Source of the DNA: Gammaproteobacteria bacterium
GTDB lineage: Bacteria > Pseudomonadota > Gammaproteobacteria > Pseudomonadales > Azotimanducaceae
Direction of reading: 5' to 3'
DNA: 64,000 nucleotides
Assembly (NCBI GenBank): GCA_028821405.1
Contig: JAPPGK010000030.1
Coordinates: 1 to 64,000, forward strand
Shown: in pieces, positions 1-64,000 of the stretch
Position numbering within the stretch: the stretch's first letter is position 1
How the letters are laid out: each line of letters opens with the position of its first letter
Program-made: the position numbers and the translations under genes
Notes under the pieces: model-generated
Told to the model about the DNA's origin: nothing
Database searches by the model: none
Seen by the model: only the letters and a program-made list of their open reading frames with translations

Positions 1-1905
1 TTCGCCGCCGGCAAGGTGCACACCCGCTTCGTCGACGAGCACATGGCGGAACTCGTCGCCGGCGGCGAACCGCCGCGCTTCGTCACGCCCACCGGTTTCG
101 AGGGACGGGCAGTCGTCGCGGATCAGGCCGAGCAGGCGGTCGGCCCGGAGGGTTCGGTGGGCTTAGTCGCGCCCATGCAGGGAACCATCGTCGGAATCGG
201 CGTGAACATCGGGGACGAGGTCCGCATCGGCCAGGCCGTCGCCGTGGTCGAGGCCATGAAGCTGCAGCACGACATCCACGCCGACCGCAACGGGGTCGTC
301 TGCGCCGTGTCCATGTCGGAGGGCGACGTGGTGCGCGAAGGCTACCCCATCGTGTTCATCCACGAGACCGACATCGAAGGCGGCGCCGTCGCCGGCGACG
401 CCGGGGTGGACCTCGACCACATCCGCGGCGACCTTAAGGAAGTCAACAACTGGATCGAGGCGACCCTCGACACGTCGCGCGCCGAGGCCGTGGAAGCGCT
501 GCACGCGCTAGGCCGACGCACGGCCCGGGAGAACCTCGACGACTTGCTGGACGACGGCTCGTTCCGGGAGTTCGGCCCCCCGGCGGCCGGGTCCGCTCTC
601 GGCGGCACGATCATGGGATTCGGCAGCGTCAACGCCGATCTCGTCGGCGAGGAGCGCTCCCGGGTTGCCGTCGTGCACAGCAAGTACGACGCGGCTGCCT
701 ACAGCCACGGCCACTACCGCCAGGAGCAGGTGCACGAACTGGTGCGCGACTGGCGCCTGCCCCTGGTCCTGTTCTCGGAAGGCGAGGGACTACCCTACGG
801 CAATGTCGGTGGGGTCGGCATGGACGCGAGCGTGTTCACCGACTTCGCCAAGCTCTCGGGACTGGTACCGCTGGTGGGCGTCAATACCGGCAACTGCTTC
901 GCCGGGAACGCGGCACTCCTCGCCTGCTGCGACGTCATCATCGCCACCGAGCACTCGACGATCGCCATGAACGGGCCCACCGTGACCGAAGCCAGTGGCA
1001 TGGGCGCCCACACCGCGGCGGACCTCGGTTCGATGGCGTTCCAGGTGGCCAACGGCAACGTCGACACTCTGGTCAAGGACGACGTCGCCGCTATACGTGC
1101 CGTCAAGCGGTACCTGTCCTACTTCCAGGGGTCGGTCGCCGACTGGGAGGCACCCGATCAGCGCCGGATGCGGCACATCATCCCGGAGAACCGGGTCCGT
1201 GCCTACGAGATGCGCGACATCATCGACACCCTCGCCGACGAGGGTTCCGTGCTCGAGATCCGCAAGGAATTCGGCATCGGCGTCATCACGGCCTTCATCC
1301 GCGTCGAGGGCCGGCCCCTGGGCGTCGTCGCCAACAATCCCGCCCACCTCGCCGGCGCCGTGGACAGCCCCGGTGCGGACAAGGGCGCCCGGTTCTTCCA
1401 ACTGTGCGATGCCTTCGACATCCCCGTCGTCGTGTTCATGGACTGCCCGGGGATCATGGTGGGACCGGACCACGAGCGTACGGCGCTGGTGAGACATTCG
1501 GTCCGGCTCTTCAACATCGGCGCCAACTGCACCGCGCCGATGTTCGGAATCATGGTGCGCAAGGCCTACGGTCTCGGCGTTCAGGCGATGATCGGCGGCG
1601 CCTCGTCCGTGCCCTTCCTCACCGTCGCGTGGCCCACCGCGGAGTTCGCGGGGATGAACATCGACGGCGCCGTGAAGCTCTCCGCCCGCCGGGAACTGGC
1701 GGCCATCGAGGATCCCGAAGCGCGCAAGGCGGCCTACGAAGGACGGGTCGCCCAGGGCTACGAGTCGGCGCGGGCCATCAATTCCGGCGCGAGATATGTC
1801 ATCGATCCGGCGGACACCCGGGCGTTCATCGCACGGGGTATGATGAGCCTGCCGCCCACATCACCTCGCTCGGCGAAGAAACGCCCGTACGTCGACACCT
1901 GGTAA
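1..1905 (+). CDS. Biotin-dependent acyl-CoA carboxylase, BCCP + carboxyltransferase part of a fused protein (5' truncated by window)
   Basis: Frame is open from base 1 (FAAGKVHTRFVDEH resembles the end of a biotin carboxylase domain); biotinyl motif VEAMKLQ; carboxyltransferase domain with GTIMGFGSVN, DCPGIMVGPDHE, YGLGVQAMIGG. Confidence 0.88.
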   Translation, partial: FAAGKVHTRFVDEHMAELVAGGEPPRFVTPTGFEGRAVVADQAEQAVGPEGSVGLVAPMQGTIVGIGVNIGDEVRIGQAVAVVEAMKLQHDIHADRNGVVCAVSMSEGDVVREGYPIVFIHETDIEGGAVAGDAGVDLDHIRGDLKEVNNWIEATLDTSRAEAVEALHALGRRTARENLDDLLDDGSFREFGPPAAGSALGGTIMGFGSVNADLVGEERSRVAVVHSKYDAAAYSHGHYRQEQVHELVRDWRLPLVLFSEGEGLPYGNVGGVGMDASVFTDFAKLSGLVPLVGVNTGNCFAGNAALLACCDVIIATEHSTIAMNGPTVTEASGMGAHTAADLGSMAFQVANGNVDTLVKDDVAAIRAVKRYLSYFQGSVADWEAPDQRRMRHIIPENRVRAYEMRDIIDTLADEGSVLEIRKEFGIGVITAFIRVEGRPLGVVANNPAHLAGAVDSPGADKGARFFQLCDAFDIPVVVFMDCPGIMVGPDHERTALVRHSVRLFNIGANCTAPMFGIMVRKAYGLGVQAMIGGASSVPFLTVAWPTAEFAGMNIDGAVKLSARRELAAIEDPEARKAAYEGRVAQGYESARAINSGARYVIDPADTRAFIARGMMSLPPTSPRSAKKRPYVDTW

Positions 1906-1979
1906 CCGACGGGGTTCGAGCCATGCCGAACCGGCCAACCGAACGCAGGGGCCGTGGTTGGGAATCGGCCCCCCAACGC

Positions 1980-4900
1980 ATGCGGACCATCACCCGGGTC
2001 CTCGCTTGGATCTGTCTGGCTGCAGCCGCCGCGCCCACCGCGGGTCGGGCCCAGGTGAACATTCCCGACGAGAATCTCCGCGCCGCAATCGAAACCGCGC
2101 TCGACAAGGCATCCGGCGCTGCGATCACCGAGTCGGAGATGGAGTCGTTGACGGTGTTGCGGGCCCAGTACGTCGGTATCAAGGATCTCACGGGTCTAGA
2201 ACACGCAACGGGACTGACGGAGCTTTACCTGTCGTACAACGACATCGAGGACCTCTCGCCTCTATCGGACCTGGAATCGCTGGAACGACTCTGGGTCGGC
2301 GACAACAGAATCTCGGACCTGGGACCGCTGGCGAGCGTGACCTCGTTGGTCGACCTTTCGTTCTTGAACAACGCCATCTCCAACCTCTCACCGTTGTCGG
2401 GCCTCCACGCGCTGGAGTACCTCGACCTGAGAGAGAATCGGGTCTCGGAGTTGGCACCTCTGACGGGCCTCGATGGGTTGGTTCGTATCTTGCTCAACGG
2501 CAACGGCATCTCGGACCTGACACCGCTCGAAGGATTGACCTCGTTGGATTGGCTCGAGCTCAACGACAACGCCATCTCGGACCTGACACCGCTCGCGGGC
2601 CTACCCGTATTGCGCATTCTCGAGCTTTCGAACAACGGCATCGCGGATCTGTCGCCACTCTCCCGCCTCGGTTCGTCTCTGCATAGTCTCGCCCTTGGAA
2701 GCAATGGGATCTCGAACCTGTCGCCGCTCGTGCCGCTGACCGAATTGGGACGTCTTGATCTCTCGGACAACCGGATCACGGACGTGTCGGCGCTAGGGGG
2801 CATGGCCAAATTGTGGTTACTCGATCTCACCGACAACCGGATCTCGAACCTAGCCCCCCTGGCGGGCATGTCGAGGATGTCGTTCCTCTATCTATCCGAA
2901 AACGAGATTGCCGACTTGTCGCCCCTGACCGGCATGAATGAATTGGAGTACCTCCATCTCTCCGACAACGAGGTCTCGGACCTGACGCCCTTGGCGGGCC
3001 TCGACACAGTGAGTGTTCTCGCGCTGTCAGGTAACGAAGTCTCCGACCTGGCCGCACTGTCGGACCTCAAGTTACTGGGGGTTCTCCATCTCGCGGATAA
3101 CCAGATTTCCGATCTCTCGGCCTTGTCTGACCTACCCGAGTTGACCTTCCTCTATCTTGCGGACAACGCTGTCTCCGACCTCTCGCCGCTGTCGGACCTG
3201 TCGGAGCTGGTCACCCTCGATCTTTCGCGCAACGAAATTTCGGATGTGTCGCCCCTATCGGACACCTCGGCACTCCAGATACACCTGTCGGACAACGAGA
3301 TTTCGGATGCAACGCCATTGAACGGTGGGCTTATCCTTACCCTCGATCTTTCACGTAACGGCATGTCGGACATTTCCTCGCTGGCAGGCATATTCGCGGG
3401 CTGGCTCCATCTCTCAGACAACGGGATAACGGATGTCTCGTCCCTTTCGGCCGTCCCTTCTACGATCTTCCTTGACCTGGCGGACAACCAGATCTCGGAC
3501 GTGTCGGCGTTGTCGGGTCTGCAATTGTGGACGCTCGATCTTTCGAACAACCGGATCGCGGATCTTTCGGCGCTCGAAGGCATGCAGTCCTTGGAATCCC
3601 TCGATGCTACTGCAAACGAGATCGTGGATATCGCCCCGGCAGCGCGCCTGCCCAACGCGCAGTTCCTTTACCTCGGCGCAAACGCGATTGCCGATGTCGC
3701 ACACCTCGCAGTCCGACCGGAGTCACTGCGTCGCGTCAGTCTTTGGCGCAACCCGCTGAACGCGGGCTCGGTCCTCACCCATATCCCCGCCATCGAGGAA
3801 CGCGGGGTCGGCATGACCGGCGGCGGTTGGCGGGTGCCGTTCTTCCCGTCTTTGGGCGGATTTCGGCAGGGCTTCGTCCGCGTCGTATCGTCGGTGGCCG
3901 GCGACTCGCTTCCGGAAGACGCGTCCGATAGCGCGTGGGTCTATCCGTCGGGGGAGGACGCCGGCCGGGCACGGCTGGGGTTGGGTGCGCGCAACGCCCG
4001 ACACTTCAACGCCGAAGATCTCGTCGCCGGCAACCCGGACAAGGGCATTCGTTCGACGATCGGTGCCAGCGACCGCCTGGACGTCTACGCCTCCGGCGAC
4101 GTCGACGTCCTGTCCTACATACGCACCGCGGACGGGTTCGTCACCAGCATGCACGACACGGCGCCGTGGCTGCCGGACGGCATGCGGCTCGACCGTCTGA
4201 GGGGGCGCGCCGTCTCGGCGTCCGGGCGGGCCTCGGGCGGGCACTTCGTACCCATCTTCAACCCGGCGAGCAATGCCAAGCAGCGCAGCATGCTGCGCCT
4301 GGTCAACGCCGGCGACGAGGACGCGGAGGTGACGGTGCACGCCGTCGACGACCACGGCGTGGCGGCGGCGCCCGTGCGGCTTGCGCTCGCCGCGCATTCG
4401 ACCCGGACGCTCTCCGCCGCCGACCTGGAGTCCGGCGAGCCGGCGGACCTCTCCGGTTCGCTCGGCGACGGCGAAGGCAAGTGGCGCCTGGTGGTGTCCG
4501 CCGACGCCGAGATCCACGTCATGAACCTGATGTCGAGTCCCACCGGCCACCTCACCAACCTGTCCACGTCGTCCGACGCCGACCTCGTCGTGCCCATGTT
4601 CCCGGCGGCGTCGCATCCGACCCGGCAGGGGTTCGTGCGGGTGGCGAACCTCGGTGCCACCGCGGGCACGGCCGAGGTCCGGGGCTACGACGACGAGGGC
4701 ACGTCCCACGGCCCCGTCACCCTAGAACTTCCCGCCGGACGCACCGTGCACTTCAACTCGGACGACTGGGAGTCCGGCAATGAGGACAAGGGACTCGAAG
4801 GCGCCGCCGGCGAGGGCGAAGGGGCGTGGCGGTTGGAGTTCGAGAGCGAACTGGACCTCGTGGTATCGGCCTACGTGCGCACGTCGGACGGCTTTCTGAC

Positions 4901-5381
4901 GAGCATGCACGACCTGGTCGACCGGAACGCCTGCGCCGCCGAGGCGGCGGAGAGCGGACCGGTCCCGGCCCGCAGCCCGCGCTCGTTCGCGTTTCGCCCG
5001 TGCCGGGACGAATCCCGCGTCCCGTTCTTCAATCCGGCGAGCAACACGCGGCAGGTCAGTTCGCTGCGGCTCGTCAACCTGGGCGACGCGGACGCCGCGG
5101 TCGCCATCCTCGGCGTCGACGACGACGGCGCACAACGCGGCCCGGCGAGGCTGTCGCTGCCGGGGGGCGCCGCATGGAACCTGACCTCGCAACAGCTCGA
5201 GTCCGGCGACGCCGACGGCCTGGTCGGCGCCCTGGGCGACGGGACGGGCAAGTGGGAGTTGCGCGTCCACGTCGCGGACGAAGCCGCAAGCGATGTCATG
5301 GTGATGAGCCTGCTGGAGAGCCCCACCGGCCACTTGACCAACCTGTCCACCTGGCCGGACGACGAGCTGCGTCTAAGATAG
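1980..5381 (+). CDS. Secreted internalin-like leucine-rich-repeat protein 1 with C-terminal A-B-A-B module
   Basis: Signal peptide MRTITRVLAWICLAAAAAPTAGRAQ; many 22-aa LRRs (LxLSxNxISDLSPL); start could also be 1923. Confidence 0.85.
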   Translation: MRTITRVLAWICLAAAAAPTAGRAQVNIPDENLRAAIETALDKASGAAITESEMESLTVLRAQYVGIKDLTGLEHATGLTELYLSYNDIEDLSPLSDLESLERLWVGDNRISDLGPLASVTSLVDLSFLNNAISNLSPLSGLHALEYLDLRENRVSELAPLTGLDGLVRILLNGNGISDLTPLEGLTSLDWLELNDNAISDLTPLAGLPVLRILELSNNGIADLSPLSRLGSSLHSLALGSNGISNLSPLVPLTELGRLDLSDNRITDVSALGGMAKLWLLDLTDNRISNLAPLAGMSRMSFLYLSENEIADLSPLTGMNELEYLHLSDNEVSDLTPLAGLDTVSVLALSGNEVSDLAALSDLKLLGVLHLADNQISDLSALSDLPELTFLYLADNAVSDLSPLSDLSELVTLDLSRNEISDVSPLSDTSALQIHLSDNEISDATPLNGGLILTLDLSRNGMSDISSLAGIFAGWLHLSDNGITDVSSLSAVPSTIFLDLADNQISDVSALSGLQLWTLDLSNNRIADLSALEGMQSLESLDATANEIVDIAPAARLPNAQFLYLGANAIADVAHLAVRPESLRRVSLWRNPLNAGSVLTHIPAIEERGVGMTGGGWRVPFFPSLGGFRQGFVRVVSSVAGDSLPEDASDSAWVYPSGEDAGRARLGLGARNARHFNAEDLVAGNPDKGIRSTIGASDRLDVYASGDVDVLSYIRTADGFVTSMHDTAPWLPDGMRLDRLRGRAVSASGRASGGHFVPIFNPASNAKQRSMLRLVNAGDEDAEVTVHAVDDHGVAAAPVRLALAAHSTRTLSAADLESGEPADLSGSLGDGEGKWRLVVSADAEIHVMNLMSSPTGHLTNLSTSSDADLVVPMFPAASHPTRQGFVRVANLGATAGTAEVRGYDDEGTSHGPVTLELPAGRTVHFNSDDWESGNEDKGLEGAAGEGEGAWRLEFESELDLVVSAYVRTSDGFLTSMHDLVDRNACAAEAAESGPVPARSPRSFAFRPCRDESRVPFFNPASNTRQVSSLRLVNLGDADAAVAILGVDDDGAQRGPARLSLPGGAAWNLTSQQLESGDADGLVGALGDGTGKWELRVHVADEAASDVMVMSLLESPTGHLTNLSTWPDDELRLR
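4017..5221 (+). repeat. Direct repeat copy 1, C-terminal module of LRR protein 1, no difference seen from 7457..8661
   Basis: Same bases at constant offset 3440; overlapping antisense ORFs 4115..4669 and 7555..8109 are identical 184-aa translations. Confidence 0.9.
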
Positions 5382-5446
5382 GCCGGGAGCCGACCACGGC
5401 AACGCGGGTGTAGAATCGGCACCATCCGGGCCCGGGAGCCGGGATC

Positions 5447-8400
5447 ATGAGCGTCGAAAGCCGTACGACCGCCGACCATTCTCCCGATCGGATCCGATTC
5501 GCCACCGTTCTGGCGTGGACCTGTTTCGCTGCCGCCACTGCGACAACAGCCGTCCATGGCCAGGAGGCCGACATCCCCGACGAAAATCTCCGGGCAGCGA
5601 TCGCGGCCACGCTCGGCAAGCTACCCGGGGCGGCGATCACCGTGGCCGAGCTGGAATCGTTGACGGTGCTGCGGGCCTCGCGCGACGACATCGAGGAGCT
5701 CACGGGCCTGGAACACGCCACGGGACTGGTGGAACTGCACCTGGGGTTCAACGACATCGCCGACGCCTCCCCGTTGGCGCACCTGACCGCGTTGACCACT
5801 CTCGATCTTTCCGACAACAAGATCTCGGACCTGGAACCGCTATCGGGCCTACGCTCGTTGGCGAGTCTCCGTCTTTCGAACAACCGCATCTCGACACCGT
5901 CGCCGCTGGCGGGCCTGCCCTTGTTGACCGACCTCCGTCTATCGGGCAATGGGGTTTCGGACCTGGCGCCGCTGGCCGGCATGACTTCGTTGGGTCGGCT
6001 CGATCTGTCGAACAACGGCATCTCGGACGTGTCGCCGCTGTCGGGCCTGACCGCGTTGAACAGTCTCGATCTCTCGCAGAACGGGATCGCCGACGTGTCG
6101 CCGCTCTCGGGGATGACCTCGTTGGCGATCCTCCATCTCTCTGCCAACGGGATATCCGGCTTGTCGCCGCTGGCCGGTCTGACCGCATTGGGCGTACTTG
6201 GTCTCTCGAACAACCGGGTCTCGGACGTATCGCCGCTGGCGGGCATGGCCTCGTTGTGGAGTCTCGGTCTCGCGGACAACCGGATTTCGGACGTGTCGCC
6301 GCTATCCGGGCTGACCTCTCTGGAGCTTCTCCTACTCTCCCGCAACGGCATCTCGGACTTGTCGCCGCTGGCGGGCATGGGGGAACTGGAATGGCTCGAC
6401 CTGTCCCACAACGCGATCTCGAACTTGATGCCGCTGGCGAAGCTGGGCGGATTGGAGTTCCTCGATCTGTCGCACAACGCGATCTCGGGCTTGTCGCCGC
6501 TCGGAGCCTTGGGCGAATTAGAGATCCTCGATCTGTCGGACAACGCGATCGCGGACTTGTCGCCGCTATCGGGTCTGCGCGAACTGGATGCGCTCGATCT
6601 CTCAAGGAACCGGGTCTCGAGCTTGTCGTCGCTGTCGCGCCTCCGCCTGTTAGTACTCGATCTTTCCGGCAACCGGATTTCAGACCTCTCGCCCCTAACG
6701 AGCCTTACCTTGATCAGTCTCGATCTGGCGGGCAACGAAATCAGGGACTCATCGCCGCTGTCAGGTCTGTTGTTCTTGCTCGATCTCGATCTCTCGGGCA
6801 ACCAAATCACCGATTTGGCACCGCTGCCTCCGCTATTGGTGTCCCTGGATCTCTCGCACAACCAAGTCAGAGACCTGTCGCGGGCACGGGGGCTACTGCT
6901 ACGCGCGCTCAATCTATCGGACAACGGCATCTCGGACTTGTCGTCGCTCGGGGACGCGCCCTTCTTGCGGCAACTCGACCTTTCCAACAACCGCGTGGCC
7001 GATCTGTCGGCGCTGAAGAAGACCGAGGGCGTGGAACTACTCGATATCGTCGCCAACGAAGTCGTCGACCTCACCCCGGCGGCGCAACTGTCAAGTCTTC
7101 GATCTCTTTACGTCGGAGGAAACGCCGTTGCCGATGTCATGCCGCTTGCCAGCGAACCGTTACTCCTGCGAGACGTGAGTCTATGGCGCAATCCGCTCGA
7201 CGACGTTTCCCTCGAAGTCCACATCCCCGCCATGAATCAACGAGGAGTCGGCATGACCGGCGGCGGATGGCGGGTGCCGTTGTTCCCCTCCCCGGACGGG
7301 TTCCGGCAGGGTTTCGTCCGCGTCGTATCCTCGGTGGCCGGCGAGTCGCTACCGGAAGACGCTTCCGACAACGCGTGGGTGTATGCCTCGGGGCGGAACA
7401 CCGGTCCCGTTCGCGTCCTGTTGGGCGCGCGAAGAGCCAGACACTACAACGCCAATGATCTCGTCGCCGGCAACCCGGACAAGGGCATTCGTTCGACGAT
7501 CGGTGCCAGCGACCGCCTGGACGTCTACGCCTCCGGCGACGTCGACGTCCTGTCCTACATACGCACCGCGGACGGGTTCGTCACCAGCATGCACGACACG
7601 GCGCCGTGGCTGCCGGACGGCATGCGGCTCGACCGTCTGAGGGGGCGCGCCGTCTCGGCGTCCGGGCGGGCCTCGGGCGGGCACTTCGTACCCATCTTCA
7701 ACCCGGCGAGCAATGCCAAGCAGCGCAGCATGCTGCGCCTGGTCAACGCCGGCGACGAGGACGCGGAGGTGACGGTGCACGCCGTCGACGACCACGGCGT
7801 GGCGGCGGCGCCCGTGCGGCTTGCGCTCGCCGCGCATTCGACCCGGACGCTCTCCGCCGCCGACCTGGAGTCCGGCGAGCCGGCGGACCTCTCCGGTTCG
7901 CTCGGCGACGGCGAAGGCAAGTGGCGCCTGGTGGTGTCCGCCGACGCCGAGATCCACGTCATGAACCTGATGTCGAGTCCCACCGGCCACCTCACCAACC
8001 TGTCCACGTCGTCCGACGCCGACCTCGTCGTGCCCATGTTCCCGGCGGCGTCGCATCCGACCCGGCAGGGGTTCGTGCGGGTGGCGAACCTCGGTGCCAC
8101 CGCGGGCACGGCCGAGGTCCGGGGCTACGACGACGAGGGCACGTCCCACGGCCCCGTCACCCTAGAACTTCCCGCCGGACGCACCGTGCACTTCAACTCG
8201 GACGACTGGGAGTCCGGCAATGAGGACAAGGGACTCGAAGGCGCCGCCGGCGAGGGCGAAGGGGCGTGGCGGTTGGAGTTCGAGAGCGAACTGGACCTCG
8301 TGGTATCGGCCTACGTGCGCACGTCGGACGGCTTTCTGACGAGCATGCACGACCTGGTCGACCGGAACGCCTGCGCCGCCGAGGCGGCGGAGAGCGGACC

Positions 8401-8821
8401 GGTCCCGGCCCGCAGCCCGCGCTCGTTCGCGTTTCGCCCGTGCCGGGACGAATCCCGCGTCCCGTTCTTCAATCCGGCGAGCAACACGCGGCAGGTCAGT
8501 TCGCTGCGGCTCGTCAACCTGGGCGACGCGGACGCCGCGGTCGCCATCCTCGGCGTCGACGACGACGGCGCACAACGCGGCCCGGCGAGGCTGTCGCTGC
8601 CGGGGGGCGCCGCATGGAACCTGACCTCGCAACAGCTCGAGTCCGGCGACGCCGACGGCCTGGCCGGCGCCCTGGGCGACGGGACGGGCAAGTGGGAGTT
8701 GCGTGTCCACGTCGCGGACGAAGCCGCAGGCGATGTCATGGTGATGAGCCTGCTGGAGAGCCCCACCGGACACTTGACCAACCTGTCCACCTGGCCGGAC
8801 GACGAGCTGCGAACGAGATAA
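5447..8821 (+). CDS. Secreted internalin-like leucine-rich-repeat protein 2 with C-terminal A-B-A-B module
   Basis: Same architecture as upstream gene, 22-aa LRR periodicity; C-terminus nearly identical to LRR protein 1. Confidence 0.87.
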   Translation: MSVESRTTADHSPDRIRFATVLAWTCFAAATATTAVHGQEADIPDENLRAAIAATLGKLPGAAITVAELESLTVLRASRDDIEELTGLEHATGLVELHLGFNDIADASPLAHLTALTTLDLSDNKISDLEPLSGLRSLASLRLSNNRISTPSPLAGLPLLTDLRLSGNGVSDLAPLAGMTSLGRLDLSNNGISDVSPLSGLTALNSLDLSQNGIADVSPLSGMTSLAILHLSANGISGLSPLAGLTALGVLGLSNNRVSDVSPLAGMASLWSLGLADNRISDVSPLSGLTSLELLLLSRNGISDLSPLAGMGELEWLDLSHNAISNLMPLAKLGGLEFLDLSHNAISGLSPLGALGELEILDLSDNAIADLSPLSGLRELDALDLSRNRVSSLSSLSRLRLLVLDLSGNRISDLSPLTSLTLISLDLAGNEIRDSSPLSGLLFLLDLDLSGNQITDLAPLPPLLVSLDLSHNQVRDLSRARGLLLRALNLSDNGISDLSSLGDAPFLRQLDLSNNRVADLSALKKTEGVELLDIVANEVVDLTPAAQLSSLRSLYVGGNAVADVMPLASEPLLLRDVSLWRNPLDDVSLEVHIPAMNQRGVGMTGGGWRVPLFPSPDGFRQGFVRVVSSVAGESLPEDASDNAWVYASGRNTGPVRVLLGARRARHYNANDLVAGNPDKGIRSTIGASDRLDVYASGDVDVLSYIRTADGFVTSMHDTAPWLPDGMRLDRLRGRAVSASGRASGGHFVPIFNPASNAKQRSMLRLVNAGDEDAEVTVHAVDDHGVAAAPVRLALAAHSTRTLSAADLESGEPADLSGSLGDGEGKWRLVVSADAEIHVMNLMSSPTGHLTNLSTSSDADLVVPMFPAASHPTRQGFVRVANLGATAGTAEVRGYDDEGTSHGPVTLELPAGRTVHFNSDDWESGNEDKGLEGAAGEGEGAWRLEFESELDLVVSAYVRTSDGFLTSMHDLVDRNACAAEAAESGPVPARSPRSFAFRPCRDESRVPFFNPASNTRQVSSLRLVNLGDADAAVAILGVDDDGAQRGPARLSLPGGAAWNLTSQQLESGDADGLAGALGDGTGKWELRVHVADEAAGDVMVMSLLESPTGHLTNLSTWPDDELRTR
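7457..8661 (+). repeat. Direct repeat copy 2, C-terminal module of LRR protein 2
   Basis: See 4017..5221. Confidence 0.9.
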
Positions 8822-8959
8822 GCCCTGCCGTCCCGCAGCCGTCGAACACGCCCGAGATCTCCTACGCGAATCTCTTGCGATCGCTTACACGCATTGCAGA
8901 CATTGCCCACAGCGCCCGGCCGGCCGTCTCGGCGATCGTCCACCCGCTACAACCGCCGG

Positions 8960-9859
8960 ATGGCAGACATGGCGGACCCGGTCAGCCACGACCAGAACTT
9001 CAAGAACATCATCGTCGAGTACCCGCGCGAGGCGCTCGAGTTCTTCGCGCCCGGCGAGGCGTCGGATCCCGACGACGAGGCGCGCTTCGTCCCGGTGCGC
9101 CAAGAGCTGCTGAAGGAGCGCCTGGGAGGCCGGTTCCGGGCTCTGGACACCCCGCTGCTGGTGGAGTGGGCCGATGGCCGCCGCGAGGCGGTCGTGTTCG
9201 CGCTGGAGGAAGAGTCCAACTCGCGCCGGTTCTCGCTTCACCGTCTGGCGCACTACTGCCTCGACCTCGCGGACATGCTCGGCACGAACCGCGTGGTGCC
9301 GGTGGTGGTCTTCCTGCGCGATGCCGCCCGGGTGCCGACGTCGCTCGCCCTCGGCACCGAGCGCGGCGCCTACCTGACCTTCGAGTACATCCCGTGCAAG
9401 CTCGCGGAGATGCCCGCCGAGCGCTGGCTGGACAGCGGCAACCTGGTGGCTCGGGTCAACCTGCCGAACATGCGCAGCGACCCGGCGCGCCGGGTCGAGA
9501 CCTACGCGGCGGCGGTGCGCGGCCTTTTCGAGTTGGAGCCCGACCCCCGCAGGCGGGAGAAGTACGTCGACTTCATCGACACCTATGCAGATCTCGACGA
9601 CAATGAGCGTCGGCGCTACGAGGAGCAGTACCCACAGGAGGGCAAAACCATGGCAGGAATCGTCCAACGGGCGCGCGACGAAGGCGAGCAGCAGGGGGAA
9701 CGGAAGTTGCTGCGGCGGCAGCTGCGGCGGCGGTTCGGCCTCCTGCCGCCCGAAGCCGACGAACGGATCGGCCGGGCGTCGAGGCGCGACCTCGAGTCCT
9801 GGGCCGAGAACGTGCTCGACGCCAGCACGCTCGACGAGGTGTTCGATTCGAACCGCTAG
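8960..9859 (+). CDS. Rpn-family recombination-promoting nuclease / PD-(D/E)XK transposase-like protein with DUF4351-like tail
   Basis: DQNFKNIIVEYPREALEFF ... LLVEWADGRREAVVFALEEES ... RFSLHRLAHYCLDLADML; C-terminal RRQLRRRFGLLPPEADERIGRASRRDLESWAENVLDASTLDEVF. Confidence 0.82.
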   Translation: MADMADPVSHDQNFKNIIVEYPREALEFFAPGEASDPDDEARFVPVRQELLKERLGGRFRALDTPLLVEWADGRREAVVFALEEESNSRRFSLHRLAHYCLDLADMLGTNRVVPVVVFLRDAARVPTSLALGTERGAYLTFEYIPCKLAEMPAERWLDSGNLVARVNLPNMRSDPARRVETYAAAVRGLFELEPDPRRREKYVDFIDTYADLDDNERRRYEEQYPQEGKTMAGIVQRARDEGEQQGERKLLRRQLRRRFGLLPPEADERIGRASRRDLESWAENVLDASTLDEVFDSNR

Positions 9860-9993
9860 CGTTCTTCACCAGCGCCCGTCCGCACACTTGGTTCGTTGTC
9901 CCGCCGACCCCGTACCCCGCACGTCCGCCATGGTCGCTGGTCAATGAACGAGCGCGCGTAGGGAACACCCTTGTCCCGTCCCGAACGTCGCCC

Positions 9994-11160
9994 CTACGTG
10001 AGCAATTCCAGCCAATGTACGACGGGCACGCCCACGGCGTCCGCTAAGTGCGTTTGGCAGCCGACATTGGCGGTGGCGATCACGTCCGGGCCATGCCGGG
10101 CGAGGGCCGCCGCCTTGCGTTCCTTCAGTTCGTTCGCCATGCCCGGCTGCAGCAGGCTGTAGGAACCCGCCGATCCGCAGCAGAGATGTTGATCGGCGAC
10201 CGGGACGAGCCGATAGCCCGTGGCGGTCAGGATCTCCTCCACCAACCCGGTGAGCCGCTGGCCATGCTGCAGGGTGCAGGGCGGATGCCAGGCCACGGTT
10301 TCCGCTTCCCGCCCGTTGACCGGGTTCTTGTCGAAGTCGAACCCGGCGAGCACTTCTGCAACGTCCCGCACCTTGTCCGCGAACCGCATCGCGGCGTCGT
10401 CCCCGAGCAGCCGGCCGTAGTCCTTGAGGGTGACCCCGCAGCCGCTGGCGGTGGAGATGACGATGTCAACCTCGTCAGCCGCCAGTTGTTCCACGTTGCG
10501 GCGCATCGACGCGTGCGCCGCGGCGGTTCTGCCCGCATGTAGCGCCAAGCCGCCACAGCATTCCTCGGCGTCGGCGGCGAACGGTGCCATGCCCCGCGCT
10601 TCCAGCAGAGCCGCCAGGTGAGCGTTCACTTCCGGTGTCACAACCCGTTGCACGCAGCCCTGCATGAGCAATACACGACCGTGCGCGGGTAGGGGCCGAT
10701 GGCTAGGTGGACGCCTCAGTAGGCGACGTAGGCGGCGCGGCAATAGCCGCCGCAACGGCCGAGCCAGCGCGACGAGCGGCACGAGCAGGCCCGGTTTCGG
10801 TACGATGGCGAGCAGGAGCAGGCGAAGCAGGTTCCGGCTGGGCCGCTGCTCCTCGAGCACTTCGCGCCCGATCTCCGCGAGTTCCCCGTAGCGGACCCCG
10901 GAGGGGCAGGTGGTCTCGCAGGCCCGGCAGGTCAGGCAGCGGTCGAGGTGGGTGCGCGCCACCGCGTTGGCTTCGCCGGACTCGAGCAAGCCCTTGATGA
11001 GATAGATGCGACCGCGCGGCCCGTCCAGTTCGTCGCCGCGTACTTGGTAGGTGGGACAGGTCGCGTTGCACATGCCGCAGTGCACGCAGGTTCTCAAGAT
11101 CGCGTTGGCCCGGCGTCCCCGTTGCGTGGCGAGGGTGGCCTCGGGAATCTCGGTGCGCAC
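9994..11160 (-). CDS. glcF: Glycolate oxidase iron-sulfur subunit
   Basis: Two 4Fe-4S motifs (CVHCGMCNATCP, CLTCRACETTCPSGV), CCG domains; order glcD-glcE-glcF on minus strand. Confidence 0.93.
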   Translation of the reverse strand: MRTEIPEATLATQRGRRANAILRTCVHCGMCNATCPTYQVRGDELDGPRGRIYLIKGLLESGEANAVARTHLDRCLTCRACETTCPSGVRYGELAEIGREVLEEQRPSRNLLRLLLLAIVPKPGLLVPLVALARPLRRLLPRRLRRLLRRPPSHRPLPAHGRVLLMQGCVQRVVTPEVNAHLAALLEARGMAPFAADAEECCGGLALHAGRTAAAHASMRRNVEQLAADEVDIVISTASGCGVTLKDYGRLLGDDAAMRFADKVRDVAEVLAGFDFDKNPVNGREAETVAWHPPCTLQHGQRLTGLVEEILTATGYRLVPVADQHLCCGSAGSYSLLQPGMANELKERKAAALARHGPDVIATANVGCQTHLADAVGVPVVHWLELLT

Positions 11161-12198
11161 CTAGCCCTCCGTCGACCCCTGAAAGCCGCCGACGCCCGGA
11201 TTGAAGACGCCGTCGGGGTCGAAGGCATGCTTCAAGCGCGCCGTCACCTTCGCCGTCGCCGGATCGGCCGCCGGGCGCGTCGCGGGTTGCCGGCCCCGCG
11301 AAAACGTCGTCGCAAACCCGCCCTCCCCAAGCTCGACGGGCCCACCATGCGACCAGGCCTGGCATCCACCCCACTCGATGAGCGCGTCTCCCGACTCGAA
11401 TCGCGACCCTCGGGGCAGCGACCACCGGGTGAGCGCCCCGGCCGCGTCCGCAAAGAACGGGTGCGCATGGTCGCGCACCGCCGCCCACAACGCGGGGTCG
11501 GCCGGCTTCCCCAGGTCCAATGCCGAGCGGGCGCTCGATACGCCCGGCGCACTGCCCGAGAGGCGTAGGTGCAACGTGTTGCCAAGAAAGCATGTGCCCG
11601 TGATGGGAAGCGGTTGCCGCGCCCAGTCCCGAACCAGCCGTCCCGCCTCCCCGGCATCGCAGGGCACGGCAAGGGTCTCCTCGGCCGCCGGCACGGGCAG
11701 CACCCGCACGCTCGCCGAGAGAATCACGCCGAGGGCACCCCGGGCGCCGATCATGAGCCTGGACACGTCGTAGCCCGCCACGTTCTTCATCACGCTGCCG
11801 CCGAAACGCAGCCGTTCGCCCCGCCCGTTGACAATCTCGACCCCCAGAACGGCATCCCGGACACTGCCCCGCCACGGTCGCGCCGGGCCCGACAGGCCGC
11901 TCGCCAACGCACCGCCCAAGGTCCCCACCCCGTCGAACCGGGGCGGATCGAAGGGCAGCATCTGGCCTTTCTCCGCCAGGACGTCGGTCAACTCCCCGAG
12001 GGAGGTGCCCGCCCAAGCGGTCACGACCAATTCTTCCGGCCGGTAGTCGATGATCCCCGACAGGCTCTGGGTGGACAGCGTGTCCTCCCCGGCAAGGGGC
12101 CCAAGCAACGCCTTGCTGCCGTGGCCGACGATCGCGACGCTCGACGACATGCGGCGACACGCCGCCACGGCGGATTGCAGGCGATCGGCTTCGTGCAT
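11161..12198 (-). CDS. glcE: Glycolate oxidase FAD-binding subunit
   Basis: FAD-binding domain (PPRFDGVGTLGGALASGLSGPARPWRGSVRDAVLGVEIVNGRGE) between glcD and glcF. Confidence 0.93.
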   Translation of the reverse strand: MHEADRLQSAVAACRRMSSSVAIVGHGSKALLGPLAGEDTLSTQSLSGIIDYRPEELVVTAWAGTSLGELTDVLAEKGQMLPFDPPRFDGVGTLGGALASGLSGPARPWRGSVRDAVLGVEIVNGRGERLRFGGSVMKNVAGYDVSRLMIGARGALGVILSASVRVLPVPAAEETLAVPCDAGEAGRLVRDWARQPLPITGTCFLGNTLHLRLSGSAPGVSSARSALDLGKPADPALWAAVRDHAHPFFADAAGALTRWSLPRGSRFESGDALIEWGGCQAWSHGGPVELGEGGFATTFSRGRQPATRPAADPATAKVTARLKHAFDPDGVFNPGVGGFQGSTEG

Positions 12199-12313
12199 GC
12201 GACGTGGCAGCCGGGTTAGGCGCGCCGGGGACGGGGTTGTCCCGTTGCGCCGGACCCGGAGCGTGCGTCGCGGGCGACAGCAAGGGTCGCCCCGACGTTG
12301 GCGGGCCACGACA

Positions 12314-13765
12314 TTAGAACCGTTCCAGGTCGGGATGGGGAACACGGCCCTGGTGGACCCGCATGCCGCCGAGTTCGGAACAGCGTGCCAAGGTGGGGAT
12401 GGCCTTGCCCGGGTTCATGAGCCCATCGGGGTCGAAGGCGGCCTTCAGGGCATGGAACTGGCTCAGTTCCTCGTCGTTGAACTGCACGCACATGGTGTTC
12501 AGCTTCTCCACGCCGACGCCGTGTTCGCCGGTCACGGTGCCGCCGGCTTCCACGCAGAGCCGCAATATCCGGTCTCCGAGTTCCTCGGCCTGTTCCAACT
12601 GCCCCGGCAGATTGGCGTCGAACAGGATCAGCGGGTGCAGGTTGCCGTCGCCGGCATGGAACACGTTGGCGACGCGCAAGCCGAATTCCTCCGACAAGGT
12701 GCCGATGCCGTTCAGCACCTCGGCGAGCCTGGCACGGGGAATCGTCCCGTCCATGCAGTAGTAGTCCGGTGCCAGACGTCCCATCGCCGGAAACGCGGCC
12801 TTGCGCCCTTTCCAAAGGCGTTCCTGGGCCGCGGCATCCTCGGCCAGGCGAACCTCGGCCCCGTGGGCGACGAGCACCGATTGGACGCGCCGTGCGTCGG
12901 CGGCCACTTCCTCAACGGTCCCGTCGAGTTCGCAAAGCAGGATCGCCGCGGCTTCCCGGGGGTAGCCCGCGTCGGCGAAGTCCTCCGCGGCACGGATGGA
13001 CGGGTTGTCCATCATCTCGAGCCCCGCCGGGATGATGCCCTCGGCGATGATGGCGCCCACGGCCCGGCCGGCGTCTTCGAGAACGCCGAAAGATCCGAGC
13101 AGTACGGTCTTGGCCACCGGCAACGGCAGCAGTTTCACGGTGACTTCGGTGACCACCCCGAGCATGCCCTCGGAGCCCATCATGATCGCCAGGAGATCGA
13201 GACCCGGCGACTCCAGGGTCTTGCCGCCGAGAACGAGTTCGTCGCCTTCGAAGGTCTCGACCCTGAGTCCGATCACGTTGTGCACGGTGAGGCCGTACTT
13301 CAGGCAATGCACGCCCCCGGAGTTCTCCGCGACGTTGCCGCCGATGCTGCAGGCAAGCTGCGACGACGGATCCGGCGCGTAGTAGAGACCGTGCTCGCGC
13401 ACCGCTTCGCTGATGGCGAGATTGGTGACACCCGGTTCCAACGTCGCCGTGCAGGCATCGAGGTCGACCTCCTTGATGCGGTTCATCTTGGTCAAGGTCA
13501 ACAGCACGCCGTCCGTGAGCGGCCTCGCCCCGCCCGACAAACCCGTGCCGGCGCCGCGCGTGACCACCGGCACGCGGTGCTCGCGGCAGATGGCGAGCAC
13601 GGCCCGGACCTGTTCCACCGTCTCCGGCAGCACGACCGCCCAAGGGGTCTCCCGGATCGCCGTCAGGCCATCGGTCTCGAACGGTCGCACGGCGTGCTCG
13701 CCGGTCAGCACGGAGGAGCCCGGCAGACTGGCACGAAGCCTTGCGAGTACCTTGGGGTTCGACAT
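12314..13765 (-). CDS. glcD: Glycolate oxidase subunit GlcD (FAD-linked oxidase)
   Basis: VVTRGAGTGLSGGARPLTDGVLL, QLACSIGGNVAENSGGVHCLKYGLTVHNVIGL; C-terminal TGEHGVGVEKL. Confidence 0.94.
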   Translation of the reverse strand: MSNPKVLARLRASLPGSSVLTGEHAVRPFETDGLTAIRETPWAVVLPETVEQVRAVLAICREHRVPVVTRGAGTGLSGGARPLTDGVLLTLTKMNRIKEVDLDACTATLEPGVTNLAISEAVREHGLYYAPDPSSQLACSIGGNVAENSGGVHCLKYGLTVHNVIGLRVETFEGDELVLGGKTLESPGLDLLAIMMGSEGMLGVVTEVTVKLLPLPVAKTVLLGSFGVLEDAGRAVGAIIAEGIIPAGLEMMDNPSIRAAEDFADAGYPREAAAILLCELDGTVEEVAADARRVQSVLVAHGAEVRLAEDAAAQERLWKGRKAAFPAMGRLAPDYYCMDGTIPRARLAEVLNGIGTLSEEFGLRVANVFHAGDGNLHPLILFDANLPGQLEQAEELGDRILRLCVEAGGTVTGEHGVGVEKLNTMCVQFNDEELSQFHALKAAFDPDGLMNPGKAIPTLARCSELGGMRVHQGRVPHPDLERF

Positions 13766-13848
13766 GAGCCTCGATGGTGACTTGAGCGGCGTGGAGCGGT
13801 CTACCCGCGTCGTCGTACCATGACGGGGTTCCGCAAGCAAATCGAACT

Positions 13849-14394
13849 GTGCAGCACTGGGTATTCGGCTACGGCTCGCTCATCTGGCGGGTGGACTTTC
13901 CCCACCACGAACGGCGTCGAGCCGACGTTCGCGGTTGGGCGCGTCGTTTCTGGCAGGGCTCCCACGATCACCGCGGTACGCCGGATGCCCCCGGTCGCGT
14001 GGTGACCCTCGTCGAACAGGCAGATGCCGTGTGCGTCGGCGCCGCCTACCGCGTCGACGAAGCCGTGTTCGAGCACCTCGACCACCGAGAGAAGAACGGC
14101 TACGAGCGCGTAGGGGTGACGATGCGGCTGTCCGCGACCCACGGAGCGCCTCCCGCAGGCGACACCGTGAACGGCGTGACCTACATCGCGTCACCCGGAA
14201 ACGTCGCCTTTCTCGGGCCTGCGGACATCGACGACATGGTTGCGCAGATCGCACGTTCGCGCGGTCCGAGCGGCAGCAACCGCGACTACCTCTTCCAACT
14301 TGCAGCGGCCTTGAACGACCTCGGCTGCCAGGACGACCACGTCGGGGCGCTGATCGGGCGCTTGCACAGGCGCGGCGCGCAGCGTCCTCAGTAG
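13849..14394 (+). CDS. ChaC-like gamma-glutamylcyclotransferase
   Basis: VFGYGSLIWRVDFP; GWARRFWQGSHDHRGTPDAPGRVVTL; VFEHLDHREKNGYER. Confidence 0.88.
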   Translation: MQHWVFGYGSLIWRVDFPHHERRRADVRGWARRFWQGSHDHRGTPDAPGRVVTLVEQADAVCVGAAYRVDEAVFEHLDHREKNGYERVGVTMRLSATHGAPPAGDTVNGVTYIASPGNVAFLGPADIDDMVAQIARSRGPSGSNRDYLFQLAAALNDLGCQDDHVGALIGRLHRRGAQRPQ

Positions 14395-15140
14395 TCGACG
14401 ACGTCGTTCTCGAACGCGAAGCCGTGTTCCGGCATCACCAACCGGTGCCGGGGCCCCTTCCGGTCGGCGTCCCAGTCCTCGTAGCCGGCATCGCCCGCCC
14501 ATAGTGCGACGCGGACGCCGTCCGCCCGCTTGACCGCCCGGGTCTCGTAGAAGCGGGGGTCGCGGGAACCCAACTCCTTGAGCAGAGCACCCACCGGCCG
14601 GTAGAGGGACAGGTGATGGAGCGTCACCCAAGTCGGCGGTACCAAGTCGATTTCGCCTTCGGCATGCTTCGCGAGTGCATCCGCCGGCCGGATCCAACGG
14701 TGGTCCTCGATCTCGCCCCCGTCGATGTCGATGGCCTCGTCGCCTGCACGGGCCGCGAAGAACCAGGTGGCGAAGCGAACCGGGGTGCTCGGCGGCGGCG
14801 TCCAATGGGCAAACCAGATGAATGCGGCGGGATCGAGTGTGACCCCGGCCTCCTCCGCGGCCTCCCGCGCCGCAGCATTGCGCGCCGCCACGTCCTTGTC
14901 GCCATCCGCAGGGTAGTCCTCCGGATCGATGCGGCCACCCGGAAAGACCCACATGCCCCCGAAGGCGATCTTCGAGTTCTTGCGCAGCATGAGCACTTCC
15001 GGACCGTCGTGGGCATCGCGCAGCAGGACCACGGTGGCCGCCGGGGTCGCGGGGCGCGCCTCCTTGGCGGGATTGTCGAGGTCGCCGTAGATGTCGTTGG
15101 CGTGTTTGGTCGGTTCGTCTTGGCGTTTGCTCACGATCAA
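14388..15140 (-). CDS. NUDIX hydrolase
   Basis: Nudix-box-like GGRIDPEDYP...AAREAAEEAGV and MWVFPGG. Confidence 0.85.
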   Translation of the reverse strand: MIVSKRQDEPTKHANDIYGDLDNPAKEARPATPAATVVLLRDAHDGPEVLMLRKNSKIAFGGMWVFPGGRIDPEDYPADGDKDVAARNAAAREAAEEAGVTLDPAAFIWFAHWTPPPSTPVRFATWFFAARAGDEAIDIDGGEIEDHRWIRPADALAKHAEGEIDLVPPTWVTLHHLSLYRPVGALLKELGSRDPRFYETRAVKRADGVRVALWAGDAGYEDWDADRKGPRHRLVMPEHGFAFENDVVDY

Positions 15141-15820
15141 GACCCGGGAGTGGTCGCCGCGCTCGTTGGGTCCGCCGTCGTCTGCGCCGTCGGCACCGCT
15201 AGGCTAGAACGGTCGGCCTGTACGTTCTTACCAAGGAAATGGGGCGCGGTGGCGTTGTAGAGGCCAAGTCCGGCGATGAGTGCCAGCACGAGGAACACGT
15301 ACTTGTTCTGACTGCGGAGCGCATCGAACTTGGCGTCGAACTTGGCATCCATGGCCTCGAACCTGGCATCCACGGCGTCGAACTTGGCATCCACGCCGTC
15401 GAACTTGCCATCCACGCCGTCGAACTTGGCGTCGAACTTGGTCTCCAGCACGTCGATCCTGTTGCCGAGACCGTCGATGTCGCCCCTCAGTTCCGTGACG
15501 GCGTCGTTGAGGTCGCCCTTCAATCCCGTGACGGCGTCGTTGAGGTCGCCCTTCAATCCCGTGACGGCGTCGTTGAGGTCGCCCTTCAATCCCGTGACGG
15601 CGTCGTTGAGGTCGCCCTTCAATCCCGTGACGGCGTCGTTGAGGTCGCCCTTCAATCCCGTGACGGCGTCGTTGAGGTCTCTACGGGTCACCAGCCCTTC
15701 GGTGAGTTCGTCGTTCAGGGCGCGAGACATCCCCTCGGCCTGTCCCGGTTCCACACCGGCCTGTTTGAGCCGATCTGCATACCTTAGCGTGTCGATCACA
15801 GTGGCGGTCATGTCGTCCAA
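15137..15820 (-). CDS. Coiled-coil protein with 11-residue repeats and a C-terminal TM segment
   Basis: NDAVTGLKGDL x5 plus a variant copy, then heptad-like DAKFDGVDGKFD; C-terminal hydrophobic YVFLVLALIAGLGLYNA; 4-bp overlap with NUDIX start. Confidence 0.75.
   Translation of the reverse strand: MDDMTATVIDTLRYADRLKQAGVEPGQAEGMSRALNDELTEGLVTRRDLNDAVTGLKGDLNDAVTGLKGDLNDAVTGLKGDLNDAVTGLKGDLNDAVTGLKGDLNDAVTELRGDIDGLGNRIDVLETKFDAKFDGVDGKFDGVDAKFDAVDARFEAMDAKFDAKFDALRSQNKYVFLVLALIAGLGLYNATAPHFLGKNVQADRSSLAVPTAQTTADPTSAATTPGS
15495..15680. repeat. Tandem 33-bp repeat, five perfect copies plus a partial sixth
   Basis: gtgacggcgtcgttgaggtcgcccttcaatccc repeated with period 33 from 15495. Confidence 0.95.
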
Positions 15821-16041
15821 CTACGAGTAGTAAAACTACACGATGCACGACCGTTTGGGGCATGTCTGTAGGAAATCTGCCATGTCTTCAAAGAAATAAT
15901 GCCTCGTCCTGGGCAACATCGGCGACGGTCGCCGCCTCTTCGACGGATCGCCGCACGCGGAGGAACGAAATCGGCGCACCACACGGTAGAATGTCGCGTT
16001 TGTACGGACCCGCCTTCGGGGGCGCGTCCGGGGAGAAGGCC

Positions 16042-17181
16042 ATGAATTCCAGGCTCTGCGACGAACTCGGCATCGAGTTCCCGCTGTTCGCGTTCAGCCA
16101 CTGCCGCGACGTGATCGCGGCGGTCACCAACGCCGGCGGCTTCGGCGTGCTCGGCGCTGCGGGCCACTCGCCGGCCACCCTCGACATCGAACTCAACTGG
16201 ATCGATCAGCAGGTCGGCGGCAAATCCTACGGGGTCGACCTCCTGGTGCCGACCAGCATGGACAGCAAGGAACGCTCGCTCACCGCCCAGGAACTCGAAG
16301 ACCGCATCCCCGAGGAGCACAAACGCTACATCGCCGAACTCCTCGCCCAGCACGATATCGACACCGGCGATCTCTGGGACGACACCGCCCAGGACGGGGT
16401 CGGCGACAACATGCGCGAGGTCGGCGCCGGGAAGATTCTCGATGCCGCGTTCGCGCACCCCGTCAAACTCGTGGTCAATGCCCTTGGCGTGCCGCCGCCG
16501 TTCATGTTCGACCGGGCCCGGGCCAAGGGCATCAAGGTGGGCGCCCTGGCCGGTGCCAAGGAACACGCCATCAAACACGCCGAAGCGGGCGTGGACGTCA
16601 TCATCGTCGCCGGCACCGAGGCCGGCGGCCACTGCGGCGAAGTGTCCACCATGGTGCTGCTGCCCGAGGTGCTCGATGCGCTTGCACCGTACGGCAACCG
16701 CAGCCACGTGGTCGCCGCCGGCGGCATCGTCACCGGCCGGCAGATGGCGGCCTGCATGGCCATGGGGGCAGCGGGCGTCTGGACCGGTTCCGTGTGGCTC
16801 ACCACGGCGGAAGCCGAAACGCTGCCCGTCGTGAAGGAGAAGATGCTCGCCGCCAACTCGCGTCAGACCGTGCGTTCCCGAAGCCGAACCGGCAAGTACA
16901 CGCGTCAGCTCAAATCCGCGTGGACGGACGCCTGGACCACCGAGGAAGCACCGAATCCGTTGCCGATGCCGCTGCAGGGCGTGCTCGCCGGCGCCGCGTT
17001 CCGGAAGATCAACAAGCTTGCGCAGTCGGACCACCCGGGCGCGCGCCAACTCGTCAACTACTACGTCGGCCAAGGCGTTGGGCTGATGAACGAGACGGGT
17101 TCCGCGCGCACCGTGGTCTACAACTTCATGGCCGATTTCGCCGACGCCGCCGAACGGCTCGCGGATGCCGTCGGCGAGTAG
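16042..17181 (+). CDS. Nitronate monooxygenase / 2-nitropropane dioxygenase family protein
   Basis: VIAAVTNAGGFGVLGAAGHSP; VDVIIVAGTEAGGHCGEV; VVAAGGIVTGRQMAACMAMGAAGVWTGSVWL. Confidence 0.9.
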   Translation: MNSRLCDELGIEFPLFAFSHCRDVIAAVTNAGGFGVLGAAGHSPATLDIELNWIDQQVGGKSYGVDLLVPTSMDSKERSLTAQELEDRIPEEHKRYIAELLAQHDIDTGDLWDDTAQDGVGDNMREVGAGKILDAAFAHPVKLVVNALGVPPPFMFDRARAKGIKVGALAGAKEHAIKHAEAGVDVIIVAGTEAGGHCGEVSTMVLLPEVLDALAPYGNRSHVVAAGGIVTGRQMAACMAMGAAGVWTGSVWLTTAEAETLPVVKEKMLAANSRQTVRSRSRTGKYTRQLKSAWTDAWTTEEAPNPLPMPLQGVLAGAAFRKINKLAQSDHPGARQLVNYYVGQGVGLMNETGSARTVVYNFMADFADAAERLADAVGE

Positions 17182-17194
17182 CTGCCACCACCCG

Positions 17195-17974
17195 ATGCAA
17201 AAACCCCTCACCGTCGTGCACACGTCAGACGTGCACCTAGACAGCCGCGATACCGACAAGGCCACCGACGGGTTCCGCAGCCGCGCCGAACGCGCGTTCG
17301 CGGGTGTTGTCGACGCGACCCACGAGGTGGATGCCGACCTCCTGCTGATCGCCGGCGACCTGTTCGACAACAACCGCGTCGACGGGACCAACATCGACTT
17401 CGTCTATCGGCAGTTCGACCGCCTGCGCTGCCCGGTGGTGATGCTGCCGGGCAACCACGACGTACACGACGACAGCTCCGTCTGGAACCGCTTCGACTTC
17501 GACGAGGCAGGCGAGCACGTGCACGCCCTGATGTCCCACGACGGCAACTGCGTGACCCTCGACGAGATCGGTGCCCGGGTGTGGGGCAAGGCCATGGCCG
17601 AACACGCCCCCGAGAACTACCCGCTGGTGGGCGTGCCCGAGCGCCACGACCAGCATTGGAACATCGGCATGGCGCACGGCCAAGTTTGCGAACGTCGCGT
17701 CGGTCAAGGCTCGTCGCCGATCACCCGCGAGGAAATCCGCACGTCCGGCTTCGACTACCTGGCCCTCGGCCACATCCATGTCTGGGGAGATCACAGCGAG
17801 GGCGACACGGTGGCGGTCTATTCCGGCTCGCCGGTCGCCCACTTCGCCGGCGCCAACGGGGGATACGTGGCGGTGGTCAGTCTCTGCCCCCGCGACGGAG
17901 TTCGCGTCGAGAGCCGTAAGGTAACAAGCTGGGATCGGGTGATGGAGCGATCCAGCGGCGGTTTCCCGTTTTGA
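17195..17974 (+). CDS. Calcineurin-like metallophosphoesterase (SbcD/DNA-repair-exonuclease-like)
   Basis: HTSDVHLDSRD, ADLLLIAGDLFDNNRV, MLPGNHDVHDD, LALGHIHVWGDH. Confidence 0.88.
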   Translation: MQKPLTVVHTSDVHLDSRDTDKATDGFRSRAERAFAGVVDATHEVDADLLLIAGDLFDNNRVDGTNIDFVYRQFDRLRCPVVMLPGNHDVHDDSSVWNRFDFDEAGEHVHALMSHDGNCVTLDEIGARVWGKAMAEHAPENYPLVGVPERHDQHWNIGMAHGQVCERRVGQGSSPITREEIRTSGFDYLALGHIHVWGDHSEGDTVAVYSGSPVAHFAGANGGYVAVVSLCPRDGVRVESRKVTSWDRVMERSSGGFPF

Positions 17975-18004
17975 ACGCCCGAGGGCCTTAAGGGAGAACG
18001 ATCT

Positions 18005-19171
18005 ATGGAATTCCGTCTTGAAGCGAGGCAGTGGCTTGAAGCCAATTGCCCGGACAGCATGCGCCGGGGCATGGGCGGCTACACCGCCGGCGGCCGCAAG
18101 GCGGTGTACGGCAATCCCGACACCAAGCTGTGGCTCGACCGCATGGCCGAACGGGGCTGGACGGCGCCCACCTGGCCCAAGGAATACGGCGGCGGCGGGC
18201 TCACCAACGCCGAACTCATGATCCTCGACGACGAGATGCGGCGCATCAACGCGCCCGCCCCGTTGACCGGCCACGGACTCACCATGATCGGGCCCGCGAT
18301 CATCGAGTTCGGCACCGATGCCCAATGCCGGGAACACCTGCCGCCCATCACCCGCGGCGAGATCCGCTGGTGCCAGGGCTACAGCGAACCCGGCGCCGGT
18401 TCCGATCTCGCGGGCCTCATGATGCGCGCCGAGGAGGATGGCGACGACTTCGTGGTCAACGGCTCGAAGATCTGGACCTCCGGCGCCCAAGGCGCGGACT
18501 GGATCTTCTGCCTGGTGCGCACCGACTTCGAGGCGTCCAAGCACGAGGGCATCTCCTTCCTAGTGCTCGACATGGAGACACCCGGCGTCACCGTTACCCC
18601 CATCGAACTCATCAGCGGCGCCTCCGAGTTCTGCCAGACCTTCTTCGACGACGTGCGGGTTCCGAAGCGCAACCTGATCGGTCAGCCGGGCAACGGCTGG
18701 ACCGTGGGCAAACGGCTGCTGCAATACGAGCGCAGTTCCATCGGCGGGCGCGGCGGCACGCGCCAGAAGGCCAAGACCATCGACGCGTGGGCGAAGGAGT
18801 ACGTGGGCGAAGTGGAGGGACGGATCGCCGACCCGGCCGTCCGCGACGCCGTCACCGAACAGCGCATCGGCGACGACGCGTATCAACTGACCATCCGCCG
18901 TTCGTTCGAGGAGGCCACGAGTTCGCAGGCGCCCAGTTTCCTGTCGTCCATGTTCAAGCTCTACGGCACCGAGCAGAACATGCGCCGCAACGATTTGCTC
19001 ATGTCCATTCTCGGCACCCAAGGCCTCGGCTGGGCCGGCGACGGCTTCACCGGTGCCGAACGCGGCTCGACCCGCGGCTGGCTGCGCTCCAAGGCGAACT
19101 CCATCGAGGGGGGCACTTCCGAGATCCAGCGCAACATCATCGCCAAGCGGGTGCTGGGCCTGCCGGACTGA
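18005..19171 (+). CDS. Acyl-CoA dehydrogenase
   Basis: WCQGYSEPGAGSDLAGL, VVNGSKIWTSGAQGADWIF, C-terminal SIEGGTSEIQRNIIAKRVLGLPD. Confidence 0.94.
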   Translation: MEFRLEARQWLEANCPDSMRRGMGGYTAGGRKAVYGNPDTKLWLDRMAERGWTAPTWPKEYGGGGLTNAELMILDDEMRRINAPAPLTGHGLTMIGPAIIEFGTDAQCREHLPPITRGEIRWCQGYSEPGAGSDLAGLMMRAEEDGDDFVVNGSKIWTSGAQGADWIFCLVRTDFEASKHEGISFLVLDMETPGVTVTPIELISGASEFCQTFFDDVRVPKRNLIGQPGNGWTVGKRLLQYERSSIGGRGGTRQKAKTIDAWAKEYVGEVEGRIADPAVRDAVTEQRIGDDAYQLTIRRSFEEATSSQAPSFLSSMFKLYGTEQNMRRNDLLMSILGTQGLGWAGDGFTGAERGSTRGWLRSKANSIEGGTSEIQRNIIAKRVLGLPD

Positions 19172-19451
19172 CACTGCGTGGGTGGCGGATGACAGCGGCC
19201 GGGCCGCGATCGCGGAGTTCCCGTAGCGCCCCACAGCCGGGCGGGCCGCGTCCGAAGGACGCGCCTTCGCCATTCGCTGTGCGCTCTAACGCGCCGCTTG
19301 CGGCGCGCCGCCTCCGCCTCCGGCCCAGCCACATCGACCCCGAGGCCTGTCCGCCCCCGGGTCCGTGCACGGCACGCCGATTCAGCACAGGCGACGGCAC
19401 ACCCGGCCGCGTGCGATATTCTCGCCCCGACGTCATCCCGTAGACACGCCC

Positions 19452-20627
19452 ATGTCGGATGCCAGCGATCCCGAGTCGCGAAAACCCAAGCGTCGCTGGG
19501 CAGGGACCACGCAGGTCGTCGTGGTGATCGCGTTGGTCCTGCTCGCCCTGCTGTACGCCCGGGCGCCGGACAACAACACCGCCGAGTTGCAAATCGGGGC
19601 CGCCGAGAGTCCCAAGCCGCTGGTCAACGTCTTCCATCCCCTCGCCGGCGCCAACCTGCTGACTGTCGCCGCGACCGGTTCCGTCGACGTCCGCAATCGC
19701 GTCGCGCTAACACCCCAGGTGACCGGCCGGGTCGTGTCCATCTCGGCGTCGCTGCGCGTCGGCGGCACGTTTGCCGCCGGTGAACAACTGCTGGTCATCG
19801 ATCGGCGCGACTTCCAACTCGCCGCCGAGGCGGCCGAGGCCGACGTCGCCACCGCGGAATCGGACCTCAGACTCGAACAGGCGAAGAGCGACGCCGCCCG
19901 GGCCAACTACGACCTGTTGCATCCGGACGAGGAAGTGCCCGCGCTGGTCGCCCGGGTGCCGCAGATCGCCCAGGCCGAAGCGCGGCTCGCCGCCGCCCGC
20001 GCCCGTCAGCGCGTGGCCGCACTCGATCTGGAAAGGACCGTGTTTTCGCTGCCCTTCGACGGCACCGTGACCCGGACGGGCGCGGAAGTCGGCCAACTGC
20101 TGACCCGCGGGCAATCCTTCGGGGAAGTCTTCGCCGACGACGCCATCGAAGTCGTCGCGCCCGTTTCCGCCGACGACCTGAAGCGCCTGGACCCGGCCGT
20201 CGGCCGCCGGGCCCGGATAAGCGATCCGTACCGCACTTTCGATGCAGTCGTTGCAAAGGTATCCGCCGAACTCGACACCCGTTCGCGGTTCGCGACCCTC
20301 TATCTCAAGGTGACCGGCGAACCGCCGCTGCCCGGTACCTTCGTCGACGTCGAGATCGAGGGCCCCGTGTTCGCCGATACCTTCCTGCTCCCGGATGCGG
20401 CGGAGCAGGCCAATGATCGCGTCTGGATCGTCGCGGGCGGCGAACTGCGTGCCGTCACGACCCCCACCATGGGCCGCACCACCAACGGCTGGATCACGCC
20501 CGCCTTCGATCCGGCGGACGGCGTGGTACTCGGTGCGGTACCCGGTGCCCAAGAGGGGCAGGCTGTGCAGGTCGCCAACGCCGAACGCCAGGGGGCGAAC
20601 GCCGGGCCACGTGCCGAAAGGCCATGA
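19452..20627 (+). CDS. RND efflux periplasmic adaptor (membrane fusion) protein
   Basis: N-terminal TM; VALTPQVTGRVVSISASLRVGGTFAAGEQLLVID; barrel-sandwich hybrid and coiled-coil; coupled to RND permease. Confidence 0.9.
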   Translation: MSDASDPESRKPKRRWAGTTQVVVVIALVLLALLYARAPDNNTAELQIGAAESPKPLVNVFHPLAGANLLTVAATGSVDVRNRVALTPQVTGRVVSISASLRVGGTFAAGEQLLVIDRRDFQLAAEAAEADVATAESDLRLEQAKSDAARANYDLLHPDEEVPALVARVPQIAQAEARLAAARARQRVAALDLERTVFSLPFDGTVTRTGAEVGQLLTRGQSFGEVFADDAIEVVAPVSADDLKRLDPAVGRRARISDPYRTFDAVVAKVSAELDTRSRFATLYLKVTGEPPLPGTFVDVEIEGPVFADTFLLPDAAEQANDRVWIVAGGELRAVTTPTMGRTTNGWITPAFDPADGVVLGAVPGAQEGQAVQVANAERQGANAGPRAERP

Positions 20628-23600
20628 GCGACGCAGCGGCGCCGCCAGCGGTTCCCCCCACCCTCCCCGACCGGGGGTTCGTGCAGTACTTCGCCAACAA
20701 TCCGGTCGCCGCCAACCTCATCATGACGCTCATGCTGGTGGGCGGCCTGCTTGCGGGAATGCGCTTGACCGCGCAGATCTTCCCCACCGTCGCGCCGGGA
20801 ATCGTCCTCGTCACCGTTGCCTATCCGGGCGCAACCCCCACCGAAGTGGAGGAAGGCATCACGCGCCGCGTGGAAGAGGCGGTGTCCGGCATCGACGGCG
20901 TCGACCGGGTCACCTCCAAGGCCGCCGAAAACGTCGGCACCGTCACCATCGAGCTGAAGGACTTCGTCGATCCCAAGAAGGTCCGGGACGACGTGGAGGC
21001 GGCGGTGGACCGACTGGCCGACTTTCCACCGGAAGAAGCCGAGCAGGCCGAGGTGGTCGCCGCCGAGACCGTCAGCGACGTGATGACCCTGGTGGTCTCC
21101 TCCGAGCTATCCGAGGCGGAACTGCGCCTTGGCGCCGAGGACCTCGAGGAAGCGCTCCTCTCGCTGCCCGCGGTTTCGCTGGTGTCCCTGTCCGGCGCCC
21201 GGGACTACGAGATCGCCATCGAGGTCCGGGAGCAGGATCTCCGGCGCTTTGGGCTGACCATCGATCGGGTGGCCGCCGCCATTCGCCGCTCGTCGCTCAA
21301 CCTGTCCTCCGGCGAGCTGCGCACCGATGCGGGCGACGTGCTCTTGCGCACCAACCTAAAACGCGAGCGCGGCGAGGAATTCGAGGACATCGTCCTGCGC
21401 GCGAGTCCAGACGGGACCATCCTGCGCCTGGGCGACGTCGCCACGGTACGCGACGGCTTCGCCGACGTGGATCTCCTAAACGAGTACAACGGCCGGCAGA
21501 GCGTCTTCGTACGGGTCCAGAAGTCCGAAGCCGAGGACGTCCTGGTGATCGCGGACGCGATCAAGGATCTGCTCTCGACCTACCAACCGCCGCCGGGCAT
21601 CGACGTCGCGATCTGGGAGGATCAGACGGACATCCTCGCGGCACGCCTGAGTCTCCTGGTGCGCAACGGCGTGCTGGGGTTCGCCCTGGTGTTCCTGTTC
21701 CTCGTGGTCATGCTCGACCTGCGACTCGCCATGTGGGTCGCCATGGGCGTTCCCATTTCCTTCCTCGGCGCATTCCTCCTGTTCGACTTCCTCGCCGTCA
21801 ACATCAACATGGTGTCCCTGTTCGCGCTCATCATGGTGCTCGGCATCGTGGTGGACGACGCCGTGGTGGTGGGCGAGAACATCGTCGCCGAACAGGAAGC
21901 CGGCCGCCTCGTGGGCCCGGCAGCGGCGGTCGCGGGTGCACACGGCGTCCAGGGGCCCGTGCTGATCGGCGTGCTGACCACCATGGCCGCGTTCGCGCCG
22001 CTGATGTTCGTCACCGGCGTGTTCGGGCAGATCCTCGGGGAGGTCGCCGTCGTCGTGATCACCGTGCTGACGATGTCGCTCATCGAGGTCTTCTACATCC
22101 TCCCCGCGCACCTGTCACACGGCGGTCCCTGGAGTCGCTGGCCGCTCGACGCCTTCCAGGCTTGGGTCGCCCGGGGGGTGCGGCGGTTCCGGGACGACAC
22201 CCTCGTCCCCGCAGTGGCCGCCGCGGTGCGACACCGCTACCTGACGCTGCTCGGCGGCGTGGCGCTGATGGCCGTCGCCGCGGCGATGGTCGGCACCGGG
22301 ATCGTGCGGTTCAACTTCATGCCGAACCTGGAACCGGACCTGATCACCGCCGATGTGCAGTTCCCGGTCGGCACGCCCTTCGAGGTCACCCGCACCGCCG
22401 CCGAGCACATCGCGCGGGCGGCCCATGCCACCAACGCCGAGATCGACGAGTCGCCCTTCCGCGCCGTCAGTGTCACCGTGGGCGGACGGGCCCGCGACTC
22501 CACCGGCCCCATGGCCGTCGGCGGCATGGACATCGCGAGCAACTTCGCCATGGTGCAGGTCCAACTCAAGATCTCCCGCACCCAATCGGCCCAGCAACTC
22601 GAACGGCTCTGGCGGGCCAAGGTGGGCGAGGTCGCCGGTGCCGAGCGGCTGTCGTTCTCGTCGGCGTTCTTCTCCGACGAGGTATCCATCGAGTACGAAC
22701 TCGCGCACCCGGACGACGATGTCCTCATCGAAGCCGTGGAGGAAATGAAGCGCGGCTATCGCGGCATTCCCGGCATGGTCGAAGTCGACGACACGGCCAA
22801 CGAAGGCAAACGCCAGTACGACATCGAACTCACCGCCGCCGGCGAGGCCGCCGGTCTGTCGCCGGCCGATATCGCGCGCCAACTCCGGGGCGCGTTCTGG
22901 GGCAACGAGGTGCAGCGCATCCAGCGAGGCCGCCAGGAGATCAAGGTCATGGTCAAGAACCCGGAGGATCAGCGCCGCAGCACGCGCGACCTCTACAACG
23001 TCCGCATCCGCCTGGCCGACGGGACCGAGGCACCGCTGTCGGCCGTGGCGGAGTTGGCGGAGTCCCGGGACTTCTCCTCCATCGACCGGGTCGACGGACT
23101 GCGGGTGGTCAAGGTGCGCGGCCGGGTTGATACGAACGTCATCACCACCAGCCAAGCCGACGCGATCGTCCGGGACGAGTTGATGCCGTCACTGCGCGAA
23201 GCCTATCCGGGTCTCGCGGTCATCCAGTCGGGGTTCGGACGAGAGCAGGCCCAGGACATGGCGGCGCTGGGCGACCTCGCCATCGTCGCGCTGCTGGTGA
23301 TCTTCGTCCTGCTCGCCTCCAAGCTCCGGAGCTACTCCGAGCCGCTCATCATCCTCGCCGGGGTGCCGCTCGGCGCTTCGGGTGCCGTCATCGGCCACTT
23401 CATTCTGGGCTACGACCTGTCGTTCATCTCGATGTTCGGCATGGTCGCGTTGAGCGGCGTGGTGGTGAACGACTCGCTGGTCATGATCGACCGCTACAAC
23501 AAGATCCGCCTGGCGTCGGGATTGGCGCCCGCCGAGGCCATCGTGGAAGCCGTCCGGCACCGTTTCCGGGCGATCTTCCTGACCACCGCGACCACCGCGC

Positions 23601-23791
23601 TGGGCCTCACACCGATGCTCTTCGAGACCGACACCCAGGCACAGTTCCTGATCCCCATGGCCGTCAGCCTCGCCACCGGAATCCTTTTCGCGAGCGTGAT
23701 GATCCTGTTCGTGGTGCCGGCGCTGACGATGATCGTGGCGGGACGGGAAGGGAAGCGCCCGGTAGTGATCTCAGCCAAGGCGACATCATAG
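20624..23791 (+). CDS. RND efflux transporter permease (AcrB/MdtB family)
   Basis: FANNPVAANLIMTLMLVGGL; YPGATPTEVEEGI; IMVLGIVVDDAVVVGENI; 1055 aa with two transmembrane blocks. Confidence 0.95.
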   Translation: MSDAAAPPAVPPTLPDRGFVQYFANNPVAANLIMTLMLVGGLLAGMRLTAQIFPTVAPGIVLVTVAYPGATPTEVEEGITRRVEEAVSGIDGVDRVTSKAAENVGTVTIELKDFVDPKKVRDDVEAAVDRLADFPPEEAEQAEVVAAETVSDVMTLVVSSELSEAELRLGAEDLEEALLSLPAVSLVSLSGARDYEIAIEVREQDLRRFGLTIDRVAAAIRRSSLNLSSGELRTDAGDVLLRTNLKRERGEEFEDIVLRASPDGTILRLGDVATVRDGFADVDLLNEYNGRQSVFVRVQKSEAEDVLVIADAIKDLLSTYQPPPGIDVAIWEDQTDILAARLSLLVRNGVLGFALVFLFLVVMLDLRLAMWVAMGVPISFLGAFLLFDFLAVNINMVSLFALIMVLGIVVDDAVVVGENIVAEQEAGRLVGPAAAVAGAHGVQGPVLIGVLTTMAAFAPLMFVTGVFGQILGEVAVVVITVLTMSLIEVFYILPAHLSHGGPWSRWPLDAFQAWVARGVRRFRDDTLVPAVAAAVRHRYLTLLGGVALMAVAAAMVGTGIVRFNFMPNLEPDLITADVQFPVGTPFEVTRTAAEHIARAAHATNAEIDESPFRAVSVTVGGRARDSTGPMAVGGMDIASNFAMVQVQLKISRTQSAQQLERLWRAKVGEVAGAERLSFSSAFFSDEVSIEYELAHPDDDVLIEAVEEMKRGYRGIPGMVEVDDTANEGKRQYDIELTAAGEAAGLSPADIARQLRGAFWGNEVQRIQRGRQEIKVMVKNPEDQRRSTRDLYNVRIRLADGTEAPLSAVAELAESRDFSSIDRVDGLRVVKVRGRVDTNVITTSQADAIVRDELMPSLREAYPGLAVIQSGFGREQAQDMAALGDLAIVALLVIFVLLASKLRSYSEPLIILAGVPLGASGAVIGHFILGYDLSFISMFGMVALSGVVVNDSLVMIDRYNKIRLASGLAPAEAIVEAVRHRFRAIFLTTATTALGLTPMLFETDTQAQFLIPMAVSLATGILFASVMILFVVPALTMIVAGREGKRPVVISAKATS

Positions 23792-23914
23792 GTTGCGACT
23801 CGGCCACGTAGGCACCCCGGCCGACGACACGCTCGGACTCCAGCTCCATTGCGTCGAACAACGCCAATGGCATATTATTTCCAATAATCAACGAAAAACC
23901 GTTGAGATTGCAAA

Positions 23915-25138
23915 ATGATCCACGAATTCACGGTATCCAACTTCCTCTCCGTTGGAGAAGAGGCGGTCATCGATCTACGCATTCGGGGGACGGCACCCGA
24001 CCTCAACTCCTTCCGGCACAGCGGCGCGAAACCTTCGTTACGCCTTCCCACCGCGATCGTGCTCATGGGACCGAACGGATCGGGCAAGACGACGATGTTG
24101 ACGGCATTGGTCAGGGCTCTTCAAATTGCGTCCGCGCGCTTGGGCGACAGCACGGCTATCGAGTCGGTAATCCCTTTCATGTCGGCGAAAACCCGGCGGA
24201 TTCCAACCCGGTTCTGTCTCGTGACGGAGGAAGACTGGCTTGCCCCCGGCGATGCTCCGCAAGTGTTTCGGTACATCGTGGAGATCGATCACGGGGTCAG
24301 ATCAGTCGATGGGTTCGAAAGTCTTGCCGACCGATCCGTTTCGGTACGATCCGAGAAACTGTTTCACTTTCCAAGGGGTCGTCCCCGGAGGCTCCTCGAC
24401 CGGGGTTCGGCTTCAACGTCGATCTATACCGCACCCGAATTCGGGTTGCGAGCCCAGGATGATCGGCTCAAGGCCGTGCGCCCCGATTCCTCGGCCATCT
24501 CTACCCTCAACGAACTCAACGTTGAGCTTGCGGGCAGAATAGCCGAGAGGTTTCGAAGCTACCTCCATTCAACCAACCTTGACCCAAGGGGAAGCCTCAA
24601 TGAGGCCGTGTTGGGTAGCATGTCCGAAGTTGCTCCCGAGTTGATCCGTCGTGTCGGCAGAGATATCCATTGCGCCGACCTTGGGATTCGGGGTATGGAG
24701 CTACGGGACGGCAACACCGGACGGACCTTCTGGTTCGAACACGAGGGTGTCGATGCCCCCATACCACTAGGTCTTGAGTCGCACGGTACCCAAAGGCTCT
24801 TACAACTGCTTCCTCAGATCGGGTTGGCCCTAGACACCGCCGGACTCGCCGTTTTCGACGAAGTCGACGCCGACCTCCACGTTGACCTCGCCAACGAGTT
24901 GATCGGTTGGTTCCGATCTCGCGTACGCAATCCGAAGGGTGCCCAATTGTTCCTGACGACCCATAACGTTGGCCTACTCGATGACTGCGAGAAGGAGGAA
25001 CTGTTCATCGTCGAAAAGGACTCTTCCGGCAGCACGCAGATACATGGTGCCCAGGACGTCGAGGGACTGCGGCGGGACGCCCGTCTGTACCCCAAGTATC
25101 GTGCAGGTGCGATTGGCGGCATCCCCAGCTTGGGCTGA
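23915..25138 (+). CDS. AAA ATPase, RloA/AbiL-like candidate defence ATPase
   Basis: Walker A GPNGSGKTT; signature-like LESHGTQRLLQLLP; Walker B LAVFDEVDADLH; QLFLTTHN. Confidence 0.8.
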   Translation: MIHEFTVSNFLSVGEEAVIDLRIRGTAPDLNSFRHSGAKPSLRLPTAIVLMGPNGSGKTTMLTALVRALQIASARLGDSTAIESVIPFMSAKTRRIPTRFCLVTEEDWLAPGDAPQVFRYIVEIDHGVRSVDGFESLADRSVSVRSEKLFHFPRGRPRRLLDRGSASTSIYTAPEFGLRAQDDRLKAVRPDSSAISTLNELNVELAGRIAERFRSYLHSTNLDPRGSLNEAVLGSMSEVAPELIRRVGRDIHCADLGIRGMELRDGNTGRTFWFEHEGVDAPIPLGLESHGTQRLLQLLPQIGLALDTAGLAVFDEVDADLHVDLANELIGWFRSRVRNPKGAQLFLTTHNVGLLDDCEKEELFIVEKDSSGSTQIHGAQDVEGLRRDARLYPKYRAGAIGGIPSLG

Positions 25139-25141
25139 ACC

Positions 25142-25720
25142 ATGCCTCGCGGTCTGAGGACACGTCGCGGTCGGATTTTCCCGCGTAGACGCGTAGTTTT
25201 CGTTGGCGGAGAGGGTCCGAGCGAGAGGGCATTCGCGCGCTTCCTCCAGCAATGCTGCACCGAAGTGGCGCTCAACGTTCATTTGAGATCCTGGGAGGGA
25301 AGCGGCGGCGACTCCCTTTCCGTCGTACGCGACATGAGTCGATATCTGAAACGCCAGCAGTTCGCCGCCGAAGTCGAAACGAAGGTGGTCCTACTCGATG
25401 AAGACCGTATCGACGAGGATTATCGAAATGGTCGTGACGCACGAGCATACGCACGCCAGTCTGGGATTGGGATCGTGCTCCAAACTCCAAATCTGGAGGG
25501 CGTTCTACTCAGACTACATCCGAACAACGAGCAGCGGGTGGTCTCTGCCCACGAAGCCGAACGCGAGCTCAAGCGAATCTGGCCAAGTTACAGGAAGCCA
25601 CCCAGTTCAACTCAGTTGAGCAGTCGGTTTTCGCTCGCCGATCTACGGCGGGCCGCCAAGCACGATCCCGAGTTGCGACAACTGCTCACCACAATCGGAT
25701 TGATCCGAGTTGACCGCTAG
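25142..25720 (+). CDS. RloB-like (TOPRIM-like) protein
   Basis: VVFVGGEGPSERAFARFL and KVVLLDEDRIDEDYR motifs; 3 bp after the AAA ATPase. Confidence 0.65.
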   Translation: MPRGLRTRRGRIFPRRRVVFVGGEGPSERAFARFLQQCCTEVALNVHLRSWEGSGGDSLSVVRDMSRYLKRQQFAAEVETKVVLLDEDRIDEDYRNGRDARAYARQSGIGIVLQTPNLEGVLLRLHPNNEQRVVSAHEAERELKRIWPSYRKPPSSTQLSSRFSLADLRRAAKHDPELRQLLTTIGLIRVDR

Positions 25721-26475
25721 AAATGCGAGACGCCGCCGTCGATGGCGATGGTGTCGCCGGTGTGGTAGCTGCTCTCGTCGCTGGCGAAGTACACGGCGAT
25801 ACCCTTGAAGTCCTCCGGCTGGCCCCAGCGGCGCTGGGGAATGCGCTTGATGACCCGGGTCTGGAACGCCTCCGTCTGGAATGCCCGCTCGGTCATCGCC
25901 GTTTCGATCCAACCCGGGATGATGGCGTTGGCGCGGATGCCGTAGCGTGCCTGTCCCACGGCCAGCGACTGGATCAATGCGATCACGCCCGCCTTGGTGG
26001 CGGAGTAGTGCTCGCTGCCGGCCGCGCCGAAGCGCGCGGTGCCGCTGCTGGTTACCACCAACGACCCGCCCCGGCCGGACTTGCGCATGTGCTTGACGGT
26101 TTCGCGGAAGGTGAACATGACGCCGTCCATGTTGACCTTGAAGACCCGGTGCCAGTCCTCGATGGTCATGGCGTCGAACTGACCCCCGCCGCCGCCGACC
26201 CCCGCATTGGCGAAGCACGAATCCACGTTGCCGAAGATGGCCAGGGTCTCCGCGAAGGCATCCACCACCTGGGCCTCGTCGCTGACATCGCAGCGCAGTG
26301 CCGCCACGCGGCCCCCGTGTTGCGCGAGCGTCTCCTTCGCCGCCGCGTTCTTGTCTTCGTTGGTGCCCCAGATGCACACGCCGGCACCGTGCTCCGCCAG
26401 GCCTTCAGCGAAACCCAGGCCGATACCGCCGTTGCCGCCCGTCACGAGCGCTACTTTTCCCGTCAAGTCGAACAT
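25717..26475 (-). CDS. SDR family oxidoreductase
   Basis: VTGGNGGIGLGFAEGLAEHG; YSATKAG; NAIIPGWIETAMT. Confidence 0.93.
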   Translation of the reverse strand: MFDLTGKVALVTGGNGGIGLGFAEGLAEHGAGVCIWGTNEDKNAAAKETLAQHGGRVAALRCDVSDEAQVVDAFAETLAIFGNVDSCFANAGVGGGGGQFDAMTIEDWHRVFKVNMDGVMFTFRETVKHMRKSGRGGSLVVTSSGTARFGAAGSEHYSATKAGVIALIQSLAVGQARYGIRANAIIPGWIETAMTERAFQTEAFQTRVIKRIPQRRWGQPEDFKGIAVYFASDESSYHTGDTIAIDGGVSHF

Positions 26476-26571
26476 TACTGCCTCCGATCATCGAGCGCGA
26501 AGAATAACCCACGCGGGCGGTGGCGCGTTGGGCCGGCGCCCGTGGGGACGTCCGCTCCCCACGCAGCGTGC

Positions 26572-26650
26572 TGGACGAACCGCAGGGACACCCAACTGGA
26601 CGAACCGCAGGGACAGTGACGGGCGCGTGGACGAACCGCCGGGGCGGACC
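26572..26650. repeat. Short tandem repeat (three units of ~20 bp)
   Basis: ctggacgaaccgcagggaca twice, then gtggacgaaccgccgggg. Confidence 0.7.
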
Positions 26651-26729
26651 TTGCAGTCGCCCGGACTCGCAACGCAGCGTAGGACCGGGACCGGACAAGC
26701 CCGTCCACTACGTGTCGAAGGACATGGCG

Positions 26730-28304
26730 TTATCGCGGTCGATCGAAGGCGACGCGGAAGCCCAGCGTCGGGGAGCGGTGGTTCGGTGCGACGTGGTTCC
26801 TGAAATCCATGCGCGCGGTCTCGCCGATCGGCAACAGGTAGTTGCCGCCCTTGACGACCACCGAATAGCGACCGGATGCCCCGGACACGCTGCGCGTCCA
26901 CTCCGAGACGTTGCCGCCCATGGCGAGCAAGCCCTCGGGGGTGGCGTCGTGGTCGTCCCCCCTCACCACCCGCGGCTCTCGTGCAACATGATCGGCGGGC
27001 ACCGAGTTGACCCACGCCCGCCATTCGTTGCCCCAGGGATAGATGCGCCGGCCCTGTCCCGAGGCGGCGCCTTCCCACTCCTGGGCCGTCGGCAACCGCC
27101 CCCCTGCCCAGGATGCGAAGGCGTAGGCCGACCACCAGTCCACGTTGACCACCGGCAGGTCCGGTTCGTGCATCTGCGCCTCCCAATCCTGAGGCCGGTG
27201 CCGGTGGCCGCGCGGCTGGTTCGCCTCCGCGTGCAACCCCAAGGCGACGAACGGATCGCGCAGGAACGCGTCGTACTCGCGGCGGGTGATCTCGGTGGTC
27301 GTGAGATGGACCTCCACCGCCCCTCGGCCATCCTCCGCGAACAGGCGCCCGATCAGCGACAGGCGGTCGCGCGGGATGTGCGCCAACAGTCCCGGCACCC
27401 GGGCATCTTCGGGGATGCCGATGCCGTATTCGCCGACCGCCAGCACCGCCGTGTCGGTCTCGGTACGCCAAGGCGTGGCGGCGGGTGCCGACTCGTACAC
27501 GCAACGGAACCCCAGGTAGGGCGAGCGATAGTTCGCCGGCGCCCGGCGGTTGAGGACACCCAAGCTGTAGAGATCCCGCGGCGCGTTGTAGCCGTTGCCG
27601 CCCATGACCAGCGCGGTGGGCGGCACGCCTGCGCCCGCGGCCCACTCCGAGACGTTGTGGCCCAACTCGGCCACGCCCTGCGGCGTATCCGTCTCGGGAT
27701 GGCCGGCACAGGGCCTGGTCGCATTCAGCAGCGGATCGAGATAGGGCCACGGCGCCGGGTTGAAATCCTCCCCCCAAGGGTAGCGCCGTCCTTCGCGGCC
27801 CACCGCCGCAGCCGTCCATTCGTCGCCGCTGGGCAACCGGCCGCCGGCAGCGGCGCAATACGCCCAGGCGTCGTAGAACGTCAGCCCGTTGGCCGGCGCG
27901 TCCAGACGGCCGCTCACCACGTGATCGCGGGTGTCCGTACTGTATTGCCACCCGGGCGGCTCACCCGGTGCCCCGATGTCGAGCCCGGACTGGAACGGCA
28001 GCCATTGCAGGAACCGGTAGAAGTCGCCCTGGCGTACCTCGCAGCGGTCGAACCAGAGTGGGCGGCGGATCGCCACGCGCCGCGAACCGGCCGCGAAGAC
28101 ATGGTCGAAGGATCGGATGTAGGCGAAATGGTCGAGATGGCCGAGCAGAACCTCGTCGAGGCGCGTGCCGGGCGAGTCCGCACGGGCGGACGCCTCGAAC
28201 CGGACACCCACCGTGTCGAAGTCCCTGACCAGCGGTCGCAGCTTGACCACCGCGGCGGCCACGCACACCGCAGCCAGCACCAGGACGACCCGACGACCCG
28301 TCAC
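26730..28304 (-). CDS. TM-anchored protein with two SUMF1/FGE-sulfatase-fold domains
   Basis: FYDAWAYCAAAGGRLPSGDEWTAAAVGREGRRYPWGEDF and YAFASWAGGRLPTAQEWEGAASGQGRRIYPWGNEW; GG..GFR endings; GTG start overlaps upstream stop by 4 bp. Confidence 0.85.
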   Translation of the reverse strand: MTGRRVVLVLAAVCVAAAVVKLRPLVRDFDTVGVRFEASARADSPGTRLDEVLLGHLDHFAYIRSFDHVFAAGSRRVAIRRPLWFDRCEVRQGDFYRFLQWLPFQSGLDIGAPGEPPGWQYSTDTRDHVVSGRLDAPANGLTFYDAWAYCAAAGGRLPSGDEWTAAAVGREGRRYPWGEDFNPAPWPYLDPLLNATRPCAGHPETDTPQGVAELGHNVSEWAAGAGVPPTALVMGGNGYNAPRDLYSLGVLNRRAPANYRSPYLGFRCVYESAPAATPWRTETDTAVLAVGEYGIGIPEDARVPGLLAHIPRDRLSLIGRLFAEDGRGAVEVHLTTTEITRREYDAFLRDPFVALGLHAEANQPRGHRHRPQDWEAQMHEPDLPVVNVDWWSAYAFASWAGGRLPTAQEWEGAASGQGRRIYPWGNEWRAWVNSVPADHVAREPRVVRGDDHDATPEGLLAMGGNVSEWTRSVSGASGRYSVVVKGGNYLLPIGETARMDFRNHVAPNHRSPTLGFRVAFDRPR

Positions 28305-29980
28305 GCCCTTCTCCGTATTCCCACTACGATGCCCACGGCGAACAACAGCGCCACGAGGCCGTAGAGCAGGGCGCTCAGGAACTCGCCGCGGAACTTGACG
28401 ACGGGATAGCGCGACTCGACGCTCAGGCCACCGATCTCCACCGCGTTCTCGTCCACGGGAAGCAGCAGCCGTCCGGTGGCGTCCACGCCCGCGTAGACGA
28501 AACCGGTGACGAAATCGTCCACCCGCGCATTGACCAGGGTGACGACCCGCCAACGCGGCTCGGGATCGGGAACGGTCGCGGGGGGCGGCATGAGGATGAC
28601 GCCGTCCTGTCCCAAGGGAATCCGCAAACCCTCGAAGATGGCGGGGTGCATGCCCAGCCGCAGCGTCACGGTGGTCTCCTCCTCTCCCGTGCGCGGCGGC
28701 TGTTCGGGACCACGCAGCCAGACCGCGAGGTACAGCGGCCGGTTGGCCGATACCGCCAACGCCTGGCCGCGCAGTTCCGGATCGGTTCGCGACACCACGG
28801 TCATCGTGCCGAGAGGCTCGTCGACCGGGACCGACAGTTCGTTGGCGAGATCCCCGAGCAAACGCTCCTCGGCCGGGGTGAGCGGTTCGTCCGCCCGGCC
28901 CAGGATGTCCCGCTCGAAGTCGAAGTCGGGAAGCGGCGACGGCCGGCCGGCGTCCGCATCGGCCTGCGCCGACTTCATGAACGCGTAAAGGCCCCGCAAC
29001 GCCGTCAACAGGTCGAACGTCAACCCGGAAGCCGACTCTCGGCCCACGACGCGCGCGACCCGAAACCGCGTCGTTGCACTGCCATCGGCCGATTGCGCCG
29101 TCGGATCGCCCGCCGACCGTGCGCCGGTGCCGATGTCGAACGGCGAAGTCGGCACACCGGGAGCATCGGTCGACGGCAGTTCGAGGTATTCGCTTGGCGG
29201 CGAGCCGGAGAAACGGCCCGCCAGTCCGAGGTCGTCCAGGGGATAGCGCGTCAGGGAATCGATCGACCCGGCCAGCGCGACATCCTCCGGCAGGGTCGAA
29301 GCGGACGACGGGTTCGTCCCGGTCCCGGTTTCTCCGTCCAGGAGTCCCGGTTCCGCCCGGTCGCGACGCAACCGGCCGGCGAGAAACGTCCCCGCCCCGC
29401 CGCGCGCATCGCCCGGGGCACCGGACAGGAAGTGCCAGTGCCGGGGAAACGTACCGTGCGCCTTCAGGATGGACATCGTGATGTAGAACTCGCGGATGCT
29501 GTAGACGTCGATGCGGATGGCGGCAAGCTGCTCCGCACGCAGCCCGTCGAGATAGGCGTCCAGGGCGTTGTCGTAGCGTAGAAGCTCCTCGCGGGGGTAG
29601 ACGGAGCCGGTGTAGAAGTCGCGGACGAAGCCGTGGTGCAGTTCGAGGATGGGCATCAAGGCGTGCTGCGGATTGCGATCCGGACCCCAGGTGACATAGT
29701 CGTGCAGGCGCGCCGGCGGACTCGTCGGCAAGGCGTTCATGACGAAGGATGTCGCCAGCTCCCGGCTCAGGAGCACGGCAACGTCCTCGGCCTGCTCCAG
29801 CTTCTCCTCCTCCTGCTCGTGGCTCGCCATCAGCGTCACCACGATCATGATGATGACGATGGCCGCGCTGTTCGCGAGGATGTCCGCCAGCGCCACGCCT
29901 GCGAACGGCGGAAACAGCGAGCGCGTCGGGCGGGACACTAGTGTCACGTCAAGCCTCAAACGTCGCGTCAGCGTGTCCAC
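28301..29980 (-). CDS. Unknown membrane protein, TM near both ends, large periplasmic region
   Basis: N-terminal ANSAAIVIIMIVVTLM and C-terminal ALLYGLVALLFAVGIVVGI; start uncertain and inside the inserted element. Confidence 0.65.
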   Translation of the reverse strand: MDTLTRRLRLDVTLVSRPTRSLFPPFAGVALADILANSAAIVIIMIVVTLMASHEQEEEKLEQAEDVAVLLSRELATSFVMNALPTSPPARLHDYVTWGPDRNPQHALMPILELHHGFVRDFYTGSVYPREELLRYDNALDAYLDGLRAEQLAAIRIDVYSIREFYITMSILKAHGTFPRHWHFLSGAPGDARGGAGTFLAGRLRRDRAEPGLLDGETGTGTNPSSASTLPEDVALAGSIDSLTRYPLDDLGLAGRFSGSPPSEYLELPSTDAPGVPTSPFDIGTGARSAGDPTAQSADGSATTRFRVARVVGRESASGLTFDLLTALRGLYAFMKSAQADADAGRPSPLPDFDFERDILGRADEPLTPAEERLLGDLANELSVPVDEPLGTMTVVSRTDPELRGQALAVSANRPLYLAVWLRGPEQPPRTGEEETTVTLRLGMHPAIFEGLRIPLGQDGVILMPPPATVPDPEPRWRVVTLVNARVDDFVTGFVYAGVDATGRLLLPVDENAVEIGGLSVESRYPVVKFRGEFLSALLYGLVALLFAVGIVVGIRRRA

Positions 29981-30206
29981 AAGCGTCGCCCCGCGAGGCG
30001 GCGTATCGAAGGCATAGCGCGGCTACGTCGAGATGCGCCAACGACGCGGGAGGCGCTTGCGGCCGCGCCCTTCGGGTGGTCGCCGGAGCGCCCCTCGCGG
30101 CGTTGCGGCCGGCTCGACGTACCCCCGGTACGACTTCGCGACCGCGCCTTGCGAGGAACGCTCCGGCGGCCACTGACACGACGTTGGAGGCTTGACGGGA
30201 CACTAG
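29938..30206. mobile_element. MITE-like element (29942..30202) with ~30-bp imperfect terminal inverted repeats, flanked by CTAG
   Basis: + strand left end TGTCACGTCAAGCCTCAAACGTCGCGTCAG; right end read on minus strand TGTCCCGTCAAGCCTCCAACGTCGTGTCAG (3 mismatches); CTAG at 29938-29941 and 30203-30206; internal long hairpin ~30085..30172. Confidence 0.75.
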
Positions 30207-30715
30207 TCTTCCACCGCCGCCTTCACATAGGCGGGAATCTCGTTCAGGGCCACGGACTTCAGAAGCTCGTCGTTGGCGACGATCCAACCGATGGTCAACT
30301 CCTGCCCGGGCAGGATCGCGCGGATGCAGTTGCGGGCCTCGGCCATGGTCGCCACGCCTCCTTCGAGGATCGCGAACACGATCTGCTGGCGTTCGCCACG
30401 GTAGATTCGGCGGACGTAGTCGACGAACTCGCTGCCCGGTTGACAGATCCTACCCGCGCCCACGGCCTCGCCGGTCTCGACGATGCGCACTTCGCCCGGG
30501 AACGCGAGCACCACGAAACCCTCGCCGCCGGAGTCCCAGCCAACCCGGTAGAGCCCCTCGTCGGCTGCCGCCTCGATGCGCTCCACGAGGGCCGCCTGGG
30601 AGAGCAGGTTCATGATGAGGAAGAGCACCAGCAGGAGGGCGAAAAGGCCCCCGAAGATCTCCACCATCGGCGCGCTGTTGGACTCCTGGTCGCGCGCCGA
30701 TGCCGACTCGATCAT
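30203..30715 (-). CDS. ExbD/MotB-like motor subunit (single TM)
   Basis: SNSAPMVEIFGGLFALLLVLFLIMNLLSQ single N-terminal TM plus small periplasmic domain; 4-bp overlap with MotA/ExbB gene. Confidence 0.65.
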   Translation of the reverse strand: MIESASARDQESNSAPMVEIFGGLFALLLVLFLIMNLLSQAALVERIEAAADEGLYRVGWDSGGEGFVVLAFPGEVRIVETGEAVGAGRICQPGSEFVDYVRRIYRGERQQIVFAILEGGVATMAEARNCIRAILPGQELTIGWIVANDELLKSVALNEIPAYVKAAVED

Positions 30716-31818
30716 GGCCCCGGCGGTCCCTTGGCGTCGTCGGACCGGGCTGATCGCCGGCTCGAGGACGCGCCGTTGCGTACCCAGCTCTCGAAGTCTC
30801 CGAGGACGTTGTCCTCGCGCCGTTGCAGCCCGATCTGCAGGAAGGTCAGGACCACCGAGAGCGACAGCGCGATGAGCGTGGTGTCGAACGCGATACCGAG
30901 CGGCGCGATGGCTTCGCCGAGATCGCCGGAGAGGTCCGACAGGCCGCGCCCGGAGCCGATGATGTTCTGGATGCCGTCCGCGGCCAGCGAGATGCCGAGC
31001 ACGGTGCCGATGAAGCCCAGGATCGGAATCGCCCAGTTGAGGTAGCGCGGCACGACGTAGAAATCCGCCGACTTGCGCCACATCATCTCGACGAACCCGT
31101 CGATTTCCATGGACTCTCCCAACGCGCCCTTGTGCGCCCGTACCAGCATCGAGCCGTCCTGCACACCGCCCAGCATGCGCCGCTCGCGGGACACGCCCCA
31201 CGCCTTGTTGCCGAGCAGCAGGAGCCCCCAGAAGAACAGCACCAGGGTGAGCGGCGGGATGATCCCGCGTTGGGTGAACTTGGCGGCCAGGAACTCCGAC
31301 GCCGGCACCTTGAGGCTGACGAAATCGATCGCCAGCACCACACCGGTCGCCACGGCGACGGCCATGACCAGCGAGAGCACGAGCGGCGGACCGGACAACG
31401 CCACGCCGAGTCGTTCGGAGATCGTCGACGCGCGCGCCGTCGACCCCCGGCGATTGAGCACGATATAGGTTCCGTAGAGGACCGGCGCCATCAGCAGCAT
31501 CGACAGGTTCGACTCGATGCGCATCGGGACATCGACCAAGGCCAGCACGGGGAACAGCCCGGTGACCGCCATGGTCGCCGCGATGACGACGAGCAGGATC
31601 AGCGCGGTGAATTCGGCCCATCGCTCGAGATCGAAGCCCTTGAACATCGGCATCGACGCCGGCGCGAACCGCGCGGCCCACGCCGGGATGGTCAGTCCGA
31701 GACCGACGGCGACCCCCAGCCACAACGAGGCGTTCAGGGCGTGGGTCACGCTGCCGCCTGCCACCGCGCAGACCAGGGCGAGAGCAGCGAGCCAAGGGAG
31801 CGGGTTCGACATTTGCAT
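30712..31818 (-). CDS. MotA/TolQ/ExbB proton channel family protein
   Basis: VPRYLNWAIPILGFIGTVLGISLA...LGEAIAPLGIAFDTTLIALSLSVVLTFLQIGLQRRED. Confidence 0.88.
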   Translation of the reverse strand: MQMSNPLPWLAALALVCAVAGGSVTHALNASLWLGVAVGLGLTIPAWAARFAPASMPMFKGFDLERWAEFTALILLVVIAATMAVTGLFPVLALVDVPMRIESNLSMLLMAPVLYGTYIVLNRRGSTARASTISERLGVALSGPPLVLSLVMAVAVATGVVLAIDFVSLKVPASEFLAAKFTQRGIIPPLTLVLFFWGLLLLGNKAWGVSRERRMLGGVQDGSMLVRAHKGALGESMEIDGFVEMMWRKSADFYVVPRYLNWAIPILGFIGTVLGISLAADGIQNIIGSGRGLSDLSGDLGEAIAPLGIAFDTTLIALSLSVVLTFLQIGLQRREDNVLGDFESWVRNGASSSRRSARSDDAKGPPGP

Positions 31819-31829
31819 CCTCCAGGGCG

Positions 31830-33620
31830 TCAGCCGGGACCTTCGCCGGGCGCGGTCAGAATCGCGCGCAGCCGACGGGACTCCTTCGCAAAGGACAAGC
31901 GCAACAGCCAACGCATCAAGGCGTGCTTGCCGCCGAGGTCGACGCCGGCGAACACGATCTCCGGCGGAACGCGCACGCTAACCGATACGCCCAGAAACAC
32001 AAAGACCTTTTCGAGCACTTCGTCGTGACTCTGCAACAGGTCTTCGGTCTGCACAACGAGCACCTGATCCCGGGGGAACGCCGCGAAAAGGTTTTGAAGT
32101 TGGACACTGTACAAGCCGCGTGAGCGGTAGCTGTGTCGTCTTGCCGCCGACTCCGGTGCACGCGGGTCCCGACAACGCCACCGTCTCCACGGCTCCGCCA
32201 GCAGGGCGAGCCAAAGCGGTCGAGTCTCATTCCCCCGGCTTCGTTCCATGGCATAGTGCGACAGGGCGCGTTCGACGGGATCGCGCAGCATCACGATGAG
32301 CTTGAGAGTCCGGCTGTAGCGACGAAGTTCCCTCGGGATGTCGGCGAGATACATGTAGAACGGTGTCGATTCGCCGCGCAGCGCGGCGCCGGGCTTGTCG
32401 TCGATGCGACGCGCGTAGCGCCGGTCGATCTCCGCCGCCGACCAGTCGGTCGAGTAGTCGGGCGCGTCGAAGATGTGTCCCTCCCTCGCCGCCATGGCGA
32501 TGGCGGGGTGGGCGGAGAGAAAACGGGCCAGTGCCGAGGTGCCGCATTTCTGGGCGCCAACGATCATGAAATCGACGTGGCGTGTACCCTGCCTGGACCC
32601 GGCCGGTGCGACGCTTGAACGTGCCGGCGGCGCCGTTTCCTTCCACAGCCGGTCGATGTCGAGCAAGACCTCGTGGAATCGCTTGCGCTCGGTCTCCAGC
32701 GAATGTGCCTGCACGGTGTCCGCGGCGTTGGCGTGTAGGCGCCGGCGATCCGGGGGGGTCAGCCCGGCGGCATGTCCCACGGCGCGTGCCAGCGATTCGG
32801 GGTCCGGCTCGGCAACGAGGCAATTGTGCCCGTTCCGGCAAAAGCTGCGATTGCCCACGCAGTCCAGGGTGATCACCGTGCAGCCCGCCGCCATGGCCTC
32901 GAGGGCGGGCAGGTAGAAGCCTTCCTCCGGCCGGGGAAGACAGACGGCGATCCGGGTGCGTTCGAGCAGGCTCAGGAACGCGTCCCGACCGATGAAGTCG
33001 CCCAGCGCGAGGTGGGGAATTCGCTGTTCGTCCAGCCGGCGGGATAGCGCGGCAGCCAGATCGCCACGCTTGTAGCCCACGATGGTGACGGTCTCGGCCC
33101 GCTCGCCGAACCCGACCGATCCATTGACGTCGACTTGGGCGGGGCTGCGGTCGGTGCCGTTGGGGATGACCAATACCGGACCGTTGGCGCGGCCCGTGGC
33201 ACGAATCGCGTCCGCCACCTCGTCGCTGACGCAGATGCGCACGGCGCGCTTGTCGAGGTAGCCGTGGAGTTCGGTGCCGGGATGCCCATGCCGCACGTGT
33301 TGGATCAGGTTGACGTGGGGAATCCCGATATCGTCCAAGCCGGCTTGGGCGTGGTAGCGCCAGTCCGTGCCGGCCAGGAAGAGGATGTCCCGCTCGCCGG
33401 GTTGCCAGCGGGTGGCACGTTCGCCGCAGGCGGCCGGCCAAAGCGCTGCCCGCTCTCGACCCAAGCGCTCGTCCACGGCGGCACCGTCGAACACGATCCG
33501 ACGCGAATAACCGGCAAGCCGCGACACGTGTTCGAAATAGTGGGCGTGCTTGACGTGGCCACCGGTGAGTCGCGCGTACTCGCGGTGGAACCAGACCACT
33601 CGCGGCGCGGTCACGGGCAC
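31830..33620 (-). CDS. Bifunctional GT4-family glycosyltransferase - sulfotransferase fusion
   Basis: N-half: RTRIAVCLPRPEEGFYLPALEAMAAGCTVITLDCVGN (GT-B); C-half: FMIVGAQKCGTSALARFLSAHP (PAPS-binding) and LIVMLRDPVERALSHYAME. Confidence 0.83.
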   Translation of the reverse strand: MPVTAPRVVWFHREYARLTGGHVKHAHYFEHVSRLAGYSRRIVFDGAAVDERLGRERAALWPAACGERATRWQPGERDILFLAGTDWRYHAQAGLDDIGIPHVNLIQHVRHGHPGTELHGYLDKRAVRICVSDEVADAIRATGRANGPVLVIPNGTDRSPAQVDVNGSVGFGERAETVTIVGYKRGDLAAALSRRLDEQRIPHLALGDFIGRDAFLSLLERTRIAVCLPRPEEGFYLPALEAMAAGCTVITLDCVGNRSFCRNGHNCLVAEPDPESLARAVGHAAGLTPPDRRRLHANAADTVQAHSLETERKRFHEVLLDIDRLWKETAPPARSSVAPAGSRQGTRHVDFMIVGAQKCGTSALARFLSAHPAIAMAAREGHIFDAPDYSTDWSAAEIDRRYARRIDDKPGAALRGESTPFYMYLADIPRELRRYSRTLKLIVMLRDPVERALSHYAMERSRGNETRPLWLALLAEPWRRWRCRDPRAPESAARRHSYRSRGLYSVQLQNLFAAFPRDQVLVVQTEDLLQSHDEVLEKVFVFLGVSVSVRVPPEIVFAGVDLGGKHALMRWLLRLSFAKESRRLRAILTAPGEGPG

Positions 33621-34603
33621 GGGTCCGGGGCAGGTCGGGCCGCCACTCGGTCAGGGCGCAAGAGTCGCTCGGCCGCCGTTTCGCAATCCGCCCGGCTGTA
33701 GAAGCGCATCCACGCGCCGCCCGCCTTCGTCAACGCATGGAGCAGTGCCTCGACGCCCGCTTCGCCGTAGATCGGATGGGCGTTGCGGCTTGCCAATGGC
33801 TGCGGTGTGGCATCGACATGCCCGAGTAGCCGGAACAGCACGCCGCCGCCGCTCGCGACCAGGTCTTCGTAGCGGAGGATCCGCTCGTCCGGCAGGCTGT
33901 CCCCGTATTGCGCGAAGAACCAGTTGAGGACCAGCAGTTGCCGTGCGAGTCCGTCCCCGGTGCGATCGAGCACGTTGCGCAGCTCGGCGTCGAATTGTTC
34001 CCCCGCCGGGATGCGACCCCGGTTCACCGGCAGATCCACGGTTTGCCAGGACGCCAGCGCCGCCAGGGGATTGCGCACCAGGGCGACGCAGGCAAAGGAT
34101 GCCGACAGTTGCCCGAGCAGCGCCGCGAACAGCGCGTTGTGCTTGATCAGGAGCGTGAACCGGCCGGACAGTGTCTTGGCGATGTGAATCTCGCCCTGCT
34201 CGGTCTGGCGACGACGCAGACCACCCTCGGCGTCGTTCGCCACAACGTTGTCGTCGAGGCGGCCGGCCACGTGAAGCGAGGGGGCGCGCCGTTCTCGCTC
34301 GATGAGACCGCGGGTTCGAGCGACGAACTGCTCGATTCGGTCGCAGGCCGTCGCGGCCGTGATGGTGACGCTCTCGGTGCGTGCCATGGGTTCGGACAAG
34401 GCGACGAGGTCTGGCAACTCGCCCGCGAGCCGACAAGCAAGGGAACTGCCCGAACGCGGAATGCCCGTTAGCAGCCACGTGTCCGGCTGCCGCTTCACCA
34501 CCGCGCGTGTCGCCTGGAGTCCATGAGTGGATTCTAGCGTGGCGGCGCCGGCGGCCAAGCCGACGACGACTGCGGCACCAGAACCGGTACTCGGCCGCAC
34601 CAT
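33611..34603 (-). CDS. Sulfotransferase-like protein
   Basis: WLLTGIPRSGSSLACRLAGELPD; CVALVRNPLAALASW; 10-bp overlap with the GT4 fusion; start uncertain (upstream ORF runs into a repeat). Confidence 0.7.
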   Translation of the reverse strand: MVRPSTGSGAAVVVGLAAGAATLESTHGLQATRAVVKRQPDTWLLTGIPRSGSSLACRLAGELPDLVALSEPMARTESVTITAATACDRIEQFVARTRGLIERERRAPSLHVAGRLDDNVVANDAEGGLRRRQTEQGEIHIAKTLSGRFTLLIKHNALFAALLGQLSASFACVALVRNPLAALASWQTVDLPVNRGRIPAGEQFDAELRNVLDRTGDGLARQLLVLNWFFAQYGDSLPDERILRYEDLVASGGGVLFRLLGHVDATPQPLASRNAHPIYGEAGVEALLHALTKAGGAWMRFYSRADCETAAERLLRPDRVAARPAPDPCP

Positions 34604-34775
34604 CACGGCGATGGCACCGTTGAGACCAAATTGCGTGTGTCCGAGTTTCGGAGAGTGGTTTGCCATCACGGCGATGGCACCGTTGAGACCCAAATCTGTG
34701 TGTCCGAGTCTTCCGCGGCCGCACCATCACGGCGATGGCACCGTTGAGACCAAATTGCGTGTGTCCGAGTTTCGG
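34596..34775. repeat. Three direct ~50-bp repeats in a divergent intergenic region
   Basis: catcacggcgatggcaccgttgagacc(c)aaattgcgtgtgtccgagttt at 34601, 34664 and 34725. Confidence 0.92.
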
Positions 34776-34895
34776 TGGAGTTTCGGTGGAATCTCGGTGA
34801 TATTGGCGTTGGGCGGTGGATCACGTCGGTCGCGTGGGGCGGCAGTTGGCGGACGACGTGTACAATTCGCCGCCCTTGCCGGGTCGATTGAATCC

Positions 34896-36305
34896 ATGGC
34901 TCCCCAATCCGTGCTGACGGAGTTCCGTCGGCTCGGCGTGCTCGCGACGCCGATCATCGTTGCCCAACTCTCGCAGATGGGCATGGGCGTCGCGGACGCC
35001 GTGATGGCGGGGCGGGTGAGCGCCACGGACCTTGCCGGGGTGACGTTGGGCGGCAACTTCTTCTGGCCCACGATGCTCTTGATGTCCGGGATCGTGATGG
35101 CGGTGACGCCTTCGGTCTCGCAACTGAACGGCGCCGGTCGGGTCGGGGATGCCGGGGCGGTGGTCCGACAGGCGTTGTGGATCGCCCTCGGCGGCGGACT
35201 GGCGCTGACGCTGCTGCTGCGGAACGCCGAGCCCGCCTACCGACTGTTCGGCGTCGACGAACAGGCGATTCCGGTCGCCGTGGGCTACTTGTCGGCAGCA
35301 AGCCTGGGCTTGGTGCCGCTGCTCGCCTACACGTCGTTCCGCTGTCTGGCCGAGGGCATGTCGTGGACGACGCCGGCGATGTGCATCAGCCTGAGCGCTC
35401 TGCCGCTCAAGATCCTGCTCAACTGGCTGTTCATGCACGGCTCGCCGGCGCTCGGCATTCCGGCCATGGGCGGCGTGGGCTGCGGCTGGTCCACCGCCGT
35501 CGTCATGAGCTACACGTTCCTGGTGATGGTCGTCGTGGTGTCGCGGTCCCGAATGCGCGGCTCGAATCTCTTCCGGGCATTCGACTGGCCGAAATTCAGC
35601 GTCATCCGCGACCTGTTGGTCGTTGGCGTACCCATCGGCCTTGCCCTGCTGGTCGAAGTCGGGTTCTTCTCGGTTGCCGGCCTGCTGATCGGTCGGCTCG
35701 GTGTGGAAGCGGTCGCCTCCCACCAGATTGCCTTCAACGTTGCGGGTATCGCGTTCATGGTGCCGCTGGCGCTCGGCATGGCGGCGACCATTCGGGTCGG
35801 CTTCAACATCGGCGCCGGTGACCGGGCCGCTGCACGGCTGTCCGCCTGGGTCGCAATGACGACAACGCTTGTCTGGGGAACCGGTGTCGCGGTGATCATG
35901 CTCACCGCGCGCTATCCGATCGTGGGCCTCTACACGGACAACGCGGAGGTCATCCGTGTGGCTGCGGCGCTCTTGGCCATCGGCGCCCTCTTCCAGGTCT
36001 TCGACGCCGCGCAAGCGACAACGATGGGGGCGCTCAGAGGCTACAAGTCGACCGTCGCGCCGATGGGGATCGCCGTCGTTGCCTACTGGCTGGTGGGGCT
36101 GCCCGTCGGGGCGGCCCTGTGCTTCGGCGTCGGGAGCATTCCTTCCCTGGACGGGATGTTGGCAAACGCCTTCGGCACGCCGATCGGTGTGTACGGCCTC
36201 TGGTGGGGGCTCGTGGTCGGACTCGCTGCGGCGGCCATTGCGCTGTTCGGCTGGCTGGTCAGGATTTCCCGGACCCATGCGGATGTGGGCCATCGCCGAC
36301 GTTAA
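34896..36305 (+). CDS. MATE family efflux transporter
   Basis: LATPIIVAQLSQMGMGVADAVMAGR...LAGVTLGGNFFWP; 12-TM pattern; DAAQATTMGALRGYKST. Confidence 0.92.
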   Translation: MAPQSVLTEFRRLGVLATPIIVAQLSQMGMGVADAVMAGRVSATDLAGVTLGGNFFWPTMLLMSGIVMAVTPSVSQLNGAGRVGDAGAVVRQALWIALGGGLALTLLLRNAEPAYRLFGVDEQAIPVAVGYLSAASLGLVPLLAYTSFRCLAEGMSWTTPAMCISLSALPLKILLNWLFMHGSPALGIPAMGGVGCGWSTAVVMSYTFLVMVVVVSRSRMRGSNLFRAFDWPKFSVIRDLLVVGVPIGLALLVEVGFFSVAGLLIGRLGVEAVASHQIAFNVAGIAFMVPLALGMAATIRVGFNIGAGDRAAARLSAWVAMTTTLVWGTGVAVIMLTARYPIVGLYTDNAEVIRVAAALLAIGALFQVFDAAQATTMGALRGYKSTVAPMGIAVVAYWLVGLPVGAALCFGVGSIPSLDGMLANAFGTPIGVYGLWWGLVVGLAAAAIALFGWLVRISRTHADVGHRRR

Positions 36306-36443
36306 AGGGGTTGCGGCACTGTCCGCCCTCGAAATCAGCGATTTCGCACACGCCGACGGGGCGATCTCGCTATCGCCGACCACCCGAAATGGCCGATCCT
36401 TGCGCCGTCCTGCCGAGAGTCGGTTTTGTGGTACGTTCCCGCC

Positions 36444-37361
36444 ATGCCTTCGACAACGCCCTCCCCGAGCGGCCGTGGCGACGCGACGCCGGCGGCCCCT
36501 TCGCATGTCCGAGCAACGCGGTCGCCGCCGCTGTCCGCGATCCATGCGCGGGCGCTGTACCGGCCGGTGGCCCCGGTCGAAGTTGACGACGACGGCTTCC
36601 CCTACAGCGACGGGTCTCTGGTGGAGTCGCAGGATCACGAAAAGGCGCGCGCGCACCTCGTCGCCGTGGTCCGGGCGCGGTTCGCCGACCGGCCCGACGT
36701 GTACGCGGCGTCCGAACTGGGGTTCTACTTCGAACAGGGCAACCGGAAGGCGCTCGTGGTGCCCGACGCCTTCGTCGCCTTCGGCGTCGACAGCCATCCC
36801 CGACTCTCCTACAAGCTGTGGGAGCAGTCCAAGGTGCCCGACTTCGTGCTGGAGGTCGTGTCGCGACGCACCTGGCGCAAGGACGTCTACGACAAGCCCG
36901 ACCTGTATGCGGCTCTCGGCATCGCCGAGTACTGGCTGTTCGACCCGTACCGGGTCCGCAGGGACGGCGGCACGGTCCTGGAGGGGCGGCGCCTCGGCGC
37001 CCACGGCCGCTGGGAACCCGTGCCGGCCGCCGCCGGGGGCGGGCTCGTCAGCGACGTGCTGGATCTCGACATTCTCGTCGACGCCGGCGACCTCCGGCTG
37101 CGCGACCGCGCGACCGGCGAGATCATGCCGGATCTCACCGAGAGCATGGCGCTAGCCAAGCGCGCGAGGGCACGGGCGGACCGGGAAGCGGGGCGTGCCG
37201 ACCCGGAAGCGGAGCGCGCCGACCGGGAAGCGGGGCGCGCCGACCGGGAAGCCAAGCGGGCCGAGGCGGCGGAGAAGCGGCTGGCCGAACTGGCGACCAG
37301 CCTACCGGGCTCGGAACACGACCACGAGCATCCCGATGCGGACAACAACCCCAGGTCGTAG
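36444..37361 (+). CDS. Uma2 family (DUF820) PD-(D/E)XK nuclease-like protein with charged repeat tail
   Basis: VPDAFVAFGV, PDFVLEVVSRRTWRKDVYDKPDLYAALGIAEYWLFDP; tail ADREAGRADPEAERADREAGRADREAKR. Confidence 0.85.
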   Translation: MPSTTPSPSGRGDATPAAPSHVRATRSPPLSAIHARALYRPVAPVEVDDDGFPYSDGSLVESQDHEKARAHLVAVVRARFADRPDVYAASELGFYFEQGNRKALVVPDAFVAFGVDSHPRLSYKLWEQSKVPDFVLEVVSRRTWRKDVYDKPDLYAALGIAEYWLFDPYRVRRDGGTVLEGRRLGAHGRWEPVPAAAGGGLVSDVLDLDILVDAGDLRLRDRATGEIMPDLTESMALAKRARARADREAGRADPEAERADREAGRADREAKRAEAAEKRLAELATSLPGSEHDHEHPDADNNPRS

Positions 37362-37405
37362 TTGAGAACGAAGTCGGTGCCTGCCGACGGTTACGCGTCG
37401 TGGCG

Positions 37406-37810
37406 TCAGGCTTCGCCGGTGTCACGAGCGATGGGCATGGACAACCGACCGTGCATCTCGCCACGGAATTCGGACAGTTCCCGAGAGAGCCGATGGTGGT
37501 CCTCGGCCAACCCGTCCACCTTGTCCTCCAAGGAACCGAACCTGCTATCGACGCCATCGAACCTGCTATCGACGCCATCGAACCTCGCTTCCAGCGAACC
37601 GAAGCTCACCTCGATTCGTCCCAGCCGCCCTTCGATCTTGTCGAATCTCTCGTCGGCCCTGTCGAACCTCGCGTCGACCCTCTCGAATCGCTCGTCGACC
37701 CTCTCTTCGATGCTGCCAAACATCCTGACGAACACCCGCCAGAGAAAAAGCCCCACAACCAGCACGGAACCCACGTACGGTGCACTCGGGATGAATGCTT
37801 CAAAACCCAT
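37406..37810 (-). CDS. Membrane-anchored heptad-repeat coiled-coil protein
   Basis: N-terminal TM SVLVVGLFLWRVFV then ERVDERFERVDARFDRADERFDKIEGRL... repeats. Confidence 0.7.
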   Translation of the reverse strand: MGFEAFIPSAPYVGSVLVVGLFLWRVFVRMFGSIEERVDERFERVDARFDRADERFDKIEGRLGRIEVSFGSLEARFDGVDSRFDGVDSRFGSLEDKVDGLAEDHHRLSRELSEFRGEMHGRLSMPIARDTGEA

Positions 37811-37995
37811 CACTACTACTCCTGCGTCTACTCGGTTGGTCCGGATCACCGGACATGCCTGCGGCGACCAACCGCGACGCTCGAATGCGGTTCGAACGCC
37901 CCTACCCTACACCCATCAGGGGCGTGGGACGATGGGCGAGCGCCGGTTCGGTTCGCGCCGGGGCTAGTCTCCACCGCGCTGCAGGCGGCTGACAG
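37800..37995. repeat. Leader region of the coiled-coil gene, also found at 40781..40985
   Basis: CATCACTAC-ACTCC-GCGTCTA-CGGTTGGTC...CGACGCTCGAA-GCGGTTCGAA...CCCTAC shared. Confidence 0.75.
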
Positions 37996-38236
37996 CGGAC
38001 CATTGCCACGGACCGTGTAGGACTTCGCCGCAAACGGACGTGCGAGGTTCGACATCGACATCGAATGGGACCGGTTCGGGGTCGCGTCGCAAGGATCCTG
38101 AGTCTTCGACGCCGCCCGGGAACGCCGACGAATCCCTTAAGGCGCCACAGGGCGACCGTCGTGCCGGGCTGGCAGTTCGGCGGGATTGTTCCCCTTCGCC
38201 CCGTGGAAGCGGCGGCACGCGTGGTAGAGTCGGCGC

Positions 38237-38476
38237 ATGAGTTCCTTGTCGGACGCGATAGGTCTGCTCGAGGCGGGCGATTTGCAGGCCGCCCACCGCA
38301 TGGTGCAGAACGACGACTCCCGGTACGGAGCCTGGGTGCACGGAATCGTGCACTCGCTGGAGGGCGATACCGTCACCGCGGCCTACTGGTGGGGTCGAGC
38401 CGGACGCAGACTGCCATCGGCCAACCAGATTCCCGGCGAGGTGGCCGAATTGAAGGTTCTACTGGGACTGCTCTGA
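38237..38476 (+). CDS. Small conserved-looking hypothetical protein (79 aa)
   Basis: ATG-started ORF after tggtagagtc (-10-like); coherent helical sequence AHRMVQNDDSRYGAWVHGIVHSLEGDTVTAAYWWGRAGR. Confidence 0.55.
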   Translation: MSSLSDAIGLLEAGDLQAAHRMVQNDDSRYGAWVHGIVHSLEGDTVTAAYWWGRAGRRLPSANQIPGEVAELKVLLGLL

Positions 38477-38525
38477 CCTCTTGCCCCGTGGCACCTCATC
38501 GCGCGTGTCCGGGCGGCAGATTTAG

Positions 38526-38645
38526 GTGGCGTCAGGCTTCGCCGCTGCCATGGGCACCGACCACGGACAAGCGACCGCGTGTCTCGCCACGCAAAAAACA
38601 TCGCCAAGCGACCGCATATCTCGCCACGCAAAAACAATGCTGACA
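38526..38645 (-). pseudogene. C-terminal remnant of the coiled-coil family, locally duplicated
   Basis: ggcgtcaggcttcgccg and gcgaccgcgtgtctcgccacg resemble 37402..37460; gcgaccgcRtRtctcgccacgcaaaaa occurs twice. Confidence 0.5.
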
Positions 38646-38879
38646 CCGACGCCGCCCGGGCCGGGAGGTACTGCGTGCCGGTGTCTGCATTACATGCCTA
38701 TGCATCGCCTGACGGCCGCCGCTTGACGGGCTGCTCGCCCTTTCAGTCCTCGTATTGCTTAAGAACCTGACGACGCACAACTGCGACGCATACAGGCTTC
38801 CCGGCCACGGGTCGAAATGCAACTACATGCTGCTTGTACTCATCATTGGATTTTTTCGGTGTCGTCCAATGCTATTCGC

Positions 38880-39773
38880 CTACGTTTCTCGCTCTAGACT
38901 CCGGATGAAGTCACGAACCGGGCGGGCAACGGATTGACGGGCGAACACGCCGCAGGCATGCCCGTTCGGATGGCCGTCGATCGCGAACCCCCGCAGCCGG
39001 TCCGTCTCGTTGATGCAGCAACTTGGAATCACCGAGATGCCCTTCCCGGCCCGCACGAAGGACTTCATCACGCCCCAGCCACTGGACTCGACCCCCACGC
39101 GTGCGGCAACCGAGAGTCGACTACACACAGCGTCCTCGAAGCGCGCACCGTAGGTCCCTGCGGCGGGCATGATCGCGGGGAACGCCCGGGCATCCCGCAC
39201 ACCAAGGCGTCGTCGCCCAGCCAGCGGATGTTCGTCAGATGTCGCGAACAGGAGTTCGTAGCGAAAGAGCGGCCGATAGGCGAAGTCCGTACCGCCGACA
39301 CCGGGACCGATCACGAGATCCACCCGCCCATCGGCAAGATGACGCAGCCCGTCGGATATCGGGCAATGGGTGACTCGGATGTGCACGCGGGGATGCTCGT
39401 CCCGATGACGACTGACCATTCCGGGGAGCGCTTCCGAGGCCACCGGCGCGACCGCCACGTCGATGTGTGCCGACACGAGCTCGCGTCGTTTCTCGGCGAA
39501 GTCCTCGGCAAGGGAGTCGAGATCCGCCACCAGCGGTTGGGCGAGCTGGTAGAGGCGCCTGCCCGCCTGGGTTAGCGCAAGTCGCGGTCCTCGGCGTTCG
39601 AACAACGCCGTCTCGAGCTCGTCCTCCAGGCTTCGTACCTGGAGCGCCACCGCACGCTGCGTGACGGACAGGCGATCAGCGGCCCGGGTGATGTTCTCGA
39701 AGCCCGCCGCGGCGCAGAATGCCCGCAACTGCTTCAGGCGGTCGCGTTTGGAGCGGACCATGCCGGACGCCAT
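38880..39773 (-). CDS. LysR family transcriptional regulator
   Basis: LKQLRAFCAAAGFENITRAADRLSVTQRAVALQVRSLEDELETALFERRGPRLALTQAG. Confidence 0.92.
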   Translation of the reverse strand: MASGMVRSKRDRLKQLRAFCAAAGFENITRAADRLSVTQRAVALQVRSLEDELETALFERRGPRLALTQAGRRLYQLAQPLVADLDSLAEDFAEKRRELVSAHIDVAVAPVASEALPGMVSRHRDEHPRVHIRVTHCPISDGLRHLADGRVDLVIGPGVGGTDFAYRPLFRYELLFATSDEHPLAGRRRLGVRDARAFPAIMPAAGTYGARFEDAVCSRLSVAARVGVESSGWGVMKSFVRAGKGISVIPSCCINETDRLRGFAIDGHPNGHACGVFARQSVARPVRDFIRSLERET

Positions 39774-39775
39774 GC

Positions 39776-40675
39776 TCAGCCCTCACGCGCGCATTCGTTG
39801 ACGATCCCCACGAACGACTCCGCGGCCAGGGAGAGGTGGGAACTGCGCCGTGTCAGCATGCCGTAGACGAGCGGCGTGGCGTATTCCGCAACCGGAATCC
39901 TACGCACGCGGTCCGTTGCCGAGACGCAGATCTCCGGAACGAACGCGATGCCGACGCCTTCCGCCACGTAGCGCTTGATCTCGCCCCACCCGTCGACTTC
40001 GGCCACCCGATTCGGCAGTTGGCCATACTGCTCGCCGCGGTGACTGACCGAGTCGACAAGACGCGGCGTGACCGCGGGATACATCGCAGCCTCGGCAATC
40101 GATACCGAACGTTCGCCGGCCAGCGGATGGGTTTGCGGCGCGATCAACACCATTTTCGAGGAGAACACCGGCTGGAAATCGAGATCGAGTTGCGGCACGT
40201 CGACCGCCGAGAAGGCGATGTCGACTTCGAAATCCCGCAGCCGCCGGACCCTTTCTCGATCACTGACCACCGCCACGTTGACGACGCCGCGCGGATGCTG
40301 CTCGTGAAAACGGTACAGGTACTCGGGCAGTACGCTTTCCGCCGTCGTGGGACCCACGGCAATGTCCAATTCGCCGGTCGCCTCTCCCCGATGCTGGTCC
40401 GCGAACGTGCCCGGCAGACGATCCACGCGCGCCAGCAGCGGCATCACCATCTCGTAGAGTTCCTGGCCTGCGGAGGACAGCATCAGACGCGGGCCCTTGC
40501 GGTTCAGGAGCGTCGCACCAAGCTCCCGCTCGAGGTTCCTTACCTGCTGCGAAACCGCAGGCTGGCTCGACGAAAGGTGTTTCGCTGCCCGGGTCACCGA
40601 GCCGAGGCGGACAACTTGGCAAAACGCCCGGAGCTGTTTCAGCCGGTTTCCCCTGTGCTCGTGCAACGGGCCCAT
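39776..40675 (-). CDS. LysR family transcriptional regulator
   Basis: LKQLRAFCQVVRLGSVTRAAKHLSSSQPAVSQQVRNLERELGATLLNRKGPRLMLSSAG; start could be 40720. Confidence 0.92.
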   Translation of the reverse strand: MGPLHEHRGNRLKQLRAFCQVVRLGSVTRAAKHLSSSQPAVSQQVRNLERELGATLLNRKGPRLMLSSAGQELYEMVMPLLARVDRLPGTFADQHRGEATGELDIAVGPTTAESVLPEYLYRFHEQHPRGVVNVAVVSDRERVRRLRDFEVDIAFSAVDVPQLDLDFQPVFSSKMVLIAPQTHPLAGERSVSIAEAAMYPAVTPRLVDSVSHRGEQYGQLPNRVAEVDGWGEIKRYVAEGVGIAFVPEICVSATDRVRRIPVAEYATPLVYGMLTRRSSHLSLAAESFVGIVNECAREG

Positions 40676-40780
40676 CTCCACTGCAAGCCTTGCTCCGAAC
40701 GCCGAGCCGACACATGCCACGCGGCTGTAACGTGACCTCGAGCGTCGCCGCGCCAGGAGCTACGGACGAATAGTGCCAAC

Positions 40781-40985
40781 CATCACTACCACTCCGCGTC
40801 TATGCGGTTGGTCATCCGGATTGCCGGACACGCCTGCGACCGACCTCGACGCTCGAACGCGGTTCGAATCTGCCACTACCCTACACTCATCAACGACCCG
40901 GGGCGATGGGCGATCATCGACCACGAACGGCCGCACGGTGTGCCGCCACCGCGAATCTCCATCGCATTGCCAGCGGCTGACGGGT
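40781..40985. repeat. Orphan copy of the 37800..37995 leader without its coding region
   Basis: Alignment by eye with 37800..37995; no coiled-coil ORF follows on the minus strand. Confidence 0.65.
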
Positions 40986-41010
40986 GGCTCGCGCGGGACA
41001 AGTCCCGCCC

Positions 41011-44000
41011 CTACGGCTCGGGCTTGGCGTAGCCGTAGACCTTGTCGTCGATGTGGTCGGGGACGTAGAACCTGCCGTCGAAGAACGCGATGCCTTCAGG
41101 CGAGGCGTTGTCGAAGTCCAGGACGAACTCGAGCGCGGTGTCTCGATCTCCGGATGTCTCGTAGACGTAGACGCGGTCATCGGTGTTGTCGACCACGTAC
41201 AGGCGGTCCTCGGCGAACTCCAGGGCCCACGGGGTGTCGTTGGCTCGCCAAAGGTTGAACTCCCGGGTTCTGGTCCGTAGGCCGGACATCGTGTAGGCGT
41301 AGACCCTGTCGTCGTTGAGATCGACGACGTAGAGCCGGTTCTCACCGTAGGCGATCCCGTTCGGGCTGGTGTTGTTGGCGTGCAAGTCGAAATCGGCATC
41401 GGCATGGCGTTCGCCGGTCTTGCCGTATACGTAGACCTTGTCGTCCGCCCGGTCGACGACATAGAACCGGTCATCCGCGTACGCGATGGCTGTCGGGGTG
41501 CCGTTTTCGACGTCGAGCGCGAAGTCGAGGTCGGGGTTGCGAGCCGAACTGGTTCGGTACGCATAGACCCTGTGGTCCGCCGAGTCGAGGACATGGAAGT
41601 GACCGTCGGTATAGGCGACCCCCGTCGGGTTGCGGTTGTCCGCATCCAGGATGAAACCGCCGGTGGGGCCGCCGACGTCGACCGGTACCGCAACCTCCAG
41701 GGGAGAGGAACAGTTGCGCACGTCGTATTCCTCGGCCAGTGGCCCGACACACGCGCCGTAGAGGTAGTAGCCCGATTTCGCCGGCGCCTCCACGTCCATC
41801 GTGGCCACACGGGCGGCGCCTACCGCAAGGCCGTCGAAGTCGGCTGCGCCGAGTTCCTCGTCGTCCCGGTCGCCGATAAAGGTGTCCGGCGAGCGTCGAA
41901 AGCTCACCGTCGTCAGCCTCGACCTGCGGTGGCCGACGTTGCGTACGGTGACGCGTAGGGTGAAGGGCGCCCCCGCTTCGAATCCGCCAGCGCCCGCCGA
42001 GAACCACTCGACGACGAGGTCAGGCCGGTCTGCCGGGTAGGCGAACACCCGATGCCGGTCCGCCACGTAGAACCGGTCGCCGACAACCTCGACGCCCTGG
42101 GCACGACCGTTGCCGCCGGCGAGTTCGAAATCCGCCCCGGCATCTCGCTCGCCGTTGCCCCGGTAGGCATAGACCTGGTCCTCGAAGATGTCCGTGACGT
42201 AGAACCGGTCGTTGCCGTGGGCGATCCCGCGCGGCGACAGGTTGTCGCCCACCAAGTCGAAGTCGGCGGCGGGAACGCGCTCGCCGGCCGTGGTGTAGAC
42301 AAAGACCCTTCGACTTCCCCAGGCGTTGACCACGAAGAGCCTGCCGCCGGCGTGCGCAATGCCGAGCGGCTCCTGAACGACCGCGTGAAGATCGAAGCCC
42401 GCCTCGTCAAGGTGCTGCCCCGACAAATCGTAGGCGAACACCCGGCGCAAGCCGCCCGCCAGGATATCCAGGGCGTCGACGACGAAGAGCCTGTCCCCAG
42501 CGACGGTGATGCCCTCCGCCGTGTGGGTCTCGGGGGCGAGAGCGAAGTCCCGTTCGGGGATGTGCCGCCCCGAGTCGTCGTAGACGTAGACCTTGTCGTC
42601 GCGCGCATCGGGCACGTAGAAGCTGCCGCCGTGGTGGGCAAGCCCGGAGGGTGCATCGTTGTCCTCCACCAGGTCGAAGTCGTGGATTCCCGCCGACGGG
42701 GTCTCCACGATCCGCCCGGACCGGACCCTCCCGTCGACGATGACGCAGCCCCTCACGTCCCGGCACGTGTACCGGTACTCGCCCGCCTCGACATAGCCGC
42801 CTCGTTCGAAGTCGATGCGCACGATGCCGCTCACCACCGATACGACCGCGCCGCGAACCACGTCCGGCGCCGACCCGTCCGTCGGCATCGTCGCCACGAT
42901 CGCCGTCAGGTCGTAGGTGAGCCCGTCGGGGCCGCGCCGAGACGGTACCAGGAGCCGCCAAGCGAAATCGGCCGTGCCGTCGCAAGAGACCAGGCGACCC
43001 GAAATGCGCGACTCGAAGGTCAGTTCGGTCGTGCAGGCGCCGCCATCCTCGCCCTCAAGCTCGATGGACGCCGTTGCGCGGCCGGTCCTCGTGTACGAAT
43101 AGCTCCCTTGGGTCGCCTGCCCGTCCTTCGTCTCCCGATAGCGGCCGATGGCGGAAACGTCGATGTAGGGGTTCCCGTCGCCCTGGACGATCCGCTTGCC
43201 GACAAAGCGATCACCGAACGCCGAGGCGTTGGCCGGGGCGAAGTTCGTGGGCACGCTGGACAGGTTGGTCAGATGGCCCGTTGGGCTCTCCAGCAGATTC
43301 ATGACCACGAGCGGTGCGTCCGAGTCGACCCTCAACCGCCATTTGCCCGTACCGTCGCCCAAACTGCCCTCGAGGGCCTCGCTGCCGGCTTCGAGATCCT
43401 CCGCATCCAACATCACGGTCTGCCCGGCCGCAATCGACAGCCTGACACCGGATCCCGGTGACGCGCCGAGGTCGTCCATGCCCGTGACCAACACCTCGGC
43501 CGTGACCACGCCAAGGTTCTGGAGCCGCAGGCGGCTGGCCTGGTCATCGTCGCCGAAGGGCTCAAAGGTCGCGATTCGATAGCCGCCACCGATCCCGGCA
43601 ACGGTTTCTTGCATCGGCGTCAGGAATTCGTCGTGGTCGGTGCGAACGAAGGACAGCACCTCGATGTCGAGGTCGCTTAAGAGACTCAACCGCCAGTCGC
43701 CGCTTCCCGCCCCGATGCCGGTCAGGCCCAGTTCGGCATTGCCGGTCTCGAGGTCGGCGGTATTGAACAGCACCGCCTGGTTCGCACCGACCGTCAGCGT
43801 GAAAGGCTCGTGGTCCGCACCCGATGCGTCGGCTGCGTCGATGGTCACTGTCCCGGACGTGTCCGATCGGTTGACAACGCGGACCACGCCTTGGCGTCGG
43901 GACCCGTCGGACGTGCCCGGAAAGAGCGGCGCCGAGTGCGGTTCGGGCTCGGCGACGGACGATGGCACGGAGACGAGATTCGCGTATTCGCCCGTTAGGT

Positions 44001-44757
44001 TCTCCACCAGGTTCATCACCCTGATCGGACCGTCGGCGTCTACGAACAGCCGCCACTTGCCCGACCCGTCGCCCAAAACGCCTTCGAACGTGCTGCCGCG
44101 TTCCAGGCGGCTGGCGCTTATTTTTCGAGAAGCCCGGCCCGCAACCGGCACGACGACCTCGCCCGAGGCATTCCCCTGGTCGTCGACTCCGGTGATCGTG
44201 ACGGCCACCGGGTCCGAACCGGCATTGACGAGACGCAGGCGGCTCGCCGCCTCGAATTCATCGCCGGGGTTGAAGAAGCCCACGCGATATCGGTCGTCGC
44301 CGTCGATGCCCACGACCTCGTGCACCGAGGCGACGAACCCATCGCCGGTGCGGGTGTAGGCGAGCACCTCGATGTCCAGGTCGCTCGCGAGTTCCAGACG
44401 CCAGTCGCCTCGACCGGATCCGGTGCCGGGTGTCAGCCCCTTCGCCGCGTTGCCGGTCTCCAAGTCCTCGGAGTTGAAATGGAGAACCTCGTGGGCACCT
44501 ATGGAGAGCTCGCGCGGGCCGATCCTGTCGCCAGAGTCGTCGATCGCGTAGAGCCGTATCGAACCCGACCGGGAGGAGTGGTTGATGATGCGGACGAGGC
44601 CCTGGCGCTCGCGATCCGATGCCGCAGGGAACAACGGCACGTCGTGGTTGGCGCCGAGAGGCAACGCAATGCCGGCAACCAATCCCGTGGTCAACCCGCC
44701 GCGAAGCCGGCGGAGCATGCTGCCGTATCGACGAGGGCAAATCACGCCGATGGACAT
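41011..44757 (-). CDS. Large secreted protein: N-terminal A-B-A-B module, NHL/YVTN-like beta-propeller repeats, inserted CARDB-like domain
   Basis: Repeats DFxLxxxNxxPxGIAxxxxRFYVxDxxDDxVYxYxxxG; CARDB-like RPDLVVEWFSAGAGGFEAGAPFTLRVTVRNVG; A/B modules resemble those of the LRR proteins. Confidence 0.82.
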   Translation of the reverse strand: MSIGVICPRRYGSMLRRLRGGLTTGLVAGIALPLGANHDVPLFPAASDRERQGLVRIINHSSRSGSIRLYAIDDSGDRIGPRELSIGAHEVLHFNSEDLETGNAAKGLTPGTGSGRGDWRLELASDLDIEVLAYTRTGDGFVASVHEVVGIDGDDRYRVGFFNPGDEFEAASRLRLVNAGSDPVAVTITGVDDQGNASGEVVVPVAGRASRKISASRLERGSTFEGVLGDGSGKWRLFVDADGPIRVMNLVENLTGEYANLVSVPSSVAEPEPHSAPLFPGTSDGSRRQGVVRVVNRSDTSGTVTIDAADASGADHEPFTLTVGANQAVLFNTADLETGNAELGLTGIGAGSGDWRLSLLSDLDIEVLSFVRTDHDEFLTPMQETVAGIGGGYRIATFEPFGDDDQASRLRLQNLGVVTAEVLVTGMDDLGASPGSGVRLSIAAGQTVMLDAEDLEAGSEALEGSLGDGTGKWRLRVDSDAPLVVMNLLESPTGHLTNLSSVPTNFAPANASAFGDRFVGKRIVQGDGNPYIDVSAIGRYRETKDGQATQGSYSYTRTGRATASIELEGEDGGACTTELTFESRISGRLVSCDGTADFAWRLLVPSRRGPDGLTYDLTAIVATMPTDGSAPDVVRGAVVSVVSGIVRIDFERGGYVEAGEYRYTCRDVRGCVIVDGRVRSGRIVETPSAGIHDFDLVEDNDAPSGLAHHGGSFYVPDARDDKVYVYDDSGRHIPERDFALAPETHTAEGITVAGDRLFVVDALDILAGGLRRVFAYDLSGQHLDEAGFDLHAVVQEPLGIAHAGGRLFVVNAWGSRRVFVYTTAGERVPAADFDLVGDNLSPRGIAHGNDRFYVTDIFEDQVYAYRGNGERDAGADFELAGGNGRAQGVEVVGDRFYVADRHRVFAYPADRPDLVVEWFSAGAGGFEAGAPFTLRVTVRNVGHRRSRLTTVSFRRSPDTFIGDRDDEELGAADFDGLAVGAARVATMDVEAPAKSGYYLYGACVGPLAEEYDVRNCSSPLEVAVPVDVGGPTGGFILDADNRNPTGVAYTDGHFHVLDSADHRVYAYRTSSARNPDLDFALDVENGTPTAIAYADDRFYVVDRADDKVYVYGKTGERHADADFDLHANNTSPNGIAYGENRLYVVDLNDDRVYAYTMSGLRTRTREFNLWRANDTPWALEFAEDRLYVVDNTDDRVYVYETSGDRDTALEFVLDFDNASPEGIAFFDGRFYVPDHIDDKVYGYAKPEP

Positions 44758-44767
44758 TAGCACGTCC

Positions 44768-45212
44768 CGCGTGGGATTCACGGGAGCATCAGGGTTAGGA
44801 GAGTGCCGCTGCTTGGTGTGGGATGGATTCGTGTGTGTCCGGATTTGGGTGCGTCCGGATATGAGGGCGCGTGGGATTCACGGGAGCATCAGAGGTGGGA
44901 GAGTGCCGCCGCTTCGTGTGGGATGGATTCGTGTGTGTCCGGATCTGGGGTGCGGATTTGGGGTGCGTGTCCGGATTTGGGGTGCGTCCGGATATGGGGG
45001 CGGGGATTCACGGGAGCATCAGGGTGGGAAAGCGCCGCCGCTTCGTGTGGGATGGATTCGTGTGTGTCCGGATTTGGGTGGGATTTGGGTGCGTCCGGAT
45101 ATGGGGCGCGTGGGATTCACGGGAGCATCAGGGGTGGGAGAGTGCCGCCGCTTCGTGTGGGATGGATTCGTGTGTGTCCGGATTTGGGGTGCCTTCCGGA
45201 TTTGGGGTGCTT
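44768..45212. repeat. Tandem array of four ~100-133 bp units filling the intergenic region
   Basis: (gcgtg)ggattcacgggagcatcag...gagtgccgccgcttcgtgtgggatggattcgtgtgtgtccggatttggg at 44768, 44868, 45001, 45107. Confidence 0.93.
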
Positions 45213-47285
45213 CTATCGGAGGCGGACTCCCAGCCGGAGGCGCACCGTTCGCGGCTCCAAGGGATGGAAATGCGTGTCGAGCACCCCGTCTGCGGGTTCT
45301 CCCGGGAGCCGGGAGTGATAGGAGTAGGCGATGTCGTCGTCGCTGGAGTCGAACAGGTTGAACACGTCGACGCCGAATTCGGCGCGACGGCCGTGCCAGC
45401 CGATTCCCGCATGCGAGAGCCAGGACGGGTCGGAACGGATGCTGCCGTCATCGCTCAGCGGCGCTTCGCCCAGAAAACGCGCATTCACGCTCACGTGGAA
45501 GCCCCTTCCCAACAGCGCGTTCACGCCGACGTTACCGGTCGCACCCACGGCACCGGCCACTTCATCCCCCGTCTCCAGTTCCGCGTTGCTGCGGGCGAAA
45601 GCCGCGTTGACGGTCAGCCAATCCCGCGCCTGCCAGAAGCCGGCCATCTCCAGCCCCCGGCGCACAGATCCGTCGCTGGGTTCGGTGCTCCCCGCGTCAC
45701 CGACGTAGACCAACTCGGAGTCCAGTCTCAGGTGGAAGCCGACCAGCGTCGCGTTGAACGACGCCGTCGGTTCGAACCGTAGCCCGATTTCCGCGCCCTC
45801 GCTGGACGAGAGCAAGTCCACGCCGCCGATGCCAGCCGCGGCACCATCCGTGTCAGGGCCCACGCGAGCATCGTTGGAGTGAAACCCTCGGCCCCAGTTC
45901 GCATACGCTTCGAGCCCGTCCAGGATGCGGTACGCCACACCGAACTTGGGACTCGTGAGGCTGTCGTCGCCGGCGACACGATACGCCTCGCCGAGACCAG
46001 TCGCCTCCCAGTCGTAGTAATCCGCACGAAGCCCCAGCGTGGCCCGGACCCGGTCCGTGGCATACACGCTCAGTTCGCCGTAAGCGCCAACGGAGTCTTC
46101 CTCAAGGCGGTCCTGCCTCAGGACGCGGTGTCGCACCCTCGCCTGGGTGCCGTAGAGCCCCACCTCGTGGATGTCGTCCCGGCGCGCCTCGACACCCCAA
46201 CGCAATAGGACGGGTTGCCCGGCGAGCCGAATGTTCCGCTCCGCCCCAACCCAGGCGCCGCTCATCGTGCGACGGTCGCGCTGCTCGAATTCATCGCCGA
46301 GCACGGGGTCGTCGAGTTGGTAGGTGAAATTCGAGAACAAGGTCAAATCGTAGTCGAGCCGATACGCCCCGGCGCGCCAACCCTCGCCCTCGAGCCGCGC
46401 GACGACACCGAGGCGGCCCGTGTCGCCGCCGAGGTCGGGATCAATGTATCCCGTGCGGGGCACCAAGCCCGCACGCACGACACGCCGAGGAATCTGGTCG
46501 GTCGCATTCCACCGTCCGGTGTACCCGTGCAGCGCTACATGCGCCCGAGTCGATCCGAACCATAGCCCGTAGCCCAGGAAGAACTTGGACTGCGCGAGAT
46601 CTTCGTCGAGCCGCCAAGGTCCTCGGTATAGGGTCTTGTCGACGGCGCCGGTCAGCACGCCGTCGCCGATGTCGGTACTCCCCCCCGCGACACCCCGGAC
46701 GTAGCCGTGTTGGCCCAGCGCAAGCTCGGCAAAGGGCTCGGGAAGGCGTTCGTAGTAGGAGAAGTCGACGCTGCCAGCCGACGAAAAGTCGCCTTTCTCG
46801 GCATGGTGGACGCCCTTGCGGTACACCGCCGTCTGCACGAGTTCGGGGATGATGAAGTTGAGATCGAGATAGCCCTGTCCATGGCCATGGGAGCGCATGT
46901 TGATGGGTACGCCGTCCAGGTGGACAGCGAAGTCGGTGCCGTGGTCGAGGTTGAATCCACGCAGAAAGTACTGGTTTGCCTTGCCCGTTCCGGAGTGCTG
47001 GGTGGCGACCATGCCCGGCACGGCCTCGACCAGCTCGCCGACGCGCAGCAACGGCGGCAGGTGATAGTCCGCGTAGCCGACGACGCCTTCCGAGGCCGAT
47101 GTCGCAGCGCCGATGTGGTGCTGGGCGCGGCCGTAGACGATGATCTCTTCGTGGATTTGGGGTTGGGCACGATCGTCGTCGTGCCCGGCGTCCGACTCGC
47201 CGAACCCGGGGATGGCAAGCAGCCCCAAGGAAACCGGCAATAGCCACTCCCAATGGCAGCGGGGGCTCTTAACCCCTATGGACAT
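45213..47285 (-). CDS. TonB-dependent outer-membrane receptor
   Basis: Plug domain EEIIVYGRA...LLRVGELVEAVPGMVATQHSGTGKANQYFLRGFNLDHGTDFAVHLDGVPINM; C-terminal strand TVRLRLGVRLR; start could be 47336. Confidence 0.9.
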   Translation of the reverse strand: MSIGVKSPRCHWEWLLPVSLGLLAIPGFGESDAGHDDDRAQPQIHEEIIVYGRAQHHIGAATSASEGVVGYADYHLPPLLRVGELVEAVPGMVATQHSGTGKANQYFLRGFNLDHGTDFAVHLDGVPINMRSHGHGQGYLDLNFIIPELVQTAVYRKGVHHAEKGDFSSAGSVDFSYYERLPEPFAELALGQHGYVRGVAGGSTDIGDGVLTGAVDKTLYRGPWRLDEDLAQSKFFLGYGLWFGSTRAHVALHGYTGRWNATDQIPRRVVRAGLVPRTGYIDPDLGGDTGRLGVVARLEGEGWRAGAYRLDYDLTLFSNFTYQLDDPVLGDEFEQRDRRTMSGAWVGAERNIRLAGQPVLLRWGVEARRDDIHEVGLYGTQARVRHRVLRQDRLEEDSVGAYGELSVYATDRVRATLGLRADYYDWEATGLGEAYRVAGDDSLTSPKFGVAYRILDGLEAYANWGRGFHSNDARVGPDTDGAAAGIGGVDLLSSSEGAEIGLRFEPTASFNATLVGFHLRLDSELVYVGDAGSTEPSDGSVRRGLEMAGFWQARDWLTVNAAFARSNAELETGDEVAGAVGATGNVGVNALLGRGFHVSVNARFLGEAPLSDDGSIRSDPSWLSHAGIGWHGRRAEFGVDVFNLFDSSDDDIAYSYHSRLPGEPADGVLDTHFHPLEPRTVRLRLGVRLR

Positions 47286-47589
47286 CAGCGTTCTGTCCCC
47301 GGTCGAGCAGGTGTCCCTGAGCATCAACGCCAGCATGGCTTCCTCGGTCCACGACCGCGCCCAAGGCGACGCCGTGGTTCTCGCCGAACGTCGTGAGCGT
47401 GAGGGCCTCCTCCGAATGTGTTGCCCGCCATTGCACTAGCTTAACAGCGCTGGCAACGACCTAGGGCTCTTGGGGCTCTTGGGGTGGGTGGATGGAACCG
47501 CCAAAGCTCGGCTCGTGGGCCGCCATGTCGGCAGTCTATTCTCCGGTTGGCTACAAGCCCTAGTACGAGCAAGCGTGAGACCTATGATC

Positions 47590-47800
47590 GTGATCACAAA
47601 CGTCGCGATGCACCACGCGGTTCGTGCCGAGCATGTCCGCGAGGTCGAGGCAGTAGTGCGCCAGACGGTGCAGCGAGAACCGGCGCGAGTCGGTCTGCTC
47701 CTCCAGCGCGAACGCGACCGCCTCGCGGCGACCGTCGGCCCACTCGACGAGCAGCGGGGGTGTCCAGCGCCCGGAAGCGGCCTCCCAGGCGCTCCTACAG
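47590..47800 (-). pseudogene. Central fragment of an Rpn-family nuclease
   Basis: Minus strand reads FRALDTPPLLVEWADGRREAVAFALEEQTDSRRFSLHRLAHYCLDLADMLGTNRVVH, matching the intact gene at 8960..9859. Confidence 0.8.
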
Positions 47801-47876
47801 CATTCTCCAGGATCTGCCGCGTGACCCTACGGGTTGCACGGTGAGACGGCAAGGCGAGCTGGGGGGCAATCCGGCT

Positions 47877-48671
47877 CTAGAACTTCGAGATCACGTCGAC
47901 ACGGGTATCGGGATTGGCGTCGTCACCCGGATCGTGAAAGAACCCTGCCGTTACGTTTACTGAAACCGCCGGACTTGCTTCGCCCACGCATGCGATGACG
48001 TGATTGTCCCGGTCAACATCACCGAGGATGAGTGGGTGCACGCGGCCACCGTTCTCAAGCACGACCGAGATGGCTGTGCGTTGGGCCTCGGCAAGATCGG
48101 CACCCCGAGGGCCCGTGACCCCGCCCTCCCAAGTCAACAGGACGGCCTGTGCGGTTGCTTCGGGACACTCCTCGTCAAGCCCTGGCGCACCGGGTGCAAA
48201 CCGCTCGGCAAACACGAGACTGGGACCGGCCGAGAGGGCGGTGACCGCATCGGTTCTCAAACCCGCCAGCGCGTTTCCGTGGACATCCCTGAGTCGACCC
48301 ACGACCTCGACGCCGAGCGGCGGCGAATCGGCGGAACCGAACGGCCCGATGAGAAGGACGGTACGGCGTTCGAGCGGCTCCCTGGCGGGCCGAAGCGTCG
48401 CGCACAGAGGCGTCAGGGTGTCTCCGGAGCTGGTTTCCACGGCGAACGCATCTGGCGAGACCGTGTCGATGTCTAGCTGTGCCGAAAAGACAACCGGCAT
48501 TCCATCGTGACCGCCGACAGGCCGTCCACAGATGAGCGCCAGGGCGCCGGCGCGTTCCGGTAGCTGATCGAGTCCGTGGTAGGCGGACAGAATGCGCGCC
48601 TCGACCTTGCTGTCCTGTGCATTGGCAGCAACGGAACAGAAGAGCAAGGCGATGGTTGCCAGTGGTTTCAT
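47877..48671 (-). CDS. Secreted hypothetical protein
   Basis: Signal peptide MKPLATIALLFCSVAANAQ; continuous 264-aa ORF. Confidence 0.65.
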   Translation of the reverse strand: MKPLATIALLFCSVAANAQDSKVEARILSAYHGLDQLPERAGALALICGRPVGGHDGMPVVFSAQLDIDTVSPDAFAVETSSGDTLTPLCATLRPAREPLERRTVLLIGPFGSADSPPLGVEVVGRLRDVHGNALAGLRTDAVTALSAGPSLVFAERFAPGAPGLDEECPEATAQAVLLTWEGGVTGPRGADLAEAQRTAISVVLENGGRVHPLILGDVDRDNHVIACVGEASPAVSVNVTAGFFHDPGDDANPDTRVDVISKF

Positions 48672-48924
48672 TTGGAGGCCAGATCCCTTGCGGTGTGGGC
48701 GGACTGAGCTTAGCGTGGTCGGCTAGGGCGCGCACACGGCACGAGGCCCGTTGAGCGTTGACACGCCCGAGATGGCGGTCACTCTGCACCGAGTCGTTAC
48801 GGCGGAGAAACCCATGGACCGCACAAAGCTCTACCACAACCCCGGGTGAGGGACCCTATTGGTCGCTCCATGGGAGTTAGCGCTTACGAGTGTCGCTCCT
48901 ACGGTTGTTGCCGGTACCGGGGTG

Positions 48925-50826
48925 CTAGTAAGTCGTGGTGTCGAGCTGACCCGTGCCCAGGTTCTCCTGGATCGTCATGACGTCGACAGCGGTACGTGGG
49001 GCCGTAAGACTCAAGATGCCCGAAGCGCGGGGCGCCCTCGCCTCGTCACTTGAATCCAACATGTCCTGTACCCGGACGACCATCCTGGACCTGGGCTTTA
49101 CGGTGCCACTGATCGAGCCCGTGATGGCGACGCCTTCCTCGGTCTGGAAGTCGTCCATCCAGAAACCGGCATCCCGAGTGCCATGGTTCACGATCACCAG
49201 CCGCTGGTTGTAGGCCAGGTTGGTGCTCAGGTACGAAATGTTGACCGTCGTGCCGTTGCGGGCGATGGCACCGGCGGGGCCGCTCGCCTCCGGACCGTTG
49301 ACCCGAGCGGTCGCCGGACCACTCATCGGCGTCACGGTCATCAGATAGCCGTCCAACATCCTGTCGTCGCCAACGGCGGGAATCGCCACTTCGTTTGTGC
49401 CGACATTCACACAAAACTGAAACGGCCCCCCGCCAACGACCGTTGCGATGCCTTGGGTCGCGGCCGCGGAAAACGTCGGATCGGTGTCGGCCGTCGGGTT
49501 GATCGCCACTAAGTCGCCATCCGCGTCGGGGGCTCTCAATGTCAGCGCGGCACCGGTGCAGGAAGGGGGCTGGCCTTCTGCGGGGACTGGACCCACCCTG
49601 AAGGCTTGCGGCGAACCGCCTGCGTTCAGCACAGCGTCGGTCTCGATCGTGGGGGTGGCGGGGTTGTCGCCAGTGCGCCTGCGTTCGCCATTGGGGCCAT
49701 CGCCGGCGCCGTTGCCGAACCCGAATGCCCCGGCGGTATCTGACGTAACCACGACCCGGGCGGCTGTGTTGACTGTCCCCTCGAACTCCTCGCCGTCGGA
49801 CGCATCCAGGAACACACTCTCATCAACCATCGTGGCGGGATCATCCGCCTTTACGTTGAGGGTTACCCTCGCCAGCACGCCTACGTCGGTCGAGGGTCGC
49901 GTGAAGACGCGAAACGGTCCGCCGGTGGACACGTTTCTCTCCGGATACCCGACGTCCGCTGTCGCAAGCATCGGCGTGATCGTCGGTGCGGCGATCTTGG
50001 GCGCCACCTCGAACAACGTCCCGTACCCGTGAACCAGGTACGTGTCGGGGACATCGACGGGATCGGTCGCCCGCGCGGCGGCACGCGCGTGACCGAGTGA
50101 CCGGTAGATGAACAGATCGCCCCGGTACGTCGCCGCACCGACGTCGTCGATGGCCAAGCGCCCTTCGCCGAGCGCCAACCGGACACGGGTGTCGATGGGG
50201 ATGTCGTGCTCGCCAGCGAGTTCGATCTTGTAGACGCCCGCAGAATCGGTTGCTTCGCCTCTGAACGCGCGTACGAGGTTTATGTCCGCGAGGCAGGGAT
50301 TGGTGTTGTTGACATCGGCCGGGGTGCCGGCGCACGAGAGGTACTCACCGTTGACTGCGGTCACTGGAGGGGTGGCGGTCGGGTTGCCTTGCACGTTCGC
50401 GATCTTGCTGTAGAACCGGAAGCCCGTCACCTCGCCGAGCATGGGTTCCCTCGGCGCTACAACAGGTGTGACACCCACATCGCTGCCCGATGTACCCGCC
50501 ACGTCTGGTCGATGCGCAATCGGAGCCTCGTTGGGTTCGATGTCCTGCGTAAGCTGCGCGGACCAGAAGTTGACGACCAGGTAGTAGTCGTCGTTACTCT
50601 CGAGCGAGGTGTCCAGTTTGAAGTCCAGCACGATGTCACCGACCGGGGTTGCGGTGATCGAGTAGGGAGCGTCTCCGGAGAGACTCTCGGCCGCGAACGG
50701 ATGATCCGGTGCGGCAGCCGCCCCGAATGCCCCGACGATGCCAACGATCCCGAGCACACGGGCCACGGCAGCGCCCATGGTGGGTCTCAAGACCACTGTC
50801 TGCGCCGGGCTCTTCCCAACATTCAC
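48925..50826 (-). CDS. Secreted hypothetical protein, candidate surface/structural protein; paralog of 63184..64000
   Basis: Hydrophobic N-terminal segment VLGIVGIVGAFGAAAAPDHPFA; C-terminal ~230 aa closely matches the paralog, both ending VMTIQENLGTGQLDTT(T/M)Y. Confidence 0.75.
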   Translation of the reverse strand: MNVGKSPAQTVVLRPTMGAAVARVLGIVGIVGAFGAAAAPDHPFAAESLSGDAPYSITATPVGDIVLDFKLDTSLESNDDYYLVVNFWSAQLTQDIEPNEAPIAHRPDVAGTSGSDVGVTPVVAPREPMLGEVTGFRFYSKIANVQGNPTATPPVTAVNGEYLSCAGTPADVNNTNPCLADINLVRAFRGEATDSAGVYKIELAGEHDIPIDTRVRLALGEGRLAIDDVGAATYRGDLFIYRSLGHARAAARATDPVDVPDTYLVHGYGTLFEVAPKIAAPTITPMLATADVGYPERNVSTGGPFRVFTRPSTDVGVLARVTLNVKADDPATMVDESVFLDASDGEEFEGTVNTAARVVVTSDTAGAFGFGNGAGDGPNGERRRTGDNPATPTIETDAVLNAGGSPQAFRVGPVPAEGQPPSCTGAALTLRAPDADGDLVAINPTADTDPTFSAAATQGIATVVGGGPFQFCVNVGTNEVAIPAVGDDRMLDGYLMTVTPMSGPATARVNGPEASGPAGAIARNGTTVNISYLSTNLAYNQRLVIVNHGTRDAGFWMDDFQTEEGVAITGSISGTVKPRSRMVVRVQDMLDSSDEARAPRASGILSLTAPRTAVDVMTIQENLGTGQLDTTTY

Positions 50827-50875
50827 GGCATGGAACCTATGACCCGAGCGGAGAATCCCATCCCCGTGGCGCCTC

Positions 50876-51300
50876 CTAGTGGGTCGAGTCGAACGCCTGG
50901 TCTAGCGCACCGGCGTCTAGCGCTCGTTCCGCCCAAGACTCGAGTTTGGTCGGCAGGAATCGAGCAGCCGCCTCGGAAGCCGCCCTCGCGGCCGCCTCCG
51001 CCGCCTCAGCAGTCACGTCAGCCGCCGCCGCTGCCACCTCGACAGCGACCGCCAACGCTTGAGGCGACCCCGCTCGCCTTGCGGCATACACTTCCACAAA
51101 CCCGGCGACATAGTCTGCCGCATACCCTGCCGCGAACGCTGTCAAGAACCCTTCCGCATACCCTTCCTCGCGAGCCCTCTGGACCGTTCCTATCATGGTT
51201 CTGCTCTCCTTGGGGATACTGCCGCCGGTAGCGCCACGCTCATTGTCGTTGAGGGCGGCGTAGATGTCGATGAAGGCGAAGTTCGCCCGGCGGCGGCGGG
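50876..51300 (-). pseudogene. C-terminal remnant of an Rpn-family gene with Ala-rich repeats
   Basis: RRANFAFIDIYAALNDNERGATGGS ... GTVQRAREEG ... LESWAERALDAGALDQAFDSTH matches the intact Rpn C-terminus. Confidence 0.7.
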
Positions 51301-51511
51301 CCCCTGCCGTGGGGCCCAGGCTCGAGGTCGCACGCCGTCGCCTAGGCGTTCGACGGCTTCGGGCGACAGGGGGCCGAACCGACGATGCAGTTGCCGCCGA
51401 AGCAGTCTGTTCAGCGACCATCACAAGGCGTCTCCAAAGAACTGCCGCCTCCCGGCACCGCCACTCGACGTGCCGTCGAGCATGGACTCTACGCCTCATC
51501 ACCTTTTGAGC

Positions 51512-51640
51512 GCGTGGGATTTGCGCAGCATCGCGGTTCAGAGAGCCCCGCCACTCGGTGCGGGACGCGATGGTGTGTGTCCAGATTGGAGCGTGGGGCG
51601 TGTGAACCGGCGTCGTGTGTCAGGATTTGAACGTCATCCG
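51512..51640. repeat. Degenerate single unit of the 44768..45212 tandem-repeat family
   Basis: gcgtgggatttgcgcagcatcgcggttcagagagccccgccactcggtgcgggacgcgatggtgtgtgtccagattgg aligns with the array unit. Confidence 0.65.
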
Positions 51641-51813
51641 GTTTTGGACGTGACGTCAATTTGCCCGACATGAAGGTGGTACTGTTGCCGTTTTCCTATG
51701 CCTTGGGTTTGGACGCCGGGGGGTTCGGCCTTGGTCTCGGCTTTGGCGGTGTCGTTGCAGGCCGGGACGGTTTTCCGGCGGCGGTAACGGACTTGCGCGT
51801 CCCCGTGGTCGGC

Positions 51814-52320
51814 TTAGGTGGCTACGGCATAGCTACTTTCTAATACCCGACGAGCTTCCTCAGCCGTCTTCTCATTCAGCTTCACATCTGTGGCGATTCC
51901 CGCAACCTGAGCACGCCCAGTAACCAAATCGATGCGATTCTGCAACCTCTCCATTTCTGAACGAACGTAGGCGTTTTCTACGTCCTCCGAGTCGATGACT
52001 TCCATCAACCCTCTCCACTCGCCTTCCAACTCGGCGCATTCGATACTGATGGCATGCGCTATGGCTGCCTTCCGAGCGTAGTTGCCCACCATCGCCCAGA
52101 TCGCAAGGGCCGCAAGCGCAAGGCCTAGATAGGGCTGAACATCTGGTGGGAGTAATTCGAGGAGATAGGTGGCGGAGCCGGTTCCGCATACGAGAATCAG
52201 CACCATCAGCGCCTTGTGCCATCGCTGCAAACGATCACCGACTGTATCGTAGTATCGAGTCAGTCGAGCTGCATCCCACCAGTCCAACCAGACATCATTT
52301 CGCAGTTGTTCGGAAACCAT
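51814..52320 (-). CDS. Two-TM SLATT-like / DUF4231-like membrane protein
   Basis: WHKALMVLILVCGTGSATYLLELLPPDVQPYLGLALAALAIWAMVGNYARKAA followed by long helical cytosolic tail. Confidence 0.55.
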   Translation of the reverse strand: MVSEQLRNDVWLDWWDAARLTRYYDTVGDRLQRWHKALMVLILVCGTGSATYLLELLPPDVQPYLGLALAALAIWAMVGNYARKAAIAHAISIECAELEGEWRGLMEVIDSEDVENAYVRSEMERLQNRIDLVTGRAQVAGIATDVKLNEKTAEEARRVLESSYAVAT

Positions 52321-52419
52321 GGTGTTTCTCTTTCGGGACGCGACAAGCACGATCCGCACAGTTCCATAGCCCCCAAATAGTGTCAACCATACGCTTGGGG
52401 AAGCCAGCGCTGGGCGTCA

Positions 52420-53000
52420 ATACAAGGCGGCAAGCAGGTGTGTGTCCGGATTTCCGCCCCTTCCACGCGGCCCAGGCACATGCCCTGCTCGAGGCCCTGC
52501 TGCATGCTTTCTCCGCGGACGGTCTGGAGAATTCCCGCCATGGTTCTGTCTTCCTCCAAATAGTGCCGCCAGTATTTTGGCGTTCATTGTCGGTGAGGCC
52601 GGCGTAGATGGCGATGAAGTCGACGTACTTCTCCCGCCGGTGGTGGCCGGGCTCCAACTCCACCAGACCGCGCACCGCTCCGGCGTAGACCTCGACTCGA
52701 CGTTCCGGGCGCTGCGCATGTTCGGCAGGTTGACGCGGGTGACCACGTTGTCACTGTCGAGCGAGACCTCCGCGGGCATCTCGGCGAAGTCGCACGCGAT
52801 GTAGTCGAAGGTCAGGTAGGAGTGGCGCTAGGTGCCGAGGGCGAGGGACGCGGGCGCCCGGCCGGCGCCGCGCAGGAAGATCACGACCGGCAGGGCCAAT
52901 CATCGTGGGCGATTGCTGATTTGGGCGTGCGAGATGGCTGGAACGCGCGTAGGAGATCGCAGAGAGGGGGTCACCGGTACGGTATTCGGCCGGGCCTGGG
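52420..53000 (-). pseudogene. Internally deleted, frameshifted Rpn-family gene with the family leader
   Basis: Minus strand: leader (gatctcctacgcgcgttccagccatctcgcacgcccaaatcagcaatcgcccacg) joins a mid-gene segment with in-frame TAG; later frames give AEVSLDSDNVVTRVNLPNMRS and ELEPGHHRREKYVDFIAIYAGLTDNER. Confidence 0.78.
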
Positions 53001-53035
53001 TCCTAGGGAACGGGCGTGTCCCGTCCCGGTGGGGC

Positions 53036-54337
53036 CTACAGGAGATCCAGTGCATCCAGTGCCCCTTCCCGACCAACGCGATGATTGTTTACCAGCAACG
53101 ACCGGATCGCATACGACGAAACCTGGAAGTGCCGAGCTGCATCGTTCTGCCGATCCTCGGAATAGTCTTCGGACAGAAACTCGTCCACGGCTTCAATAGG
53201 CGCCAGAAACTCGGCTGCGAAAGCCCGCTGCGCCTTCTGACGATATGTATAGGCCCTAGTAACCGCGCGCAGTGGTTCAGCGTCGTCCGGACTCAACAGT
53301 CGTGCCGCCAACAGTCGCGCCAAGTCGAACCGGCGACCGGTAATCCACTTTGATCGAAGTACCATCTGGCACCGCTCACCCATGTCCCACTCAAACGACA
53401 CGCTATCCGAAGTGCTGGTGGTGTCTGACAGGATCCGCTCGGTCGTGCCCATCATCTCAGCCAACCTTCGATTGGTGACAGGATCCCCGTTGCACAACTC
53501 TTGCTTTCGCAAATGTCGAGCGACCGCCACTCCGATCCGCCATGCATCCGTCGTTCCCCATGTGGCTACCGGATCATGCGAGTCCATCTCGACCGTATCG
53601 CCTGGCTGGCAGTCGAAGCCGGCGCGACCCAAGCAATCGCGCAGCTCCTGGACACCGACTAGAGCAGCGCCAGCCGCCAATTCAAGAATGGCTTGCTCGC
53701 CCAATGAGTTTGCCTCAGAGAGACGAACACGGATCATGGATTCGTCCCCTTCTCCAGGGTCATTTCCCAACATTGCCTCCAGACGCCTGAACGAAAAACG
53801 CCTTGCGTCGGACCTGTCCCGTGTGAGCTCGTCCGCGAGTAGGCTGAGGTTGAACGACGGTCTCGAGTCTTCTTCGAGTTGTCCGATCACCGTCTGCACG
53901 AATGCATCGACTGCACACTCGAATGCGTGGGCCGCTACAGCTTCCGTTCTTGGAGCGCCCACGTACCGGAAAGTACCTGAGTCCGGTTCCGCCGACGGTT
54001 CGGACGTAAGGCACACACGCACGCCGTCAGACGCGAGTTCTAGATTGGGCCAACGGTATCCCCCACCGATGGATGACAATCGGTGCGCGAAGACCCAAGT
54101 CCTGCCGACGCGCGGAGGAGTTGGCTCCCACCGGAGGCGCCACCAATTCCACACCAGCCATTCCGCCAGCGGATAGGCTGACACCAGTGGCCCTCCCCTT
54201 AGCTCGTGGTCCTCAGATGAGACCCCTTCCGTGAGGCATGTGCCATTGGCCTCGATCAACAGGAAGCCGGCAGTCGCCGTCTCCTCTACAGATGCCGCCG
54301 GATCATGCAGGGCGTGGGGAGTGAGTTCGAGTCTCAT
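53036..54337 (-). CDS. ImmA/IrrE-like protein apparently lacking HExxH
   Basis: C-terminal RAYTYRQKAQRAFAAEFLAPIEAVDEFLSEDYSEDRQNDAARHFQVSSYAIRSLLVNNHRV is ImmA/IrrE-like; expected HExxH position reads TGRRFDLARLLAARL. Confidence 0.55.
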   Translation of the reverse strand: MRLELTPHALHDPAASVEETATAGFLLIEANGTCLTEGVSSEDHELRGGPLVSAYPLAEWLVWNWWRLRWEPTPPRVGRTWVFAHRLSSIGGGYRWPNLELASDGVRVCLTSEPSAEPDSGTFRYVGAPRTEAVAAHAFECAVDAFVQTVIGQLEEDSRPSFNLSLLADELTRDRSDARRFSFRRLEAMLGNDPGEGDESMIRVRLSEANSLGEQAILELAAGAALVGVQELRDCLGRAGFDCQPGDTVEMDSHDPVATWGTTDAWRIGVAVARHLRKQELCNGDPVTNRRLAEMMGTTERILSDTTSTSDSVSFEWDMGERCQMVLRSKWITGRRFDLARLLAARLLSPDDAEPLRAVTRAYTYRQKAQRAFAAEFLAPIEAVDEFLSEDYSEDRQNDAARHFQVSSYAIRSLLVNNHRVGREGALDALDLL

Positions 54338-54795
54338 CCTACCCGTTCCCTCCACTCGTCGATCACCCAATCGCGCATGACCCTATCGTCCCTGCCAAGT
54401 CGATAGCCATGGTATCCATTTCGCCCCAGCTTCGCTTCGTACGCCTCGCCGTCCGCGTCGACCGCCCAAGCGTACTTCGGGAGAGCTTCTGGATCGCAGG
54501 CACTGACCATGCCGTGTGCAAATGCGGCGTCTAGCAACGCTTGCGCTTCTCCCAGCTTGATGACGCGGAGGTCATCGCATACGGACTTCGAAGCCCGAGG
54601 ACTGGTGGGTGGCACGAAGGCGTAGTTCGCAGCCTTTATCTTGTGTAGAGCGCTGCCCTCATACCGTGCTCGGGTCGCGAAACTGGCCAATTCAGCCGCC
54701 GTAAAGTGGCCGGGCAGCACGATGCGCCGTTTCGGATTGTTGCCCCGAGACTTCATGACGTTGCGAATCTTGAACACACGTGGCTGTCCATGCAA
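54334..54795 (-). CDS. Small hypothetical protein, translationally coupled partner of 53036..54337
   Basis: 153-aa ORF; ATGA overlap with downstream gene; PKYAWAVDADGEAYEAKLGRNGYHGYRLGRDD. Confidence 0.6.
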   Translation of the reverse strand: MHGQPRVFKIRNVMKSRGNNPKRRIVLPGHFTAAELASFATRARYEGSALHKIKAANYAFVPPTSPRASKSVCDDLRVIKLGEAQALLDAAFAHGMVSACDPEALPKYAWAVDADGEAYEAKLGRNGYHGYRLGRDDRVMRDWVIDEWRERVG

Positions 54796-54813
54796 GGCGT
54801 CAGCTTGGTCCGG

Positions 54814-55440
54814 CTAGCAGCGACGTGGGAGCCCGTGCGCGTTTCCGGGCGGCCCTAGGCGCCCCAGCGCACCGGGGTCGAGCGTTCGTTCCGCCCAAGA
54901 CTCGAGTCGGGTCGGCAGGAATCGAGCAGCCGCCTCGGAAGCCGCCCTAGCGGCCGCATCCGCCGCCTCAGCAGTCACGTCAGCCGCCGCCGCTGCCACC
55001 TCGACAGCGACCGCCAACGCTTGAGGCGACCCCGCTCGCCTTGCGGCATACGCTCCCACAACCCTACGACATAATCTGCCGCATGCCTCCGCCGGGGCGA
55101 CCGCGTCGCGGGGTACTCGACGATGAGCGCCCCAGAGCCGGGCCGGCGCTTCGCTATCGCTATACGCCGACGCCGTCTCCGGCCCAGTCACACCGGGCTG
55201 CCACGGAACGAACGCCGCGGTCGCAAGCTCCCTTTGGCGTTTGTTCCATGGGAGGTTCTTGAAGTTGTGGTCGTGGCTGACGGCATCCGCCATGTCCGCG
55301 CCCCGGCGTTGGTACGCAGCCAATCATCGGCCAGACCCGCGGCCGGGGATGCAGGCGATGTCTGCAATCCGCGTGGGCGATTGCTGATTTGGGCGTGCGA
55401 GATGGCTGGAACGCGCGTAGGAGATCGCCAGCGGGGACGA
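54814..55440 (-). pseudogene. Chimeric Rpn-family remnant plus leader
   Basis: Leader ~55262..55440, start MADAVSHDHNFKNL, then unrelated frame, then C-terminal segment nearly identical to 50876..51100. Confidence 0.78.
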
Positions 55441-55569
55441 CCCAAGGGTCGACCCCGACGGGCGTTGGCGCGGTGTGGGACGCGAGTGGTGTATGTCCAA
55501 AGTCGCCAACGGCTTGAGTTTCCACCTTGCTTCCTCGATCCTTGAGCGCTTTGGGTCCTCCCTGATCGG

Positions 55570-56745
55570 GTGGGCCTTGCGAGGAATCCGTGTTCATGGG
55601 CACCGCAGTTGACGGCCACTAGCCATGGTCGGGCCGACCTTAAGGCCGCCTCCATCGTGGTGCCCACCTATCGCGAGGCGTCGAACCTACGCGCGTTGGC
55701 CAAGCGCGTGGCGGCGGCGATGGCGGGGAGCGGGTGGACGTGGGAGCTGATCCTGGTCGATGACGACTCGGCGGACGGCAGCATCGAGATCACGAACGAA
55801 TTGGCGGGGCGGCTGCCGGTTCGGATGGAAGTCCGGCGAGGGGTACCGCGCGACCTCTCGGCCGCGGTGCTGGAGGGGATCGGCCTCGCACGGTTCGATC
55901 GGATCGTGGTGATGGATGCGGATCTCTCGCATCCGCCGGAGCGTATCCCCGATCTGCTATGCGCCCTCGACGGAGGTGCGGACATGGTGGTGGGAAGCCG
56001 GTATGCACCCGGTGGCGAGATCGATCAGGGATGGAGCGCGTGGCGCCACCTGAACTCGCGCCTCGCAACATTGCTTGCCCGTCCGCTGGTGGCCTGCAAA
56101 GACCCGTTGGCCGGTTTCTTCGCCTTGGATCGGAACACGCTGCCGGACCTAGGGCGGCTGTACCCCATCGGCTACAAGATCGGGCTGGAGTTGATGGTGC
56201 GGGGACGGCTGCGAGTTGCCGAAGTGCCCATCGCGTTCAGCGACCGCGTGCTGGGCACGAGCAAGCTCAATTGGCGACAGCAGTTCAACTACCTGCGCCA
56301 TGTGCATCGCCTGTACCTGTTCCGCTATGGCCGCGTGGCTCGTGTGGCGAGCTTCCTGGGCGTCGGTGCCAGCGGTTTCGTTATCGACGTCGCGTTCTAC
56401 CTCGGTCTGCAGGGGTTGGGGATTGAGCATCGCCTGGCCCGGTTCCTCTCCTTCTGGCCCGCCGTCACGTGGAACTGGCGCCTCAACCGCGCCCTGACCT
56501 TCGCCGAACGTCCTTGGCGGCCCCGGGCCCGGCAGTGGGCGCAGTTTGTCGGCAGCAGTCTGCTCGGCCTGGGGTTGAACGTCGGCACCTATACGGCGTT
56601 GACCAGTTTCGTGGCGTTCTTCGGGCGCAACCGTCTGCTGGCGCTGATCTGCGGAGTGGCCGTCGGAAGTATCGCGAACTACCTCGTGGCCAACGGCTGG
56701 GTCTACGGTCGTCGTCGCACCGCGTCCGCGGGCCGTCTTCGGTAG
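55570..56745 (+). CDS. GT2 family (DPM1-like) glycosyltransferase fused to a GtrA-like membrane domain
   Basis: SIVVPTYREASNLRALAKRV, ILVDDDSADGS, VVMDADLSHPPE, DPLAGFFALDR; C-terminal TM FLGVGASGFVIDVAFYLGLQ...TWNWRLNRALTF; start uncertain. Confidence 0.9.
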   Translation: MGLARNPCSWAPQLTATSHGRADLKAASIVVPTYREASNLRALAKRVAAAMAGSGWTWELILVDDDSADGSIEITNELAGRLPVRMEVRRGVPRDLSAAVLEGIGLARFDRIVVMDADLSHPPERIPDLLCALDGGADMVVGSRYAPGGEIDQGWSAWRHLNSRLATLLARPLVACKDPLAGFFALDRNTLPDLGRLYPIGYKIGLELMVRGRLRVAEVPIAFSDRVLGTSKLNWRQQFNYLRHVHRLYLFRYGRVARVASFLGVGASGFVIDVAFYLGLQGLGIEHRLARFLSFWPAVTWNWRLNRALTFAERPWRPRARQWAQFVGSSLLGLGLNVGTYTALTSFVAFFGRNRLLALICGVAVGSIANYLVANGWVYGRRRTASAGRLR

Positions 56746-56754
56746 AGGGCTTCG

Positions 56755-59292
56755 GTGGCGGACAGGCGGAAGCGACGAGCGCGGCGTCGATCCACGAACC
56801 GGCCGAGAGGCGGCACCGTCGGCGACGGGCCGGTGGCAGCCGGAAGACAACCAGGTTTGCCGGGTACGTCTTTGATCGCCGACTTCACGCGGCGCGATGC
56901 GCTCGCCTTTCTGGGGCTGACGATCCTCGTCTGCGTCAGCTACTACCCGTCGCTGGCGGGAGGATTCGTCTGGGACGACTTCGTCTTCGTCGACGCGCCC
57001 GTAATCCATGCGGCGTCCGGCATTTGGCACATCTGGTTCTCGCCGGGCGACATCCGTGGCGAAGCCCACTACTGGCCGATCGTCTACGCGACGTTCTGGC
57101 TCGAGCACAAGCTGTGGGGACTCGATCCCTTGGGCTACCACATCGTCAACCTGGTGCTGCATCTCGTCAACTCGCTGCTTGTGTGGCGGCTAATTGGCCG
57201 GTTGGCCGTTCCCGGGGCGTGGTTGATCGCGGCCGTCTTCGCCGTGCATCCGGTACACGTCGAGTCGGTGGCTTGGATCATCGAACGCAAGGACCTGCTC
57301 TCCGGGCTGTTCTATCTCACCGCCTTCCTGACCTGGATGCGGTTCGCCGAGACACCGACGGTCAAGGGGTATCTCCTGGCCCTGGCACTCTTTGTGGCAG
57401 GCATGCTGTCGAAGTCCATCGTCGTGACGCTACCGGCCGCACTTCTCGTCTGGCATTGGTGGCGACAGGGCAACATCAAGCGCCTCGATGTGGTTCGGCT
57501 CGCGCCGTTCTTCCTAGTGGGCTTCGCGATCGGCCTCGCGGACTCCGCGTTCTATGCGTCGCGAGAGTCCATCGACTTGGGTTATTCGTTCGTCGAACGG
57601 GTGCTGATCGCGGCCCGCGCGCTCTGGTTCTATGCCGCGAAGCTGGTTTGGCCCCTCGACCTCGCGGTGATCTACCCGTTGTGGGAGATCCATGCCGAGG
57701 ATCTCCGCGCTTGGCTGTATGTCGCCGCCTCCGTGTTGTTGGCTGGCGCACTTTGGTTCTGCCGCCACCGGATCGGGCGCGGGCCGTTGGCCGGCGGGCT
57801 GTTCTTCGCGGTGACGCTCGCCCCGGTGCTCGGGTTCGTCGACTTCGGCTATATGCAGTTCTCCCTGGTCGCCGACAGGTTCCAGTACCTCGCGAGCATC
57901 GGGCTGATCGCGGTCGTTATCGGATGCCTGACCCATGGTGCCGTGAAGTTGGCCCCGATGGTGCAGGCCAGCACGGGCGCGTTGGCCGCCATCGCCGTCG
58001 CGGCCCTCGGTGGTCTGACATGGCAGCAGGCCGGCGTGTACCGGGACGGGATCACCTTGTTTGGCCACATCGTCACACACAATCCCACGGCACTTGATGG
58101 CCATCACAACCTGAGCATCGCCCTGTTCGACGCAGGGCGCATCGAAGAGGGTCTTGCGGCGAACCGGATCGCCCGGGAGCAACGTCCGGATGCCCCGAAA
58201 CCCTACTCGGTTCTTGGTAAGTTGCTGGTGGAACAAGGTCGGTTCGAAGAGGCGGATGACGTCCTGCGACGAGCTATCGAGCTAGATCCAGCTCATCGCG
58301 ACGCTCTGCAGAACTGGGCCGAGCTCGCGCGGAAAGTAGGGCGTCCCGCGGAAGCCGAAGCCCGCTACCGAAAGGTATTGACGATTGACCCGGAATACGG
58401 CCGCGCGCACGCTGGGCTTGGCGCCCTCCTATTCCGGCAGAAGCGGCACGCGGAAGCGCTCGACCATCTGCGGATGGCCGTCGAACTGCCGGGCACCGAC
58501 GAGACTAGAGGCGCACTTTATCCGTTCATGGGCCAATCCGCCTGGGAACTTGGGCACTTGGAGGAAGCCGAGACGCACTTGGAGCGCGCCATCGCCGCAA
58601 TGCCCGACAACGTCGTGACGCTGTTGGCCATGGCTGACCTGCGGATCCGGCAGGAACGCGCGGAGGAAGCGGAAGCGTTCCGGCGCCGGGCGCGGGAAAT
58701 GCACCCCGACGATCCGACGTTGCGCCACATGATTGCGGAATCGCTGCGCAAGGAAGGTCAGATCGACAAGGCGATCGCCATCTACGAGGAAGCGCTCGAG
58801 ATCGATCCCGGGAACGCCCCGGTGCTTGCCGGCCTGGGAATTACGTTGTACCAGCGCGGGCGCTTCCGGGCCGCCGTCGATTCGATGATCCGGGCATTGG
58901 ACCTACAGCCCGGCCTGCCCTACGCCCTTTCGTTGCGGCTATACAGCGGCCATTCGATGCGCGAGTTGGGAGAGATTTCGGCGGCGAGCAGACAGTACGA
59001 ACTCGCCGCCGAAATCGAGCCGGGGAACCGGGAAGCCCTGAACCACCTGGCCACGTCCCTGTTCGAGCTGAAACGCTACGAGGAAGCGCACGAGCGCTAC
59101 CAGGAACTCATCGAACTTGATCCGGGCAACGCCGTGGCGCACTCAAGCCACGGCGTAGTCCTGCATCACCTAGGCCGCAGCCAGGAGGCGCTCGCAAGGG
59201 TCGAAAGGGCACTCGAACTCGACCCGGCGCTCGAACAGGCGCACAAGGCCCGGGAGGAGATACGCAAGGCCCTGGGATTGACCGATCCCTGA
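56755..59292 (+). CDS. TMTC-like multi-TM (GT-C fold-like) protein with C-terminal TPR repeats, copy 1
   Basis: YYPSLAGGFVWDDFVFVDAPVI...HYWPIVYATFWLEHKLWGLDPLGYHIVNLVLHLVNSLLVW; VFAVHPVHVESVAWIIERKD; C-terminal TPRs. Confidence 0.87.
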   Translation: MADRRKRRARRRSTNRPRGGTVGDGPVAAGRQPGLPGTSLIADFTRRDALAFLGLTILVCVSYYPSLAGGFVWDDFVFVDAPVIHAASGIWHIWFSPGDIRGEAHYWPIVYATFWLEHKLWGLDPLGYHIVNLVLHLVNSLLVWRLIGRLAVPGAWLIAAVFAVHPVHVESVAWIIERKDLLSGLFYLTAFLTWMRFAETPTVKGYLLALALFVAGMLSKSIVVTLPAALLVWHWWRQGNIKRLDVVRLAPFFLVGFAIGLADSAFYASRESIDLGYSFVERVLIAARALWFYAAKLVWPLDLAVIYPLWEIHAEDLRAWLYVAASVLLAGALWFCRHRIGRGPLAGGLFFAVTLAPVLGFVDFGYMQFSLVADRFQYLASIGLIAVVIGCLTHGAVKLAPMVQASTGALAAIAVAALGGLTWQQAGVYRDGITLFGHIVTHNPTALDGHHNLSIALFDAGRIEEGLAANRIAREQRPDAPKPYSVLGKLLVEQGRFEEADDVLRRAIELDPAHRDALQNWAELARKVGRPAEAEARYRKVLTIDPEYGRAHAGLGALLFRQKRHAEALDHLRMAVELPGTDETRGALYPFMGQSAWELGHLEEAETHLERAIAAMPDNVVTLLAMADLRIRQERAEEAEAFRRRAREMHPDDPTLRHMIAESLRKEGQIDKAIAIYEEALEIDPGNAPVLAGLGITLYQRGRFRAAVDSMIRALDLQPGLPYALSLRLYSGHSMRELGEISAASRQYELAAEIEPGNREALNHLATSLFELKRYEEAHERYQELIELDPGNAVAHSSHGVVLHHLGRSQEALARVERALELDPALEQAHKAREEIRKALGLTDP

Positions 59293-59452
59293 GATGCGTC
59301 GACGCCCGCCAGCGGTGACGCGACTCCCACCTTGGACCAAAACCCGCGTGTCGTCGAACGGCGAGTTGCAGACCCGGTGCCGGCGCGGCCGTGCCTACCC
59401 TCAACGTACGTCCCGATTCAAGAAGCATTAGTCGTCGAACCAGATCCCCATT

Positions 59453-59640
59453 GAGTTTCCACCGTGCTTCCTCGATGCTTGAGTTCCTTGGTTCATCGCC
59501 GATCGGGCGCACCCTGCGGGAGGAATCCGCGCTCATGGTCACCGCAGTTGACGATCCCTAGCCAAGGCCGGGCCTGGTACCAACCTATCGCGGGGCCACG
59601 AACCGCCGCGCGTTGGCCAAGCGCGTGGCGCACGGTCGGT
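59453..59640 (+). pseudogene. 5' stub of a deleted second GT2 gene copy
   Basis: gagtttccaccgtgcttcctcgatgcttgag...ccgcagttgacg...acctatcgcgggg...cgcgcgttggccaagcgcgtggcg aligns with 55516..55710. Confidence 0.82.
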
Positions 59641-59688
59641 AAACGACCGGTGACGACCGCGCGACAAGGCTTAGCGGGCGCGTTTTCG

Positions 59689-62442
59689 ATGGCCGAATTC
59701 GCGCAACGGGATTTGTTCGCCTTGCTGGGGCTGGCGGTGCTCGCGTGCGTCAGCTACTACCCGTCGCTGGCGGGCGGGTTCGTTTGGGACGACTTCGTCT
59801 TCACCGAGGCACCGGTGGTCCAGGCGGCGTCCGGCATCTGGAACATCTGGTTCTCCCCGGCCGACATCCGCGACGAAGGCCACTACTGGCCGATCGTCTA
59901 CACGACGTTCTGGCTCGAGCACAAGCTGTGGGGACTCGATCCCTTGGGCTATCGCATCGTCAACCTGGTGCTGCATCTCGTGAACTCGCTGCTCGTGTGG
60001 CGGCTGATGGGGCGGTTGTCCGTTCCCGGGGCGTGGCTGATCGCGGCCGTCTTCGCCGTGCATCCAGTACACGTCGAGTCGGTGGCTTGGATCATCGAAC
60101 GCAAGGACGTGCTATCCGGGCTGTTCTACCTCACGGCCTTCCTGGCCTGGATCCGGTTCGCCGAGACACCGACTGTAAAGGGGTATCTCTTGGCCCTGGC
60201 ACTGTTTGTGGCTGGCATGCTGTCGAAGTCCGTCGTCGTGACGCTACCGGCAGCACTTCTCGTCTGGCATTGGTGGCGACAGGGCAACATCAAGCCTGTC
60301 GATGGGGCGCGGCTCGCACCGTTCTTCCTGGTGGGCTTCGCGATCAGCCTCGCGGACCTCGCGTTCTACACTTCGCGATTCTCCTTTGACGTGGCGTATT
60401 CGCTCCCCGAACGGCCGCTGATCGCTGCCCGTGCCCTCTGGTTCTATGCCGAAAAGCTAGTCTGGCCCGCGGACCTCGCGGTGATCTACCCGTTGTGGGA
60501 GATCGATGTCGGCGACGTCCGAGCGTGGTTCCATGTCGCCGCCGCCGCGCTGTTGGCCGGCGCGCTATGGTTCTGCCGCCACCGGATCGGGCGTGGGCCG
60601 TTGGCCGGCGCGCTGTTCTTCGCGGTGACGCTCGCGCCGGTGCTCGGGTTCGTCGACTTCGGCTTCATGCAGTTCTCCCTGGTCGCCGACAGGTTCCAGT
60701 ACCTCGCGAGCATCGGGCTGATCGCGGTTGTTCTCGGATGCCTGACGCATGGTGCGAGGAGGCTGACCCCGATGGCGCAGCGCGGCGCAGTGGCATTGGC
60801 CGCCATCGCGGTCGCGGCTCTCGGTGGTCTGACGTGGCAGCAGGCCGGCGTGTACCGGGACGAGATAACGTTTTTCGGCCACATCGTGTCGCACAATCCA
60901 ACGGCGCGGGACGCCCAATTCAGCCTCGGCTCCGCCCTGCTCGAGGCAGGACGGCTCGAAGAAGCGGAGCAAGCGCTGCAACGGGCTGTCGAGGCGGATC
61001 CCCAGCATCGGGGCGCTTTGCAGAGCCTGGCCGAGTTGGCACGGCGACGGGGAAATTTCACCGAAGCCGAGATCGGTTACCGGCAGGTATTGGCGATTGA
61101 CAGGGAATACGGCCTCGCACACGCCGGGCTCGGCACCGTGCTATTCGAGCAGAGACGCTATGGGGAGGCGCTCGACCATCTGCGCATTGCAGTGGAATCG
61201 CCGACCACGGTCGACACTAGGGGCACGCTTTACCTGTTGATGAGCCGGTCGGCCAGAGACCTTGGGTATCTCGATGAATCCAAGGCGCACCTGGAACGCG
61301 CTCTCGCGGCGATCAGTGTAGCCGGGGAGCAACGACCGGATACGCCCGGGTTCTATACGATCCTCGGCCAGGCGTTCATGGAACAAGGGCGGTTCGATGA
61401 GGCGGCGGCCGCCCTGCAACAAGCCATCGAGGCGGATCCGGAGCATGTCGACGCCATGCAGATGTGGGCCGAGTTGGCGCGGAAACGTGGGCGCCTCGCC
61501 GAAGCCGAGACCCGATACCGGGAGGCGTTGGCGATGGACGAGGGTCATGGCCTCGCGCATGCCGGGCTTGGCACCGTGCTGTTCCGGCAGGGGCGCTACG
61601 CGGAAGCGCTCGACCACCTGAGTTTGGCGGTGGAGTCGCCGGCCACCGCGGAGACGCTGGGTGCGCTCTACCTCTACTTGGGCCAGTCCGCCGCGGCACT
61701 TGGACACCTCGCGGAAGCCGAGGCCCACTTGGAGCGCGCCGTGGCTGAAATACCCGACAACATGCTGACGTTGTTGGCGATGGGTGACCTGCGGGTCCGG
61801 CAGGGACGTGCCGAGGAAGCGGAAGCGTTCCGGCATCGGGTGCGGGAGTTGCACCCCGACGATCCGACGTTGCGCCACATGATCGCGGAATCGCTGCGCA
61901 AGGAAGGTCAGGTTGACGAGGCGATCGCCATCTACGAGGAAGCGCTCGAGATCGACCCCCGGAACGCCCCGGCGCATGCGGGCCTGGGCATTGCGTTGTA
62001 CCAGCGCGCGCGCTTCCGGCCCGCCGTCGATTCGATGATCCGGGCATTGGACATACAGCCCGGCCTGCCCTATGCCCTTTCGTTGCGGCTATTCAGTGGC
62101 CACTCGCTACGCGAGTTGGGAGACATCCCGGCGGCGAGCAGACAGTACGAACTCGCCATTGAGATCGAGCCGGAGAACCGGGAAGCCCTGAACCACCTGG
62201 CTGCGTCCCTGTTCGAGCTGAAACGCTACGAGGAAGCGCACGAGCGCTACCTGCAACTCATCGAACTTGATCCGGACAACCCCGTGGCGCACTCAAGCCA
62301 CGGCGTTGTCCTGCACCACCTAGGCCGCAACGAGGAGGCGCTCGCAAGTGTCGAAAGGGCACTCGAACTCGACCCGGCGCTCGAACAGGCGCACAAGGCC
62401 CGGGAGGTGGTACGCAAGGCTCTGGGGTTTACCGATCCCTGA
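59689..62442 (+). CDS. TMTC-like multi-TM protein with C-terminal TPR repeats, copy 2 (extended TPR region)
   Basis: Near-identical membrane domain to 56755..59292; additional TPR block SVAGEQRPDTPGFYTILGQAFMEQGRFDEAAAALQQ... Confidence 0.87.
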   Translation: MAEFAQRDLFALLGLAVLACVSYYPSLAGGFVWDDFVFTEAPVVQAASGIWNIWFSPADIRDEGHYWPIVYTTFWLEHKLWGLDPLGYRIVNLVLHLVNSLLVWRLMGRLSVPGAWLIAAVFAVHPVHVESVAWIIERKDVLSGLFYLTAFLAWIRFAETPTVKGYLLALALFVAGMLSKSVVVTLPAALLVWHWWRQGNIKPVDGARLAPFFLVGFAISLADLAFYTSRFSFDVAYSLPERPLIAARALWFYAEKLVWPADLAVIYPLWEIDVGDVRAWFHVAAAALLAGALWFCRHRIGRGPLAGALFFAVTLAPVLGFVDFGFMQFSLVADRFQYLASIGLIAVVLGCLTHGARRLTPMAQRGAVALAAIAVAALGGLTWQQAGVYRDEITFFGHIVSHNPTARDAQFSLGSALLEAGRLEEAEQALQRAVEADPQHRGALQSLAELARRRGNFTEAEIGYRQVLAIDREYGLAHAGLGTVLFEQRRYGEALDHLRIAVESPTTVDTRGTLYLLMSRSARDLGYLDESKAHLERALAAISVAGEQRPDTPGFYTILGQAFMEQGRFDEAAAALQQAIEADPEHVDAMQMWAELARKRGRLAEAETRYREALAMDEGHGLAHAGLGTVLFRQGRYAEALDHLSLAVESPATAETLGALYLYLGQSAAALGHLAEAEAHLERAVAEIPDNMLTLLAMGDLRVRQGRAEEAEAFRHRVRELHPDDPTLRHMIAESLRKEGQVDEAIAIYEEALEIDPRNAPAHAGLGIALYQRARFRPAVDSMIRALDIQPGLPYALSLRLFSGHSLRELGDIPAASRQYELAIEIEPENREALNHLAASLFELKRYEEAHERYLQLIELDPDNPVAHSSHGVVLHHLGRNEEALASVERALELDPALEQAHKAREVVRKALGFTDP

Positions 62443-62489
62443 TGGGTCGACGCGCGCTCGGCGGCCCACCAGCGGTGACACGACTCTCC

Positions 62490-62670
62490 ATGGTCCGACT
62501 GACGGCGTCCGCCATGTCCGCGACCCGCCGGTGGTACGCGGCGAATCATCGGCCAGACTCCCCGCCGGCGATGTAGGCGAAGGCTGCAGTCCGCGTTGGC
62601 GATCGCTGATTTGTGTGTGGGAGATGGCTGGAATACGCGCAGGAAATCGCAGAGCCGGACGACCCAGTGA
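62490..62670 (-). repeat. Orphan Rpn-family leader plus start fragment
   Basis: Minus strand: ctgcgatttcctgcgcgtattccagccatctcccacacacaaatcagcgatcgccaacgcggactgcagccttcgcc...ggcggacatggcggacgccgtcag, matching 55440..55262. Confidence 0.8.
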
Positions 62671-63040
62671 CCCGTACGGCATGCCGCGCCTAGGTGTTAG
62701 GAGACGGGCTTATTCCGTCCCGTGGGCGCGGTGCGCAATTCCGGGCGACCGCACGGGTTCGCCCCCACGGCACGCCGCCTGGATCCGTTGCGGAGCCTCG
62801 CTGGTGGTTCCTGCCGAACCGGTAGGAAGCTCACGTCGTCGGGTTCGAGGCGGGAGCGCCCAGCGGTGGGTGAAGCCGGCAATTGCGCCATACTCGTTGC
62901 CGATGAGGCTCAAAGGGCGGTTCGAGCGAATCCCAAAAGCACGGTACCAGGATCGCGAGGAATCGACCTCGTGTGAGCGCGGCGTCGCGTGTTGTCTGGG
63001 CTTGGAAGGGCAGGCTCGACGCCTGCGGCTTTTCGGTGGG

Positions 63041-63072
63041 CCAAAAAAAAGGAGGGCGTAGAACGCCCTCCT
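63041..63072 (-). terminator. Rho-independent terminator for the minus-strand gene ending at 63184
   Basis: Minus strand AGGAGGGCGT-TCT-ACGCCCTCCT followed by TTTTTTT. Confidence 0.85.
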
Positions 63073-63183
63073 AATGTTGGAGTGTGGCCTTTAGAACCCC
63101 GATCCTTGGGGTTCCCGCTCCGCCGTGGGACGGCGGAGCGAAGCCCAATGCTCGGTTCTAGGTACCTGACACCAAATCGGTGT

Positions 63184-64000
63184 CTAGTACATCGTGGTGT
63201 CGAGCTGACCCGTACCCAGGTTCTCTTGGATCGTCATGACGGAGACAGCGGCCTCACGCGCCGTGAGGTTCAGGGTGCCCGAAGCGCGGGGTGCCCCGAT
63301 CTCGTCGCTTGAGTCCAACATGTCCTGCACCCGGACGACCATCCTGGTTCCCGCCTTGACGGTGCCACTGATCTCGCCCGTGATGGAGATGCCTTCCTCG
63401 GTCTGGAAGTCATCCATCCAGAAATCGGCATCCCGACTGCCACGGTTGACGATCACCAGCCGCTGGTTGTAGGACAGGTTGGTGCTCAGGTACGCAATGT
63501 TGACCGTCGTACCGTTGCGATCGATGGAACCGGCGGCGCCACTCTTAGCCGGACCGGCCGACCTACCGGTCGCCGGACCACTCATCGGCGTCACCGTCAT
63601 CATGTAGCCGTCCAACATCCTGTCGTCGCCAACGGCGGGAATCGCCACTTCGTTGGTGCTGACGTTCACACACAACTGGAACGGTCCGCCGCCACTTACG
63701 GTTGCGGCACCCTGGTTCGCCATTGCCGAGAACGTCGGATTAGTATCGGCCAACGGGTTGATCGACACCTGATCGCCGTCCGCGTTGGGGGCGCTCAGCG
63801 TCAGCGCGGTGCCTCCGCATGTGGCACCGACTGCGCCAACCCTGAAGGCCATCGGTGCGCCGCCTGCATTGAGGACGTAGTCGGTCTCGACCGCCGGGGT
63901 GTCCGGATTGTCGCCGGTGACCCTGCGCTCCTTGTCGCCGGCACCGTTGCCGAACCCGAAGGCACCGTCCACAGTAGAGGTGACCACGACCCTGGCGGCC
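63184..64000 (-). CDS. Secreted hypothetical protein (5' part beyond window), paralog of 48925..50826
   Basis: DDRMLDGYMMTVTPMSGPAT, WMDDFQTEEGISITGEISGTVKAGTRMVVRVQDMLDSSDE...TIQENLGTGQLDTTMY. Confidence 0.75.
   Translation of the reverse strand, partial: AARVVVTSTVDGAFGFGNGAGDKERRVTGDNPDTPAVETDYVLNAGGAPMAFRVGAVGATCGGTALTLSAPNADGDQVSINPLADTNPTFSAMANQGAATVSGGGPFQLCVNVSTNEVAIPAVGDDRMLDGYMMTVTPMSGPATGRSAGPAKSGAAGSIDRNGTTVNIAYLSTNLSYNQRLVIVNRGSRDADFWMDDFQTEEGISITGEISGTVKAGTRMVVRVQDMLDSSDEIGAPRASGTLNLTAREAAVSVMTIQENLGTGQLDTTMY

Follow-up and report, generated by a model that had tools for sequence, protein, structure and literature searches.

A terminal A-B-A-B module of predicted ASRT fold on dozens of secreted proteins of one gammaproteobacterium and its relatives

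Introduction

Three proteins encoded in a stretch of 64,000 nucleotides from a gammaproteobacterium of the Azotimanducaceae (the whole stretch is called the window below) carry the same array of repeated units, A-B-A-B, on otherwise unrelated scaffolds. This raises the questions of what the units are, how widely they are used and what such an array contributes to the proteins which carry it. A preliminary description, made from the DNA sequence, took it for a mobile paired beta-sandwich serving as a stalk or anchor, possibly from an unnamed domain family.

A point of comparison is the ASRAH superfamily, for which sugar binding was predicted from gene context and from the ethanediol in TM1070 (De Souza et al. 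2009, PMC2739507). Its hallmarks are a tryptophan starting strand 1 and an asparagine, almost invariant, which ends strand 2. The free-standing ASRT protein forms tetramers, and the fused ASRAH families occur as dyads or tetrads. The ligand residues SHEshChhN define only the ASRT-like family, other ASRAH families carrying their own residues at these positions (PMC2739507). The superfamily also includes actinobacterial lipoproteins with a lipobox cysteine after the signal peptide and with WhiB, glycosyltransferase and zincin-like neighbours. Separate work on ASRT deals, at least in part, with DNA looping (PMC8660804).

The reading which we favour here, and to which we give about an even chance, is that A-B-A-B is a single-chain pseudo-tetramer of ASRT fold which docks secreted proteins to a polymer of the cell surface or matrix, probably a glycan.

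Results

The module in the three window proteins

The A-B-A-B repeat is present in the three proteins at the places described, and six A and six B units of approximately 105–115 residues were located. The shared module on LRR and propeller scaffolds is thus borne out. Its N-terminal position in the third protein, P0003, is correct on the minus strand, where the gene runs from a GTG at 44781 to a stop at 41011; the plus strand of 41011-44757 is interrupted by stops. P0003 starts with a signal peptide, followed by A-B-A-B, a further domain and propeller repeats of the NHL/six-bladed type which are interrupted by a CARDB domain. The features are as follows.

1980..5381, plus strand: P0001, LRR protein, 1133 aa; signal peptide, internalin-like LRR, then C-terminal A-B-A-B
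2157..3779 (approximate limits), plus strand: LRR region of P0001 (Pfam LRR_4, E 1e-66)
3828..4160, plus strand: unit A1 of P0001, a divergent A (HMM)
4248..4562, plus strand: unit B1 of P0001 (HMM)
4590..4910, plus strand: unit A2 of P0001 (HMM)
5019..5345, plus strand: unit B2 of P0001, ending approximately 10 aa from the stop (HMM)
5447..8821, plus strand: P0002, LRR protein, 1124 aa; tandem paralogue of P0001 with the same layout
5669..7186 (approximate limits), plus strand: LRR region of P0002 (Pfam LRR_4, E 1e-75)
7262..7600, plus strand: unit A1 of P0002, a divergent A (HMM)
7682..8008, plus strand: unit B1 of P0002 (HMM)
8024..8356, plus strand: unit A2 of P0002 (HMM)
8453..8791, plus strand: unit B2 of P0002 (HMM)
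41011..44781, minus strand: P0003, 1256 aa
44317..44646, minus strand: unit A1 of P0003, modelled alone (pLDDT 92)
43972..44289, minus strand: unit B1 of P0003
43603..43938, minus strand: unit A2 of P0003
43255..43581, minus strand: unit B2 of P0003
41014..42714 (approximate limits), minus strand: propeller region of P0003 with Vgb_lyase/NHL-like repeats (Pfam PF17170, PF01436, PF07705)
approximately 41746-42024, minus strand: CARDB insert in the propeller region

Several other features of the window were recorded. A tandem repeat of approximately 100–110 bp, in roughly two to four copies (44768-45192), lies just upstream of the P0003 gene and extends into its start codon; a TonB-receptor-like gene (45213-47336, minus strand) is found on its other side. 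Tandem repeats of 21 bp occur at the end of a putative Uma2-like ORF (36426-37361) and behind it (37179-37264 and 37537-37705), short-period repeats at 15324-15679 and 61-bp repeats at 34593-34775. Two neighbouring and closely similar membrane proteins with long TPR-like tails (56755-59292 and 59464-62442) appear to be a tandem duplication. Two paralogous proteins (48925-50826 and 63184-63999, both minus strand) have C-terminal parts which look faintly unit-like (YNQRLVIVNHGTRDA...), a relationship to the units which remained unsupported for these C-termini (best E 0.4).

Extent in the genome and variety of payloads

With one A unit as query, 72 matches were obtained in the genome, reaching E 5e-39 outside the window, and B units were retrieved as weaker homologues. 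The pattern is therefore not due to chance. The preliminary description also proposed a search for the module on other scaffolds, and approximately 24 module proteins were found in this genome (in 19 fetched regions around the matches and in the window). According to Pfam, their payloads include M9 collagenase with LRR (two proteins), M12B metalloprotease with LRR, purple acid phosphatase with TSP3 and HYR, a beta-lactamase-type hydrolase, CBM60, CARDB, cytochrome-c-like and PSCyt domains and glucose/sorbosone dehydrogenase, as well as a GmrSD-type nuclease domain slightly below the Pfam cut-off. A closed genome of the same genus has 54 A-B matches and, together with two other genera, adds trypsin with PPC, FGE-sulfatase domains and PKD; payloads in two further genera include subtilase, M12B, cyclophilin and an SBBP propeller. 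One bacterium and its relatives thus place the module, most often as two A-B pairs, on one end of dozens of differing secreted proteins, where it probably serves as a tag for docking to a surface.

A short haem-type motif (CVNCHVEGG or similar) follows the N-terminal module in many proteins (L031, L033, L045, L094, L104, L114, L123), and a cytochrome-like part therefore appears to be a favoured partner of N-terminal modules.

Unit number and placement

The regularity of the module was assessed in 84 ORFs from four genomes. The order is ABAB in 49 and AB in 26 (75/84 together); the others carry one unit or an irregular number, and several of these ORFs are short or truncated. The module is C-terminal in 39 of the 84, N-terminal in 34, occupies the whole ORF in nine and is internal in two: apart from the whole-ORF cases, it is terminal in 73/75. 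C-terminal modules end 0–55 residues from the stop (median 7 aa, 30/39 within 13), and the 34 N-terminal modules sit behind the signal peptide region. Among the 73 AB or ABAB proteins of at least 300 aa, a signal-like hydrophobic stretch is present in 68, a further transmembrane-like stretch in only four and a lipobox-like match in two, which are the collagenase pair and are both doubtful; these tests used simple hydropathy and regular expressions rather than trained predictors. Other recognisable anchors are nearly absent from the module proteins.

Many secreted enzymes bear Ig-like repeats, and the module may similarly be a passive spacer or stalk, in which ligand-free Ig-like sandwiches hold the functional domain off the cell or off other domains. 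Indeed, module proteins also contain PPC, CARDB, Calx-beta, PKD and TSP3 domains. However, spacers tend to sit between other domains and to differ freely in copy number, whereas the module has two or four units at one terminus, and its loop motifs (e.g. HFNSxDLExGN and GHLTNLST) are strongly conserved. We consider a spacer unlikely, although it is the leading rival; the stalk of the preliminary description is not the best reading because unit number is nearly fixed and position terminal.

A terminal module common to very different cargos, and ending approximately 4 aa from the stop in many of them, would also be expected of a secretion or sorting signal for an outer-membrane export machine, with a role like that of the C-terminal domain of type IX cargo. 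Such a signal would not be expected at either end of proteins or, in its N-terminal copies, directly after an ordinary signal peptide, and 225–465 residues would be very large for it. This is the last of the rivals in order of likelihood and in our view highly improbable. A cleavable sorting tag was likewise ranked low, the module being found at both ends.

Predicted fold and conserved residues

The AlphaFold2 model of one A unit (P0003 A1, with ten aligned units) has a pLDDT of 92.3, a pTM of 0.83 and eight strands, strand 2 being formed by residues 14–22. When this model was compared to the PDB with Foldseek, the best 16 matches were all ASRT chains (probability 1.00, E from 2.3e-4), with TM1070 (1nc7) a few ranks below (TM up to 0.70, probability 1.00). 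The query TM of ASRT/TM1070 matches was mostly 0.57–0.70, and other folds among the matches listed reached at most 0.45. The first A-B pair of P0003, modelled from window sequences alone (pLDDT 77), again matched ASRT. The unit is thus confidently predicted to be a beta-sandwich of ASRT topology. At the sequence level, the A-B profile retrieved ASRT 2ii7 among four PDB hits (E 0.5), with the strand 2 asparagine aligned; T-cell receptor chains among these borderline hits were taken as chance.

The best two-domain structural match by E-value (3.6e-4, with a TM of only 0.26) was XepA from the lytic cassette of prophage PBSX (PDB 6i56). Like the A-B pair it includes two beta-sandwiches in one chain, but XepA is pentameric and its sandwiches are C2-like (PMC6834076).

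Of 124 A units and 122 B units, 99% and 98%, respectively, keep the strand 2 arginine. Asparagine N22 is present in 95% of the A units and the corresponding asparagine in 94% of the B units. Strand 1 reads VPLFP or VxxFNP, with a conserved phenylalanine. The conserved arginine, Asp, Asn and Gly could have a structural rather than a binding role.

Relation to known families

Taken in isolation, the P0003 module scores 29.1 bits and the P0002 module 28.4 bits against Pfam DUF5719 (PF18986), above its gathering cut-off of 26.2, while the full-length window proteins fall just under it (23.0–24.7 bits). Elsewhere, scores of 34.4 (another module protein of this genome) and 41.7 (a module protein of a relative) were obtained, and 10 of 39 relatives have matches above the cut-off; many of the matches span the junction between units. 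Paired beta-sandwiches on unrelated scaffolds, plausibly anchors, stand as first described, and the idea of an unnamed family does not, since the modules pass the DUF5719 cut-off and have a predicted ASRT fold. The preliminary description had named a well-characterised family of known function as the match which would tell against it. DUF5719 is a Pfam family but its function is unknown, so the match does not amount to that refutation; no mention of the family was found in the literature searched. Strict A/B differentiation, tetrads and dozens of payloads per genome are features of the module which set it apart from DUF5719.

The ASRT family (PF07100) gave at best 23.2 bits with an isolated module (E 7e-5), below its gathering cut-off of 25. 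The module resembles the ASRT/ASRAH superfamily (PF07100; PDB 2ii7-2iia, 1nc7) in its predicted fold, in the asparagine ending strand 2 and in forming dyads and tetrads. In contrast to this superfamily, it has phenylalanine in place of the strand 1 tryptophan, is secreted and is found at protein ends on many payloads. The ligand His and Cys of the ASRT-like SHEshChhN motif are also replaced, at least 98% of units having arginine where the motif has Cys. In addition, unlike the actinobacterial ASRAH lipoproteins, only 2/73 module proteins have a lipobox-like match by regular expression. Sequence and model together suggest that the module is a divergent branch of DUF5719 with an ASRT fold and not ASRT itself. 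We infer that DUF5719 may be the actinobacterial ASRAH family of PMC2739507. A weak match of one stretch of the P0003 module to the S-layer protein Slr4 (PF19526) was also observed (24.0 bits, cut-off 25).

Divergence and homogenisation of A and B

A and B are homologous (hhalign probability 99.7, E 1.5e-25, 33% identity). In a tree of tetrad units, a single branch with full support separates 92/92 A units from 92/92 B units, and first and second copies are intermixed. The A/B split therefore predates these genomes, and tetrads have gone through repeated re-formation or homogenisation. In G704 and G023, which represent two other genera, 10/10 proteins examined are four-unit proteins (one is cut by a contig end) and most of their units have near-equal scores with the A and B models, suggesting from the sequences that the undifferentiated tetrad may be the older state.

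Homogenisation may also be recent. A tract of 1,207 bp is identical between the two LRR genes (4017-5223 and 7457-8663, plus strand; an exact match) and lies inside the module, whereas the LRR parts of the P0001 and P0002 genes share only approximately 55–75% DNA identity. The two modules are therefore not independent copies. A second tandem pair, at locus L035 (5634-8123 and 8369-10858), has 1,027 identical bases across the N-terminus and module and a different payload. Identical tracts in the modules of tandem paralogues with differing payloads point to gene conversion, although recent duplication followed by fast payload change, or an assembly error, could also account for them. The collagenase pair has its longest stretch of identical DNA outside the module, so gene conversion would not be module-specific.

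The differentiation of A and B and the retention of their order would be expected of complementary faces, and hence of protein-protein docking, in which tetrads, and paired dyads, would assemble mutually or with a common surface scaffold protein rather than with a glycan. The coexistence of dyad and tetrad proteins in one genome and the tetramerisation of free-standing ASRT (PMC2739507) would also be in keeping with this, but the published context of ASRAH favours sugars (PMC2739507). We rank protein docking behind the spacer and think it rather improbable.

Spread among genomes

The genome sets searched with the A-B profile were samples and not censuses. Within the same family, 27 of the 101 genomes gave a match, and these represent 10 of 37 genera. 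Outside the family, the order sample (196 genomes) gave just one weak match, at a contig edge; none was obtained in the 273 other genomes of the class sample (274) or in the 398 others of the phylum sample (399), and no plasmid record matched. In the samples searched, the spread of the module is essentially limited to one bacterial family. The module can be called mobile, as it initially was, only inside this family, and no mobile element was observed. We rejected the idea that the module is itself such an element, since plasmids yielded no match and the only occurrences seen beyond the family are the contig-edge match and one phage contig.

The latter, IMG/VR contig IMGVR_UViG_3300025034_000048, has terminase and portal genes and encodes a secreted protein of 266 residues with a single A-like unit at its end (L088:4548-5348, plus strand). 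The gene is located just before small membrane-protein and endolysin-like genes, a context which the prophage match to XepA recalls.

Discussion

The fold, the unit numbers and the terminal placement of the module are supported by the analyses above. How the ASRT-fold pseudo-tetramer which we favour might work can be outlined from them. Two or four tandem units would replace the dimer or tetramer of a free-standing ASRT protein and would close, within one chain, to give a pseudo-dimer or pseudo-tetramer. A polymer of the surface or matrix, probably a glycan, would be bound at the strand 2 face, with the near-invariant arginine standing where TM1070 has its ligand-contacting cysteine. Once bound to the polymer, the module would keep its payload at the surface or in the matrix. 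Pseudo-tetramer closure, the ligand and surface retention are steps that we infer, and sugar binding by ASRAH domains is a prediction too.

A wider proposal starts from a tetrameric sensor fold which occurs free-standing: one bacterial family would have converted it into an (AB)2 pseudo-tetramer, a single chain with two types of unit, and would use this at either chain end as a general surface-docking tag on a large share of the proteins that it secretes. We put this forward tentatively, as possible rather than probable.

If our reading is right, DUF5719, a family of unknown function, would gain a fold, a role and a candidate face for binding, and dozens of the proteins encoded in these genomes could be grouped as surface-displayed by means of a common tag. 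The module would also provide a clear case of a homotetramer which became a tandem chain and then diverged into two unit types, with relatives that keep four largely undifferentiated units.
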